A DNA stretch of 64,000 bases from Capsaspora owczarzaki ATCC 30864 (Eukaryota > Opisthokonta > Filasterea). The notes under the pieces were generated by a model. The model did no database searches, was not told the DNA's origin, and saw nothing but the letters and a program-made list of their open reading frames with translations. The stretch spans positions 196,643 to 260,642 of the forward strand of contig NW_011887296.1 of the NCBI RefSeq assembly GCF_000151315.2. Direction: 5' to 3'. The first letter of the stretch is position 1; each line of letters opens with the position of its first letter. Positions 1-64,000 of the stretch are shown here, one piece after another. Position numbers and translations under genes: made by a program.

Positions 1-467
1 GGCTTCATCGACCATGAAAATGCTAGAAGCATTGCGCTCGGCACGCCGCAGGCAGCGACGTACAAAGCGGGACTTGGTGTCGATGGCGACTCCTCGATGC
101 GAGAAGCGCGCACGCTCGGCCGACTTGGATGCCACGAACGAAGGAAGCAGACGCCGTCCAACTGCCCAGTTAAACTCGGGGCTCGCGTCCAGTGGATTAA
201 AGTCGGACTCGCGGTTCACAGGGTGGTTTTGGATAAAGTCATCCAGGGGAAAGTCTGGGATGGATTGTCAAGCAGAGTGATGCGGCAAAGCGAAGGTGAG
301 TCGTTCGCTTTTGTTTTTGTTTGCGCATTGCGTTGCAGCGTTCAGTCGGTTACCTTCAGATCCATCAAAAATGTCCCACCAAAAAGACAGAGGGGCTCGA
401 TTGGAATCGGCCGTCTCGACGCCGGAGCTGGAGCCCGAGCTGGACGATGCACGCGCGGTCGTCGCTT
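1..467 (-). CDS. Unrecognised protein, gene runs off left edge
   Basis: Two exons can be joined on the minus strand. The upstream one (354 to about 467) encodes a Ser-rich stretch ending in FWWDIFDGSE and stops at a good donor (AAG|GTAACC). A 99-bp intron (255-353) ends in CCCAG, and the reading phase is kept into the second exon (254-1), which is open to the window edge. The joined part has PLDDFIQNHPVNRE and a basic region with SAERARFSHRG and RFVRRCLRRAERN. The open frame, matching phase and Arg-rich composition support coding. I do not recognise the family. The start codon is unresolved: there is no in-frame ATG in the upstream exon, so a further short exon is likely in 468-640. Confidence 0.5.
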
Positions 468-640
468 CTGAGATGGAGCACGAGGTTTTTGCATGAGGGT
501 TTTTTGGGTTGTTGTTTACTTTGCAATCGAGCGGTGAATCCACACCTTCACACCGCCAAAAAGCACAGACAGAGGAGAATCATGCATTTCAACGACAAAC
601 ACGTCAGAACATCGCCATACAGGTCACATTAGACAAACAC

Positions 641-2998
641 TCAGGCCGGCGGAACAGGAAGAGTCACAGGTACGCGCAAATCAGCTCGAACCGCGGTTGC
701 AGCACGGTGTTCGGTACCGCGTGTGATAATGCCAGCGCCAGTGGGGAAGACGTAGTACATCGGTGCAGAGAGCGGCGAATCGTACGGACCAAGCTGGAAA
801 TAGGACAGATCGAGCAAGTAGGCAGTGCTATTGGAGCCTGGCACAAGCGTCACGGCAAGGATGGTGGCGTTCGCAGCAAACACTCCCGAGCTGGCGACGT
901 CGAAGCCCAAAAGAGCAAAGCACGAAACGTCGAGAGATCCGCCAGACGCCGCGGAAAAGACCGGCTCGCTGAAGTCGGCACGAACCGTGGCGACACGCAA
1001 AGTGTCAAACGGAGCAAGCACAGTTGTGGTATTCGTGACATTCCACTGAACGAAAGCGAGCTGGAACACTGGCTCAAAGTTGAGCTGCACGGCTTGTGTG
1101 GGCTGGAAGATGGGCTGCTCATTCGCGCCTTCGACGTTCACGGCGGTGGTTGTGATTGTGTCGCCAACGGCAAGTTGCTGACCGAAAGTGACAGTGACAA
1201 CCAAATGCACCTGCAGCTGCGCTTCCTCATACACGACGTTTGTGACATTTCCAGTAACGGGGCCGACCGAGGACGCGGTGGGTTGCAGACGAACAGCAAA
1301 GTTGTTTGGCCACAGGCGCTTGGGACGAATCCAATCCAAACCCACAAACTGCGGAGGCGGAACGGAGGTGCGAACAACTGGATCCGAAAAGACAACCGCC
1401 AGTACCACAGTGCCATTGGTGTTGCTCGTCATTTCCAAAGCAGAGAAGGGCTGGAGCACCGTGACGGCCATTGTAGGCTGCTTGATGAAGGAGAGGACGT
1501 TGTCAGCAGCTGGAGTGTCCAGTTTGGGCGCCTTGTTCAAAACCCACTCGAAGGCCGAGAGCCGCGAAACGCTCAATGGGAACGGTTTCATGATGCGAAG
1601 CATTGAGTAATCCAACTGAGTGCCTCCGGAAGGGGCTACCGGCGCGGACGTGGCCAGTTGCAAAAACATGGGAATGTACGTGTTGAACCGACGGTTGCCA
1701 GTCAACTTCCTGAAGTATTCGTTTTGCGAGTCCGGCATTGTCTGCAGCATGACACGTTCTGAGCGCCGCACAGGCGTGCCAAAGGTCGAGTTCCGTCCGT
1801 AGATCTTGAAGCGCATTGGCGGCAAGGTGGTATTCGACCCTTGATCGACAGATTCCAGCCTGTTGCCGGCGCCGAGCGTAATGGAGCCATCAACCGAAAC
1901 AAGGTGCAGCTCGTCGCCGTAGAACACTGGCTGCTTGTCGAGAGTGGTGAGGAGGAGTGGCGAGATAATCCTGAAAAAGTGGTTCTCCCGGGTTGAGAAA
2001 GCAAACCGTTCGACGACCTGGAAGCTGGCACTGGCTTGGTCGCGTGCCCAGTCTCCAGGCTTGGTATTCTCGCAGGACCAGCGCCACCAGTCATCGTCGT
2101 ACGCGTAGTAAAAACACCTTGTCGCTCCGATCGCGGCTATACGCAAACATGTTCTCGGTCTGCGAGGGAAACATGGTACACATGCCATCGCCATCGGCAG
2201 TAATGCGCACCGTGTAGCGAACGCAAGTCGCCATCCGCGTGCACTGAGCACGGCACCGCGCTTCGAGACCGGGGAATCCCTCAAATTGGTCCTTGTTCAA
2301 AACGAGCGACTCGACCTGGAGCGTCGAGTATGGGCAAGAGCCTTCGTTGCCGACCACGCTGAATTTGTACGACGGTTTCTGGGAGATGAGAATTGGCGGG
2401 AAACGCGATTGGAAGCGAATCGAGTTGTAGTCGTTGGACGCGTACATGCACGAGCAGAACCGCTCGATGCGCAGAGCGACGACTTGGAAGGCTGCCAGAG
2501 CATAGCACGGAGAGAGCGAGACAGACAGAGGACAAACAGCACAACAAGATCAAAATGAGTGTCAGGTACAGGCTTGCGTTGAGACAGAGGCAACACAGTA
2601 TGCAACCAAACGGGGGAAACTTTTGAAAACTTACACATGGAATCGCCCTCATAGGTTTGCATCGGAAAATCATGGGTGGCGTTCGAATAGTCAAGACGAA
2701 CACCCAGGAATCGACTTGTGCTGCTAAGCGCGCTGACCTGCGACGAGATTGCCGAGGGCGCAGAGGCAGCCGCAGTCGTGGCGCGAAGCCGATAGCCTTC
2801 GTTGACACCGGTGAGCTGGTCCAGCGTGACAAAGTCTCCATAGCGCAAAACTGTCTCATCGCCGGTGAAGTCACGGTCGCCGCCATCGCCGCAGTTTGCT
2901 CCACTCACAGACTCGCAGTAGCTCGCAAGGTAGGATGCAAGAAGCGTCTGCTTGTCGGCAATGTGAGGGTCTTCAGGAAAGAGAAGGGCGTCCAGGAG
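641..2998 (-). CDS. Secreted-type protein with PAN-like and Ig-like modules
   Basis: Exon 2635-2998 (acceptor TTCTTAG) joins exon 641-2491 across a 143-bp intron with a perfect GTAAGT donor. Family knowledge: PAN/apple modules carry spaced Cys like those seen around 2160-2340 (EARCRAQCTRMATCVRY, then DGMCTMF). The C-terminal 300 residues hold two beta-rich segments with VVFSDPVV and VRADFSEPVF, which resemble bacterial-type Ig-like repeats; this is a weak assignment. Many NxT/S sites fit an extracellular protein. No C-terminal membrane segment is visible. Around 2122 the frame shifts by one base in a GG doublet; without it SDKCFYYAYDDDWWRW reads through. The first exon with a signal peptide was not found and should lie in 3000-3194. 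Confidence 0.6.
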
Positions 2999-2999
2999 C

Positions 3000-3194
3000 T
3001 AAGAACCCTTGGCTTTCCGGTTTGTTTTCAACACCCAATTCAACAATTCGGCTCATTCCCCATTTGGAAGCGCTGCTGCACATTTCTCAGGCATTTGTTG
3101 TGGTTTTGTTATTTTTGGTTGTTTTTGTTTTGGTTTTCTCAGAGACTTTTCTTTTCTACACTCCCCCTTTTCTTGGTTTTTGGATTCCGACAAC
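3000..3194. promoter_or_regulatory. Short divergent intergenic region
   Basis: About 195 bp separates the minus-strand PAN-like gene from the plus-strand AVL9 start at 3195. It is T-rich on the plus strand (3100-3180) and must contain the AVL9 promoter and probably the missing first exon of the left gene. I see no clear TATA box. Confidence 0.4.
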
Positions 3195-6100
3195 ATGGCG
3201 ACGGTCATCTCTGTGATGCTCGTGAGCTTCCATCACACTCACGGCCCTCAGGTATGCTCTTCAACACACGCACACACACACACACCCATGGATACCTGCT
3301 ACTGCCTCTTGGGGAAATTGGGCTGCATTGGCTTATACAAACACAATGCAAATTTCAGGTGGAATTCGCGTACCCGGCGATGCCAGCGTCACCCTCGACC
3401 TCCGCCGCCGAGACGAGTGCTGCGAACGCAAGCAATACTGTTCTTCCTACTGCTTTGTCGGCAGTGGTCCAGAGGCCCGTCTCATCGGACAACCCGGCGT
3501 CGCACACGTCATCGCTCCATTCTGCCACTCATACCGAAGCTGCTGCTGCTGCTGCTTCCGACGAGACTGCTTCCAATACGGCTCGTGCATCGTTTGGCAT
3601 GAACACGTCTACCGCTGCGAGCACCGAGTCATCCGAACATGCAGCTGCCGCTCCGACAGTGAAGCTGCCCGTCGCTTGGGCCCAGCTCCCGTTCCTCGCA
3701 ATGCCAGGTTCGCTGCTGATACTGAGGAGCATTATCGATGGATGTAGCATTGCCATTTCCAACTGATATTTGTTTTGGTGGTTGATGCTGGCTTTTGTGT
3801 GTTCAGATGGCGCCCATTCGCGTACGTCCGATTTGGTTTGCTTCACTCTCCCCATGCCGACCGATTTGTCGCTGTTGCCAAACCACATCTCGCACGAGTC
3901 GTATGCCAAAACGCAAACTGTGTTTGGATTGGCCTGCTTTCGCCAGCAAGACGCAGCGGTACAAAAGACCAGACTGAAAATGTCGTTCCCATCTCTTGCC
4001 AATTTTTTGCTTGATACTCATCCCTGGTGCTGACAATGTCACAGTCGTTCAAGACACGTTCGGCAGACGTTACCCGCAACACTATTCAAAAGTCTGTGGT
4101 GGTGTTGAGCTTGGTGGTGAGTATGCTGCCTCGCAAGTGCCAAGTGCTCATGCGCATTGCGCTGACTTTGCCCCGTTTCGTGTAGCCCATTTTTGGCTTT
4201 TTGAAGCAAAAGACAGTTGCCATGACAGAGGCCCTGTTTGACCAGCGTGACTTTACCGACCTCACGCTCCTCGAGGTAGGTTTTGGTTCAATGAAAGAAA
4301 CCAAGTTCGAGTTCGGTTCGCAATCGTGCTCATTCTTGAGTGGTCTTGATATATCAGCTTTTTTACTCGAGTATCTCTGCAACTCTCGCGTCAAAAATGG
4401 ATGAATCCAGCTTGTTCATTGGTATGTTGGTATGTTGTCAGGTGGTCGGTGTCATGTTCCACAACTCACACCTTTCACACCAGACCTGTCTTGTCGATCC
4501 TTGGTTCTTTCATTCAAGCATCGATTGCTCATGCTCTACAAGGCACTGTTACTGGAGCGCAAGGTGACCCATTCACTTGGCTTCGGCCGCTCGATGTGAA
4601 ATGCTTGCGCTCATCTCATCCACCTCACAGATCATCTTTGCCGGACCAACGCTCGAGGCTTCCTGCTTTTCCCAGCTCGCGTTGCTTTCATTGATGCCGG
4701 GTGAGTTGAGGGCGATCTTAGTCGATGCTTGTACGTGGTTCAAGGCTCACTTTGTGGTGCGTTTTGCGCAGGCTTGGTTGAGAGCGGCTTGTTTGCCTGC
4801 GCCAAGCTCGGATTTGGAGTATCCGACTCTGAGCACGAGAGCAACAACATTGCGACGACTCAGCCAAGTATCTCGTCGTTCCCCACCGTCATTACAGACG
4901 ACTTGATCAAGCCGGGCACCGTCAAGCAGCAAGAACACCGCGTATTGTTGCGTCGACTGGCTCTGCCGTTTTCCGTCTTTGGCGAGGTATGATCCTGTCC
5001 CCGTTGAGCATTGGTACCACCCTCGCTCGGTCTTGGTCTCTAAAGCTCTTTTTGTTGGATCACCTTTGCAGGGTTGCGTGTTTCTGCCATATTTGAGCCT
5101 GTTGCAATTGGACACGTTGCGCTCGGAAAAGGCCCGCGGCGTGCTGGCTGGCGTTTCGTCCATGTTCCTCTTGCTCAGGCCCGACCACGAATTGGCTGTG
5201 ACTATCGATGTGAGCTCTCTCGTCTTATGTATCCAACTTGGCGCGCAAACCCATTGGCTGACTCTTCCGTTTTGCATGGGTTGAATGATGCAGCTTGCCG
5301 CTCAGAAGATTGAGTTTCACGATGACGACGTGAAGGATGCCGTAGCTCTCACAACCGAAGACTTGCGCTTCATGAGCAATATTGTTTCGGCGGTAGAGTC
5401 ATACGAGGCCCGGGCTGGCGGTGAGTTTGATTGCAGACTAGCCAAGTCGCGAATTCTCGGGTGGTTCTTTTAACGCTTGTGGGTACGTTTTCGTGCAGGT
5501 CAAGACCAAGATGGCTTTGTTTGGGAAGGAAGCGACGGTTGGATTCGCGCGCAGTTTGAGTCGTACACTGTTGCGCTAGCTGCCTCCACGCTTGCTCAGC
5601 AAACACTGTCCACGTCAGGTAGGTTATTGGTGTCGCCAACTGGAGTGAGCAAGCGAAACCCCCTTTTTTTTTTTTTTTGATTTTCCCATGATTTCTTACT
5701 GCAGAAACGGCTGCGAGGTTGCGCGATTTCGGTGCCCGCTTCATTCAAACCTGGTGGACGACGGCAAACTTTGCAGAGTGGAAGCACCGAGTTGATTCGG
5801 ACGTTTTGGACACGGTTTCAGCCAGGTAGAGTCTAGTTTCACAGGCGCGATTTCGTTGGGCGAGTTTGTGTATGCTTTTTTTTTTTCTTGCTTTTTTTTG
5901 CTTTTTTTTTTGTGCGACTCATTGCTTGCTTGTTTGCAGACATCCTTTCGCTGGGCAACTGAGTGTCAACGATGTGTCTATTCGGCTCAATACACTTGTT
6001 GCATCGGTGGGTGATTTTGAAAACAGATGTGTGCACAGAGGTGCCGCTGTGCTTTTTTGACTTTGTTTGTTTGTTTGTTTGTTTGTTTGTTTGTTTGTTT

Positions 6101-6746
6101 GTTGGTTTGTTTGTTTGTTTGTTTGTTGGTTTGTTTGTTTGTTTGTTTGTTTGTTTGTTTGTTTGTTTGTTTGTTTGTTTGTTTGTTTGTTTGTTTGTTT
6201 GTTTGTTTGTTTGTTTGTTTGTTTGTTTGTTTGTTTGTTTGTTTGTTTGTTTGTTTGTTTGTTTGTTTGTTTGTTTGTTTGTTTGTTTGTTTGTTCTTTT
6301 GATACAGCTGGATCCGTCGATTGTTGAGACTGGCGGCAAAGTCACTTCCTCGATTGTCGAGACTGGGGGCAAAGTGACCTCTGCGATTGGTATGAGTCAT
6401 TGCCTTCGAGCTTTTGCAAACTTGTGCATGCGGAAGGAAACTTACCATGTGTGATGCGTCGATGCTCGCTATAGGCGGCGCCTTCGGGTCGTTCACCAAG
6501 AGCGTGTCAGATGCGCTCAAGGAGAAGCCACACGACCCTACCTCTGATCACGCCGCCGTGGAACCGACGGCGTCAGAGCAAGCAGCGCACGCCGTCAAGC
6601 ACGCAGGAGCGCAGCTCTCCACTGCTGTCGGGAGTGCGTACCGGGGAATGCTGAGTTTTTGGTCTTCTGGCTCCTCGGCTGCTCCTGCAGCACCACCCGC
6701 CACGAAAGCAGACGATGCAAGTGCTGTTCCCACCTCTACGCCATGA
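3195..6746 (+). CDS. AVL9: AVL9 homologue (late secretory pathway, DENN-related)
   Basis: I can join 16 exons with consistent phase: 3195-3251, 3359-3707, 3807-3958, 4045-4116, 4186-4275, 4358-4421, 4484-4563, 4631-4700, 4772-4986, 5072-5209, 5294-5420, 5499-5618, 5705-5825, 5940-6006, 6308-6389 and 6475-6746, giving about 691 residues. The start MATVISVMLVSFHHTHGPQ followed by VEFAYPAMP matches the AVL9 opening (VVGFHHKKGCQVEFSYPP). Further matches are LACFRQQD, TRNTIQKSV, FKHRLLMLYKALLLERK, GCVFLPYLSLLQ and WEGSDGWIRAQF. AVL9 proteins act in exit from the Golgi toward the plasma membrane and belong to the tripartite DENN group. Residues coded by exon 2 add a long Ser/Ala-rich insert absent from animals. 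Exon 15 carries a tandem 11-residue duplication (SIVETGGKVTS). Intron 14 is filled by a TTTG repeat. Confidence 0.93.
6062..6295 (+). repeat. (TTTG)n microsatellite in AVL9 intron 14
   Basis: About 234 bp of TTTG units, interrupted only by two GG variants near 6103 and 6127. It fills most of the 301-bp intron 6007-6307. Long open frames on both strands through it are artefacts of a 4-bp repeat without stops. Confidence 0.98.
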
Positions 6747-6880
6747 AGCATGCAATTGCAGGGTTGGTTGTTGAGTAGAGTTTTCGATCTCGACCGAAAG
6801 AAGACACACCGGCCATTCACCAACTTTCCCCTTTCCCCCCCCCCCTCCGCCAAATCTGTAGCCGCTCTGTCGTTCAGTTT

Positions 6881-6886
6881 AATAAA
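6881..6886 (+). terminator. Probable poly(A) signal AATAAA for AVL9
   Basis: A canonical AATAAA lies 134 bp after the AVL9 stop codon and 120 bp before the start of the next plus-strand gene. Position and orientation fit 3'-end formation of AVL9. A C-rich run (6835-6845) precedes it. Confidence 0.5.
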
Positions 6887-7005
6887 GTATTGTATCGCCT
6901 CATCTCTCGTCAGAGTTCTAACTGCTGCGTGGACTTTGCAGCTTGAAATCCATATCCTCCGCGATCAGTCCAAAATTCACCGCGCCTCCTTTCCTTTCCA
7001 CTGCA

Positions 7006-8545
7006 ATGTCCACCACCACCACCACCGCGGCAGTGAAAGCGCCACAGACCATCCCGGGATCGGACATCCCGACACTCCTGACGCCAATCCAACTCGGTTC
7101 CTCAGCCACGCTCGCGCACAGGGTGGTCCTGCCGCCACTGACCCGGCGTCGGGCTTCTTTTGGCGGAACTCCGAACGTTGAGCTCAGCGGGCGCTACTAT
7201 GCTCAGCGCGCGACTGCCGGCGGGCTGCTGATTGCCGAGGCCACCAACATCACTGCTCAGGGCCAAGGGTACCCGAGCACCCCGGGCATCTTCAAGGAGC
7301 AGCATGTCGAAGCGTGGCGCAGAATCACGGATCGAGTGCATGCAGTCAACAAGAACAAGACCAGCAGTGATTCGGTGTCTGCATCGAACGCAGCGCCCGC
7401 CGTCTTCTATCTGCAGCTGTGGCATGTCGGTCGTGTGTCGTTTGCCGAGTACCAGCCGGATGGACGCGCCCAGGTGGCTCCGAGCGCCGTTGCCATTCCC
7501 AACACGAACGGGATGCTGCCGGACGGGACTGCCACGCCGCACACTGTGCCGCGAGCGCTCGAGATCTCTGAAATTGACGCCATTGTGGACGACTATGCCA
7601 AAGCGACCGTGAATGCGCGCCGTGCTGGCTTTGACGGCGTCGAAATCCACGGCGCCAACGGATATTTGATTGATCAGGTGGGTATTCTCACTTTGGGGGG
7701 ATGCGGAAACCCCTCCGTTCATGGCGGATTGCACGTCACTTTGTCCTTTTTGCCCTCGATCTATTTGGCGTGGGGGAGGGGAAAATAGAAAGAGAACGAG
7801 AGAGAGAGAGAGAGAGAGAAGTGAGGGAGAACCTTCGTCTCATGTTGCCAACTCATTTCACCCGATCGTTCGACAGTTCTTGCACGCCGGATCAAACACC
7901 CGCCAAGACGAGTATGGCGGCAGCATTGAAAACCGCGCCCGTTTCCTCTTCCGCGTGGTGGAGGCTGTGATTGCTGCATGGAAATCTGGCAACGACCCTG
8001 CTGACAACACGCACTCGGTTGGCTTGCGCCTCGCACCCTTCGGCACCTTCCTCGCCATGTCGGATCCGAACGAGGACGAGTTGTTCTCGTATGTGATTGA
8101 GCGCCTCAACCAGTACAATCTTTCCTTCCTGCATCTGATTGAGCCGCGGGTGGCAGGAAACCAGACCTGCTCTGAAGTCGAAGAGACGGTGGTGCTGGAC
8201 AAGTATGTTCATCTGTACAAAGGACCCATCATTGCGGCGGGTGGTTTTCAGCCTGCAGCTGCTGAGCGAATCTGCTCTGCCTACGCCAAACAGGGCCATG
8301 CAGTGGCTGTTGCTTTTGGCCGCTCGTTCATTTCCACACCCGACTTGCCTCGCCGACTGTTGCTTCGTGCGGAGCTTTCGCCCTACAATCGAGCTACCTT
8401 TTACACGAATGATCACATTGGGTATACCGATCAATCACCTCTTTCTGAATCCGAAGTGGAGCAGCACCTTGATTTGCTGAGCAAATCTCGCGGCATTGAT
8501 GACCTTCGCGCGTTGAACCTTGCGCTCTCTCCTATTGGCGTTTAA
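7006..8545 (+). CDS. Old Yellow Enzyme family NADH:flavin oxidoreductase
   Basis: Two exons, 7006-7677 and 7877-8545, give 446 residues; the phase-0 intron of 199 bp splits LIDQ from FLHAGSN. OYE enzymes are FMN TIM barrels that reduce activated C=C bonds with NAD(P)H. Family marks are plain: LTRRRASFGG near the start, LQLWHVGRVS, the substrate-binding pair in VEIHGANGYLIDQ, NTRQDEYGGSIENRARF, and a phosphate-binding end (IIAAGGF, then VAFGRSFISTPDLPRRL). The start is the ATG at 7006 (MSTTTTTAAV). An acceptor-like TTTGCAG just upstream (about 6940) hints at a 5'UTR intron. Substrate is not predictable; plant-type 12-oxophytodienoate reductases and fungal OYEs share these motifs. Confidence 0.93.
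7797..7819 (+). repeat. (GA)n in OYE intron
   Basis: A short AG dinucleotide run inside the only intron of the OYE gene. No function is suggested. Confidence 0.9.
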
Positions 8546-8664
8546 GAACTCACTCGATCCGATTATTTTCGATTGCTTGAGGCTGATTTTGTATTCTCTC
8601 AAAAAAATTACATTGGCATGTCTGCTCTAAAAATGAAAAGGCTGGATAATCTTCACCTCTTGAT

Positions 8665-11004
8665 TTACAGGCCTTCAAACTCAGCAGAGGCGGGCTCGGC
8701 TGTTACGTTCGGAGCAACGCTGGCAGCCGCGGAGGAGGCAGCAGCAGCGTGCAAAGCCGCAGCGACGATGCCAGAAGTCCCGATTCCGACCCACCGACGA
8801 CATCCCCGAGCAGTGGATTTTTCCCCGGATTTGCTTGACACTGCAAGAGCATTGTCCTCATCGGTGGTCATGGCACGGATTGTGTTGTGAAGGTTGTCAC
8901 GCGCTGCTGCGGCGCGTTCCTTTCGGTTGCGCCGCCCTGCAGCGCGCGTCCCTTCGGCAGCGTCGTTTTGCTGAAGCTGCTGTTGAGAATGTTGATTCTG
9001 TTGTTGAGGATGCTTCGCCGTAGCGTGGGGCTTTTGGTTTTGTTGGGAATGGAAGCGTTTTTTAGGATGTCTGCTCCCCGAGGCACACGTTTAGTGAGAA
9101 GGATGCTCCAAAGCGTGCATGGTACCGAAGCGAGAGCAACTTACGCGTTGGGACGACCGTGAAGCTGGTAATACACACTTTCATTTGCTGCACCAAACCG
9201 TTTGACATCCTCTGTTTGAAAAATAAAGCAAAAAAAAAAAGAGAGAGAGAGAGAGAGCGGGAAAACGTGAGAAATTGGAAGAGGTGAGATTCGAAACCCC
9301 TCACCATGCGCTTCCAAATGGCAAACTACTGTACCAGAGGTTGCAAAACGCAAATAAATGTCGCTGGCCTTCGCAGACGCAACGCCACGGCGCCACTCAA
9401 GCGATGGTGGGACTCCATCGTTCGCGGCTTGAATCAGCGCTGTCCACAACGCAAAAGCCAACAGTAAGCGGCTGGTGACATGTATAAATTTTGTCGCTAA
9501 AGGAATGGTAGCAGCAATTTCATCTTTGCACATACGATCAATCCCGAGCGCGATGCTCGACGGAGAAACACTAAGACCCAACAAAGCTCGCCCAGCAGAC
9601 ACAGTGTCTTCCCAAACAACGTTGCCTGCAGGTGGCAGTTTGAGCAGCAAAGCAAATAATCTCAGTCATGAGTTTGGGGCGCCCTCGAGAAAGGCAGCAG
9701 CAAGCGCCTTCGGAACTTACAAGAAGAGTCATTAATCCACTCGACAAAGGCCGGGCCGTACTCGCCAAAGTACTTTAGTACATCTCCCGAGCTCATCTGG
9801 TCTGTACCATACATGTAGACGGCATCGAAACGAACGGTCGCCGCAGCCGATGGCTCGAACTTTACCGCACCCGCATCTGAATATCCGTGCCGGAAGGCAT
9901 CAGTGAGCAATTGAAGCCTCCTCTCACGGACTGAATCCGTTGGGCTCATCGTGGGCTTACCAACATCCATTCCGCTATCGTTCGATGCCATCGCACTGCA
10001 AGATGGAAACATACCAACAAGAAGGCAAGCAAGTCAGTTGAACTTGGCTCAATCCTCATTGCGTTGAGCGGCGCACTGTAGACGCTATACCTGAGTTGGC
10101 CAAACTTTTGAGCTCGCTTTATTTTTGCTTCTTCCTGTTTCAGCGAATCGCTCGTGACGTTGGAGACCTTGCCAAACCGCTTGGCGCGATCCTCAATCTT
10201 TTGGCGTTCTGCAGGCGCCAATAGGTCGATTCCAGTTGAAAAAGTTCCTGCCTTGTTGGCATACCGCTGCTTTGCGTAATCTGTCGGGTTCCAAACAACC
10301 GACTGGTTTCCGATCGCGCCAAATTCAGGAACAAATCGTCGTCGTAGTCGTCATCGCCATCGTTGTCGTGGTTCGAAGCTAGAGCGAGATGAATGACTTA
10401 CCGGTTTCGCCTGCACAACGGGGATGGCAAAGCGTGCAGCCCTACAAATGACAATATAGTGCAATTGTTCGCCATTACAAAGACAAAACTGAGTCTCAGA
10501 CGCGAGGGTTTGGATGCTCAGACTCATCCGATTGAGAAAGCTCACCGTTGAGTATGCAGCTGCTGGACTTCCGACAACTTGGCATGCGGATCAGCGTGGA
10601 TGCTTCCTGTCGGCTGGATTGATCGAGCATCCGAACATGAGTGAGGCGCACACGAGGACAAGCGAGTGAGTGAGTGAGAGTGAACCCGAGTTGCACCTTC
10701 CCAAAAAGGCCCACGTCGAGCCATGCTGCATCAGACTGCCAGAGCACCATGCTGATCGACAGGGGGAGTTGGGGCAAAGGAGAGCGAGAGACAGAGAGAG
10801 AGAGACGGGGAGCGTCGTTACCGTCAGATCGAATGCAATGGGAGCGGCGTGGAAGCCTTGAGCAGCGTGGATGGGGTCGCTGGCAGTGCTGCCATCATGA
10901 GCAGCAGACGCATCAACAGCATAGGGATTGGCGGCTGGAAGGAACGCGGGGTCGTCCATGCCAGACTCGTCCAGCAGGAAGGCGCTCGTATTGAACTCTG
11001 CCAT
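8665..11004 (-). CDS. NCBP3: Nuclear cap-binding protein subunit 3 homologue
   Basis: Exons on the minus strand: 10822-11004 (MAEFNTSAFLLDESG start), 10697-10735, 10546-10606, probably a 9-nt micro-exon 10402-10410, then 10091-10280, 9721-9995, 9335-9625, 9145-9211 and 8665-9070. Phases agree throughout. The core matches animal NCBP3: RYANKAGTFSTGID with DRAKRFGK, then RFDAVYMYGTDQMSS, EYGPAFVEWINDSSCNVVW, DIYLRFATS and EDVKRFGAANESVYYQL. NCBP3 binds capped RNA with NCBP1 and works in mRNA biogenesis and export. The tail is Gln/Ala-rich (HPQQQNQHSQQQLQQ) rather than the Arg/Ser-rich end of animals. The N-terminal exons before 10280 are the least certain part. Confidence 0.85.
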
Positions 11005-11455
11005 TGCGCTCACCAGGGAAAGACTGAAGGAACAAACCAGTCGAAAAGAGCTCAGATAACGTTATTGGGGACCGATGGCAGAGAGGAGATGAGATGGACG
11101 ATTTGTTGCTTTAACGTTGGAATCTGTCAAAAAGACATGTATGACTCTTTTTTTTATAACAACCCGGACAAAAAACAATCCGGAGACGCAACAAACAGCA
11201 CGCTGCCGACAGGTGGCACAGCTCAACAACATCAACTGGAAATTCAACGGGGGAGAAGTGGTGGAAGAACACAAAATCAAGACAATCGTCCAATCAGACG
11301 CCAAAATCAAACCAGGAAGGGGTGGGGGAGAGAAAACACAAACCACAACGTTTCAACTCAACTCAAAAGCGCTCTACACAAAAATCGGCGAGACCGAGCG
11401 GGAGAGACTGCAGACAAGAAGTTTTTTTTTTTTTGTTTGTTTGTTTGTTTGTTTT
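11005..11455. other. Intergenic spacer between beta-tubulin 1 and NCBP3
   Basis: Both neighbours are on the minus strand, so this 451-bp stretch holds the 3' flank of the tubulin gene and the promoter of NCBP3. It contains a T-run plus four TTTG units (11418-11456). I see no gene in it. Confidence 0.6.
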
Positions 11456-13554
11456 TTACTCTTGAGCAACTTCTTGGCCCTCCTCGCCATCATCTTCGGC
11501 AGTGGCCTCTTGGTACTGCTGGTACTCGGAGACGAGGTCATTCATGTTAGCCTCGGCCTCAGTGAATTCCATCTCGTCCATGCCCTCAGAAGTGTACCAG
11601 TGCAAGAAAGCCTTGCGACGGAACATGGCAGTGAACTGCTCGCTAACACGCTTGAACAGCTGCTGGATGGCAGTGTTGTTGCCAATGAAGGTGGCAGACA
11701 TGTTAAGACCCTTTGGCGGAACGTCGCAGACGGCAGTCTTGACGTTGTTGGGAATCCAGTCGACAAAGTACGACGAGTTCTTGTTCTGGATGGCAAGCAT
11801 CTGATCGTCGACGTCCTTCATAGAAACCTTGCCGCGGAACATGGCGGCAACGGTGAGGTAGCGGCCGTGGCGGGGGTCGCAGGCAGCCATCATGTTCTTG
11901 GCGTTGAACATTTGCTGAGTGAGCTCGGCGACGGTGACGTTGCGGAAGGACTGGACGTTGCGGGCAGTCAGAGGAGCAAAGCCGGGCATGAAGAAGTGCA
12001 GACGGGGGAAGGGCACGAGGTTGACGGCAAGCTTGCGGAGATCGGCGTTGAGCTGACCGGGGAAGCGCAGGCAGGTGGTGACACCCGACATGGTGCTGCC
12101 AACCAGATGGTTCAAGTCGCTGTAGTTGGGGGTGGTGAGCTTGAGGGTGTTGAAGCAGATCTCGTACAGGGCCTCGTTGTCGATGCAGAAGGTCATGTCG
12201 GTGTTCTCAACCAACTGGTGGACAGAGAGGGTGGCGTTGTAGGGCTCAACGACAGCGTCAGAAACCTTGGGCGAAGGAACGACCGAGTAGGACGAGAGAA
12301 TGCGATCGGGGAACTCTTCGTGGATCTTGGAGATCAGGAGCGTGCCGAGACCTGCGGGAGGAAATGGGTGAACAAGGCAAGCGCCAAGAATTCAGCGACA
12401 AGGATGAGAAACATTGACAGGGACAGTAACGCCTTGAGCAAATCGCAAACAGAGAAATCGGCGAGCGCACACGACCAACCAAATCAAAACGAAACACAGA
12501 AACAAAAAAGCGGTTTTGACTCACCAGAGCCCGTGCCACCGCCGAGCGAGTGGGTGATCTGGAAGCCCTGGAGCGAGTCGCAACCCTCAGCCTCCTTGCG
12601 AACAACGTCAAGGATGGGCTCGATGAGCTCGGCGCCCTCAGTGTAGTGACCCTTGGCCCAGTTGTTGCCAGCGCCGTTTTGACCAAAAACAAAGTTGTCC
12701 GGGCGGAAGAGCTGGCCGAGCGGGCCACCGCGGATGGCATCCATGGTGCCGGGCTCGAGATCGACGAGCACAGCGCGGGGGACGTAGCGGCCGTTGCCAG
12801 ACTCGTTAAAGTAGACGTCTGCGCGCTCGAGCTGGAGCGGATTGTCGCCGACATAGACGCCAGAGCCGTCGATGCCGTGCTCGCCCGAGATGACTTCCCA
12901 GAACTGATGAAGCACAAATGGTTTCCGTGTCGCAAGTGTGGTCGCGTTTGTCAAAGCACAGGTCCAAGTACAAGTGAGCATAGCGGTTGGATTGCATCAA
13001 AAGTTCAATCCTGCACCAGCAGCCGGACCCAACGCCAACAGTCAGTTTCTTCTCTGCCCAGCAAGGCCTTCCCATAAAGCGCCCTCAAGAGAAGAACGGA
13101 GGATGGGCGGTCGAGGAGCAAGAGGAGCAAGAGGAGCAAAGGGCGGCATGAGACGAGAGATCTCTGTTCTTCATCCTCAGCCTCCCCTGAATCCCCACTT
13201 CCAATCCCCCCCCCTCCCAAAGCACAGAATGGACAGTGTCTCTGTTGTGTCAAAAACCACGCGCGAAACCCGTCGCTCGCTCAGAACCGAAGAAAATCAC
13301 TGCAAAACACAGACCAAAAAAAAAAAAACGAAACAAAAAAAAAAAAGCCCGCCAAAAATGCATCCAAAAAGAAAACCGTTTCAAAAAGAACAGCTCGAAG
13401 CTTTCTTTGCTTGCTGGCAGAATCACAGTGAAGATGGAGAACAAGCGAGAGAATCAAAGCGATGCCCCCAAAAAATAAAAGATAGGAGGCGCACCTTGGT
13501 GCCGATCTGGTTGCCGGCTTGGCCGCATTGAATGGCAATAATATCGCGAGGCAT
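11456..13554 (-). CDS. Beta-tubulin, copy 1
   Basis: Three exons: 13495-13554, 12525-12903 and 11456-12351 (444 residues), with introns of 591 and 173 bp. The body is clearly beta type: [20 protein letters not shown] (GTP-binding loop), [35 protein letters not shown], and [19 protein letters not shown] before a short acidic tail ([14 protein letters not shown]). The N terminus is [18 protein letters not shown] instead of MREI, the usual autoregulatory tetrapeptide of beta-tubulin. It lies head-to-head with copy 2 and shares its first intron position (after Lys of QIGTK), but has an extra intron inside the GGGTGSG loop. Long stretches are identical at DNA level to copy 2. Confidence 0.97.
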
Positions 13555-14219
13555 TGTGAAGCGGGAAAAAAGACAAAAAAAAAAAAAAAACTGGTTGTAA
13601 TGTAAAAATCAAACAAAGAGTGGCGCCGAAAAAAAAAAAAAAAAAATCGAGAGCAAAAAAAAGAACGTTTTTGTTTTGTTTGTTCGACTACGCTGGCGTC
13701 ATTTGCCGTCAGCCATCGGGGGCAGTGAAGCAAACGTCTTGGAATGGATGAGACACTCACCACGAAGCTCCATTCTCCTGGATGTGCGTCGCTGCGAAGA
13801 TTCTGCTGCAACAGCACGCTGAGTTCAGAACTTGTCAAACTCCTAAAACGGGACTTGGGAAATGGCGGGAGATAAACGGCGAACAAAGCGTCGCGAAGGC
13901 AGGACACCAAGCGCCAAGATCTCCAATCAAATGCTGTTCAAAACAGCGCTCGAAGTAGTGCAACGGGGGTTATTAGGAAAGGAGGGGGGACCTGCAAGAG
14001 TTCTGCGACTCGCTGCTTTGCTTCCCTGCGTTTTGCTGCGTCCATGCGTCGCTGCGTCTTTTTGCCACCGGCATTGTCCTGCGTGTTTGTCTGATTGTTC
14101 CCTTTGTCTTAGGGTGATGTATTTCCCATTTTTGTGCCAAGCACAAAACGGCACAAGCTCGCTCAGCTCACTCCTTCTCCAAACACCACCACCAAAAACA
14201 AACCTTTCTCACTTTGACA
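13555..14219. promoter_or_regulatory. Shared bidirectional region between the two beta-tubulins
   Basis: 665 bp lie between two divergently transcribed tubulin starts, so promoters for both must be here. It contains poly(A) runs at about 13576-13591 and 13629-13645. I see no unmistakable TATA box. The plus-strand side ends in a pyrimidine-rich leader just before ATG 14220. Confidence 0.6.
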
Positions 14220-16480
14220 ATGGGTCGCGAGATTGTCCACATCCAAACCGGCCAATGCGGCAACCAGATCGGCACCAAGGTAGGAAACCCCGCATCCACA
14301 CTGTTGTTGCCAAAAGGACTCCAATCGCTCGCGACTCGGCAACGAACAACGCGAACGGTCAAAGCGAACGAAATTTTTGAAACAACCAAAAGCCCGCGCT
14401 TTTTTTTTTTTTTTTTTTTTTATTGCGTTGAAAAATTCTGGTTTTTTTTTTCAACAGATTGTTTGATTTGCGTGCTGCATCGCGGTGAGGGTGGAGGGGG
14501 GCGGGGTTCGCCTCGTCACTCGGCGCTGGTGCACATTGCTGCCTTTTTGCTTGGTGCCTTCCAGCAACGCGGCACAACGCGCTTCTGCTGAGCCGAGCGA
14601 CAGTGATCTTTTTTTTTTTTTCTTTTTTTTTTGGTTGTTGCGACTCTGCGTTTTGTTCTTTGAGGTGTGTCCCCCCATCATCATTCGCCTGCGCCTTCAT
14701 CCTCGTCTTTGCCACTCTCGTGACATTCTTGTCGTGGACTGTGGCGCGCCTCGCTTTGCGCTTGGCCCGAGCGAGCGCGTCGCAGCGAAATGCAAAACCA
14801 GCAACACCGCGTGATCTCGTTGATTTTCCGTTTCGCTGCTGCGTGCCGCCCGTCGGCTCTCGCTCCGCTCCCTCTTCGCCGGTGCATCCCGCTGCTCCCC
14901 CGCGTCGCTCTCTGGTGCGTTGGGTGGTCTGTTCGCGGCTTCAGCACCCGGCTCTCCTCGCGCGGCTCTCCTTCGCTGGCTCTTCACTCTCGCTCACGAT
15001 CGCTCTCGTCATTCTTTTCTCTCTTTTTTTTTTTTTTTTTTTCTTTCATGCGTGGCTTCCATTTGATTTATTATTATTGAATTGTTTTAATTTTTCAACT
15101 TTTTTTTTTCATTTTTTGTTTTCATTTTTTTTTTCATTTTTTCATTACCTCACTTTTTGCGTTTTGTTTGATTCTTCTGTGCATCGATTGTAGTTCTGGG
15201 AAGTCATCTCGGGCGAGCACGGCCTCGATGGCACTGGCACGTACGTTGGCGACAACCCGCTCCAGCTCGAGCGCTCGGATGTCTACTTTAACGAGTCTGG
15301 CAACGGCCGCTACGTCCCCCGCGCTGTGCTCGTCGATCTCGAGCCCGGCACCATGGACGCCATCCGCGGTGGCCCGCTCGGCCAGCTCTTCCGCCCGGAC
15401 AACTTTGTCTTTGGCCAGAGCGGCGCTGGTAACAACTGGGCCAAGGGTCACTACACTGAGGGCGCCGAGCTCATCGAGCCCATCCTCGACGTCGTTCGCA
15501 AGGAGGCTGAGGGCTGCGACTCGCTCCAGGGCTTCCAGATCACCCACTCGCTCGGCGGTGGCACGGGCTCTGGTCTCGGCACGCTCCTGATCTCCAAGAT
15601 CCACGAAGAGTTCCCCGATCGCATCCTCACCTCGTACTCGGTCGTCCCTTCGCCCAAGGTTTCGGATGCCGTCGTTGAGCCCTACAACGCCACCCTTTCC
15701 ATCCACCAGCTGGTCGAGAACACCGACATGACCTTCTGCATTGATAACGAGGCCTTGTACGAGATCTGCTTCAACACCCTCAAGCTCACCACCCCCAACT
15801 ATGCCGATCTCAACCATCTCGTCTCCAACACCATGTCGGGTGTCACCACCTGCCTGCGCTTCCCCGGTCAGCTCAACGCCGATCTCCGCAAGCTTGCCGT
15901 CAACCTCGTGCCCTTCCCCCGTCTGCACTTCTTCATGCCCGGCTTTGCTCCTCTGACTGCCCGCAACGTCCAGTCCTTCCGCAACGTCACCGTCGCCGAG
16001 CTCACTCAGCAAATGTTCAACGCCAAGAACATGATGGCTGCCTGCGACCCCCGCCACGGCCGCTACCTCACCGTTGCTGCCATGTTCCGCGGCAAGATCT
16101 CCATGAAGGACGTCGACGACCAGATGCTTGCCATCCAGAACAAGAACTCGTCGTACTTTGTCGACTGGATTCCCAACAACGTCAAGACTGCCGTCTGCGA
16201 CGTTCCGCCAAAGGGTCTTAACATGTCTGCCACCTTCATTGGCAACAACACTGCCATCCAGCAGCTGTTCAAGCGTGTTAGCGAGCAGTTCACTGCCATG
16301 TTCCGTCGCAAGGCTTTCTTGCACTGGTACACTTCTGAGGGCATGGACGAGATGGAATTCACTGAGGCCGAGTCCAACCTCAACGATCTCGTCTCCGAGT
16401 ACCAGCAGTACCAAGAGGCAACCGCTGAGGACGACCACGTTGAGGGCGAGCAGGACGCATCTGCTATTGCCGAGGCTTAA
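14220..16480 (+). CDS. Beta-tubulin, copy 2
   Basis: Two exons, 14220-14279 and 15194-16480, encode 448 residues; the 914-bp intron is T-rich and unusually long for this window. The sequence begins [18 protein letters not shown], so a Gly is inserted into the MREI motif. The GTP loop [31 protein letters not shown] and the end [19 protein letters not shown] are typical. It differs from copy 1 at only a few residues (for example FGQSGAG versus [17 protein letters not shown] versus [10 protein letters not shown]) plus the tails and the first 18 residues. The copy-1 intron in the GTP loop is absent. Confidence 0.97.
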
Positions 16481-16787
16481 ACGGTGCATCTCGCCTTGAC
16501 TGCATCCTTTTTAGACTTGCCGCAACCAACTACATACACCCCACACATCTCTCCCCCCCCCCCAAAAAAAAACACCCCCGTCGACACGATCCCCTTGCCG
16601 CCTCTGGAGCATGCTCTTCGTTGTCATTGCGTTGATTACTTTTTGATAGCATTAAAACAAAACAAAAAACAAAACAAATTGAGCGTTGATCGTGTTCTAT
16701 TCACTCTCAGGGTTTTGAGTCAGATTATTATCATTCAACCTCCCAGTTTGGGTTGTAGGTTCACTCTTTCATTGACTTGTTGGAATC
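16481..16787. other. Spacer between beta-tubulin 2 and TRPT1
   Basis: 307 bp with C- and A-runs (16552-16570) and an AAAACAAAAC-rich stretch near 16655. It holds the tubulin 3' flank and the TRPT1 promoter. No gene is seen. Confidence 0.6.
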
Positions 16788-17812
16788 ATGTCGCGTCGAG
16801 GTGGCGGTAGCGCCGGCGGTTTTTCCACGCGCGGTGGAGCAAGCGGATCGTCCAGTGCCAAGCAAGACGTCCAGCTGTCCAAGTTGCTCTCGTACATTCT
16901 GCGCCATGGTGCGCACAAGCAAGGCATGTGCTCTGAGCTTTTGATCGGTTTGACCGTGCGAGAAGGACCGATTTTGCTGACCGAGTGCTTTGACGTTGGC
17001 TGGTTACATAACGGGCACACACTCAGGCGTTCCCATCAGCCCTGAAGGCTTTGTTGATGTCGAGGTACTTCTTGGTTTTCCCGATTTCCGCGCTTACACG
17101 GTGGCTGACGTGCGCCGGGCAGTGACGTCCAGCGACAAGCAGCGATTCGCATTGGAAGAGCGCATCACTGATGACAATCCCGTTGCAAGGCTGTACATTC
17201 GAGCAAACCAAGGTCATACTATCGAAGTGGGTCTCTGCGTACAAAGTGCAACGTTGCATGATTCACCATTCCGATCTCGTTGCACGGTGACTCACGCTCT
17301 CATGCGGTGTAGGTGGAGGCGCTCGAGCTCTCGCCAATTACGGCAAGCGAAGATGCACCCATCGTTGTGCACGGAACGTACGATGCCGCTTGGGACCTCA
17401 TCAAGAGCCAAGGGTTGTCGCGCATGAAACGAAACCACATTCACTTTGCCGTTGGGCTTCCAGGAGCGAGCGGCGTGATTAGTGGTTTGTTTATTTGCTT
17501 TTGGCTTTCTGAGCGCGCATGGGGTATGAATGTTGTTCTGGAGCTTACAAACCTTCGCTCGCTTCCTTCTGTGCACGTGCAGGCATGCGTTCGGACGTGA
17601 CTGTGCTGATTTATTTGGATGTGGCTCGAGCGCTTGCTGACGGCATCCCTTTCTTCCGATCAAGTAACAACGTCATTCTCTCGCCTGGACTGGAGAATGG
17701 CTCGATTCCAGCAAAGTACTTTTCGCAGGTCCGGCGCTGCAAGAATGGCGTTGCAGGAGGTAGGTGCCGGATTGTTATTGTCATGGGAGATTGGTGCCAG
17801 CGAACTTACTAG
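16788..17812 (+). CDS. TRPT1: tRNA 2'-phosphotransferase (Tpt1/KptA family)
   Basis: Four exons, 16788-16923, 17027-17226, 17313-17484 and 17583-17812, give about 245 residues. The enzyme removes the 2'-phosphate left at the splice junction of tRNAs, using NAD+. Family motifs: LSKLLSYILRHGAHKQG, ISPEGFVDVEVLLG, the NAD-binding RANQGHTIE, IVVHGTYDAAWDLIKSQGLSRM, HIHFAVGLPG, SGMRSDVTVLIYLD and ALADGIPFFRSSNNVILSPG. The first intron appears to use a GC donor (CAAG|GCATGT), because only this keeps KQG-V-PISPEG in frame. After RRCKNGVAGG a donor-like GTAGGT could splice to another C-terminal exon; otherwise translation ends at the TAG at 17810. Confidence 0.92.
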
Positions 17813-18178
17813 ACGATTCAAATCTTGGTGTTTTGCATTGGCGCGACCTTCTCAGCTTCGCTTTTGTGAGATTTTGTTGGTGAATTTGAACCATATTAGA
17901 ATAGATAACATGATGACTGCTCAACCACGCATACATTGAGCTCGATAGTCAAGGGGAGAAAGGACCAGAACGCCCATGTTTGCTATGAACGACAAAGTTA
18001 CCATCTCGTGCTTGCAGCACAATAGTGCATTTAAGACTCCAACGAAACCCATCCACAAGGAATCAGAACAACTGCATTCACTGTTTTGTCACAGTACTTT
18101 CGCGGCAATAATCACAAGCTCAAAACATCAACAAAAAAAAAAAAAAAAAAAAAAACGAAACATTCAACCGCCCTCAGC
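17813..18178. other. Convergent spacer, TRPT1 / trehalase-like
   Basis: 366 bp between two 3' ends. It contains a 20-bp A-run near 18133-18154. No gene or structured RNA is recognised. Confidence 0.6.
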
Positions 18179-21011
18179 CTACTCTTCGAAAAACGGAACA
18201 AGACTCATCTGCGAATCAAAGTTGCAGATGAGATGGAGGGCCAGGCTGGCATGCGAGGCGTTGACGGAGCGGGCAGCAGCGAGCAACGACTTTGACATTT
18301 TGCCAACATGGTCGGGGAGTGGATCGATCTGACCCGAGTCTCGCTGATCGGAATGGTAGCTGGTGGAGGTGTCACACTCCTGCTCCACGGCTTCGCGTTC
18401 CATCTCGAGGCGACGCCAGAGCCTCCAAAACCGGTTCATCCAGCCTTTGGTAATGCGCTCGGACAGCTGAGCAGCGCGTGGACTGTGGGCTGCCGCGCGA
18501 TTCAAGCCCTCAATGATCAGCAACTGCACATGCGGGCGCAAGAGCGAGTCTGAGGGATTGGTGTCAAGAACCTGTCCGGTTTTGGCATCCAACGCCTCTG
18601 GCAAGCCTCCCGCGGTCTCAATCATGCCTGGTCCACCCGCATCAATGAGGTGGGCCAATCTGTCCACCGCTTGGGCTACAATGTCTGGTCGCTGGTCGTA
18701 TGCACCACACCAGAGGGGTGTGAGCGAGGATGCAAGCAGCTTGTCTGTATGTGCCAGCCGAAACTCTTGGGTACTCCAATCGTGCCAGGAGTTGTTGGTT
18801 TCGTGATTGAACAACACCTGATGGAGCGACGACCGGCGCTCGTTTGCTGCGCGCGACATGCGGTTGAGCTGTTGCTCGTAGAACATGGCGTCCGTCTGAC
18901 CAGCCCGACTTCCGCGCAGCGTGCGGCAAATCAAGGCCATGTCGACCTCCATGCCATAGAGCAAGGCATTCAAATCAACTGGAATCATGTCAGTCACATT
19001 GATCCGCGAGAGGTCGTCAGGGTTGTCCTCTGGCAGCCAGCGATAGTGGCTGGCTCGAGTCGCGAATGGATTCCACTGCATGCTCGCGGCGTTCCGTTCG
19101 CCTGATGGTTCGGTGCTTGGCAGCGTCCATCCGCTCTCAGACATGGCACCCAGCTGTCGATACAAGCGAACACGCTTGGCAGGGTGCGGCTCGAGACGCT
19201 CAGCCAAGTCGACGTCTTCCGTGTGCCACTCGGGCCGCGGCGTGTCTAGCTCAGCTCCGTACGTGCTGAGAAACGGCGGAGCTGGTGCATCCCGGTGAAC
19301 CATGGACGTTTGTGGGACTGCTGGCGCGGGTACTTGCCGATTGACGGTGCCATTGAAGGCTCGGTTCACCGTCCAAAAGTGGTGCTCCTTGAGCAGCACT
19401 GCGTAAATGTGACCGAGCCAGTTGCAGCAGTCCGAGTCGGCGAGTGCCGCAGGTGTGGGAGAGCTTGTGGTGGGTTGGTGCGTCTTGACCGAGGGCGAGC
19501 CAGGAATCGGCGCAGGGGACGAGGGCTGGCGCGACATGGCCGACGCGCAAGTGCTGCGTCCAATGCTTGGGCAATGCGTCAAGCTTGCAAACAGCGCGGG
19601 CGAGATTCCCGGCCAGGAGGATGCCACTCGCATGACCATGTCCGCGAGCAACGGCGGATGACTGCGATGCAGGGCATACATGCGGTTGAGGAACGGAACA
19701 TGGCCAAACTGCTCGACCGAGCCGGCGAGGTTTTCCACCATCCCACGCGCTGTCGTGTGCATTCCAGCTGCAATCAGGCCTGTCACCATCAGGTGCGTGT
19801 CCCAGTACGTCAGATTGGTCGCAGGATCAGCTGCCAGCGGCAAGGGAGTAACCCAGCAGTTGGGTGCCGGAATCAGCGAGCTCCTGCCGTAGTCGCTCTC
19901 TTCGGGATGGATGCCTTCGACGGCATGGCGGCATAGCGTGTCGACCAAGTGGCGAAGCCAAGAGCACGAGGATGAGAGCACGTGGTAAGGAATCGCGTTG
20001 GACGACGGGGCAGGTGAGGACGACGAGACATGAGCTGGAGAAGCCACCGGCCGCGCGATCGGGTGGCTTTTGGAGGACGAACGAGCTTGCGCCATCATGG
20101 TAGAGATTGGAGCCAACGGTGCGAGTCCGCGCTGCGAGTGCAATGTGGATGGGTTGGAAGGCGGGCTGGAGTGTTTCGTCGTGGGCGAAGGAGGAGGCGG
20201 GCTAGGGGCTGATGGCGCGTTGGACGAGCCGGATGGCGGATGGGTGAGCGGGGCCGACTCTGCGCCACTATCGTGATGGGAGAGCGCTCGGCCGTAAGTG
20301 GTTGGAGCGCGCGTCACTGCCGGGCCGGGTAGCAGACCTCCCGGATGCAAAGCGTGGTCCGGGCGGGCGGCTTCTGTGTGAGCCGCTTCAGTGGGAGCGG
20401 CTTCTGGGCGAGCAGCTTCATGAGCACTGCTTGATTGGTCATGCGACGAGCTCCGGGCAGCTGTAGAACGATAATTGTTCACAGGAACGCTCGAGCGACG
20501 ACCCGACCGTTTCATCGTGCCAAATGTCAGGGCGCTGAACGAGCTTCGGCGACCACCAGATGTAGGCGAGCCTCCAGGGCCTGCGCCTTCCGCCCACATG
20601 CTAGGCGACCCATTGTTGGCCGTCGGGATTCGGACAAAGGCCGGCGTGTCCGAGGGCAGGCATTGACGAACTTCCACGCCCGGGCGTTCAAAATGCTGCG
20701 CCACAAATTCTGCCAGCTGCTCGCGGGTAGGGCAGTCTCCAAGTCCCGCCGAGGCACGCATGACTACGACAGCACAACAAATGAGGATGGGTGCAAGGAA
20801 TGAGAAAGGAGAAACAAAAAAAACAAAAACACGGTGGCGTTGAAAGAACGCTACAATTCCTTCCTTTTCCCCTCGCTCGCTCCTTCCTCTCGTCCATCCC
20901 AAGCGGGATTTTTTTTTACCTGCGGCAGGAGTGTCTTTCAAGCTGCAGTTGACAAAGGTACTCGAGTTTGTAAAGACTCCTGCACGTTGCACGCGATTGA
21001 CCAGAGTGCTG
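18179..21011 (-). CDS. Trehalase-fold (GH37) protein without the catalytic motifs
   Basis: Exon 20920-21011 (LVNRVQRAGVF and STFVNCSLKD, matching the trehalase start) joins exon 18179-20763 in phase. Family features: TREQLAEFVAQHFERPGVEV, TYWDTHLMVTGLIAAGMHTT, ARGMVENLAGSVEQFGHVP, MYALHRSHPPLLADM, VTDMIPVDLNALLYGME and LTPLWCGAYD. But the signatures needed for hydrolysis are gone: PGGRFxE before YWD is replaced by AADPATN, the acid Asp of ESGWD is Thr (ESGWTLPS), QWDxPxGWxP reads VLDTNPSDSLLRP, and the C-terminal GGGGEYxxQxGFGWTNG with the base Glu is absent. A 200-residue Ser/Pro/Ala-rich insert follows residue 80 or so. I infer a pseudoenzyme. At least one upstream exon (phase 2) with a signal peptide is missing; MPSTLICLVMFMYLVGSLSC at 21608 downward is a candidate. 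Confidence 0.82.
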
Positions 21012-21114
21012 CTGTCGAAACCAAAATGACAAAGTAATCAAACAATAAATGCGAAAAAACGAAATTTGTTAGCACGTCGCTCAGAAAACAAAAAGTAGAG
21101 AAATCCAGCGACAA

Positions 21115-21118
<4 letters not shown>

Positions 21119-21151
<33 letters not shown>
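21119..21151 (+). repeat. (CA)n microsatellite
   Basis: About 16 CA units between the recognised trehalase-like exons and the ARF 3' end, probably in a trehalase-gene intron. Confidence 0.95.
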
Positions 21152-21152
<1 letters not shown>

Positions 21153-21696
21153 AAACACCACTTCAACTTTGTTGCTGTGCTCGACTCGCAGAGTGACATC
21201 CGACGAGGTGTGTTTGGATGAGCGCTTGATTTTGCAGCGTCGAGCATGCTTCACAGTTTTTGACCATTTCCCAGCGTATTATCGAGGAATCGCCCAGCAA
21301 CACATCTGAAGCGTCCGTCGGTTCAAAACACCATCCAAAAGTACCTCGAGTACCAGTGAACAGTGTCACTGCTCTCAACTTGGTCACCCGAGGACCGCTC
21401 CTGCTTGAATGTTGTGGTTGCGGCGGCTACATTGGCTTGAGGATGAAAAGGATGCGGCGAATCACAGCGTTTGGGTTGGTGGTGTCGCAGTAAATGTTGC
21501 TGCATCGTTGTTCTTTTTGTCAAAGAAGAAGGGAAGGACTGGGCTGGAACAACTCAAACTTCCTACTAAATACATGAACATAACGAGACATATCAATGTT
21601 GATGGCATCGAATTGAATAGATGTTTTTTTTTGTTTTTTTTTTTTTTGTTTTTTTTGCTTGACTCTAAACGACAGTGCGATTGGCTAATTATTGGC

Positions 21697-23059
<1,363 letters not shown>

Positions 23060-23216
23060 CGTTTTGTAGTGCAGATTTGTATTGGAATAAAGAAAGAAGG
23101 ACTGCATTTTGTAATATTGTAATATTGTATGACGCTGCATAATGCATTGCCTTTGCTTCTTCTTCTACTGTTTGAAATCCAATAGAAAAAAGGCTCACTC
23201 TCGAGTCTCTTCAACA
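23060..23216. promoter_or_regulatory. Very short bidirectional promoter, ARF / aminopeptidase
   Basis: Only 157 bp separate two divergent start codons. It contains AT-rich blocks with repeated AATATTGTAATATTG near 23112-23127. Both promoters and 5'UTRs must fit here, so co-regulation is possible. Confidence 0.55.
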
Positions 23217-25189
23217 ATGTCGCTTCTTCTGCCGACCTTTTCTGCCGAGCGCGGCCTCGCTGCCGTCGCCAAGCACACGCTCGTCACCCTCGTCAAGGCC
23301 TTCCCCACTGCTGGAGCGACTGCTGCTGGAGCGACTGCTGCCACTGGAGCGACTGGAGCGACTGCGGACTACGACGCTTTGATTGTGATCTCACCAAATT
23401 ACCCTTCTGCTGCTGCTGCTGCTGCTGCTGGTACGACGCCAGCGACCTCAGCGCCCTTCCCTGCGCCGGTCGAGTTCGTCAAGGCCGACTTGGATGCTGC
23501 GCGTGTCATCGACGCGGCGGTCGGATCGACAGAGGTCACGGTGGTCGCGTCCGAAAAGGCGTTTGGCAAGCGACTCTTGTTCGCGTCGACTGGCCCGCTG
23601 TCCCGCGACTACGACGACGTCAGGCGCTACGCAGACGCTGCAGACAGGGCAATCAAGCGCGCAGTCAAGGCAGGCGCGCGCCGCCCGGCCATCACGGTCG
23701 TTCCCTACCAGTCGACCAAGAGCGTGACCGATGACGCGACCCACGACCGCTACACGCAGCACGTCGAGGTCGCATTGCTCGGTGCGCTTGCTGCTTCGTA
23801 CGTGCCGCTTGAGGCGCGGGAGAGCGAGAACGAGGCAAACAACTTTGGCCTGAAGGTGCTCGAGCTCGGCTGGCTCCCGCTCGAGGCCAACCGCGTCGCC
23901 GACCCCCAGCGCCTGGTCAGCTACGTCAACGCCGTCGAGGCTGGTCGCATTCTTGCGCGTGACATTGGCGGCAGCGACCCGGAGCGCGCCGCTCCCCCGC
24001 TTGCCACCGAGCACATTTGCGGGTCGCTGAAGAGCGCCGCGAACGTCAAGTGCACTGTAATTGCCGACCAGAGCGTCCTCGCCAAAGAGTACCCGCTGCT
24101 GACCGCCGTGGGTCGTGCCTCCCAGTGCGTCGAGCGCCATCGCCCCCGCGTGATTGAGCTCGAGTACGTGCCTGCCGGTGAGATCAAGGAAACGCTCCTG
24201 CTCGTCGGCAAGGGCATCACGTACGACACTGGCGGTGCCGACCTCAAAGTTGGTGGCGCCATGGCTGGCATGCACCGCGACAAGTGTGGCGCGGCCGCCA
24301 TCGCTGGCCTGTTCCGCACCATTTCGCTCCTCCAGCCCAAGGGCGTCGCCGTGATTGCCAAGCTCGCCATGGTTCGCAACTCGATCGGCGCCGATGCCTA
24401 CGTCTCCGACGAAATCATCCGTGCCCGCTCTGGAGCTCGCGTCCGCATCGGCAACACGGATGCTGAAGGTCGCATGGTCATGGCCGATTTGCTCTGCCAC
24501 ATGAAGGAGATTGCGCCATCGCACACCAACCCTTTCCTCTTCACCATCGCCACCCTGACCGGCCACGCCTACCGTGCGTACGGACCCTACGCTGCCGTCA
24601 TGGACAACGGACCCGCCAATCGTGCCAACGTCCACGGCCGACTGTTCGATGCCGGTAACGTCTGGGGTGATCCCTTCGAGGTTTCTACGTAAGTCGCATT
24701 GTCGCTTTGCTTGGCTTTTTTTTTAAAAAAAAAAATTGGCGATGTCTCTGTCTCTGTCTTGTGCCTTGCTTTTTTTCTTTTTTTGTTTTTCTTACAAGTT
24801 TGGTCGGTGACCCTCGTTGTTGTGATGCCTTCACTTTGTTTATCGTTCTGCCCATTTCTGTTGCTCACCATGTTCTGACTCCTTCGGTCTTCTAATCACC
24901 GAAACACAGCCTGCGTCGCGAAGACTTTGACTTTGTTGCGCCCAAAAACGCTGCCGAAGACGTCGTTCAAGCCAACACCCAGCCCAGCGTCAACACGCCT
25001 CGCGGCCACCAATACCCTGGTGCCTTCCTTGTGGTTGCCTCCGGCCTCGACAAGCACGGCTTGGACTCGACGCAACCGATTGCCTATTCGCATCTCGATA
25101 TTGCAGGCGCCGCCGCCATGCCACCGCTGCTTCCGACGGCATCTCCGCTGGTGACTTTGGCTGCTGCCTTCATCGCTCCTCGATTGTAG
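23217..25189 (+). CDS. M17-family leucyl aminopeptidase-like protein
   Basis: Exons 23217-24688 and 24910-25189 (583 residues) join across a 221-bp intron with GTAAGT donor. M17 enzymes are two-metal peptidases of hexameric form. Metal and catalytic motifs are intact: LLVGKGITYDTGGADLK (Lys, Asp), GMHRDKCGAAAIAGL (Asp) and the signature NTDAEGRMVMADLL (Asp, Glu, Arg). The N-terminal domain is Ala/Gly-rich and poorly conserved. The wording of the motifs (TYDTGGADLKVGG and MHRDKCG) resembles the animal aminopeptidase branch typified by C. elegans W07G4.4 more than cytosolic LAP3. The C-terminal exon ends PLVTLAAAFIAPRL. Confidence 0.9.
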
Positions 25190-25573
25190 ACGAACGCTGT
25201 CTGTTGCTGTGTTTGATCGCTGACGGCGCCCAAGCAAGCACCCGGGTGTTGTTTTTGTGGTTTGTTCATCCATATTACGACCTACCAATTCACGAGAAAC
25301 TTGCAAAGTCCCACAAAAATAAGTGCACATGGCGACCATGACATGATTTGGACAAACAGGATTGCTACAGAGAAGCCCTTTTTTGAAGCATGCAACTTTC
25401 TGCCCAGCGCTAGCCCTCTCCCCAAGGTACAAAACACGCAAAAGTATCAACAGTTACAGGCAAAAGAATGTATTCAATTTCAATCAAACAACGCGTTCAT
25501 TCACACACACACAGCATTTACATTGGACGAACAGTGGAAAACTCAGGATTTCAATCAAAACAAAGAGCAAGCT
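25190..25573. other. Convergent spacer, aminopeptidase / receptor
   Basis: 384 bp between two 3' ends. It has a short CA-rich stretch (25500-25515). No gene is recognised. Confidence 0.6.
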
Positions 25574-28453
25574 CTAAGCCTCGTGCACGACATGCGAGTA
25601 CACAACACCCTCGGCGGAAGCCTCGCCAGCCTCAGCAGACTGCTTGACGTGCGGATCCTCGTAAGCCGAGGAGGAGGCGGCGGTAGACAGTCGTCCAGCC
25701 GGGGAGCTGGAGCTCGGCGCTTCATAGTCGGGAGAGCGCTCCTCTTCAACGAGGTTGTGGTTTGAGTTGGTGTACAACGGGTCTGCCGGCGGTGGGGGGC
25801 GGATGTCGTCGTACAACTCTTCCCCGGATGCGCCGTGTGGTGCAAAGCCAAACTTGCCACCGCCAAGCGAATCGTACAAGTTGTTATCGCCCTGAGCCAG
25901 AAATTCCGCCATTTTCGCGGAAGCAACAGGGTTCCCGCTGGGCCCTGCGTCGTTGACGTGCATAGGAGAATAGGTTTCCTCCATGTACATGCCCGATTCG
26001 CTCCCATGATCAGAAAGAGGATTCGCCAGCATGGCTATCGTGGACATGGGAAGGTCCACACGGTCAGAGGTTGTGCGCCGAGCTGATACAGCAGCCTCGG
26101 GCTTGCGGGCATTGCGGCGGCGGCGGCGCGCAACCAGAACAAGCACGAGGATGAGGACAAGCAGGAGCACACCAGCAACAGCCACCACAGGAATAATGAC
26201 AGCCTTGTCGATCGAGCTCGCTGCTGCAACGCTGCAACGAGCGTTCGTCGCGTTCGTGCACACCACGTTCGCATAAGCACAGTCGGCTACAGCCGCGCAA
26301 GCCAAGCATTGCTCGGCGTCACCCGCAGTTGCGTTTGGCGAAATGTACGTGGTGGACTTGCAAGTCTCGCAAATCGAGTCATCCAGAGAAGTGCAAGTCA
26401 CAGAAGCGCAGTTCGTCACGTTGGTGCAAGCGCTGCACGTGCGGTCGGTCAGATAGGTGCAAGCAACCACCTCAAACTCGTTGGAGGCGCACTCGAGACA
26501 CGAGTGACACGTCGCGCTCGTTGTATTGTAGAACGTGCCGACGGGGCACTGTACGCACACAGAGTCGGTGGTGTCGGTGCACGATACTTGAGCGCAGTTT
26601 TCAATCGGTGTGCATTGCGTGCAGTTTCGGTTGGTGGCATGCGTGCACGCTTGCGACTCAAACGTGCCAACCTCGCAGGTGTCGCACGCCGCACACGCGT
26701 CTTGAGATGGCAGAGCAACGTCAGAAGAGCCGGGCACCAGGTAATGCTCCGAAGCGCAGGCAGAGCAGCGGCCGTTGATTGGCGAGGTGCAGGAAACCGG
26801 CACATTGCAATTGCCAATGGCAGTGCAGACTCCGCAAACACGATCGACGGATGGACTGCATGGGGACAGCGAAAAGTTGCCCACACCGCAAGACGCGCAC
26901 GCAGTGCAAACATCAGACACTCCTGAGCGCAGAGTCAAGTAGAAATCCGTCGCACAAGTGTAGCAGCGGGTGTTGCCAGCACCGTAGCAGGTCTGCTGAG
27001 ATGCGCAGTTTGAGACCGATGTGCACGAAGTGCAAACTCGGTTGGTCGACGTGGTGCAAGCAACCGATTCAAACTGGCCCAGTGCACATGTGCTGGCGCA
27101 TGGCGAGCAGACATCAGCACCGCCAACAGTCGTCCGATAATAGCCGGATGCGCACGCCGAGCACTGTGAGTTGCCGCTTGTCGTGCACGTCACTTGTCCA
27201 ACACAGTTTGCAACGGACGTGCATGTGGTGCAGACGCGATCAGCTGCGGCGCCGCACGCTGCGCTTTGGAACTGACCGACAGCACAGCTGCCCGAGCAAG
27301 GAGCACAGCGATCGGGTGTGGATCCGGTTCCAGCAATCAAGTAAAAGTTGCTGGCACACGCAGTGCATCGAGAGGTACTGCTGGACGAACACGAAAGCGT
27401 GCCTCCACAGTTGGCGATCGCTGGGCACGCCGTGCACACTCGGTTGCTTGCCGTCGTGCAAGGGGTTGTTTCAAAAGTTCCTGTGGTGCAGGCCGCAGTG
27501 CAGCCCTGGCACGTGTCGCTCGAGGCGCCCGCCACTTTGTAAAAGTTCGCGGCGCAAGTCGAGCAGCGCGAGTCCGTGCTCGATGTGCATGTTGTGCTCG
27601 AGGCGGCGCACGAGGTGACGGCAGTACAGGAAGTGCAAGCGCGGTTGCTCGTGGGAGTGCACGCCTGGGACTGGAAAGTACCAGCAGAGCATGCGGACGT
27701 GCAAGAAGTGCAGGCAGTTGCAGACGACGAATCATGGTCCCATGTTTCAGTGCCGCATGTGGTGCACGTCGTGCCGGCTGCGGGCGCATAGTTTCCAGGA
27801 GGGCAAGTGATCGCCGCGGTGGCAGAGTTGGAATCGTGATCAAACGAGCCCGCAGGAACGTTAAAGTTGGTGCAGGGTCCAGCCTTGGCTCCGGTTGAAG
27901 TGTCCGTGCCCGCGCCGCAGGCAACACAGGCTGTCTCAAGCAACGAATCGTGATCCGTCATGCCAGCAGGGCACTGGAAATTAAACACGACATTCCCGTT
28001 GGCCAGTCCTGCGGAGCCTGTATCGGTGCGAGAGGAAGTGTACCTGCACAAGTGCAAGTAGTAGAGTGTGCCGGCAGTGGCAGGGAATGACAGGGTTGAT
28101 TGGAGGCTGCAGCTGTCGTCGGCCATCTGGTTGAGATTCGTGCCAAAATTGTTGACACAACCGCCACTCGAAATCATCATGATCGTATCGTCAGACGCCA
28201 AGCCGCAGGTGGTCATGTAGATGGTTCCTACAGTTAGGGGAGTATACTGCCAAGTCAAGCATTTTGCGCCACCGGTGCCCGCGCTCTGAGGTCTGTCCCA
28301 CGGCGCATTATACTGGCCGATGGATCCGGTATATGCGCGCGCCGCACTGGATCCGGTGAACGCAGGTGCGTTCGAACACGAAGCCGTTTGTGCCTGAGCG
28401 AAGCGAACAACGCCCATCAGCACAACGAGTAGAATTGCCAGTCGCAACGTCAT
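25574..28453 (-). CDS. TNFR-like cysteine-rich receptor with tyrosine-motif tail
   Basis: One uninterrupted exon of 959 residues, striking among intron-rich neighbours. MTLRLAILLVVLMGVVRFAQ is a signal peptide. About 150 residues of a Cys-poor domain (QYNAPWDRPQ, TIYMTTCGLASDD) follow, then some ten repeats with the pattern C-x2-C, GTF(E/Q)S, NR.C..C and C..NFY, resembling TNFR/GCC2-like cysteine-rich modules. A membrane segment (VIIPVVAVAGVLLLVLILVL) and stop-transfer ARRRRRNARK come next. The roughly 160-residue cytoplasmic tail has several tyrosines in SH2-ligand-like contexts: MYMEETYSPM, NNLYDSLGG, EELYDDIRPPPP, DPLYTNSNHN, SPDYEAPSS, SAYEDPHV and VVYSHVV. I infer a cell-surface receptor signalling through phosphotyrosine adaptors. 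Ligand unknown. Confidence 0.85.
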   Translation of the reverse strand: MTLRLAILLVVLMGVVRFAQAQTASCSNAPAFTGSSAARAYTGSIGQYNAPWDRPQSAGTGGAKCLTWQYTPLTVGTIYMTTCGLASDDTIMMISSGGCVNNFGTNLNQMADDSCSLQSTLSFPATAGTLYYLHLCRYTSSRTDTGSAGLANGNVVFNFQCPAGMTDHDSLLETACVACGAGTDTSTGAKAGPCTNFNVPAGSFDHDSNSATAAITCPPGNYAPAAGTTCTTCGTETWDHDSSSATACTSCTSACSAGTFQSQACTPTSNRACTSCTAVTSCAASSTTCTSSTDSRCSTCAANFYKVAGASSDTCQGCTAACTTGTFETTPCTTASNRVCTACPAIANCGGTLSCSSSSTSRCTACASNFYLIAGTGSTPDRCAPCSGSCAVGQFQSAACGAAADRVCTTCTSVANCVGQVTCTTSGNSQCSACASGYYRTTVGGADVCSPCASTCALGQFESVACTTSTNRVCTSCTSVSNCASQQTCYGAGNTRCYTCATDFYLTLRSGVSDVCTACASCGVGNFSLSPCSPSVDRVCGVCTAIGNCNVPVSCTSPINGRCSACASEHYLVPGSSDVALPSQDACAACDTCEVGTFESQACTHATNRNCTQCTPIENCAQVSCTDTTDSVCVQCPVGTFYNTTSATCHSCLECASNEFEVVACTYLTDRTCSACTNVTNCASVTCTSLDDSICETCKSTTYISPNATAGDAEQCLACAAVADCAYANVVCTNATNARCSVAAASSIDKAVIIPVVAVAGVLLLVLILVLVLVARRRRRNARKPEAAVSARRTTSDRVDLPMSTIAMLANPLSDHGSESGMYMEETYSPMHVNDAGPSGNPVASAKMAEFLAQGDNNLYDSLGGGKFGFAPHGASGEELYDDIRPPPPADPLYTNSNHNLVEEERSPDYEAPSSSSPAGRLSTAASSSAYEDPHVKQSAEAGEASAEGVVYSHVVHEA

Positions 28454-29408
28454 CCTGCGTCCGGTCTTTTTTTTGGTGGTGGAGAAAATCGACGGTGAAA
28501 TCCGAGTACCTGAAAAAAAAGGGGGGGGGGAGACGATGATCACGAACCGAACGAAAAACGAAAAAGGACAAAAATATGAGTGAGAAGTGTTGTTCTTGGT
28601 ACAGTTTGTGTGAAAAAAAAACCAAAACCAGCGCCGTGGGAAAAGTCGGGACGGAGTATTCGACGAGTCAACCCACAGACGCAAAGCCGATCGCGGCCCC
28701 AGATTCACACAGGAAGAGGGCGCGCAAGTTCGGCATCGGGGCAAACGTGTCGAAGGCCCAAAAAAAAAAAAAAATCACAACATAAATAAATAAAAAATGC
28801 GAAAATCATTAATCCGCGCAATTAAATCCAAAAACAAAACAATCCCCGATTGCCATTTTAGACAATCGACAACAAGAGGCGTTGTTGACAATGAGCACGG
28901 TGCGAGATTGCAATGGAGAGGTGAATGGAGGGGCAAGGGAGCCATGATAGCGAAATTGCCAGTGCTTTGCTGTAAAAATCCCCCCAAACAACAACAACCA
29001 CCAAACAAAACAAAAAACAAAACTTGATGCGCAAGTCATGGCTTTTTGAGCTTGTTTTTGTATTTTGGAAAACGTTGGGGAATTCCGTTATGTTATCAGT
29101 GATTGTTGACTAATAAGTGCTCAAACATATGTTCGATGGGCAATTATCCAGTTGAACAAAATCCCCAACAACACTTCCCCTTCGCTTCGTTCCTCCCTTT
29201 TTGTATTAGTTTTTTCCCCTTCCTCTCTTTCAAGCAGTACAAAAGATCACCAATTGAAAATAAGCCTGGTGGCTGAATGAGTGATAATCACATGGGGATG
29301 TTTTTGCGCTGTTGCCAAACAAAAAGGCCAAACCGCGGACTTTATTAGTCATCGGCAGGATTTTTTGAATAAACGACACGTCAAACAATGGTTCCCTCTC
29401 TCTCTTCT

Positions 29409-29454
<46 letters not shown>

Positions 29455-30532
29455 TCCAGCCTCCGTCTCTCCGTCTCTCTCCCCCTTCCTTGATGAAAAC
29501 CCCCCAACTCTTCCGTTGTTAAAGTCTCCAGTACGAGCGCTGCCGTGCTGCAATGCTTTTCGCTGAAATTATATTTGCGGCAACCTCGAAATTTAAACGA
29601 AATTTGCGGTCGACAAATTTTTACGGTAACGGCAACGACGCGCCTCCCGTCTACAGTAGTGTAAATCTTCGAGAAGACAAACACTCTCCTCTGCACTCTT
29701 GCATCTATTGAGGAAAACCTGGCCATAGCACCGACGTTAAGTCGTTACCGCTATCTCCACAACGAGGCAACGAAAAAAAAAAAAAAAAAAAAAAAAAACC
29801 GCACCGCGACACGACAGAACTCGAGGAGGTGGATGCGTCGGCTTTCCATTGTGTGCTTCGCGACTGATGTAGCATCAAAGCCCGCTGGGTGGGAAAAAAT
29901 TTTGGGAGGGAGAGTTGAATGGAAAACCGAGCGAAGGGGAAAAAAAAGTCTTGCTTACGGTTGTGAGGCTGAAGAAGGAAAACGAACAGACAATTAAAAG
30001 AACAACAACAAAAAGATAGAGTGGCTAATTTTCAATGAGCGCTGGCTGTGTGTGCAATTTGCATCTGTACCACAGTCGATAAGGCTGCAAGTGTGTGCAG
30101 TACAATCAGGACACGGGCATCCACTGCATCCATGGCTAACTTCTCCTGCGTTCATGCATTGGGGGTTGAAAAGCGGCAGTGCGGCGACATCACTACAAAT
30201 CACAATCCGTCTCCCTTCGGGGGTAACACGCAGGGTAGTCCACCTCGCCCAAGCAACGTGCCTGGAATTATGCTCCGATTCTCTCCGGAGCATCAACTGA
30301 ATCATTACTGGCGCATGCAGGTGCAGAAATCGACCGGGATAAAGCGATCGGGTGCCGGATAACGCGCGAAGTCCGATCGCATCTTGCTGGGTCGCGCGAC
30401 CGTTGCAAGAAAACAACTACCTGATAATACGATGACTAGAACCCCTTTTTTTCTTGCAGCAGAATGACTTTCAGCTTAGCTTGTCATTTGCATCCAGTCG
30501 TCTTTCAGAGATTTGCGCTCTTTTTCAGCCAC
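28454..30532. other. Two-kilobase intergenic region without a supported gene
   Basis: It lies between divergent starts of the receptor (minus) and the WRN-like exonuclease (plus) and must hold both promoters. Visible content: a (CT)n run at 29418-29452, a 26-bp A-run at 29773-29798, and around 30180-30330 several short hairpins (for example CTCCG...CGGAG near 30272). Short open frames at 29994-30416 lack good starts and family matches. I cannot call a gene or an RNA here. Confidence 0.5.
29418..29452 (+). repeat. (CT)n microsatellite
   Basis: About 17 CT units within a longer pyrimidine tract (29395-29480). Confidence 0.95.
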
Positions 30533-32120
30533 ATGAAGCGAACCTCTGCAGATGCAGATCTCGATACCACAGAGTGCTCGACAACCACCATTCAGCAAAA
30601 TGCCGCAGGTTTAATGTCGCCATTGCTTTCTCAAGGTAATGCCAGACAGACAGGCTGGAGCGGTTGTCGATGACCAACCAAAAAGCCTGAGCGAGACACA
30701 GCCAAAACCTGAGCCAATTCAAATCGAATGCTTGAAACCCAAAGCTCACTCTCCCTCTCCTCGCTTTTGGGTGCTGCGATTCTGTTCAAGTAGACATTTC
30801 CGAACCGTGCTCGGACTTTGAGTCGGATGCCGCGCTGAACGCGCTGCTGGTAGGATTGCAAGCAGATTGCTCGCAGCCAACACCGGCATCGGAACCAGGC
30901 GCCAGCGCGAGACCCCGCCGAGTCCTGCCTGCGACATTCTACATGGCAGATGCTTCTGCTCCCTATCAAGCGACGGCAACTCAGGCCACCGTCGGAGACC
31001 AGGGAGACGACCAGCAGCAGGTTGTCCAGGCCGCCTCCAAGCGACGCACGCTCCCGTGGGCATCGGCACCCGCGGTGGCGCCGACGCTCACAACGGAAGG
31101 GTCTGCTGCAAGCTCAATGACCAATCTCAAGGATGAGACGACTGGCAGCCCGCAACTCGAAGTCGGATTGCCGCGGTTTCAGTTCTCCGGCTCTGTGGTT
31201 TACATTACAGACGTTGAGGTTGGCCAAATCCAATGCGCAGACTTGATGTCGCAGTTAGTATCGCGTCTGAGTACTGAAGGGCAAGACGGCGCCGACGGGC
31301 AGGTTGCACCTGCGCTGGGCTTTGACATTGAATGGTTTGCACCCTTCATTCGCGGTCAAAAGGCACGGCCGACAGCCCTCCTGCAGCTGGCCGTTGAAAA
31401 TGGCCCGTGCTACTTGTTTCATCTCATACAGATGCAAGGTGGGTGCTGCACCACTGTAGCTGGTGTTGTGGTGGAACTGAGCATGCAGGCGTTTCGTTTT
31501 GATCGACCTGGCGCGCTTACTGTGCTGGTATTCGACTCTCAGGCATTCCTCCTGCGTTGCAGGAGCTGCTGGCTGACTCACGCATTGCCAAGGTGGGAGT
31601 GGGCATCAAAAACGACGTGACTCGTCTCGTACGCGACTACTCGCTCAAAGTGAACGGTGCAGTGGATTTGGAGGAGCTCGCCGCCGTGCGCGTCGTGCCG
31701 CTCAGAACACGTTGGTCTCTTCAAGCTCTTGTCCAAAAGACGGTACGGCATTGTTTTGGGGGGGGGGTCGTTGGAACAGCTGCAAGAGAGGGGGGAAGGG
31801 TTGAGCACGATTCTGACGCCTCTCGTCGTGCACTGCAGCTGAATTGTTTGTTAGACAAGTCTTCCGAGCTGCGACTGGGCAATTGGGAAGAAGCGCCATT
31901 GTCTTGGGAGATGCAAGAGTATGCCGCCAATGATGCGCATGTAGGGACATTCCGTTGATAACGAGGAAAGTTGAGTTGATTTCCTGCCTCTCACGACAAT
32001 CCACCTCCACAGGCATCTCTGCAGACGTACTTGGCGTTGGTCGCCATGCCAGTATTGAACTACTCCTTTTCCAACGGCATTCCCATGTTGACTGGCGACG
32101 ACGACAAACCCAACCCATAG
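30533..32120 (+). CDS. WRN-type 3'-5' exonuclease, stand-alone
   Basis: Five exons, 30533-30635, 30791-31438, 31543-31742, 31839-31940 and 32013-32120 (386 residues). The first 180 residues are low-complexity. Then a DnaQ-like exonuclease domain: LGFDIEWFAPFIRGQKARPT (Exo I, Asp and Glu), LQLAVENGPCYLFHL, VGVGIKNDVTRLVRDY (Exo II Asp), LRTRWSLQALVQ, NWEEAPLSWEMQEYAANDAH (Exo III, Tyr-x3-Asp). All four metal ligands are present, so activity is expected. The wording is closest to the exonuclease domain of Werner helicase. No helicase domain follows, as in insect and plant WRNexo proteins. A role in DNA end processing or repair is inferred from the family. Confidence 0.9.
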
Positions 32121-32273
32121 TCTCGTCTTGCGGCTTTGCGACTGGTCAAGAATCTGATGCTATCTTTTGCCATGCAGCTCTATGCTTTGGCGTTATTTAT
32201 TTCATGCAGAAAACAACAAACCAACAAGATATTCTCCATACCAACAACAGCATTTGGTAACGCAACAAAAAAA

Positions 32274-34653
32274 TTACAACATGATTCGCTGCGCGCCCGC
32301 ACCCAAGATGAGCGCCACCGTGGCCAAGAAAAGAGACGGGAGGAGACCAGCGGCCGCATTTCCAGCGAGCTGGGTGTTTTCACGAACGACGACGCTGCCA
32401 GTTGGAGCTGAAGAGCTGGTTTGGGGCTTGAGGGGAGGCGGCGTTGTGGTGCTCTTTGGCGGAACGACCGCTGGTGTTGTGCTCTTTGGCGGGGCCACGA
32501 CGGGTGTGGTGCTCTTTGGCGGGGCCACGACCGGTGTGGTGCTCTTTGGCGGGGCCACGACCGGTGTGGTGCTCTTTGGCACAATTACAGGGCCTGAATT
32601 GGCGGAAATGTTGTCGGGAACATCGTCATCGGGAAGGCCGGTGTTGTAGTCACCCAGCACGCCGTACTTGATGAAAGACGCCGTGGCTTCAGTCACGCGC
32701 AGAACGTACGAGTGCATGTTGGGCAGTGCCCAGCGCGCCATGCCGCTTGTCAGCTCGATTTGGAATCCGAAGGTGGCGGCATCATTGAGAATGTTCTGCA
32801 GCAGCTGTTGATACCAGAGAACAAGCGTTTCACTTTCCAGCAGCAGCGTGGTGACGCGGAGTGGCAGCGCCTTGATGGCGGTAAATTCTGCTTGACGCTC
32901 GACGGGGTCGACGAGCTTGTTCCACTCCCAGTAGTAGACAATTGCTGGCATGTCCGCCGTTGGCATGGGAATTGTCGAGGAATTGGCCAGCGCAAAGTCG
33001 CGGTACGCGTGGACGACCATTCCTGGAATTCAAGCAACAACAACACAACGCGAGAGATCATCAGCAACTGAGTGCGTGTACGTGGTTGGTGCTTGTGTCG
33101 TTTTTGGTTGGCGTTGCTTTTGATGGCGCTCTGTACCTTTGAACAGGGACGGGGTTTGTGCGCTGTAGAATTGGGTCATGTCCAGCATCGCACTCTTCAT
33201 TGTGGCAACGCCTTCTTCGTAAAAGGTGATTGGCGGGTAGTTGACATTCTGGAGCTCCAGACCCACCGTGTACGGCTTGTTATTGGCTTGGCAGGAGTTG
33301 ACTTCCTCCACCGTGCTGGTTTTGAGCGCTGTCATTGCAGTTCGACCGGCGCAATCGGTTCAATTGTGCGGTGCGTGAGATTGTGCGAAAAGAGCAAAAG
33401 CTTGTGATGGGAACCAATAGAAACTCACCATCGATGTTGTCGCGAAAGTTCATCCAGTTGATCATGGGCAGTTGCTTGACCGCCTGCAAAAAAAAAGAGC
33501 AGAACAGCACAAAAAGTCAGTGCAAGTTTTCGGTTGCCTCAATTCACGACTGGTATGGTGTTTTGCCCAAGAGTGTTCTCGTTCAGCAGCCCTGGCGCAG
33601 CCGGCAGCGCGTGTGACTGTTAATCACAAGGTCGACAGTTCGATCCTGTCGGGCTGCGAACTTCTTTTTTGGCTTTTTCGACCTTTTTTGCTTTTTTTTT
33701 TGCTTCTTTCTCGACGCATTGCACGACTCCTATGATGTTTTGCCCAAGAGTGCTCTCGTTCAGCAGCCCTGGCGCAGCCGGCAGCGCGTGTGACTGTTAA
33801 TCACAAGGTCGACAGTTCGATCCTGTCGGGCTGCGAACTTCTTTTTTGACTTTTTCGACTTTTTTTTTTTTTTTTTCCCCCTTCCTGACAATCCCTTTTG
33901 CCTCCCTCCGAACCACCTTCCTCACAGAGCACTCGCAATGAACACTCGACTTACAAAGTTCAGCACCGTGTCAGTCACGCCGTTGCGGGTGATTGTAATG
34001 CCTTCCAACCAAACAGGCAGATCGAACACGAGCGATCCAGGGTTGTTGTTGAAGACGACCCAGTTGCTGACAACCTTGGCCATCAGGTCTAGGAACTGTG
34101 CCGAGACATTTTCGCGGGAGGCAGCCCACTCGGGGAGCGACTGAGGCTCGATATCAAAATGGATGCCGACCGGTTTGACGTTCGCGGCGTAAAGTGGCAT
34201 CGCCATCGCTGTGAACAATTTTCAAGCGCCAGAATAACGGGGAGAAAGTAAGTGCATGGTTTATTTGTCGTGACGAGGAGCTCGAAAAGTGGAAAGGTGA
34301 TGGCCGCCAGGGGGGAGGCCTGTGAACGAGTAGGATGCGTGGAAAAAAGTTGGTTTCTTCCCTTTTTTTTTTTTTTTCTTCCTCCTCCTGATTTTTCTTA
34401 CTGCTGGAGGGCGCTGTTCCTCCCATTTGCGTACCCTCGTGCATCATGGTGACGGAATTTGGAAAAATGATGTTGAAACAAACGTGCATGAATCATTCGA
34501 CGGCAGCTCGCCACCCCAACTTTAACGCCCTCCGACCGCCAGGCGCCTTTCGATGGGATTTTCGGGTTGTGGCACATGGCTACAATCGCGCTTACCTGCA
34601 AGAATGCAGCCAACAAGGAGCAACCGTCCAGTAGGCAACGATCGTCCCAGCAT
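32274..34653 (-). CDS. Secreted, probably GPI-anchored TIM-barrel-like protein
   Basis: Five exons, 34596-34653, 33955-34208, 33429-33483, 33137-33328 and 32274-33022, join with consistent phase to 435 residues. MLGRSLPTGRLLLVGCILA is a signal peptide. The middle has GIHFDIEPQSLPEW, PMINWMNFRDNIDG, YTVGLELQNV and MVVHAYRDF, which look like strands of a glycoside-hydrolase-type barrel; I cannot name the family. The C terminus is a Thr/Pro stalk with four 10-residue repeats (KSTTPVVAPP) followed by a hydrophobic end (GLLPSLFLATVALILGAGA) with a very short tail, typical of a GPI signal. Intron 2 (33484-33954) hosts two antisense tRNA-Asn genes. Confidence 0.75.
32449..32580 (+). repeat. 30-bp coding minisatellite
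   Basis: Just over four tandem 30-bp units starting GTGCTCTTTGGC; the last two are identical. On the minus strand they encode the KSTTPVVAPP stalk repeats. Confidence 0.93.
33586..33658 (+). tRNA. tRNA-Asn (GTT), copy 1
   Basis: 73 nt fold as a cloverleaf: acceptor GCAGCCC pairs with GGGCTGC, the anticodon loop is CTGTTAA (anticodon GTT), the T arm has GTTCGATCC, and the discriminator base is G as expected for Asn. A T-run follows from 33663. No intron. Confidence 0.95.
33763..33835 (+). tRNA. tRNA-Asn (GTT), copy 2
   Basis: Identical to copy 1 over all 73 nt and starting 177 bp later. The 5' flank (TTTTGCCCAAGAGTG and following) and the 3' CGAACTTCTTTTTT are also shared, so the unit arose by tandem duplication. 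A T-run follows. Confidence 0.95.
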
Positions 34654-35665
34654 TTTTGCTACTGCTTTTGCGGCTCGGCAATCAGGCGAAAGTATAATGC
34701 AACGAAAATAATACGGTAGATGGTATGGCTGTGATAACTAGATGAAGCGCTTTGGCCAAAGAAGAAGTCGACCAAGTTGTCAAGCACAACGTCAGAGTAC
34801 AAACACGCGAAACGAACGAATCGCCGAGTTGGAAGCAAGAAAGAAAGAATAGAGGACTGATTTTGACTTCATGATTTCATCGTGGCCTATTTAAAGGGTG
34901 CGCACTTGATCGTTGCGGCACACCTGTTTTCCTAGTAAGGTTGATTTTGCGGCTGTCCTACCAACGTCCGTCGTCGTATGGAGTAGATTGGCATGTTATT
35001 GTTCTTAGCAGCAGAGTGGGTTCCGGCTGCATACCTCTACTCTCTTACCGCCATCGTACTTGCTTGACTAGCGTGGTGCATGTTGGTCGTTTCTAGTGGC
35101 TGTGAACGTGGCCTGTGCACAGCACTACGTGTTCCAGCTGTAGTCCCAGCAAATCTCAAGCTCGAACGGGTCCTGCAAGCTGGACGACAAAGGGAGACCT
35201 CAGGTGTCACCACCGCCTACGACCTTCCGACCACGGACAGTACTAAATTAAGGCCGTTGTTGCCCCATGATATGCGTTGTTTGGAGTCGTTCTTTCGAGG
35301 TCACCCAAAGTGCAAAGTCGTACCCACATCTTGTTTTGTGTTCTTCTTGACGCTGTCACCCACAAACAAAGGAAGACCAAAACAACGACGAAAAGGTCAA
35401 CGCTCCGAGTCAGCCACATGGTTTTGTTTTTTGTTTGCTGCAGAAGATCTTTCGTACCTGAACAAGCCATCTCGATGGTGCCATCGTTCCTATCTGATCG
35501 TACTGTAACCTCGGATGCCCCCATGTACCGCATCCCATAGATGATCCTTTTCGTTGCTCTATCGCTCTTCATTGCTCTTTCTTCGTTTCTTTTTTTGCTT
35601 TTTGTCTGTCTATTCTTTGCTTCGAGTTTGTTCCTTTGTCAGGGGGAAAGGGAAAAGCCGGTCGC
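34654..35665. other. Divergent intergenic region, GPI-type protein / sorting nexin
   Basis: About 1 kb. A TATTTAAA box-like element lies near 34889. A 142-residue open frame (35080-35508) has no family match and atypical composition; I do not call it. The pyrimidine-rich end with TTTGTCAG just before 35641 looks like a 3' splice site, so the sorting nexin gene may have a 5'UTR exon here. Confidence 0.5.
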
Positions 35666-38600
35666 ATGGTCGACAGCAAGCCACGGAGTCGAAGCACGCA
35701 CGGTCGCGCACCGGCATCCACCGATCATCACGCGCGCCATCGGCAGCATCACCACAGTCACCATAGCACTGGTGGTAGTCATAGTAGTAGCAGCAGCAAT
35801 CCGAACAGCAGTAGTAGTACGAGCAATACGAGTCGTAGTCACCAGAATCATCCCAATGCGAATGCGAACGTTTCATCATCACCACCACCACCATCACCAC
35901 CACCACCACCAGCAGCAGCTTCATCATCATCATCATCATTGGTCCCATCACCATCAGCGTCAGGTTCGGCGTTGTCGCTGTCCTTGTCGCTTTGGCTGCG
36001 GTTCGCATTGGCTCTGTTTCTCATTGCATTGGCGCTGAGCCTGTCGCCGTTCGCGCCGCAAGTCAGTCCAGACCCATCCACCACGACCACGACCACGACC
36101 ACGACTGCCATCAGCTCGAGTGATCATCACTCTTATGCAGACTGGCGCTGGTGGGCAGAGTGGCTTCCGTTGCCAATCGTCGCTCCGTTCTGGCTGCTGC
36201 TCCAGGCGCACTACCGCACCACGATGACTGGTACCGCCGCCATTGCTACTACTGCGACAACTGCCACTGATAATGCCACTAGCACTGCCGCTGCTGTGGC
36301 CGGTGGTGATGCGCTGCTCACCCCGCTCTACGCCTTGACGGTGCTCGTGCGTCTCGCTTTCAACGCGCTGGTCGTGCTGCTCCCTCCGCTGGGTCTGTTT
36401 CTGTGGTGGCAGCGACGCCAGCGCATGGCTCTCCACGCCGTGTGGCTCCGGGAGCGGGCGATCGCCCAAGCCATGGCGACGCCAGCCATTCTCGAGGCGT
36501 TCGTTGCCGCCGACAATGACCCTACTGCGTCCACCACCAAGCCATCGTCCTCGGACCACCCTGGCGTGGGACCATCGTCCGCATCTGCAACTGCAGCTTC
36601 ATCACTGCCGAATGCCTCAGGATTGAATTTTCGCGCGCTACCTTTCCGAGATTTGTTTACCACGCTTGGCGCAAATTTGGTCAATGACAGCTCTCTGAGC
36701 GAGCAAGACACAGTGCCAACTCGCGCGTCCAACGGCAACGCTGCCATTTCGGCCACCACGTTGACAAGCATGTCGCCGGAAGAGCTCGACGCGCTGCTGG
36801 ACACGCACGGCTTCCGTTCGTCCGTTCCGTATCGCGCGTTTCAACCAATCTTGCAGCTCATTATGCGCGATTTCGTCAACGGATGGTACCAAACGTTCAG
36901 CACGCACGAGCAATTCTCGGCTCAGATGCAGACCGTCATCGGTCGTGTTCTCGTCCAGTTCCACGCTCAAGCATCCTTGGTGTCCCGGGAAGAGCTCACC
37001 AAGGCATGTGTGCAAGTGATAATGCAGCACCTGCAGACTGTAGCCCAGCAAGACAAGTACAATGCCTCGCTTGCCGCCGTCGCCACCACAGCAGACGCAT
37101 CATTGCAGCAACACGACGAATCGCAGCAGCCACCTGGCCAGCAACAACACCAGCAAGACTCGCCTCAGCAAGCGGTGCTACAGCAACCGACTGCGCTACA
37201 GGCCGAGCATTCGCGGCTCAATCCAAAATCACACGACCTATCACTCACGAACGACTTTGTGTCGTCGTCGGGCTCTGAATCGGACAACAGCAGCATCATA
37301 GACGAGGACACTGACGAAAGCGACTTCTCTGACGACGCTGACTCGCTCGACCCAGATTTCGACAGCTCCAGCCTTGATTTGGATGCCGCCAGTCGGCTCG
37401 AATCGCATGCAGAGAACGATGCAGCAGCGGGCAGCAACCAGCTCGCTACCGACGTTCCAACAGCAACCAATGCTGAAGATGCCGACGAAGCGCTTGACAT
37501 TTTAAATGTGAGCACCATGAGCGAGCGAATTGCTCACCGCAGCCTCAGATACAGGTCCGCGTCGGAGGCTGCAGAGGCCGCCTCGATTGCTGCTCTCCCG
37601 CCCACGCCCGTTCTTGGCCGGTCTTTCATGACTAGTGACAGTCACGATGCTGGCATACCCATTCCCGGGTTGGACGCGACGGCAGGCGGAGTTGGAGCCG
37701 CGGCTGGGAGCTCGTTTGGAGCATCCATGACGTACAATCCGCTGGACGACGACAATGGCTTGCTTGCCACGAGCGCATCCATGCTACCGCACCCTGTGCT
37801 TCTCGCGTCGGCTTCCGGAGACGCTGTATTGGACGATCTGTTTGACGAGTCTCCTGTCACATCCAACCTGTACGTGCGCGAGTCTCAGGCAGCTCGAGTC
37901 GCTGCCGAGGACGCTCCTTCTCCTTTGACAATCTCGGCATTGACAAGTCTTTCAAGCACCGCCGCGCCGACTGACAGTCAGCCGCTGCTGATGCCTAGTC
38001 CCGAGCCTCAGTCGAGTGCCATCGTGCCTCCTTCAGTTTCCAGCACAGCGACCGCATCCGCTCTTGATACCGCGGTACGAGAGCATCCAGAGCTGGTCAC
38101 TCCTGAGGACGCGGATACCAACCAATCGTTTGCTCCTCTCGATGGGTTGCCTCGCCGACGGCACCGACGCACTCGTCGCGCCGGAACACGCCGAACAAGT
38201 ACAACATTCACCGAGCCCTCCATCATGCCGCCTGCACATGACCGTGCGACAGTTGCGCCGCCGCCCTTGCACTTTGCCATGGCAAGCGCGGAGACTGAAA
38301 TGATTTACTATCGTCAGATTGTTGACGTGATTTTAAGCCTGTGTCTTCCGACCGCCGAATTTCGCTGCGACTCTGCACGCTCTCTCTTTCGAGAGGTCGT
38401 TGTTTGCACTGTCGTCAAGCCGCTTGTCGACACCATGATTCAGCCATGGTGGCTGAATGAACTGATCCGTGATGTCACCTCCGACACACCGCCCTTCGTT
38501 CCGACTGCCGAGGATTTGGGCTTTTCGCTTGAGCCTTCGCAGTCAGGTCCGTCCACTCTGGTGCCGCCGGCATCCAGTCTGCCGTCGACCGCAACTGCAA

Positions 38601-40660
38601 CAGATTCAGGTCCAGCCACGGTGTCGTCTCCCGCATCATCCATCATCACCACCACCACCACCACCACCGCCAACACCACCGCTGCTGTCGCTGCTGCTGC
38701 CGCTCCGCCAACATTGGGCGAGGCTGACACTTCAACAGACCTCGATAGCTCTCGTTCAGAGTCGGGGGTTGACGGAGGAGCTGGTGATGCGCTTCCGCCG
38801 CTGTTATCCTCGTCGCCACCATCGTCATTGACAAGCTTGGGATCGAACATGCCAGCAGCAGCACTCGACCAGAGTGCTGAGGCAATACGAGCTCGAGCCG
38901 GCAGTCAGGTCCTTGTCCCGCGCTCTTTGCTTCAAGTCTCGATTCCGAACTTTGAAGTTGAGCGTGTTGCAGGCAGCTCGCCTTTTGCAGTCTATGTCAT
39001 TCGTGTTGTCATTCATCTGCCCGCTCCCAACCTTTCAACCAAGTCCAACTCATCGGACGGCTTGGCCTCCGACTCGGGCAGCTCCAGCACCACTGGCACT
39101 ACGACGGCGAAAGGGATTGAGCACGGCTTGATTGTCGTACGACGATTTCGTCAGTTTGATGAGCTGCACGAGCGCCTTTGTCGAACGTTTTCTCAAGTGC
39201 GCGCGCTGGATTTGCTTGGAGCCAATAACAAATTTATGAGCTTCCGCACCCCGTTCGGCAACTTGAACCCGACCCTGTTGGAAAACCGTCGACGCCTACT
39301 CGAAAAGTATCTTCAGGTAAAACCAAAAATCAAAAAAAAAACAATTCGCTGCAAAGTGCTTTTCGATTTGTGTTGCCAAAGACGAAAGAGTGATGCTGAG
39401 CGGTTGTTGTTCCTCCTTTTTGAATGGGTCGTGGAAACAGACAATCACGAGTTTGCCCGAGATTGTTTGCAATGAAGCGTTGCAAGTGTTCCTTGACATC
39501 TCTCCCGAGATTGCGCGCGCGCTTCAGACCGAGGCCGCGCTCTTGCTGGCGCAGTCTCCGGCAGCATGGTCGTCCTCGTCTTCTGTACTCTCTGGTAATG
39601 CGACTGCTGGCGTTTCGCACTTCAAGATCCAAGTACCCACGGCTGTCGCGGACAACACCAACAAGGCCGTGTATGAAGCCTTCTTGCAAGTCATGCACGA
39701 ACTTTACGAGCAGCAAAAGCTCGGACACCAGTTTGCAGAATCGCTTCACCATCGAAAGTTGTCCTTGCTGATGTCGTTGCTTCCGCCCATCGTGTCCTGG
39801 CGGTTTCAGCAGTCTCGAAAACGGAAGGAGGCCCAGTCCACTGCCGAGGCAACCGAGGAGCACGGATTCTCGCCAGCAGTGTCGTCTCCGCCATTGCGAG
39901 ACTTTTTGTTTGACTTTGCATCCCAGGTTTTGCTTGGAGACACCTCCAGCGGTCCCAAGAGCGACCTGTTGCGCTTATTGTTTGACAACCTCGTTGGCGA
40001 CTTTGCAGAACGGTGAGCTAGGCTGAATCGGCTTGCTACCCAAATCGAAAGTCCCTTGTGTGCTCACTGTGGTTTTTCTTGTTTAGATTTGTTCGACATG
40101 AAGTCGATGACCTGTTTTCCGATGCGCAACTTTGCAAGTATGCCGTGCTGCTCCGTCGATCTGTGTGGCCGAACGGCCAGCTTGGTGAAACGCTTCCGCC
40201 ACCCACCGAAGAACACAAAGCGCGTGTCGCCCAAGAAGCACGCGCCGGGTTGGCCGGCATGCTTCCAGGTGCGACCATCGTTTGATTGAATTGCCGAGCA
40301 TTCCCAGGCAGGGTTTCGTGAATTTCTAACGCATGCTTTTGCCCGATCTTGTTTGGTTTTATTTTTCTGGCGTGATTGCTTGGACAACGCAGGCTGGGTT
40401 CGAAAGGTGCTTGGAGACCATCCAACGGACGTGCTTTGGCAAGCTGCTCAAGACCCCACTCTCAACAAGTAAGCCAAATGTTCTCTTTGAACTCGGCTCT
40501 TGCGTGCGGCGTGTGACAATGTCGCTCACTCGCCTGTTGAACCTTGTTTAGGAATGCACTGCTCTGCTTGATTGATCAGTTTATCGCCCATCTCGCTCCA
40601 GAGAGTGTTCAACCAGAGTTTTGGTCCTTTATCGATGGTCGGCACAAGCGGATGCGTTGA
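35666..40660 (+). CDS. Membrane-anchored sorting nexin with PXA, PX and nexin-C domains
   Basis: Five exons, 35666-39316, 39441-40012, 40087-40268, 40393-40468 and 40552-40660 (about 1,529 residues). After a His/Ser-rich start come hydrophobic segments (LWLRFALALFLIALALSL, LLPLPIVAPFWLLLQ-like and LVRLAFNALVVLLPPLGLFL), then a PXA-type region split in two: FVNGWYQTFSTHEQF with TKACVQVIMQHLQ, and after a 500-residue acidic/Ser-rich insert MIYYRQIVDVILSLCLP to MIQPWWLNELI. The PX domain has VVRRFRQFDELHERL and FGNLNPTLLENRRRLLEKYL (phosphoinositide-binding Arg/Lys). The nexin-C end has GWVRKVLGDHPTDVLW. Architecture without an RGS domain matches the SNX19/Mdm1 type, which tether the ER to other organelles. 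The start is the first in-frame ATG. Confidence 0.88.
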
Positions 40661-40817
40661 GACTTGAATACTCCCCTTGCCCCCTTTGTTTTGTTCGGTG
40701 CGCATCAATGTAGCAAGCAGAAGTACATTGGCTAACATTCGAAAAAAAAAGCAATACACACAGAAAATAAAACCAAACCAACTTAAACAAAAAAGCAAAA
40801 AAGCAAAAATACACAAA
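40661..40817. other. Convergent spacer, sorting nexin / thioredoxin-domain gene
   Basis: 157 bp between two 3' ends; A-rich (40741-40810) with AATAAA-type sequence at 40766 on the plus strand, a possible poly(A) signal of the sorting nexin. Confidence 0.5.
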
Positions 40818-43376
40818 TTAATTCTTTTCGGAGCCTGTCTCCGGTTGGTCGTCCGCTACTGGAGACCAATGGTCGTTGTCAAGTGAAGCTTCTTCTGCTT
40901 CTCCTTCGTTCAGCGCAATGCCTTCGGCTTCAGCAATCGATTCTTCGGTCGGAGGAGCTTGGAAGAACTGGTCGGTCAAATGCGACTTGTGCCTTCGTCG
41001 CTTAATCCGCGGAGGTGGTTCAATGCCTTGAACATCCAATGCGCGATGGAAGTCGCGATCAATCGTTTCAAGTGTGTGTGCCATCACTTGAATTTCGGGA
41101 TTGAGGAATTGCAGTCGGTCCACCACTTGCTCGAGTGTTTCGGCCGCTTGGAGGACGTCCTTCTTGAGCTCGTCAGCATCGAACGGACGCTCCGGGACCT
41201 CCGCTGCGTCTGGATCGTCATCATCAAATTCGTCAGCATCCTCGGACTCGGCCTCTGCTGCCGCAGCGCGTTCTGCAGCAAGACGCTTTTCTTCTTCAAA
41301 GGCATCATCCTGGGCGCCTTGGCTGCGCAAAAATCGCTTCATGGCTTCAGGGTCCGTGTCATCAACCTGGACTGGCACTTCTGCGGCGAGCTTGCGAGCA
41401 TTCCTTGCCGCCTCTTGGGCTTGTTTGACCTTTCGGTGCACAATGGCTTCGTTACCGCTGGCCTCGATCTCTGCAAGCTCTTCATCTTCAAGAGCAGCGT
41501 CCGGATCGTCGTCTCCAATCACCTCGTCCTCGTCGTCTTCGACATCACCGAGCTCGGACGAAAACTGGGCTTCCCACTCGGTGTCGCCGTCTTCGAGCAT
41601 GCCTTGCCGCCGCTTCCAGGCGGCAAAAGCCTTGACTGCTTTCCTGGCGGACTTGACGGCGCGAATCTGAGTGTCGTCGGCTGTTTCCATCTGAGACAGC
41701 AGGTCGCGCAGAGAGTGCATGGCATCACCAAACGAGGGTCGTTCGCCATTCAGCGTTTCTTGGGATTTGAGTTTGTCGGGGTCGAAGCCGTCGTCGAGGA
41801 GAACCTTGCCCTGGCGTTTGAGTTGCGCCACTTGATCAAAGTCGAGGAGATCCTCGTCTTCCAGCGCATCCATGGGGAGTTCAACTTCTTCCTCGAGCTC
41901 GACCTCGACATCATCGAGCAATCCTTCATACTGGTCGTCCTCCTCCAAAAGTTCGCGGTCTATCACCACGGTTGTGCGTGATGTCGAGTGTCCAGCGTAC
42001 TGCACGCCCTCTGACGACCGTTCATCGTCCGTCGAATGTTCCACAGACTCGGACAAGACGACCACGTCGCCTTCAGCGGCGTGCAGAACATCGCCCTTTT
42101 TGATCGGCCGACGTCTGGAGCTTTCGCGATTGGATGTTCCTTCCGCACTTGGTTTCGGCCGGTCTGCGCTCGGACTATCGAGACTTTTTCGATAAGCTTC
42201 CTCCGATTCCAGTTTCAGTTGCGTTTGCTTGATGACCTTCTTGAGTTGCAAGTGGCGGCCCTTGTCCTCTTCGCGAGCAATTTCCTTCAGCATCCTCTTG
42301 ACGTCTGGCTGCTGCTCGACCGGCACCTCTGGCGCGCGAGCTTCGGCTGGTCCATTCATTGGGTCTTCGTCCCATTCCTTCATGTTCTCGTTCCACACGT
42401 CGAGGACGTCGTGCATGGCATATTCATATTCGTCTTGAACATCTTGAAGGAAGTGTTCCGGTGGGTTCCAGACGGCTTCACGCGACGGAATCTAAGGAAA
42501 GCAAAGTTGACAGAGCGGTGAGGTTGTGAGTGGTGGTCACGGAGAAACCAACAAATCAAAACAAGACGACGAAAGAAAGAAGAAAAAAAAACAAAAAAAA
42601 AAAGGCCATCATGGAGCAGTTGTAGAAATACGTACCTCTACCAATGGCAAATCTTCATTCTCGGGTTGCGTGTAGATGGCTTCCAGCGTCGGCTTGCATG
42701 TTTCGTCGAGACAGGCGCCTGTTATCGCCAAGATAAAAAAAAAAGTTAGCAGGAAATTTACAAGACCACTGTCCCTGTCTCCCGATTCAAGATGCACACA
42801 ACAAAGCAGCATCGACCACCATAAAGACGCGATATGGACGTACTCGAACTGAAGGGGTCACGCCAACGCGGAACAACAAGCAGCTTTGGCACTTTCTCGA
42901 GTTTCCGAGCTCGAAGACGCTCTTGGTTCATCCGCACGTTCGTAACGAAATGGGCAACGTTGTGCAGACGAATGTTTCCCAGGTAGTTGACAGCTGAGCC
43001 TTGCTGCACATCGAACATGCTCATGCCGGGATAGAGGCCGTCGTCCATGTCGGTGACAAGCTCTGCGGCCGGGTCAAGTGCATCCGATACGCCACCACCA
43101 CTCTGCGGACGCTTCGAGCCTCTCGCATCCGAGTCTGACGCACTGGCGTTGGCTGACTTGGGAGCGCGGTAATTTTGGTTGAAGGCGCGTGGCTTGTCAA
43201 GATTGACGGCCTTTTCGAGGAAGGGCTGCGAGCCACCTTCTGCCCAGATGATTCGCACATCGGGTTGATCTGCAATTCTACCAATGGAAAATGGACACGA
43301 GTGAGCAAGAATGGAAAGGGAAAGAGGACAAGGATTGAAGCAAAGGATTGAAGGGAAGCGAAGGGAAGGAAGGAAA

Positions 43377-43416
<40 letters not shown>

Positions 43417-44464
43417 GAGAGAGCGCGCCAGCGACAGCCAACACTGCGCGAAACAAAGACACTGACTGAAGCGATAAATCTTGAAGAAACTTGAGCCACT
43501 CGTTTCGTTGCTCGACTTGGCGAATGTAGCGGGCTTGCTGCTGCTGGTAGCTGGATTCTGGCGAGAGTGCATCAGAAGTCTTGCTGGTTTCATCTCCATC
43601 CTTGTTGCCCGATGGCGGCAGCACCCGTGGCAGCGCCACAAACAAACAGAAATGGGTAGCGCCGCGGCAGGTGTCGTCCCATGCACGTTTGCCAGTGAGT
43701 TGAACGGCGGGCTGAGCGTCGTAGATTTGACCGGTCAAGCCCATGACCTGACCGGGGTGGGTCGCGTCAAAGGAACGAATGATGGAGTGGTCCACCATCG
43801 TGCCTTTGCCAACCTGTGCGACGGCCTCCTTGTCGCGCTCGGCACGCTCCTCGCGCAGGTCGTGGAGTTTGAGCTCGACGAAAGCCGCGAGCTGTGTTGC
43901 CTTTTGTTCGGTGGCCGATCGCCAGCCTGGCAGATCGTCAAAGAAGGGTTTCTTGCCATTGAGAAACAGGCGGATGGTTGGGAAGACATCCACGGCGTAC
44001 TTGGCAGCGAGTGACTTGTCGGCGGTGAGATCAAACACGCCGCACCGCGCCTTGCCCGTCAGGAGATCCGCCGCCTGGTAGAATGCAGACACAAGACTCA
44101 CGCAATGGATGCATCGCTGGTGCGAGAACATGACGAGAAAGTGCTCGGGCGACTTGACGACTCTGCGCTCGAAATTCTTGGCGTCGAGGTCGACCAGCGT
44201 CCAGCGACCATCGTCATCGACAAACTCCTTGAACTCGCGCTGCGACGCTGCAATGGACGCGACAACCTCGGGCGTCTGGTCCAGGATGGCGGGCTTGACA
44301 ATGTTCAGGCTCTCAGTGACACTCCGCCCAAGCGGCTGCGGCTCCTTCGGGATGTCCGCTGCCGCCGTGCTGGCCTCGGCAGCAGTGATGATGCCATTGC
44401 TGCTCGGGAGCGCCAGTAGCGCCAACGCCGTCACGAGCGCGATGCCGAGAACGAGGCGCCTCAT
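40818..44464 (-). CDS. Thioredoxin-domain secretory-pathway protein with long acidic tail
   Basis: Four exons, 43467-44464, 42844-43277, 42636-42718 and 40818-42491, total 1,062 residues with consistent phases. MRRLVLGIALVTALALLALP is a signal peptide. Residues about 100-220 form a PDI-like thioredoxin domain with the redox motif CIHC (FSHQRCIHCVSLVSAF) and the cis-Pro loop DVFPTIRLFLNG. A second thioredoxin-like region without CxxC may follow (ADQPDVRIIWAEGG to KVPKLLVVPRW). The last 550 residues are strongly acidic with coiled-coil-like stretches (LKEIAREEDKG, EEEVELPMDALEDEDLLDF). There is no KDEL-type end (TGSEKN). A role in ER redox folding is inferred from the domain only; I do not recognise the full architecture. 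Confidence 0.8.
43379..43417 (+). repeat. (GAAA)n run in intron 1 of the thioredoxin-domain gene
   Basis: About ten AAGA units inside intron 43278-43466. Confidence 0.9.
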
Positions 44465-44803
44465 CCTCTCGCTGGAACGAACCGTGTTGACTGATTCAAT
44501 AAGAGAGGAAGGCGGAGCTCGTCCTACGGTGGTTGTGCTCAAGTGACGAGCACGAGCAGTGGAGAGAGAGAGACACCGAGGGGAAGGAGGGAGGGAGGGA
44601 AGGACTGGACTCGACTTGACTGCCAGCAATTTAAAAAAAATGCCAGCAACCACACAAAAAGACTGGAACAGCTCTCAGTTCTCAGTATTGGATGACAAGT
44701 CCATTCTCGGAGCTGTCATTGGAGTACACAATGTGGGGGAGAGACGAACCGAATGGATGATTGAAACAGAGAGGGAGATCATCAAAAAAAAAAAAAAAAA
44801 CAA

Positions 44804-44876
44804 TGCTCCAAAGCAGAATCGAACTACCGACCTTATCATTACGAGTGACACGCTCTACCAGCTGAGCTATTGGAGC
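44804..44876 (-). tRNA. tRNA-Thr (CGT)
   Basis: 73 nt on the minus strand: acceptor GCTCCAA pairs with TTGGAGC, D arm TAGCTCAGCTGGTAGAGC, anticodon stem TGTCA/TGATA with loop CTCGTAA (anticodon CGT, reads ACG), T arm GGTAGTTCGATTCT. Discriminator A. The 3' flank is CATTG and then a T-run (an A-run on the plus strand at 44784-44800), a Pol III terminator. No intron. Confidence 0.93.
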
Positions 44877-45756
44877 GTTCAAAGCGGTTGGGACTTTTGC
44901 TTGATGAGTGGAGAGCGCGCTGTGACAAAGTTTTGGCAGATTATCATCTGTGCAAACTTTGTGAATATTGTCGCTCGGGCGAGCAAAGAAAAAGGCGCAA
45001 CAGCTGGAAGATAAAACTGGAAGATGGATAGGTCGTTGGACCGAACCTTGTCCGAGTTTCCAGCAACAAGCGTCCGTTGCGCATTGCCACAGCGCCGTCC
45101 AGTTGTCATCTTCGATCACTGGTTGTGCTTGAAACTTGCTTGTCTGATTTGTTTGCGTGTGGGCGAAGAAGGAGCCAGGGAACGGAGTGCATTGCGATGA
45201 TCGTTCGCGGATGCAGTTGTGACCAAAGAAACAAACATTCTTTGATCGACCAAAAGTTCAGCTTGAACATGCAAGTCACACAAAACCATCGATTTGACCA
45301 ATTATAATCACAAAAATTGAATCATAGAAGCAACATATGGGTCAGGACACAATGCGAGAAAAGGGTGCTGCGCCTTGATGGGCAATCGTCGCCTCGCCGA
45401 ACCCGAAAAATTGACCGGTGTTTCGCGCCATCTCAACGCACGCAATCCCACATGTTCACCATAAATTTGGCTGCAAACTATATTTTGAATCAATCGCCGG
45501 TAGTGGAGTGACTGGTTGGGGAAGCGGGACCAAGGAAAAATGCACAAACAAATCATGGTCGGAAATGGAGAGAAATGTGTCGTTTTTTTTTTTTGTTCAA
45601 ATCAAATGTCGAGTGGTGCGCAGCAGTACTCACACCGTAGATGGGCTCACAGTCGTGCACTTGGTCAAAGGTATGATTTCAGATGGAGTCGAGTGCTATT
45701 CAGCTGGGGGGTGTGTGTGCTGTATTTGGACAACTGCAGAGTCTAGTCCTCTTGCA
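44877..45756. other. Spacer before the tandem small-gene array
   Basis: 880 bp without a supported gene. Just before the first array member it contains TATTTGGACAACTGCAG (45723-45739), the same block that precedes type A members of the array. Confidence 0.55.
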
Positions 45757-46095
45757 ATGGTCGAAGTGAGAATCATTCGCTCCGTTCGCTCGGTGCTCGC
45801 GAAGCTAATGGAAGTCACTCGCGGCACAACTTCTGAGGACGCTAGACAAGACCTAAGCCAAGCTATCGCTTTCCTGAGGGGCTTTGAAATTGAGGTATCA
45901 GACGAGATACCAGACCCGAATACCACTAGATTGTTCCAGGATTACGTCGTCCTAGAACTTCTTAAGTTGCTTCGGCACAAGAGGCAATTTCTCTGCTTTG
46001 TACTGCCAAAGCCCTACCAGTCAAGGCGGGATCTGGCCGCTGAATACTTGGAAAGGTTTCAACAGAAGCGCATTGCTGCAGATATGCAGGACTAG
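45757..46095 (+). CDS. Array small protein, unit U0 (divergent)
   Basis: 112 residues, intron-free, starting MVEVRIIRSVRSVLAKLMEV. I do not recognise the family. It shares with all other units a core read as IPDPN(T/A)TRLFQDYVV, ELLK.LRHK, LC.VLP and QSRRDLAA..LE.FQ.KRIAA, mostly helical and without signal peptide, Cys pairs or membrane segment, so probably cytosolic or nuclear. U0 and U10 are the most divergent members and flank the homogenised block. A pogo-type element is inserted in its stop codon: the target TA followed by the element's first G reads TAG, so the protein end is kept. The original 3'UTR now lies beyond 49235. Confidence 0.75.
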   Translation: MVEVRIIRSVRSVLAKLMEVTRGTTSEDARQDLSQAIAFLRGFEIEVSDEIPDPNTTRLFQDYVVLELLKLLRHKRQFLCFVLPKPYQSRRDLAAEYLERFQQKRIAADMQD

Positions 46096-49000
46096 AGAGG
46101 GCCTCCCTAAAAAGACTCAGTCCAAAAACCATTGCGCCCCCACCCTAAAAAGACTCAAACCCGATTATCTCGGCTTGTATTCCTCCCACCCCGCCGCCGT
46201 CTTCGAATATCAATGAACACTCATTCCAGCTACAAGGAAGACATGGTCAGACGGGCGCAGGAGCAACTTGAGGTCGGCCTCGCCCAGATTGCGACCGCGT
46301 CTCCCTTCCGCCAGAGGCTCCTGACGAAGGCCACCGCCCTCAAACTATACTATTTTGACCCGTTCCTATCCACTACGGATGTCGGCGGAGCTCCGGGAGC
46401 CTCCGCCGAGCGAATCTGGACGACCCGCCAAATCGCCCATGCGCTGGGTCGATCGCAGTCCATGATCGCCCGCTGCATCAAGGCCCACGCCAACCTCGCT
46501 CCTGACATTCCTGGAATGACCTTAGATGAGTTGGCTGACGTTCTGCGCGAGGATCCCATCCAGGGACAAGGCTACGTGTTCACCGTCCCCGAGGAGCAAG
46601 AGCTCGTCGAGTTTGTCAAGCGGTGCTGCTTAGGAGCTGTCTCTCTGAGCAAAACGGAATTCACTCGATATGTGCTTGCAGCCTCGAAGGTGCCGAGGCC
46701 GGACGGCGTGGAAAGACGTCAATTTGAGCACGACAAAGTTTCCGACAAGTGGGTCAATGATTTTGTCGCCCGTCACAGCTCACAGATTGGCTGGCGCAGT
46801 AGCAGCGTGTTGGAAACACTTCGAGTGGCTGCTTTGAGTGAAAAGAAGCTCGGCAGTTTGTTCGCGCTACTGGCGGAGTACAGCAATCTTTACCCGACTC
46901 TTTTCGCTACGCCGGCCAATATTTTCAACATGGACGAGTCGGATTGCTCTGTGGGTCGTAAAAAGAAGCGTGCCCTGGCTGCTGTTGGTGTCAAGCGTGT
47001 CAGTCGGCGATCTGGCCGAACCATTACGATGGGACCGCATGTTACTGGTCTGTTTACTGTTTGTGCTGATGGCACCGCTCCTGTTGCGCCCCACTTCATT
47101 GTCGCGCATCCACGGCCCACTCTACCTCACAGGTGCACCGAGGGCCTGGACGAGGAGTTGATTCACCAGTCCGAGTCCGGCTTCATCAACGAGGAAATCT
47201 TCGACAAGTGGTTTCGAGATTTCGTCGAGGTCGTCAAGGAGCGAGCTACCACCACCCCCGTTCTATTGGTGATGGATGGCAGCTCGTGTCACAAGTTCAC
47301 TGTCGGGTTGATTGACCTCGCGGTGAGCAACAACATCCTGGTTGCGATCCTTCCATCGCACACGTCGACTCACTTGCAGCCGCTCGACGTCACCGTCTTT
47401 GCCTGGTACAAGAACTTGCTCGAGACTCACGTGCAGTCGATTTTGGATGAAGACTCGCCACTCATCGACGTGAACATCAAGCTTCACGGGGCCATTCGGG
47501 CGTGGAACGAAATTGACGACCGATCCAACTTGATCCGATCTGGGTTTCGCCAAACTGGTATCTATCCGCTGGACACGGAAAAGCACAAGACCCTAGCGTT
47601 GCCTTCCGTCGCTGACGTTGCCGTGTCTACGACCCCCTCGCTGCACATTCCCGAGCCACCCCCGACCCCGGATGCTCGGTATTCGGCGTTGTACCGTGTC
47701 CGTCAGATTGCCGATGCCGCCCTGGTAACCATTGGTTGCACTCCGAGAGCTCTACAGCAAAAGAGGGTGCACGATGCAGCGGTAGCTGATTTGCGTCGAA
47801 ATCTCGAGGTCGAACTTTCGGTGCAAGAAGTCCTTCGGGCCCCACCCAGGCCCCTGCGGTCCAGGAGCATTGGCAACAGCTCCATGCGCGTTTCTATGAA
47901 CTCGACCGCTCGATCCCCGCTTACGCCGGAGAATAGGGATGCCCAGCTTAAGCGGCAGGAGTTGCAAGAGAAGAGGAAGCAGCTCGAACCTCTGAAAGAA
48001 GAGTACAATCGGCAACGGCCCATCTTCCTCCGCACGCTAAAAGACCTTGACTCACGCATCTTGACACTTGCGGAGACAATTCTTGCTCTGGAGACTCAGC
48101 TGGCTGCTCTGGGAGAAGAGGTCGAGCAGGACATCGAATCGGCAACTGCCGCGGAGACCCGAAACAAGCTAGCTGCTGCTCGCCTGCAGCATACCAAGCT
48201 CGTACGTGACCGCGCGACATTTTTCAAGAACCGTCTCAAGCGACCCACTCTTCTAAGTCTTGAGCCAGCGGCGACCGCTTCCACACCTCTCGTTCCTCGG
48301 CGCGTCAGCAGGCCTAGGCCCATTCTCGCTTCGCAATCGATGGCGAACGACACTGTCGACTTGGATCAATCAGCCAGCGAGGAGGAAAGCGAGTCTGACG
48401 ACGATGACGACGAGAATCAAGCGTCGTCCGAAATGGCTTCCGCTGCCATCGGCCACAACGACAACCAGGAGGACCCCAGCGATGTCCAGCGTCAACCTCA
48501 AGCCGCCCGCAAGCGTCGCCAGGAAGATGACGATGAAAACGTCGCGCCCGTCTTCACCACGGTCACATCAGACTCGAGCGATGTTGTTCAAGTCGATTAT
48601 CAGCTGAGCTCCACCGAACTCCAAGAAATCCGACGCTATCGCATGCCAACACGTAGTACTACGAAGCAAGATGGACATAATGTCAAATTGGCGCGTGTAG
48701 ACCTCCAACCTGCGTCGTCAAGGCCGGCGCTCAGCGACCTGACAAACCTTTCTCGAAGCAACACGCTACCACTGTAATTTTCCGTGTTTTGTGTTCAATT
48801 CTATGTGCATCCCATGTCATTCAATGTAGTTATGTGTTTTTTCCGGTCAAAAAGGGTGAAATCATGTCTAGGCAGGGGAAGATTGGACCATGCCCGTCCG
48901 GCGCGGGCGGTCTGGCACCTGCCGGGTTCTGTGGTCACATACAGTAACCGTCGCACCAACTGCAATACATAGATACCAGTTGGTATTACATGTCCCAGTT

Positions 49001-49233
49001 GAAGATGGGCCGACAGATCCTCTACACGGGCGACACGGGACTGGCAAAGTCAGTTTCTCCCTAAAACGACTCAGCCCTAATGCACGCCCAGCCAAATCGA
49101 AGCGAAAATTTTCCCCTCCGATTCGCACCAAAATTACCAAATCAACTATATAATTTATGCTCTTTCCAATGATATAGGTGGCAGGGCGAGGAAATGAACA
49201 GGGGGGACTGAGTCTTTTTAGGGAGGCCCTCTC
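46095..49233 (+). mobile_element. pogo/Tigger-type DNA transposon, element 1
   Basis: 3,139 bp bounded by perfect 29-bp terminal inverted repeats beginning GAGAGGGCCTCCCTAAAAAG and flanked by TA target duplications (46093-46094 and 49234-49235), as in the Tc1/mariner/pogo group. Subterminal copies of CCTAAAAAGACTCA occur at 46143 and, slightly altered and in the same orientation, at 49061; these could be extra transposase binding sites. One intact transposase gene is inside. It looks whole and recent. Confidence 0.93.
46213..48777 (+). CDS. DDE_1 (pogo/Tigger) transposase of element 1
   Basis: 854 residues from the ATG at 46213 without interruption. The N terminus has helix-turn-helix-like segments (WTTRQIAHALGRSQSMIARC; ALSEKKLGSLFAL region). 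The DDE domain has all three acidic residues in family contexts: FNMDESDCSVG, LLVMDGSSCHKF and HLQPLDVTVFAWYKN, followed by GFRQTGIYPLD. The C-terminal third is unusual in length, with a coiled coil (KRQELQEKRKQLEPLKEEY) and an acidic stretch (EEESESDDDDDENQ) before a short end. It should be catalytically competent by motif. Confidence 0.93.
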   Translation: MNTHSSYKEDMVRRAQEQLEVGLAQIATASPFRQRLLTKATALKLYYFDPFLSTTDVGGAPGASAERIWTTRQIAHALGRSQSMIARCIKAHANLAPDIPGMTLDELADVLREDPIQGQGYVFTVPEEQELVEFVKRCCLGAVSLSKTEFTRYVLAASKVPRPDGVERRQFEHDKVSDKWVNDFVARHSSQIGWRSSSVLETLRVAALSEKKLGSLFALLAEYSNLYPTLFATPANIFNMDESDCSVGRKKKRALAAVGVKRVSRRSGRTITMGPHVTGLFTVCADGTAPVAPHFIVAHPRPTLPHRCTEGLDEELIHQSESGFINEEIFDKWFRDFVEVVKERATTTPVLLVMDGSSCHKFTVGLIDLAVSNNILVAILPSHTSTHLQPLDVTVFAWYKNLLETHVQSILDEDSPLIDVNIKLHGAIRAWNEIDDRSNLIRSGFRQTGIYPLDTEKHKTLALPSVADVAVSTTPSLHIPEPPPTPDARYSALYRVRQIADAALVTIGCTPRALQQKRVHDAAVADLRRNLEVELSVQEVLRAPPRPLRSRSIGNSSMRVSMNSTARSPLTPENRDAQLKRQELQEKRKQLEPLKEEYNRQRPIFLRTLKDLDSRILTLAETILALETQLAALGEEVEQDIESATAAETRNKLAAARLQHTKLVRDRATFFKNRLKRPTLLSLEPAATASTPLVPRRVSRPRPILASQSMANDTVDLDQSASEEESESDDDDDENQASSEMASAAIGHNDNQEDPSDVQRQPQAARKRRQEDDDENVAPVFTTVTSDSSDVVQVDYQLSSTELQEIRRYRMPTRSTTKQDGHNVKLARVDLQPASSRPALSDLTNLSRSNTLPL

Positions 49234-49401
49234 TAATCCGGAAAACTTTCGTCCATTTGTCGCTTGCTTGCGCTTTTTGTGCTTTCGTTTTTGGCCTGTC
49301 GCTTGCACATTGTCAATAAATCAGAGCTAAACTTGACACGGGAAGCGCGGAAGGAGGGTTGTGCTATATTTGGACAACTGCAGTCCTCTTTGTTTTCAGC
49401 A

Positions 49402-49743
49402 ATGCTTCATGTGAGAGAGATTCGCACCGTAGACTCGGTGATCGATAAGCTAATGGGGGTCACTCTCGGCACAGTTTCCGCAGATGCTACTGACGACCTG
49501 AGCTTTGCTCTGGCTTTCCTGAGGGGTGTTCCAATCGAGGCACCAGCCGAGATTCCCGACCCAAATGCCACTAGATTGTTCCAGGATTATGTTGTTCAAG
49601 AACTTCTCAAGGTGCTTCGGCACAAGACACGCATTTTTTTCTGCCTCGTCCTTCCAAACCAATCTCAGTCACGGCGGGATCTGGCCGCTTACCACTTGGA
49701 GCAGTTTCAACAGAAGCGCATTGCCGCAGATATGCAAGGCTAA
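49402..49743 (+). CDS. Array small protein, unit U1 (type A)
   Basis: 113 residues starting MLHVREIRTVDSVIDKLMGV and ending AADMQG. First A of the trimer array. Upstream lies GTGCTATATTTGGACAACTG and TTTTCAG directly before CAATG. Function unknown. Confidence 0.75.
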   Translation: MLHVREIRTVDSVIDKLMGVTLGTVSADATDDLSFALAFLRGVPIEAPAEIPDPNATRLFQDYVVQELLKVLRHKTRIFFCLVLPNQSQSRRDLAAYHLEQFQQKRIAADMQG

Positions 49744-49900
49744 TCCTTACATTTTTCGCTTGCTTGCTCTTTGTGTGCTTTCGTTTTTGGCCTGTCGCTT
49801 GCATTGTCAATAAATCAGAGCCAAACCTGACACGGGAAGGAAGCAGAAAATGGTCGCTAAATTTGGAGCGCCGAGAGTTTTGTAGTCTTGTTTTTCAGCA

Positions 49901-50242
49901 ATGCCTCAATATTTAAAGATGCGCACCGTGGCCTCGGTGATCGGGAAGCTAATGGAGGTCACTTGCGGCACAGTTTCCGCAGATGCTACTGACGACCTGA
50001 GCTTTGCTCTGGCTTTCCTGTGGGGTGTTCCAATCGAGGCACCAGCCGAGATTCCCGACCCAAATGCCACTAGATTGTTCCAGGATTATGTTGTTCAAGA
50101 ACTTCTCAAGGTGCTTCGGCACAAGACACGCATTTTTCTCTGCCTCGTCCTTCCAAACCCAGATCAGTCACGGCGGGATCTGGCCGCTTACTACTTGGAG
50201 CAGTTTCAACGGAAGCGAATTGCAGCAGATATGCAGGACTAA
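49901..50242 (+). CDS. Array small protein, unit U2 (type B)
   Basis: 113 residues starting MPQYLKMRTVASVIGKLMEV; type B is marked by TCGTVS, LWGVPIEAP and an end AADMQD. Its upstream region uses GCTAAATTTGGAGCG in place of the type A GCTATATTTGGAC. Function unknown. Confidence 0.75.
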   Translation: MPQYLKMRTVASVIGKLMEVTCGTVSADATDDLSFALAFLWGVPIEAPAEIPDPNATRLFQDYVVQELLKVLRHKTRIFLCLVLPNPDQSRRDLAAYYLEQFQRKRIAADMQD

Positions 50243-50418
50243 TGTTATTTTTTTGGGTTTTTTTCTCGCTTGCTTGCTCTTTGTGTGCTTTCGCTTTTTG
50301 GCCTGTCGCTTGCACATTGTCAATAAATCAGAGCCAAACGTGACACGGGAAGCACTGAAGCAGAATGGGTCGCTAAATTTGGAGCGCCGAGAGTTTTTGT
50401 AGTCTTGTTTTTTCAGCA

Positions 50419-50760
50419 ATGCTTCATGTCGTAAAGATTCGCACCGTGGACTCGGTGATCGCGAAGCTATTGAAGGTCACTCTCGGCACAGTTTCCGCAG
50501 ATGCTACTGACGACCTGAGCTTTGCTCTGGCTTTCCTGAGGGGTGTTCCAATCGAGGCACCAGCCGAGATTCCCGACCCAAATGCCACTAGATTGTTCCA
50601 AGATTATGTGGTTCAAGAACTTCTCAAGGTGCTTCGGCACAAGACACGCATTTTTCTCTGCCTCGTCCTTCCAAACCAATCTCAGTCAAGGCGAGATCTG
50701 GCCGCTGACCACTTGGAGCAGTTTCAACGGAAGCGCATTGCCGCAGATATGCAGGGCTAA
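50419..50760 (+). CDS. Array small protein, unit U3 (type C)
   Basis: 113 residues starting MLHVVKIRTVDSVIAKLLKV; type C is marked by AADHLEQFQRKRIAA. The 3' flank has AATAAA at 50828-50833, 68 bp after the stop. Function unknown. Confidence 0.75.
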   Translation: MLHVVKIRTVDSVIAKLLKVTLGTVSADATDDLSFALAFLRGVPIEAPAEIPDPNATRLFQDYVVQELLKVLRHKTRIFLCLVLPNQSQSRRDLAADHLEQFQRKRIAADMQG

Positions 50761-50827
50761 TCCTTACATTTTTCGCTTGCTTGCTCGTTGTGTGCTTTCG
50801 TTACTGGCCTGTCGCTTGCACACTGTC

Positions 50828-50833
50828 AATAAA
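50828..50833 (+). terminator. AATAAA poly(A) signal of unit U3 (array example)
   Basis: One AATAAA follows each unit at a similar distance (for example within GTCAATAAATCAGAGCC in the other types). Here it ends 44 bp before the TATA-like box of the next unit, so neighbouring transcription units almost touch. Confidence 0.6.
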
Positions 50834-50877
50834 CCAGAGCTAAACTTGACACGGGAAGCGCGGAAGGAGGGTTGTGC

Positions 50878-50886
50878 TATATTTGG
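50878..50886 (+). promoter_or_regulatory. TATA-like box of unit U4 (array example)
   Basis: TATATTTGG lies 37 bp upstream of the U4 start codon. The equivalent in types B and C is TAAATTTGG, and in U0 TATTTGG; the position relative to ATG is conserved, which supports a core promoter role. All array units also carry or nearly carry TTTTCAG four bases before ATG, which could be a 3' splice site or part of an initiator. Confidence 0.5.
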
Positions 50887-50914
50887 ACAACTGCAGTCCT
50901 CTTTGTTTTCAGCA

Positions 50915-51256
50915 ATGCTTCATGTGAGAGAGATTCGCACCGTAGACTCGGTGATCGATAAGCTAATGGGGGTCACTCTCGGCACAGTTTCCGCAGATGC
51001 TACTGACGACCTGAGCTTTGCTCTGGCTTTCCTGAGGGGTGTTCCAATCGAGGCACCAGCCGAGATTCCCGACCCAAATGCCACTAGATTGTTCCAGGAT
51101 TATGTTGTTCAAGAACTTCTCAAGGTGCTTCGGCACAAGACACGCATTTTTTTCTGCCTCGTCCTTCCAAACCAATCTCAGTCACGGCGGGATCTGGCCG
51201 CTTACCACTTGGAGCAGTTTCAACAGAAGCGCATTGCCGCAGATATGCAAGGCTAA
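50915..51256 (+). CDS. Array small protein, unit U4 (type A)
   Basis: Same protein as U1 (113 residues) with DNA that I read as identical, including upstream and downstream spacers. Second A of the array. Confidence 0.75.
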   Translation: MLHVREIRTVDSVIDKLMGVTLGTVSADATDDLSFALAFLRGVPIEAPAEIPDPNATRLFQDYVVQELLKVLRHKTRIFFCLVLPNQSQSRRDLAAYHLEQFQQKRIAADMQG

Positions 51257-51585
51257 TCCTTACATTTTTCGCTTGCTTGCTCTTTGTGTGCTTTCGTTTT
51301 TGGCCTGTCGCTTGCATTGTCAATAAATCAGAGCCAAACCTGACACGGGAAGGAAGCAGAAAATGGTCGCTAAATTTGGAGCGCCGAGAGTTTTGTAGTC
51401 TTGTTTTTCAGCAATGCCTCAATATTTAAAGATGCGCACCGTGGCCTCGGTGATCGGGAAGCTAATGGAGGTCACTTGCGGCACAGTTTCCGCAGATGCT
51501 ACTGACGACCTGAGCTTTGCTCTGGCTTTCCTGTGGGGTGTTCCAATCGAGGCACCAGCCGAGATTCCCGACCCAAATGCCACTA

Positions 51586-54500
51586 GAGTGACGGTCTCTA
51601 AATCCGGATGGCGCCTCCTACGGCCTGTGTGCAAGCTTCCGCTCGCGCCTTGCCCCCCTGTGTCAATCAGTGCATCAATACCAATGTGTGGGTGAAGTAG
51701 CGGGGCGCTTTGGCCCGAACTCATCGCTAGGCACGCGAAAAACGAAAAAATGACGAAAAAGCGGATCCAGCCAAAATCCAATGCATCCGGATTAAAATGC
51801 AGGTGTTTTTGGGGCCGCCACGAGGTTGATCGCAAACGCGCCCTGCGGGCTCTGTGACATCGCCAGCCCGCCTTCCGCGAGCCAAATGCAGTCTACACAC
51901 GATAGGTGTTATCGTGACCAAGCGGGCGCGGAGGTGCGGTCGACACGAGCGTGGGAATGGAGGATACGCTCGAACACCACTTTTGCAGCCAATCCATCGT
52001 GAGCTCCCGTCCGGCTGCTAATCGCTCTTCGAGCTAGATTGATGGAGTATATGACATATCAAACCATTTTATTCAATAAACAATACAAAAATCAGGCAGA
52101 GTTTACATTTAGTGCGACGAACGGCCGTCGGTGAGCATTTGTTGCTTGTTTGCTCAGGCGAATCACAAGAGATGGTGGATCTTCAACACGAGGACGCTTG
52201 TCAAGGTGCTCAGGCGTCGGGGCAGCATTAGAGGCTAGTTGAGTAGCGGAACTGCGCGTTGGGAGGCGACTTTGGCGCATGCGGGCCACTAGTTCATCGG
52301 TAAACTGCACTCCGTCGTATGAACCGTCGCTGTCGGACCTTTCAGAGAATGTTCGTTTTGCTGGTGTGATTGCGATCGTTTGCTGGGTCGTCAGGATGGG
52401 GAGCGACGGCGAGGGCAGGCTCTCAGTCGGATTTGCAGCAACAGGCTCTGCAGCCTGCGACAAAACTTGCTCTGATTGACGCAAAGCAATCTGTCGGGCA
52501 CGAGCGGGAGTTTGAGTACGAGCAACAGGGGCTCGAGTACGTTTCGGAGTTGAAGCTTGAAGTGCGGCCAGCTCGTTGCGAGCTTGGGCGAGCTCTGCTT
52601 CGCGCAAAGGGTCTTGCAACTCGGCGGCGGCGGCGAGTTCAGTCTGCAGTGCACTGATTCTCCGTGTCAGAGCAAATTTTGCGTGCTCGGCGGCGGCCTC
52701 GGCAGCCATGGTACGTGACCGGTTCATCAATCGAGTCATCTCCTGCGCAATCTTCGTTTGTTCTTGCAGTTTTTTTGCGTTCGCCCGCTGCATTGCCTCC
52801 TCGGTAATCGCCAGATACGCGCCTTTCGTATGCTTGTGCTTGTAGGTAGTGCTGGTTTGAATTGCGAGGGAATAGGAAGCACGCTGCACGATATCATCGA
52901 CGGTGATGGGGACGCTCAGCAACTCGCGAAGTTTGCCAACGTGACTGAGTGCATCTCGTTCTAGCGCCTCGGAACTGGGACCAGCTGCAAGTTCAACATC
53001 GGCATCATCGAGGATTAGGCGAGCCTTCTTGAATATCAAACGCACCGGCGAAAGCGAGGGAGCAGGGTCTGGGACGCTGGCATACCCGCTCTCCACCGAG
53101 GGCAAAGGCGGTGTGGGGTGGGATATCTCGGCACTCTCGACGACGGGCAGCGTTGGAGTCGACAGGAGATTGGGGACGCTCGCCGTGTCTGTGGGCGTTG
53201 CAGAAACTGGCTGGACGGGCGCAGCCAAGGCCTCTTTTCCTATGAGTGATTCAGTTCTGCTCGCATGGTCCGGGCTCACCACCCACTCGCAGTATGCATT
53301 CTTGTCCAAAGGCCAGATTCCAGTCTTTTTAAATCCAGCAGTGATGACGGCTGTATTTTGCGAAATCTTGTACCACGCATTCAGAGCGCAATGCACTCGC
53401 ATTTGGTCGTCCGAGGCAAAGACGCCAGCTGCAATCGCGCTCGCATACTCTGCTTGTAACTGACGCTTGAAGTAGCCAAACACAGTGCGATCGAGTGGCT
53501 GAGTCTCAGTGCTCGTGTGCGCGGGCAAGACAAGAATCTGAATTTGATCGTAGAAAAACTCGGCCACCAAATCGTGCTCGAGGCTGTGCGTGGATGAGCC
53601 ATCCATGATCAAAAGCAGCGGGCCTGACGGGTGTCTTTCTCGCATGCAGCTTCGCCACTCGCGCAGATAAGTTTTGAACAAGTCTGAGGTCATGTACCCC
53701 TTCTCGGTCGTTGCGGTAGAGCAGGCGTCAATGGGAACGTGTTGGCAAACCGTCGCGACGTTCGTACCCTTCGTAAAAATCAGCATGGGAGGGAGCGGCG
53801 CAGTTCCATCGGCACACACCAAGAAGACGCCGGTGATGTGCCGTCCGAGGCTGTTGTTGTGCCCACCGCCAACGAGCGCGACACGACCCCACGATGCCCC
53901 TAATACAGTCGATCCCTTGACGCGAGAAGAAATCTCGCTCTCGTCAAAGTTGCTGACGCGGCTCGGCTCGACGGTAAGGAGAGGATGTTGATCGTAGGCC
54001 TGTTTGAGTTGAGTCGGGAGAGTCCCGAGATTGTCGGGTGTCAGCGCTGCAGCCCGGCACACTTCCAGCACACGGCCCTTTCGAAGCCTGACGCGTCCCT
54101 TCGCTCGCTTCAAAAAGGTGGCCCACCAGGACCGGCTAGGCGTGTCTTGGACAAACGCCCGCCTTGGTGAGCCGTCGAAAGAAGTTGTTTCAGAACACGG
54201 TTTCAAGTACTTGGCGGCCTGCGCTTTCGTCAGACAGCATGACGCGCGAGCAAACGCTTCCAATAAATTGATAATTGCATCAACTTCGTGATCGGTAAAG
54301 ATGGGTGGTCGGCCTTTCGTGCGGGTGGACCGCGCCAGCTCGATCACTTCATCCAGCGTTCCAGACTGAATCAGTTCGCGGTGGCCCGCGTGGAGTTGAG
54401 CCCAGTCACTGACAGTCGACTTTCCGCACTTGAAGCCAGCCTGCCCCAGCCGCGCGGCGACCTGTTCACATGTCCATTGAAATGGTGTTGTCGTACAACC

Positions 54501-54780
54501 AGTCGAGAGGGTCAGCGGACCCGGGGTTAGCAGCTTGAGGGCGATGGCGATGGCGATCGGTCGTCGGTTTTTTCCAGCCGCCTCGGCGAGTCGCCCAAAC
54601 CACCCCGCGACGATCGCAGCCACCTCAACAAGACACTCCATGTGATAACCAACTCGATTTATGTACAATGGTGAAAGAGCCGAGGCGAAGCGATGAATAG
54701 ACTGCGAGAAAAACGCCTCATCCGGATTAAAATGCAACTCTCGAGGTCTGTAATGCGTCCGGATTTAGAGACAGTTACTC
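51586..54780 (-). mobile_element. pogo/Tigger-type DNA transposon, element 2
   Basis: 3,195 bp with imperfect terminal inverted repeats (about 22 of 25 match), left GAGTGACGGTCTCTAAATCC, right (reversed) GAGTAACTGTCTCTAAATCC, and TA target duplications (51584-51585, 54781-54782). The empty site is readable in sister units as CACTAGATTG. Its transposase gene is intact on the minus strand. Subterminal TCCGGATTAAAATGCA occurs near both ends in the same orientation (51786 and 54721). It inserted after the trimer was amplified, since the other B units lack it. Confidence 0.94.
52092..54641 (-). CDS. DDE_1 (pogo/Tigger) transposase of element 2
   Basis: 849 residues from the ATG at 54641 (MECLVEVAAIVAGWFG). 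N-terminal helix-turn-helix-like region (WTCEQVAARLGQAGFKCGKS), then a DDE domain with SNFDESEIS, LLLIMDGSSTHSL and TQPLDRTVFGYFKRQ, followed by GFKKTGIWPLD. The C-terminal third has a coiled coil (ANAKKLQEQTKIAQEMTRLM) and a basic patch. It shares the layout of the element 1 enzyme but is only distantly similar, so the two elements are different families of one group. Confidence 0.93.
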   Translation of the reverse strand: MECLVEVAAIVAGWFGRLAEAAGKNRRPIAIAIALKLLTPGPLTLSTGCTTTPFQWTCEQVAARLGQAGFKCGKSTVSDWAQLHAGHRELIQSGTLDEVIELARSTRTKGRPPIFTDHEVDAIINLLEAFARASCCLTKAQAAKYLKPCSETTSFDGSPRRAFVQDTPSRSWWATFLKRAKGRVRLRKGRVLEVCRAAALTPDNLGTLPTQLKQAYDQHPLLTVEPSRVSNFDESEISSRVKGSTVLGASWGRVALVGGGHNNSLGRHITGVFLVCADGTAPLPPMLIFTKGTNVATVCQHVPIDACSTATTEKGYMTSDLFKTYLREWRSCMRERHPSGPLLLIMDGSSTHSLEHDLVAEFFYDQIQILVLPAHTSTETQPLDRTVFGYFKRQLQAEYASAIAAGVFASDDQMRVHCALNAWYKISQNTAVITAGFKKTGIWPLDKNAYCEWVVSPDHASRTESLIGKEALAAPVQPVSATPTDTASVPNLLSTPTLPVVESAEISHPTPPLPSVESGYASVPDPAPSLSPVRLIFKKARLILDDADVELAAGPSSEALERDALSHVGKLRELLSVPITVDDIVQRASYSLAIQTSTTYKHKHTKGAYLAITEEAMQRANAKKLQEQTKIAQEMTRLMNRSRTMAAEAAAEHAKFALTRRISALQTELAAAAELQDPLREAELAQARNELAALQASTPKRTRAPVARTQTPARARQIALRQSEQVLSQAAEPVAANPTESLPSPSLPILTTQQTIAITPAKRTFSERSDSDGSYDGVQFTDELVARMRQSRLPTRSSATQLASNAAPTPEHLDKRPRVEDPPSLVIRLSKQATNAHRRPFVALNVNSA

Positions 54781-55128
54781 TAGATTGTTCCAGGATTATG
54801 TTGTTCAAGAACTTCTCAAGGTGCTTCGGCACAAGACACGCATTTTTCTCTGCCTCGTCCTTCCAAACCCAGATCAGTCACGGCGGGATCTGGCCGCTTA
54901 CTACTTGGAGCAGTTTCAACGGAAGCGAATTGCAGCAGATATGCAGGACTAATGTTATTTTTTTGGGTTTTTTTCTCGCTTGCTTGCTCTTTGTGTGCTT
55001 TCGCTTTTTGGCCTGTCGCTTGCACATTGTCAATAAATCAGAGCCAAACGTGACACGGGAAGCACTGAAGCAGAATGGGTCGCTAAATTTGGAGCGCCGA
55101 GAGTTTTTGTAGTCTTGTTTTTTCAGCA

Positions 55129-55470
55129 ATGCTTCATGTCGTAAAGATTCGCACCGTGGACTCGGTGATCGCGAAGCTATTGAAGGTCACTCTCGGCACA
55201 GTTTCCGCAGATGCTACTGACGACCTGAGCTTTGCTCTGGCTTTCCTGAGGGGTGTTCCAATCGAGGCACCAGCCGAGATTCCCGACCCAAATGCCACTA
55301 GATTGTTCCAAGATTATGTGGTTCAAGAACTTCTCAAGGTGCTTCGGCACAAGACACGCATTTTTCTCTGCCTCGTCCTTCCAAACCAATCTCAGTCAAG
55401 GCGAGATCTGGCCGCTGACCACTTGGAGCAGTTTCAACGGAAGCGCATTGCCGCAGATATGCAGGGCTAA
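55129..55470 (+). CDS. Array small protein, unit U6 (type C)
   Basis: Same 113-residue protein as U3; DNA appears identical including spacers. Confidence 0.75.
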   Translation: MLHVVKIRTVDSVIAKLLKVTLGTVSADATDDLSFALAFLRGVPIEAPAEIPDPNATRLFQDYVVQELLKVLRHKTRIFLCLVLPNQSQSRRDLAADHLEQFQRKRIAADMQG

Positions 55471-55624
55471 TCCTTACATTTTTCGCTTGCTTGCTCGTTG
55501 TGTGCTTTCGTTACTGGCCTGTCGCTTGCACACTGTCAATAAACCAGAGCTAAACTTGACACGGGAAGCGCGGAAGGAGGGTTGTGCTATATTTGGACAA
55601 CTGCAGTCCTCTTTGTTTTCAGCA

Positions 55625-55966
55625 ATGCTTCATGTGAGAGAGATTCGCACCGTAGACTCGGTGATCGATAAGCTAATGGGGGTCACTCTCGGCACAGTTT
55701 CCGCAGATGCTACTGACGACCTGAGCTTTGCTCTGGCTTTCCTGAGGGGTGTTCCAATCGAGGCACCAGCCGAGATTCCCGACCCAAATGCCACTAGATT
55801 GTTCCAGGATTATGTTGTTCAAGAACTTCTCAAGGTGCTTCGGCACAAGACACGCATTTTTTTCTGCCTCGTCCTTCCAAACCAATCTCAGTCACGGCGG
55901 GATCTGGCCGCTTACCACTTGGAGCAGTTTCAACAGAAGCGCATTGCCGCAGATATGCAAGGCTAA
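55625..55966 (+). CDS. Array small protein, unit U7 (type A)
   Basis: Same 113-residue protein as U1 and U4; third A of the array. Confidence 0.75.
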   Translation: MLHVREIRTVDSVIDKLMGVTLGTVSADATDDLSFALAFLRGVPIEAPAEIPDPNATRLFQDYVVQELLKVLRHKTRIFFCLVLPNQSQSRRDLAAYHLEQFQQKRIAADMQG

Positions 55967-56123
55967 TCCTTACATTTTTCGCTTGCTTGCTCTTTGTGTG
56001 CTTTCGTTTTTGGCCTGTCGCTTGCATTGTCAATAAATCAGAGCCAAACCTGACACGGGAAGGAAGCAGAAAATGGTCGCTAAATTTGGAGCGCCGAGAG
56101 TTTTGTAGTCTTGTTTTTCAGCA

Positions 56124-56465
56124 ATGCCTCAATATTTAAAGATGCGCACCGTGGCCTCGGTGATCGGGAAGCTAATGGAGGTCACTTGCGGCACAGTTTC
56201 CGCAGATGCTACTGACGACCTGAGCTTTGCTCTGGCTTTCCTGTGGGGTGTTCCAATCGAGGCACCAGCCGAGATTCCCGACCCAAATGCCACTAGATTG
56301 TTCCAAGATTATGTGGTTCAAGAACTTCTCAAGGTGCTTCGGCACAAGACACGCATTTTTCTCTGCCTCGTCCTTCCAAACCCAGATCAGTCACGGCGGG
56401 ATCTGGCCGCTTACTACTTGGAGCAGTTTCAACGGAAGCGAATTGCAGCAGATATGCAGGACTAA
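56124..56465 (+). CDS. Array small protein, unit U8 (type B, mosaic)
   Basis: Type B protein, but the stretch coding LFQDYVVQ reads TTCCAAGATTATGTGGTTC, the type C version, whereas U2 and the right half of U5 have CCAGGATTATGTTG. A short conversion tract from a C unit explains it. Confidence 0.75.
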   Translation: MPQYLKMRTVASVIGKLMEVTCGTVSADATDDLSFALAFLWGVPIEAPAEIPDPNATRLFQDYVVQELLKVLRHKTRIFLCLVLPNPDQSRRDLAAYYLEQFQRKRIAADMQD

Positions 56466-56641
56466 TGTTATTTTTTTGGGTTTTTTTCTCGCTTGCTTGC
56501 TCTTTGTGTGCTTTCGCTTTTTGGCCTGTCGCTTGCACATTGTCAATAAATCAGAGCCAAACGTGACACGGGAAGCACTGAAGCAGAATGGGTCGCTAAA
56601 TTTGGAGCGCCGAGAGTTTTTGTAGTCTTGTTTTTTCAGCA

Positions 56642-56983
56642 ATGCTTCATGTCGTAAAGATTCGCACCGTGGACTCGGTGATCGCGAAGCTATTGAAGGT
56701 CACTCTCGGCACAGTTTCCGCAGATGCTACTGACGACCTGAGCTTTGCTCTGGCTTTCCTGAGGGGTGTTCCAATCGAGGCACCAGCCGAGATTCCCGAC
56801 CCAAATGCCACTAGATTGTTCCAAGATTATGTGGTTCAAGAACTTCTCAAGGTGCTTCGGCACAAGACACGCATTTTTCTCTGCCTCGTCCTTCCAAACC
56901 AATCTCAGTCAAGGCGAGATCTGGCCGCTGACCACTTGGAGCAGTTTCAACAGAAGCGCATTGCCGCAGATATGCAAGGCTAA
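56642..56983 (+). CDS. Array small protein, unit U9 (type C, mosaic 3' end)
   Basis: Type C up to AADHLEQFQ, then CAGAAGCGCATTGCC and ATGCAAGGCTAA as in type A, so the end of the gene and its 3' flank derive from an A unit. The protein changes R to Q (FQQKRIAADMQG). Confidence 0.75.
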   Translation: MLHVVKIRTVDSVIAKLLKVTLGTVSADATDDLSFALAFLRGVPIEAPAEIPDPNATRLFQDYVVQELLKVLRHKTRIFLCLVLPNQSQSRRDLAADHLEQFQQKRIAADMQG

Positions 56984-57147
56984 TCCTTACATTTTTCGCT
57001 TGCTTGCTCTTTGTGTGCTTTCGTTTTTGGCCTGTCGCTTGCACATTGTCAATAAATCAGAGCCAACCCTGACACGGGAAGCGCGGAAGCAGAAAATGGT
57101 CGCTAAATTTGGAGCGCCGAGAGTTTTTGTAGTTTTGTTTTTCAGCA

Positions 57148-57492
57148 ATGTTGCCAAAAGTTATTATGATTCGCTCCGTTAGCTCGGTGATCGCGAAGCT
57201 AATGGAAGTCACTCGCGGCACAGTTTCCGACGCCGCTAGACACGACTTGAACGAAGCTCTCGCTTACCTGAATGGCTTTGAAATTGAAGTATCAGACGAG
57301 ATACCAGACCCCAATACAACTAGATTGTTCCAGGATTATGTTGTTCAAGAACTTCTCAAGGTGCTTCGGCACAAGACGCAATTTCTCTGCTTTGTACTTT
57401 CAAATCCCTACCAGATAAGGCGAGATCTGGCCGCTTGCTCCTTGGAAAGGTTTCAACAGAAGCGCATTGCAGCTGACGAGCGCTCTTGTTAG
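57148..57492 (+). CDS. Array small protein, unit U10 (divergent)
   Basis: 114 residues starting MLPKVIMIRSVSSVIAKLME. It groups with U0 (FEIEVSDEIPDPNTTRLFQ, FLCFVL) and has a different end (IAADERSC). Its upstream spacer is of type B/C, so the crossover between the homogenised block and this older copy lies near 57130-57170. Confidence 0.72.
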   Translation: MLPKVIMIRSVSSVIAKLMEVTRGTVSDAARHDLNEALAYLNGFEIEVSDEIPDPNTTRLFQDYVVQELLKVLRHKTQFLCFVLSNPYQIRRDLAACSLERFQQKRIAADERSC

Positions 57493-57900
57493 AGAAGCAC
57501 TCTCCAAAAGCATACCCTTGCTTGCGCATTCGCACACACAGCCAAGCTTGCATGGTTGCTCACAACTTGGCTGATTGAATTTGTTTTTTGTTTTTTGTTC
57601 GCTTTTTTCATTGACTGTGTTCATGGCTATCGCTTTCTCCAGTTCTGCAAAACACTCTGAAAGTTTTGAAAACGCCGCAAGGACGCAACGGCAGAACTCC
57701 GAAAACCATGCTCCAAGCGATCGGGATGCACTGATGGCTGTATTTTGGTGTTGGCTTGTGAACGTATCGACATTCAATTTGGAAATACAAAGGGCACTCT
57801 TTACTTTCCTCAATTTGCCGATGTCGAGCTCAAGCAGTTCCACGCCGAGTTCTCCGCTTCTCGTAATTTTAAATCTTGGCTCTATCTGTTTTTCTTTTTT

Positions 57901-57942
<42 letters not shown>

Positions 57943-58439
57943 ACGCTCCATTCCGCTTCCTCTCGCTTATTCGCTCATCCTCATCATCTGATTCGACTTT
58001 GATCCACGGAGACGAGAAACAGCCCCCTTTGGGAGCTGTGCTCCTGTGGGTACTTGTCTGCTCTATTTTTTTCTCAACCGTTTTTCTCAACCGTTTTTCT
58101 CAACCGTTTTGCATCGTACAACTTTCCAATGCCACCGCACACACCGCACCACACACACGCAGACACACACAGACACACACATACACACATGTACACAAAC
58201 ACCTACACACGCCGCATCATCTCGCACAAGCACTCGATTTTTCGCAAAGTGATGTCATCATACACAGCATAGCCAAAAAACAAAGGAAAAAAAAAAACGG
58301 GCGTGTGGATTTAAATGACCCCGAAGCGAGCTCAGCTACTACTTTCTAATCACCCCAGTGGTTGTGCCAAACAAGTCGATAGAACTGGCGGCTGGTGATC
58401 TCATTCTGATTTTTTATTGTTATTTTTTTTGGTCGGTAG
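57493..58439. other. Spacer with simple repeats, 5' part of next gene not resolved
   Basis: Contains a CT run (57899-57940), three ACCGTTTTTCTCA-like repeats (58075-58110) and a CA-rich tract (58136-58205). An open stretch coding VLACERIDIQFGNTKGTLYF at about 57751-57880 could be an exon of the next gene, but I could not join it. First exons of the membrane protein should lie here. Confidence 0.45.
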
Positions 58440-59789
58440 GGCGGAACGATCCAAAACAACTCTCCAGCCGCTACTGTCGGCGGTGGGACGACCCTCATCG
58501 TTCCCGGCGGCCCCGGCGTCCTCGGCGTCCCCAATGCCAATGTCCACGGGGGTTACTCCACGATAGTTGACCTTCCCAAAATGGATTCCGCCCTTTTTAG
58601 TAAGCGCAAGCACTGCATTGACATGTTCTGGTCCACTCGCTAAGCCCACAGTTTTCCTCTCATTCTGCCAGATCGGGAAGAGGACGTTGCTGCCGCTCTT
58701 TTTCAGCAGGCCGATGACCAATTTGATCGGCTTACCACTGACAGCACCTTGATCTGCCTTACATCAGCCTTTACTGCAGCCGCTGTGTCCGAGCTGTTTT
58801 GCCTGCATTCTGTCTACGAAGGGGAAATTGGATGGTTTTCTGGAGCGTTGACCATTTTCCTGGCCACTTTTGCGCTACTTGTCTTCTACAGCGAAATGCA
58901 GACGGCCGCTGGCGCAACTCATTTCTACTGGTTTGGGTTTGTGGGTGTATGGAGCTACATTCGTTTTGCCGAGGGTACTTGGTCGCGAATGATCTTTGCA
59001 GCAAATTGTCAAGTCAAGCGACTCTGGCTTGGCGCTACATTCGTCGTTATGACAGTTTTCCCGCTGGCCTACTTTGCGTATCAGGACGACAAATATCGTG
59101 GAATGGGTCTTGCTGGAGGACTTATGTCTGCTTTCCTTGTGTATCTACTCTTCATTTTTAAAAGTGGGATTGTGGAAAGGCCGCAGGGGGACCAAGATGC
59201 CGAGCTGAGTAAGTCGGATTTTCGGAATGCGCACACAGTGTCACCAGCTTGACTGACTGGCACTGCAAACTTTGAACACGTAGATCAGCAAACCACTTTT
59301 CTTCGTGAGAGATTGGGAGCATACCTCGCCCAGAATCTCCGAGAGGCTGCTGAAGAGTTCCCCAAGAAGGTTGTGACGCTCCTTCTGGTTACTGACATCA
59401 TAATCTTCCTTGGATCGGCTGCCCTCGTGGAAAAAGTTGGCGGCAAGCTACCAAACCGCGAAATTACCGTCTCAGCAACCGCAGTGGCATGGTTTTTTAC
59501 ATCTGTGCAAGCGATCGTGAACATACACCGATGCAACGAGTTGAGCGCCGCTGGCACCGGCAGCACAGTTCCAGCGATTCGTCCCTTGCATGGATTGGTG
59601 GCTGTAGGCATCAGCATGATAAGCCTTGTCGTGGTCACTGCGGTCGTGTGGTCAGAAAAGCTACCGGACAACGCATCGATTTGGGGCATTACATTTGCCG
59701 TCAACTTCGGCTTCATTGCCATCAAGCTGTACCTGCTTCACAAGGGCAATTTCCCTATGACGTGGTTCACTTGCTGCTGTTCGAAGTGA
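58440..59789 (+). CDS. Multi-pass membrane protein, 5' end unresolved
   Basis: Exons 58440-58599, 58672-59208 and 59284-59789 join in phase, giving about 400 residues. A Gly/Pro-rich start (GGTIQNNSPAATVGGG) is followed by about nine hydrophobic segments: LTSAFTAAAVSELFCL, ALTIFLATFALLVFY, FYWFGFVGVWSYIRF, TFVVMTVFPLAYFAY, LAGGLMSAFLVYLLFIF, then after a polar loop VVTLLLVTDIIIFLGSAALV, ATAVAWFFTSVQAIV, ISMISLVVVTAVVW and ITFAVNFGFIAIKLYLL. It ends in a Cys cluster (FTCCCSK) that could be lipidated. The upstream acceptor (TCGGTAG) shows the gene begins earlier, unless MDSALF at 58580 is the start. Family not recognised. Confidence 0.65.
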
Positions 59790-61078
59790 ATTTGTTTGTG
59801 CTGAATTTGTTTATGCTGAGTTTGTTTGTGCTGGACCTCTCCGCACATGCTGGTGCACTTCCAACTGTTTTATTTTTCCCAATCCGATGATAATACGATG
59901 ACCACGTTGTTTTGCTTTTGATTTTATGACAAACAGCAACGCAGCAAATAGTGAACGAATTATTGTTCGAATCATTGTTTGCAGGAAAGCCAAGAAAATG
60001 AAGAGAGAACGTTTGTTAATAACAGAGCCGTCCCCAACCAAAATCACCGTTTAATCTCCCCAAAGGAACAAGAAGAACGCAACTTGCAAACCAAACGTCA
60101 CGAATACGACGCCGAACACACATCTTGCTCGTGAGTCATCAATTTTCACTCACTCTATTTTTTTTGTCGACCGATGTTCAACATCCGTTGGGAGCTGCTC
60201 GACTCGGCTCTGCTTCACGCGTGCGTTCTCGAAGAATAGCACCTGAATGTTCTCGTGTTGCATACTGCGCAATGAGGGCGTCGAGCACGTTTGCTTGCTG
60301 GCATTGGTTCTTAAGTCGACCGGCTCAGCTTTTTTTGTTTTTGCCGCTCAGTGTTTTTTGCCCGTTTATTCCTCCAGGAGCTGTGCCACTTGTCGCGCCA
60401 TACATCACTCCCACTACAGTAGAACACAAGCACACGCTTGAAGTCATGCTTTGTTGGAAGCAGGCACACAACGTACGGAGCACAGGCAAGTCGGTTCCCC
60501 CAGTTCTGCTTCCCTCCTCTTACTTGCGTTCTTTTTGGTTTTCCGTTTTTGGTCCCACAGGAACTTCTGTGTCGCCTAAATCGTGCTACCATGAACACGC
60601 GCGTGAACCATTGCTGGATACTCCTACTTCTACAACCTTGAACAACATGGGCATGAGCAAAAAGGGCGGCAAGTCAAGTCATCACTTTTCATCGCCTTTT
60701 TTTTTTGCATTGTCGGATGTCTGCCGCGACTCGGGATCTCCAATTGCAGTTTCGGCTTTCTTTTCAATCACAGTCTTGATGCAATAACCACGAGTTCACT
60801 CTCAAGCAAATAATTCGGACCAAACACGTTCCCAAGCCGAGCAAGTTTGGCCAGCATGCAGTCGAATCGTTCGTTCCCTTTGGAAATCTCTTGGGCGGCC
60901 TCTTTGTTTCGTGCTTTGTCGTCGTTTTCGCTCGTATTGTGACTTTTCTGTCTTTTTGTGTGCTTTCGCTTTTGGATAGTTGCCTGCACCTTTTCAATAA
61001 ACGAGAGCATGATGTGGGGGGGGGGATGGAGAGGGTTGTGCTACATTTGGACAACTGCAGTCCTCTTTGTTTCCAGCA
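59790..61078. other. Gap with a relic array 3' end
   Basis: No gene I can support; a 220-codon open frame at 60125-60787 lacks an ATG near its start and has no family match. At 60954-61010 TTGTGTGCTTTCGCTTTTGG and TTTTCAATAAACGAGAGC match the 3'UTR of array units, followed by the type A upstream block, so a further unit once preceded U11. Confidence 0.5.
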
Positions 61079-61420
61079 ATGCCTCATGTCGTAAAGATTC
61101 GCACCGTGGACTCGGTGATCGCGAAGCTTTTGAAGGTCACTCTCGGCACAGTTTCCGCAGATGCTACTGACGACCTGAGCTTTGCTCTGGCTTTCCTGAG
61201 GGGTGTTCCAATCGAGGCACCAGCCGAGATTCCCGACCCAAATGCCACCCGATTATTTCAAGACTACGTCGTTCAAGAACTTCTCAAGGTGCTTCGGCAC
61301 AAGACACGCATTTTTTTCTGCCTCGTCCTTCCAAACCAATCTCAGTCACGGCGAGATCTGGCCGCTTACCACTTGGAGCAGTTTCAACAGAAGCGCATTG
61401 CTGCAGATATGCAGGGCTAA
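61079..61420 (+). CDS. Array small protein, unit U11 (detached copy)
   Basis: 113 residues, MPHVVKIRTVDSVIAKLLKV, otherwise nearly identical in DNA to type C/A units. Between 61246 and 61271 eight successive codons for TRLFQDYV each differ from the array version by one silent base (ACC CGA TTA TTT CAA GA... against ACT AGA TTG TTC CAG GA...). The upstream block CATTTGGACAACTGCAG is of type A with TATA changed to TACA. Confidence 0.75.
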   Translation: MPHVVKIRTVDSVIAKLLKVTLGTVSADATDDLSFALAFLRGVPIEAPAEIPDPNATRLFQDYVVQELLKVLRHKTRIFFCLVLPNQSQSRRDLAAYHLEQFQQKRIAADMQG

Positions 61421-62471
61421 TTCGAACCAACTCGAACGCTCCAGAAAGCGCTATCTATTTAGCGATACATCGCTTCGCTCACTCGGCCGTCATGGCAAAC
61501 GATCGCTCACCCTAACTCGTGCACCCGCACGCACAGCCAAGCATGCATGATGTCGCTGCGCGACGCTTTGGCTGTGGGTTGTACTCTGTTTTTTGAATAG
61601 CGAACAGTGTTTTATTATTGTTATGTGTTTTTGAATTCGTTCAATGCCTGTTTTCATGACAGCGATCACCTTGCATGACTGCCGCCTTTTCCAATTGAAC
61701 CTGCAACACTCTGGGAACCTTGAACCACACTCCAGTTCAGCGAGCTGCAAGTGTGCTGCCGGGGCTGGACGCAACGGCGATAAGCAATGTGCATCATGTG
61801 GGGGCAAGCTTCCCGCAAGACGTTCTTTTTCGGAGCCTTTGAAGCACAGCCTGACCTCTTCACCCCCACCTCCCCGCACACCTCCTCGAGTTCACAAACC
61901 CTCTGTCTACCCTTTTGCAGCTTGCTCGCGGTGGCCGGAACGAGGCGAGACCGAAATGCGCAGGCAAAGTCCGACTTGATGACGCAAGCCAAGCCTCTGA
62001 GATTGACGTTGAGAAAGCTTGACGTTGATGACATCGTAGTTGACCAGCTTTGGCGTTTTATGTGTTTCGCAAGTCAAACACGAAGCCGAGGAACCTTCAA
62101 GCAATGACCCCACTTCAAGCAAAAGCGACCTTGAAGTGCTTAAAAATACCACAACAACAATTTAACAGCAGTTTGCTCCCGCAGGAGTAAAACTAATACA
62201 AACCCCCCTCCGAAAAAAAAAAAAAAAATAACAAAAATTCAAATACAATAGCGAATGCAAAATAGAAGCGATTAACCGTCTTTTTTAAACAGCACAACGC
62301 ACAAAACAGTGAATTCGATTGGGTGAAACACAAAAAAGGAGCATATTTTCACAAATGAGTTCAAAAACAAGCAGTTTGTTCTTGAACACCTTCTTCAGAG
62401 CCCAAGCCAAACAAGCAGTACTGGCCAATGCAGTACATTGTCAAAGACCAAGCCAAACAACCAGTGCATTT
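61421..62471. other. Spacer before the ceramide kinase gene
   Basis: About 1 kb without a supported gene. It has an A-run (62214-62228) and AT-rich stretches near 62150-62300. The ceramide kinase 3' end comes from the right. Confidence 0.55.
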
Positions 62472-64000
62472 TCAAAGATGAAGCTTTTGCCCAAAGAGAA
62501 GAATCATCTTGCGATGCACCTTCACATGCACCGGCAGCCGGCCATCCAGCAATTCGCCATCAATGTTCCAGCAGCCGGTCGGCTTGGACGCCTTTTTACG
62601 AAGCTCAGCTGCTGCAGCAGCAGACGCTTCAAGAGACTCGCCAATGTTCGTCTTGTCAGCTGTCGGCGGCTGTGGTGAGGTGGGCGCGGATGTGTCTGGC
62701 TCAAAGATGAATTCGGCGACTTTGACGGAAGAAACAAAATCCAAGTCGAGATGGCTCGCACTAACGGCTCGCTGGTGGATGAGCGCTTCCCGTGGCAGCT
62801 TGGCCGCGGTTGAAATGAGCGAGGACGACGATGAGGACCTCGCTGGAGCCGGGGCGTCTGTCGTTACCAATCGCGCCGAGTCCACGACAGTGGCAGACAA
62901 GGCTGCTTCCGAAACAAAAGCAGGCATCGACGACGCAGAAGGTGCATCAGCAAGCAGCCCATCGGCACTCGTTGCAGAAGTGTCACCAAGCAGCGTGTCC
63001 GGCATTGGAGCACAAGTTGCTGGAAGCGTTTCCGAAATGGCGGTTGTCAACGAGCCGGAAAGTCCTTGATCAGCTGCATTCAAGGCAGGAGCCGATGCAG
63101 ACAGTTCACCATCAGGAGTAACCGCGACTTCTGGGAGCTTTGACGAGCTGGTTCGCGACACTCGAAGCGACCCGAATGCCGAACGAATCGACGACAGGAT
63201 CGAGGAGGCCGACGTTGCCAAATTGGAGCTCCCAGAGGACAACGACGAGGAAGCAGTGTCAGAGACTGAAGACGACGAGGCAGATGGTGAACCAGCAGCC
63301 ACACCGGAAGCTTGTAGAGAAGGAGCGGGTCCGGAGGCATCAAAATAGGTGGTTCCGCCATGCGCACCCGACCCAAGACGGATGAGATGTCGCAGATAGC
63401 TAAAGCGCGAACACTTTCGGATGAGAATCAAATCAACACAGCCGTCCGCCAGATGGGCGTTGGGAGAAATACCGCGAGGCGCCTTCTCGCACATGCACGA
63501 AATGTTGGCTGCATTCACGCACACAAAGTCACCAGCAACTGTCTCCCAACCCGAGCCTGCTCCAGTGTATGGAAAGAGGTTTGCACTGTCAAGGCCAACG
63601 GATGGGCTGGGTGTGAGAATGTGGGGCGAGGCCGCGGTGCCGTCTTCGGTGCCGCTGCCGACGCGTTTGAAATACGCGTGCGCGGACGGCGCTGCACACA
63701 CACTGCAATCGGCCGTGCACGCCATGGCGGATGATGTTTGAGGCGACGAGATGGCCGTATTGCCCCGCTTCTTCTTTGGGTTGCGAGCAGCAGAATGTTG
63801 CGAACCTGCCTGCGCGGCGGAAGGCAGAGCAGGGGCGAATGACGCCGAGGATTCGGCTCGCGCGCGTTGCTGTGTCGTGAATGGCGTCAAGCTGCTGGCT
63901 GGAGTGGCGGCAGATGCTGCCGACGAGGCAGCTTCATCCAAACAAGCGGCGCTCGGTGCATCCATCGCCTGCAAATCGTCTTGGTCCAAGAGGACAAAGT
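62472..64000 (-). CDS. CERK: Ceramide kinase-like protein, C-terminal part
   Basis: The frame is open from the window edge to the stop at 62472. Ceramide kinases (diacylglycerol-kinase catalytic fold) phosphorylate ceramide. Family segments: GWETVAGDFVCVNAANISCMC, APRGISPNAHLADGCVDLIL (the accessory domain with ADGCVDLILIRKCSRFSYLRHL) and the C-terminal CWNIDGELLDGRLPVHVKVH. These match human CERK closely (CRRSPRGLSPAAHLGDGSSD, NCDGEVLHSPAIEVRVH). Between the last two lies a Ser/Ala-rich insert of about 200 residues not present in animals, and a second Ala/Ser-rich segment precedes the first. The N-terminal PH-like and catalytic parts lie beyond 64000. Confidence 0.9.
   Translation of the reverse strand, partial: FVLLDQDDLQAMDAPSAACLDEAASSAASAATPASSLTPFTTQQRARAESSASFAPALPSAAQAGSQHSAARNPKKKRGNTAISSPQTSSAMACTADCSVCAAPSAHAYFKRVGSGTEDGTAASPHILTPSPSVGLDSANLFPYTGAGSGWETVAGDFVCVNAANISCMCEKAPRGISPNAHLADGCVDLILIRKCSRFSYLRHLIRLGSGAHGGTTYFDASGPAPSLQASGVAAGSPSASSSSVSDTASSSLSSGSSNLATSASSILSSIRSAFGSLRVSRTSSSKLPEVAVTPDGELSASAPALNAADQGLSGSLTTAISETLPATCAPMPDTLLGDTSATSADGLLADAPSASSMPAFVSEAALSATVVDSARLVTTDAPAPARSSSSSSLISTAAKLPREALIHQRAVSASHLDLDFVSSVKVAEFIFEPDTSAPTSPQPPTADKTNIGESLEASAAAAAELRKKASKPTGCWNIDGELLDGRLPVHVKVHRKMILLFGQKLHL

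What the first reader, a model, noticed from the sequence alone, without database searches (positions are those of the whole stretch)
45757..61420. Undescribed tandem family of about 113-residue proteins, homogenised as an A-B-C trimer
At least 12 intron-free head-to-tail genes encode one unrecognised small protein. Nine form a trimer repeated three times with exactly 1,513-bp spacing, while the edges (U0, U10) are older and divergent. Divergent members keep the core (IPDPN.TRLFQDYVV, LRHK, RRDLAA) with many silent changes, which suggests selection on the protein. Multigene dosage or diversification (as in host-defence or symbiosis factors) is possible but is inference.
Basis: partly seen in the sequence, partly recalled or inferred. 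Interest (0 to 1): 0.88.

Follow-up and report, generated by a model that had tools for sequence, protein, structure and literature searches.

The report
Tandem array of orphan mini-genes
A single-celled organism, probably a close relative of animals, carries a row of near-identical tiny genes for a protein of unknown function; the row recently grew by copying a three-gene block, which is an ordinary way for gene families to expand.

Summary
The array is real. Twelve head-to-tail copies of a 112-114-residue ORF lie at 45757-61420; eleven are intact, one (C2) is split by a pogo-like transposon, and another transposon sits in the first copy's stop codon. Nine copies form a B-C-A block three times: blocks 1 and 2 show no difference, block 3 has 2 in its first 1,327 bases. 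Elsewhere the genome holds two intact copies and a decayed one 26-30 kb away, and two distant single-copy relatives (about 30% identity). Those relatives and dN/dS of 0.28-0.44 between subfamilies indicate a protein under purifying selection; among A, B and C themselves the test is inconclusive. Pfam, NCBIfam, PHROGs and PDB gave no credible relative; other eukaryotes could not be searched, and structure prediction was off. Copies are mosaics, as unequal crossing-over and gene conversion produce. Best reading: a lineage-restricted, probably intracellular, mainly helical protein encoded by self-contained mini-genes in a Capsaspora-like genome. The kind is known; the family looks undescribed. 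Defence or symbiosis roles have no support. Oddity: a splice-acceptor-like TTTYAG abuts the ATG in 12 of 14 copies, but not in the first intact copy of either cluster.

The parts
45757..46095 (+). U0, subfamily II, 112 aa, intact; transposon TE1 sits in the TA of its stop codon, which still reads TAG
46095..49233 (+). TE1: pogo-like DNA transposon, TA duplication at 46093-46094 and 49234-49235, 29-bp identical inverted ends, 881-aa ORF with DDE_1 at 46132-48777
49402..49743 (+). B1, subfamily I, 113 aa
49901..50242 (+). C1, subfamily I, 113 aa
50243..50418 (+). example of a spacer: AATAAA at -97, GCTAAATTTGGA at -47, TTTTTTCAGCA directly before the ATG of A1
50419..50760 (+). A1, subfamily I, 113 aa
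50915..51256 (+). B2, coding sequence identical to B1
51414..51585 (+). C2, 5' part of a copy split by TE2
51586..54780 (-). TE2: second pogo-like transposon, 3,195 bp, TA duplication, 881-aa ORF with DDE_1 at 52092-54737 on the - strand
54783..54952 (+). C2, 3' part
55129..55470 (+). A2, coding sequence identical to A1
55625..55966 (+). B3, coding sequence identical to B1
56124..56465 (+). C3, two silent differences from C1, both at sites where C1 and A1 differ
56642..56983 (+). A3, two differences from A1, both near its 3' end at sites where A1 and B1 differ; B-like tail
57148..57492 (+). U10, subfamily II, 114 aa; upstream region of the A/C type, coding part divergent
61079..61420 (+). U11, subfamily I, 113 aa, isolated copy; coding part 96% identical to A1, outer flanks diverged

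Best explanation
This is a young, lineage-restricted multigene family of compact mini-genes with an unbroken reading frame. Each copy in the window has a shared GCTRNATTTGGA element 38-47 nt before the ATG and an ORF of 112-114 codons; inside the array the spacers are 154-176 bp and hold an AATAAA signal for the preceding copy. The product is most likely a small, soluble, mainly helical intracellular protein. The array grew by duplication of a three-gene block through unequal crossing-over, and gene conversion keeps rewriting parts of copies, so that upstream regions and coding parts have separate histories. The family is kept by purifying selection; the extra near-identical copies most likely raise dose rather than diversify function. 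Shown here: the array, its coding status, mosaic copies, a decayed copy, no credible relative in the collections searched. Inferred: promoter role of the element, helical fold, intracellular location, dosage role.
For: Two distant single-copy relatives in the same frame, about 30% identical. In 9 of 12 bootstrapped pairs the upper 95% bound of omega is below 1: A1-U0 0.42, U11-V1 0.05, S15-S8 0.52. In a neutral simulation of 85 hits 831 of 5,000 runs stayed open, and the omega of the first 400 of these had a minimum of 0.40 and a 2.5% point of 0.49. Trimer blocks differ by 0 to 2 bases over the compared core. Mosaic: A1/U10 differ at 4 of 121 upstream sites but 81 of 336 coding sites; A1/U11 at 14 of 339 coding but 43 of 116 upstream sites (gapped columns and the bin across the ATG left out upstream). 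Long identical runs reached in under 1% of shuffles in 3 of 6 pairs. A decayed copy beside V2. Element and AATAAA positions.
Against: The three pairs among A, B and C are inconclusive, and type C looks near-neutral against A and B (omega 0.86 and 1.41). The observed A1-U0 omega of 0.42 lies just above the lowest simulated neutral value (0.40). Three of 6 pairs did not pass the 1% level in the run test. GC3 of the eight distinct array and V copies measured is 0.51-0.58, below four other ORFs of the window (0.59-0.64), so nothing points to high expression and dosage is unsupported. No transcript, peptide or structure was available.
Confidence: 0.7

Rival explanations
1. A passively expanding repeat: the unit multiplies because tandem DNA does, and most copies drift towards pseudogenes.
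For: Type C near-neutral against A and B; a decayed copy beside V2; C2 broken by a transposon; recent identical blocks.
Against: U0, U10, V2, S8 and S15 keep open frames with omega 0.28-0.52 in the pairs where dS is not saturated; U11-V1 omega 0.05.
Confidence: 0.2
2. A diversifying family (defence, recognition or symbiosis factor) with selection for variety at the N-terminus.
For: 11 of 19 variable residues among A, B, C, U11 and V1 lie in residues 2-22; B-C omega 1.41.
Against: Bootstrap range 0.61-4.27; most of the array is identical rather than diverse; hydropathy scan shows no obvious export signal; against defence models only two weak partial hits, S15 to AbiEi (E 0.00097, 35 residues) and U10 to mad1 (E 0.054), not shared by the other members.
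Confidence: 0.07
3. The trimer copy number is partly an assembly artefact.
For: Blocks 1 and 2 are identical over 1,513 bp; the reads behind the assembly could not be inspected.
Against: Only block 2 carries TE2, block 3 has differences of its own, and the outer junctions differ. The A, B and C types cannot arise from misassembly.
Confidence: 0.1
4. Cargo or a domain of the pogo-like transposons.
For: Two such elements lie inside the array.
Against: Both have their own TA duplications and inverted ends that exclude the mini-genes; BLASTP of A1 against the two transposases finds nothing (best E 39 and 0.19); 11 and 7 near-identical 5' ends of these elements are spread over the genome, whereas 13 of 13 spacer hits lie in the two C5 clusters.
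Confidence: 0.02

Closest known systems
Tandem multigene families under concerted and birth-and-death evolution (general kind; recalled, not from a call)
   Same: Head-to-tail copies, block duplication, conversion-like tracts, decayed copies, retained reading frames.
   Different: The protein matches no family in the libraries searched; upstream regions and coding parts have been exchanged separately.
Pogo-like Cop transposon families of Capsaspora owczarzaki (PMC4007536; passages, one section and a table seen)
   Same: TE1 and TE2 are DDE_1 elements with TA duplications and near-identical copies, as that paper reports for its pogo-like families.
   Different: They are invaders of the array, not part of it; which Cop family each belongs to was not determined.
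Nematode-type operons with trans-splicing (recalled, not from a call)
   Same: Short spacers; AATAAA, then about 90 nt, then TTTTCAG next to the ATG.
   Different: Each copy also has its own upstream element, the isolated copy U11 has the site too, and no spliced leader was looked for or known.

Membership tests
Concerted tandem gene family | Head-to-tail copies, more alike inside the array than to outlying copies | tested here: met
   Trimer blocks 0-2 differences over the compared core; 65-69% protein identity of U0, U10, V2 to A1. Exception: outlying U11 and V1 are 96% identical to A1
Concerted tandem gene family | Mosaic tracts from conversion or unequal crossing-over | tested here: met
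   Upstream and coding divergence decoupled in U10 and U11; 3 of 6 pairs with identical runs reached in under 1% of shuffles, 3 of 6 not
Protein-coding gene family | Purifying selection between divergent copies | tested here: met
   9 of 12 pairs with upper omega bound below 1; the 3 pairs among A, B, C inconclusive
Protein-coding gene family | Transcript and peptide | not testable with these tools
   No expression data at hand
Known family in Pfam, NCBIfam, PHROGs, PADLOC or PDB | Significant profile or sequence match | tested here: not met
   Best: 1 of 10 members (S15) to AbiEi at E 0.00097 over 35 residues; every other hit has E above 0.05
Pogo-like transposon cargo | Mini-gene lies between transposon ends or resembles the transposase | tested here: not met
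Secreted effector or defence peptide | N-terminal signal sequence | tested here: inconclusive
   Hydropathy scan of four members finds no membrane-like stretch; N-terminal segment is internal in S8 and S15; no dedicated predictor at hand
Trans-spliced operon | Splice acceptor before downstream genes, none needed before the first | tested here: inconclusive
   TTTYAG-like site within 4 nt of the ATG in 12 of 14 copies, absent in U0 and V2; background 4 of 74 ORFs. Copies are not independent, and isolated U11 has the site
Trans-spliced operon | Common spliced leader on the mRNAs | not testable with these tools
   No RNA data at hand

The most novel reading that the evidence does not exclude
The array is transcribed as one polycistronic unit, and each downstream copy gets its 5' end by splicing at the TTTYAG that abuts its ATG, as in nematode operons. 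U0 and V2, the first intact copies of the two clusters, are the only copies without this site. It would be operon-style processing in a filasterean-like protist.
Probability: 0.05. Interest if true: 0.75.

Novelty: new member of a known kind. Interest (0 to 1): 0.36.

Why it matters
If expressed, it is a clear natural case of how a protist builds an orphan gene family: separate exchange of upstream regions and coding parts, block amplification and transposon damage, all within 16 kb. The oddly placed acceptor-like sites allow a simple RNA test for unusual leader processing. Otherwise it is a fairly ordinary lineage-specific expansion.

Tried and rejected
Protein family searches (Pfam, NCBIfam, PHROGs, PADLOC) and PDB sequence searches gave no credible relative. 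Viral contigs: 36 pattern stretches, none confirmed; prokaryote contigs: 147, none confirmed. No collection of eukaryote genomes other than the window's own was searched, so relatives in other protists are untested. The idea that GCTRNATTTGGA is family-specific was rejected: 66 hits genome-wide, 15 of them in the two family clusters. A conserved ORF in another frame or strand was rejected: each of the other five frames has stops in 15 of 15 copies tested. Transposon cargo was rejected. The tree groups U0, U10 and V2 (support 79 on protein, 82 on DNA) but places type C differently in the two trees with low support, as expected for mosaics. Paper searches that could have shown a description of the family gave listings in which no title or abstract opening mentions such an array; this does not prove that it is unpublished. 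Searches for Runx in Capsaspora gave listings only. Passages of PMC10232365 were seen but did not give the assembly size.

Full report
What is there. The window contains 12 head-to-tail copies of one small ORF. In order: U0 45757, B1 49402, C1 49901, A1 50419, B2 50915, C2 51414, A2 55129, B3 55625, C3 56124, A3 56642, U10 57148, U11 61079. Eleven are intact; C2 is split by a transposon (TE2). Nine copies form a B-C-A block three times. The 1,513-bp period is exact for 3 of 6 same-type intervals; the other three are longer by TE2 plus its 2-bp duplication. Blocks 1 and 2 show no difference in the 671 bases before TE2 and the 844 after it; block 3 differs from block 1 at 2 of its first 1,327 positions. 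The spacer in front of B1 differs from that in front of B2 at 22 of 170 positions.

Where it is. The window is part of contig C5 of a 27.46-Mb genome in 29 contigs. No tool names it. Pogo-like transposons with TA duplications (compare PMC4007536, of which passages, one section and a table were seen) and two Runt domains fit Capsaspora owczarzaki. The name is likely, not shown.

The rest of the family. Own-genome searches with three protein queries found, outside the window, two intact copies on the other strand (V1, V2 in L011; 26 kb beyond U11, 30 kb beyond U10), one decayed copy beside V2 with a stop and a change of frame, and two distant relatives on other contigs: S15 (L009) and S8 (L010). 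In one search these match A1 at 31% and 33% identity (E 1.6e-6 and 2.3e-5); they are 48% identical to each other. Seventeen columns are invariant in the 10 sequences aligned.

Coding status. Omega was computed for the 66 pairs of 12 distinct sequences and bootstrapped for 12 pairs. Between subfamily I (A, B, C, U11, V1) and subfamily II (U0, U10, V2) it is 0.28-0.44; for U11-V1 it is 0.05; for S15-S8 it is 0.52. The upper bound is below 1 in 9 of 12 bootstrapped pairs. The three pairs among A, B and C are inconclusive (0.44, 0.86, 1.41; upper bounds above 1). Many pairs with S8 or S15 have saturated silent sites and give no value. The other five frames hold stops in 15 of 15 copies. So the ORF encodes a protein that selection has kept over the longer term, while the youngest copies carry no clear signal and type C may be relaxed.

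How it evolves. Upstream regions and coding parts have separate histories. A1 and U10 differ at 4 of 121 upstream sites but at 81 of 336 coding sites; A1 and U11 differ at 14 of 339 coding sites but at 43 of 116 upstream sites (coding counts; gapped columns and the bin across the ATG are left out upstream). U11 shares the last 44 bases before the ATG with type B except for 2. Two silent sites distinguish C3 from C1, both at sites where A1 and C1 differ, and the two differences of A3 from A1 are at sites where A1 and B1 differ. Long identical runs were reached in under 1% of shuffles in 3 of 6 pairs, and in 3-7% in the other three. These are marks of gene conversion and unequal crossing-over. 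U11 keeps an AATAAA-bearing upstream flank that resembles the array spacer, and its 3' flank shares a 24-bp block (92% identical) with that of U10, which suggests a duplicated array end.

The units. Each of the 12 window copies has GCTRNATTTGGA 38-47 nt before the ATG, and 11 of 12 have AATAAA at -83 to -97, U0 being the exception. The element is not family-specific (66 hits genome-wide, 15 in the two clusters). A TTTYAG-like site lies within 4 nt of the ATG in 12 of 14 copies, against 4 of 74 ATG-started ORFs of at least 150 residues and 26 of 1,273 ATGs in sampled sequence (window 1-45000 and 62001-64000 plus four 10-kb stretches; shadow ORFs included). The two copies without it, U0 and V2, are the first intact copies of their clusters. 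Against a meaning in this: the copies are not independent, U0 and V2 share other features, and U11, which stands alone, has the site.

What it might do. Propensity and hydropathy scans of four members suggest mixed helix and strand-like stretches, helix at the C-terminal end, near-neutral charge and no membrane span; 'mainly helical' is my reading of a crude method. The N-terminal segment that varies most among A, B and C aligns to an internal segment of S15 and S8, so it is unlikely to be a targeting signal. My commitment is an intracellular protein whose extra copies add dose; fold, location and dose are inference, and GC3 gives no sign of strong expression.

The transposons. TE1 (46095-49233) sits in the TA of U0's stop codon, which still reads TAG. 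TE2 (51586-54780) splits C2. Both carry an 881-aa ORF with a DDE_1 match and TA duplications. Of the first 150 and 170 bases, 11 and 7 genome places match the whole query at 98-100% identity, these two included. TE2 lies only in block 2, so most simply it came after the block duplication.

Verdict. It is a new member of a known kind.

Noticed in passing
46093-49235: TE1, a pogo-like transposon, is inserted in the TA of a stop codon, so the gene keeps a stop (TAG) supplied partly by the transposon.
   Followed up: yes
33586-33835: Two tRNA-Asn (GTT) genes in a tandem duplication with a 177-bp period.
   Followed up: no
6062-6295: A TTTG tetranucleotide repeat of about 58 units, 98% matches.
   Followed up: no
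L011:2300-3700: Downstream of V1 lies an orphan GCTAAATTTGGA element with no family gene directly behind it, and a decayed family copy lies beside V2: probably remnants of a longer second array.
   Followed up: partly
45757 (U0) and L011:3022-3360 (V2): The first intact copies of the two clusters lack the splice-acceptor-like TTTYAG found before the ATG of the other 12 copies.
   Followed up: partly
57493-61078: The 3.6 kb between U10 and U11 holds ORFs of 167 and 158 residues without a Pfam match.
   Followed up: partly
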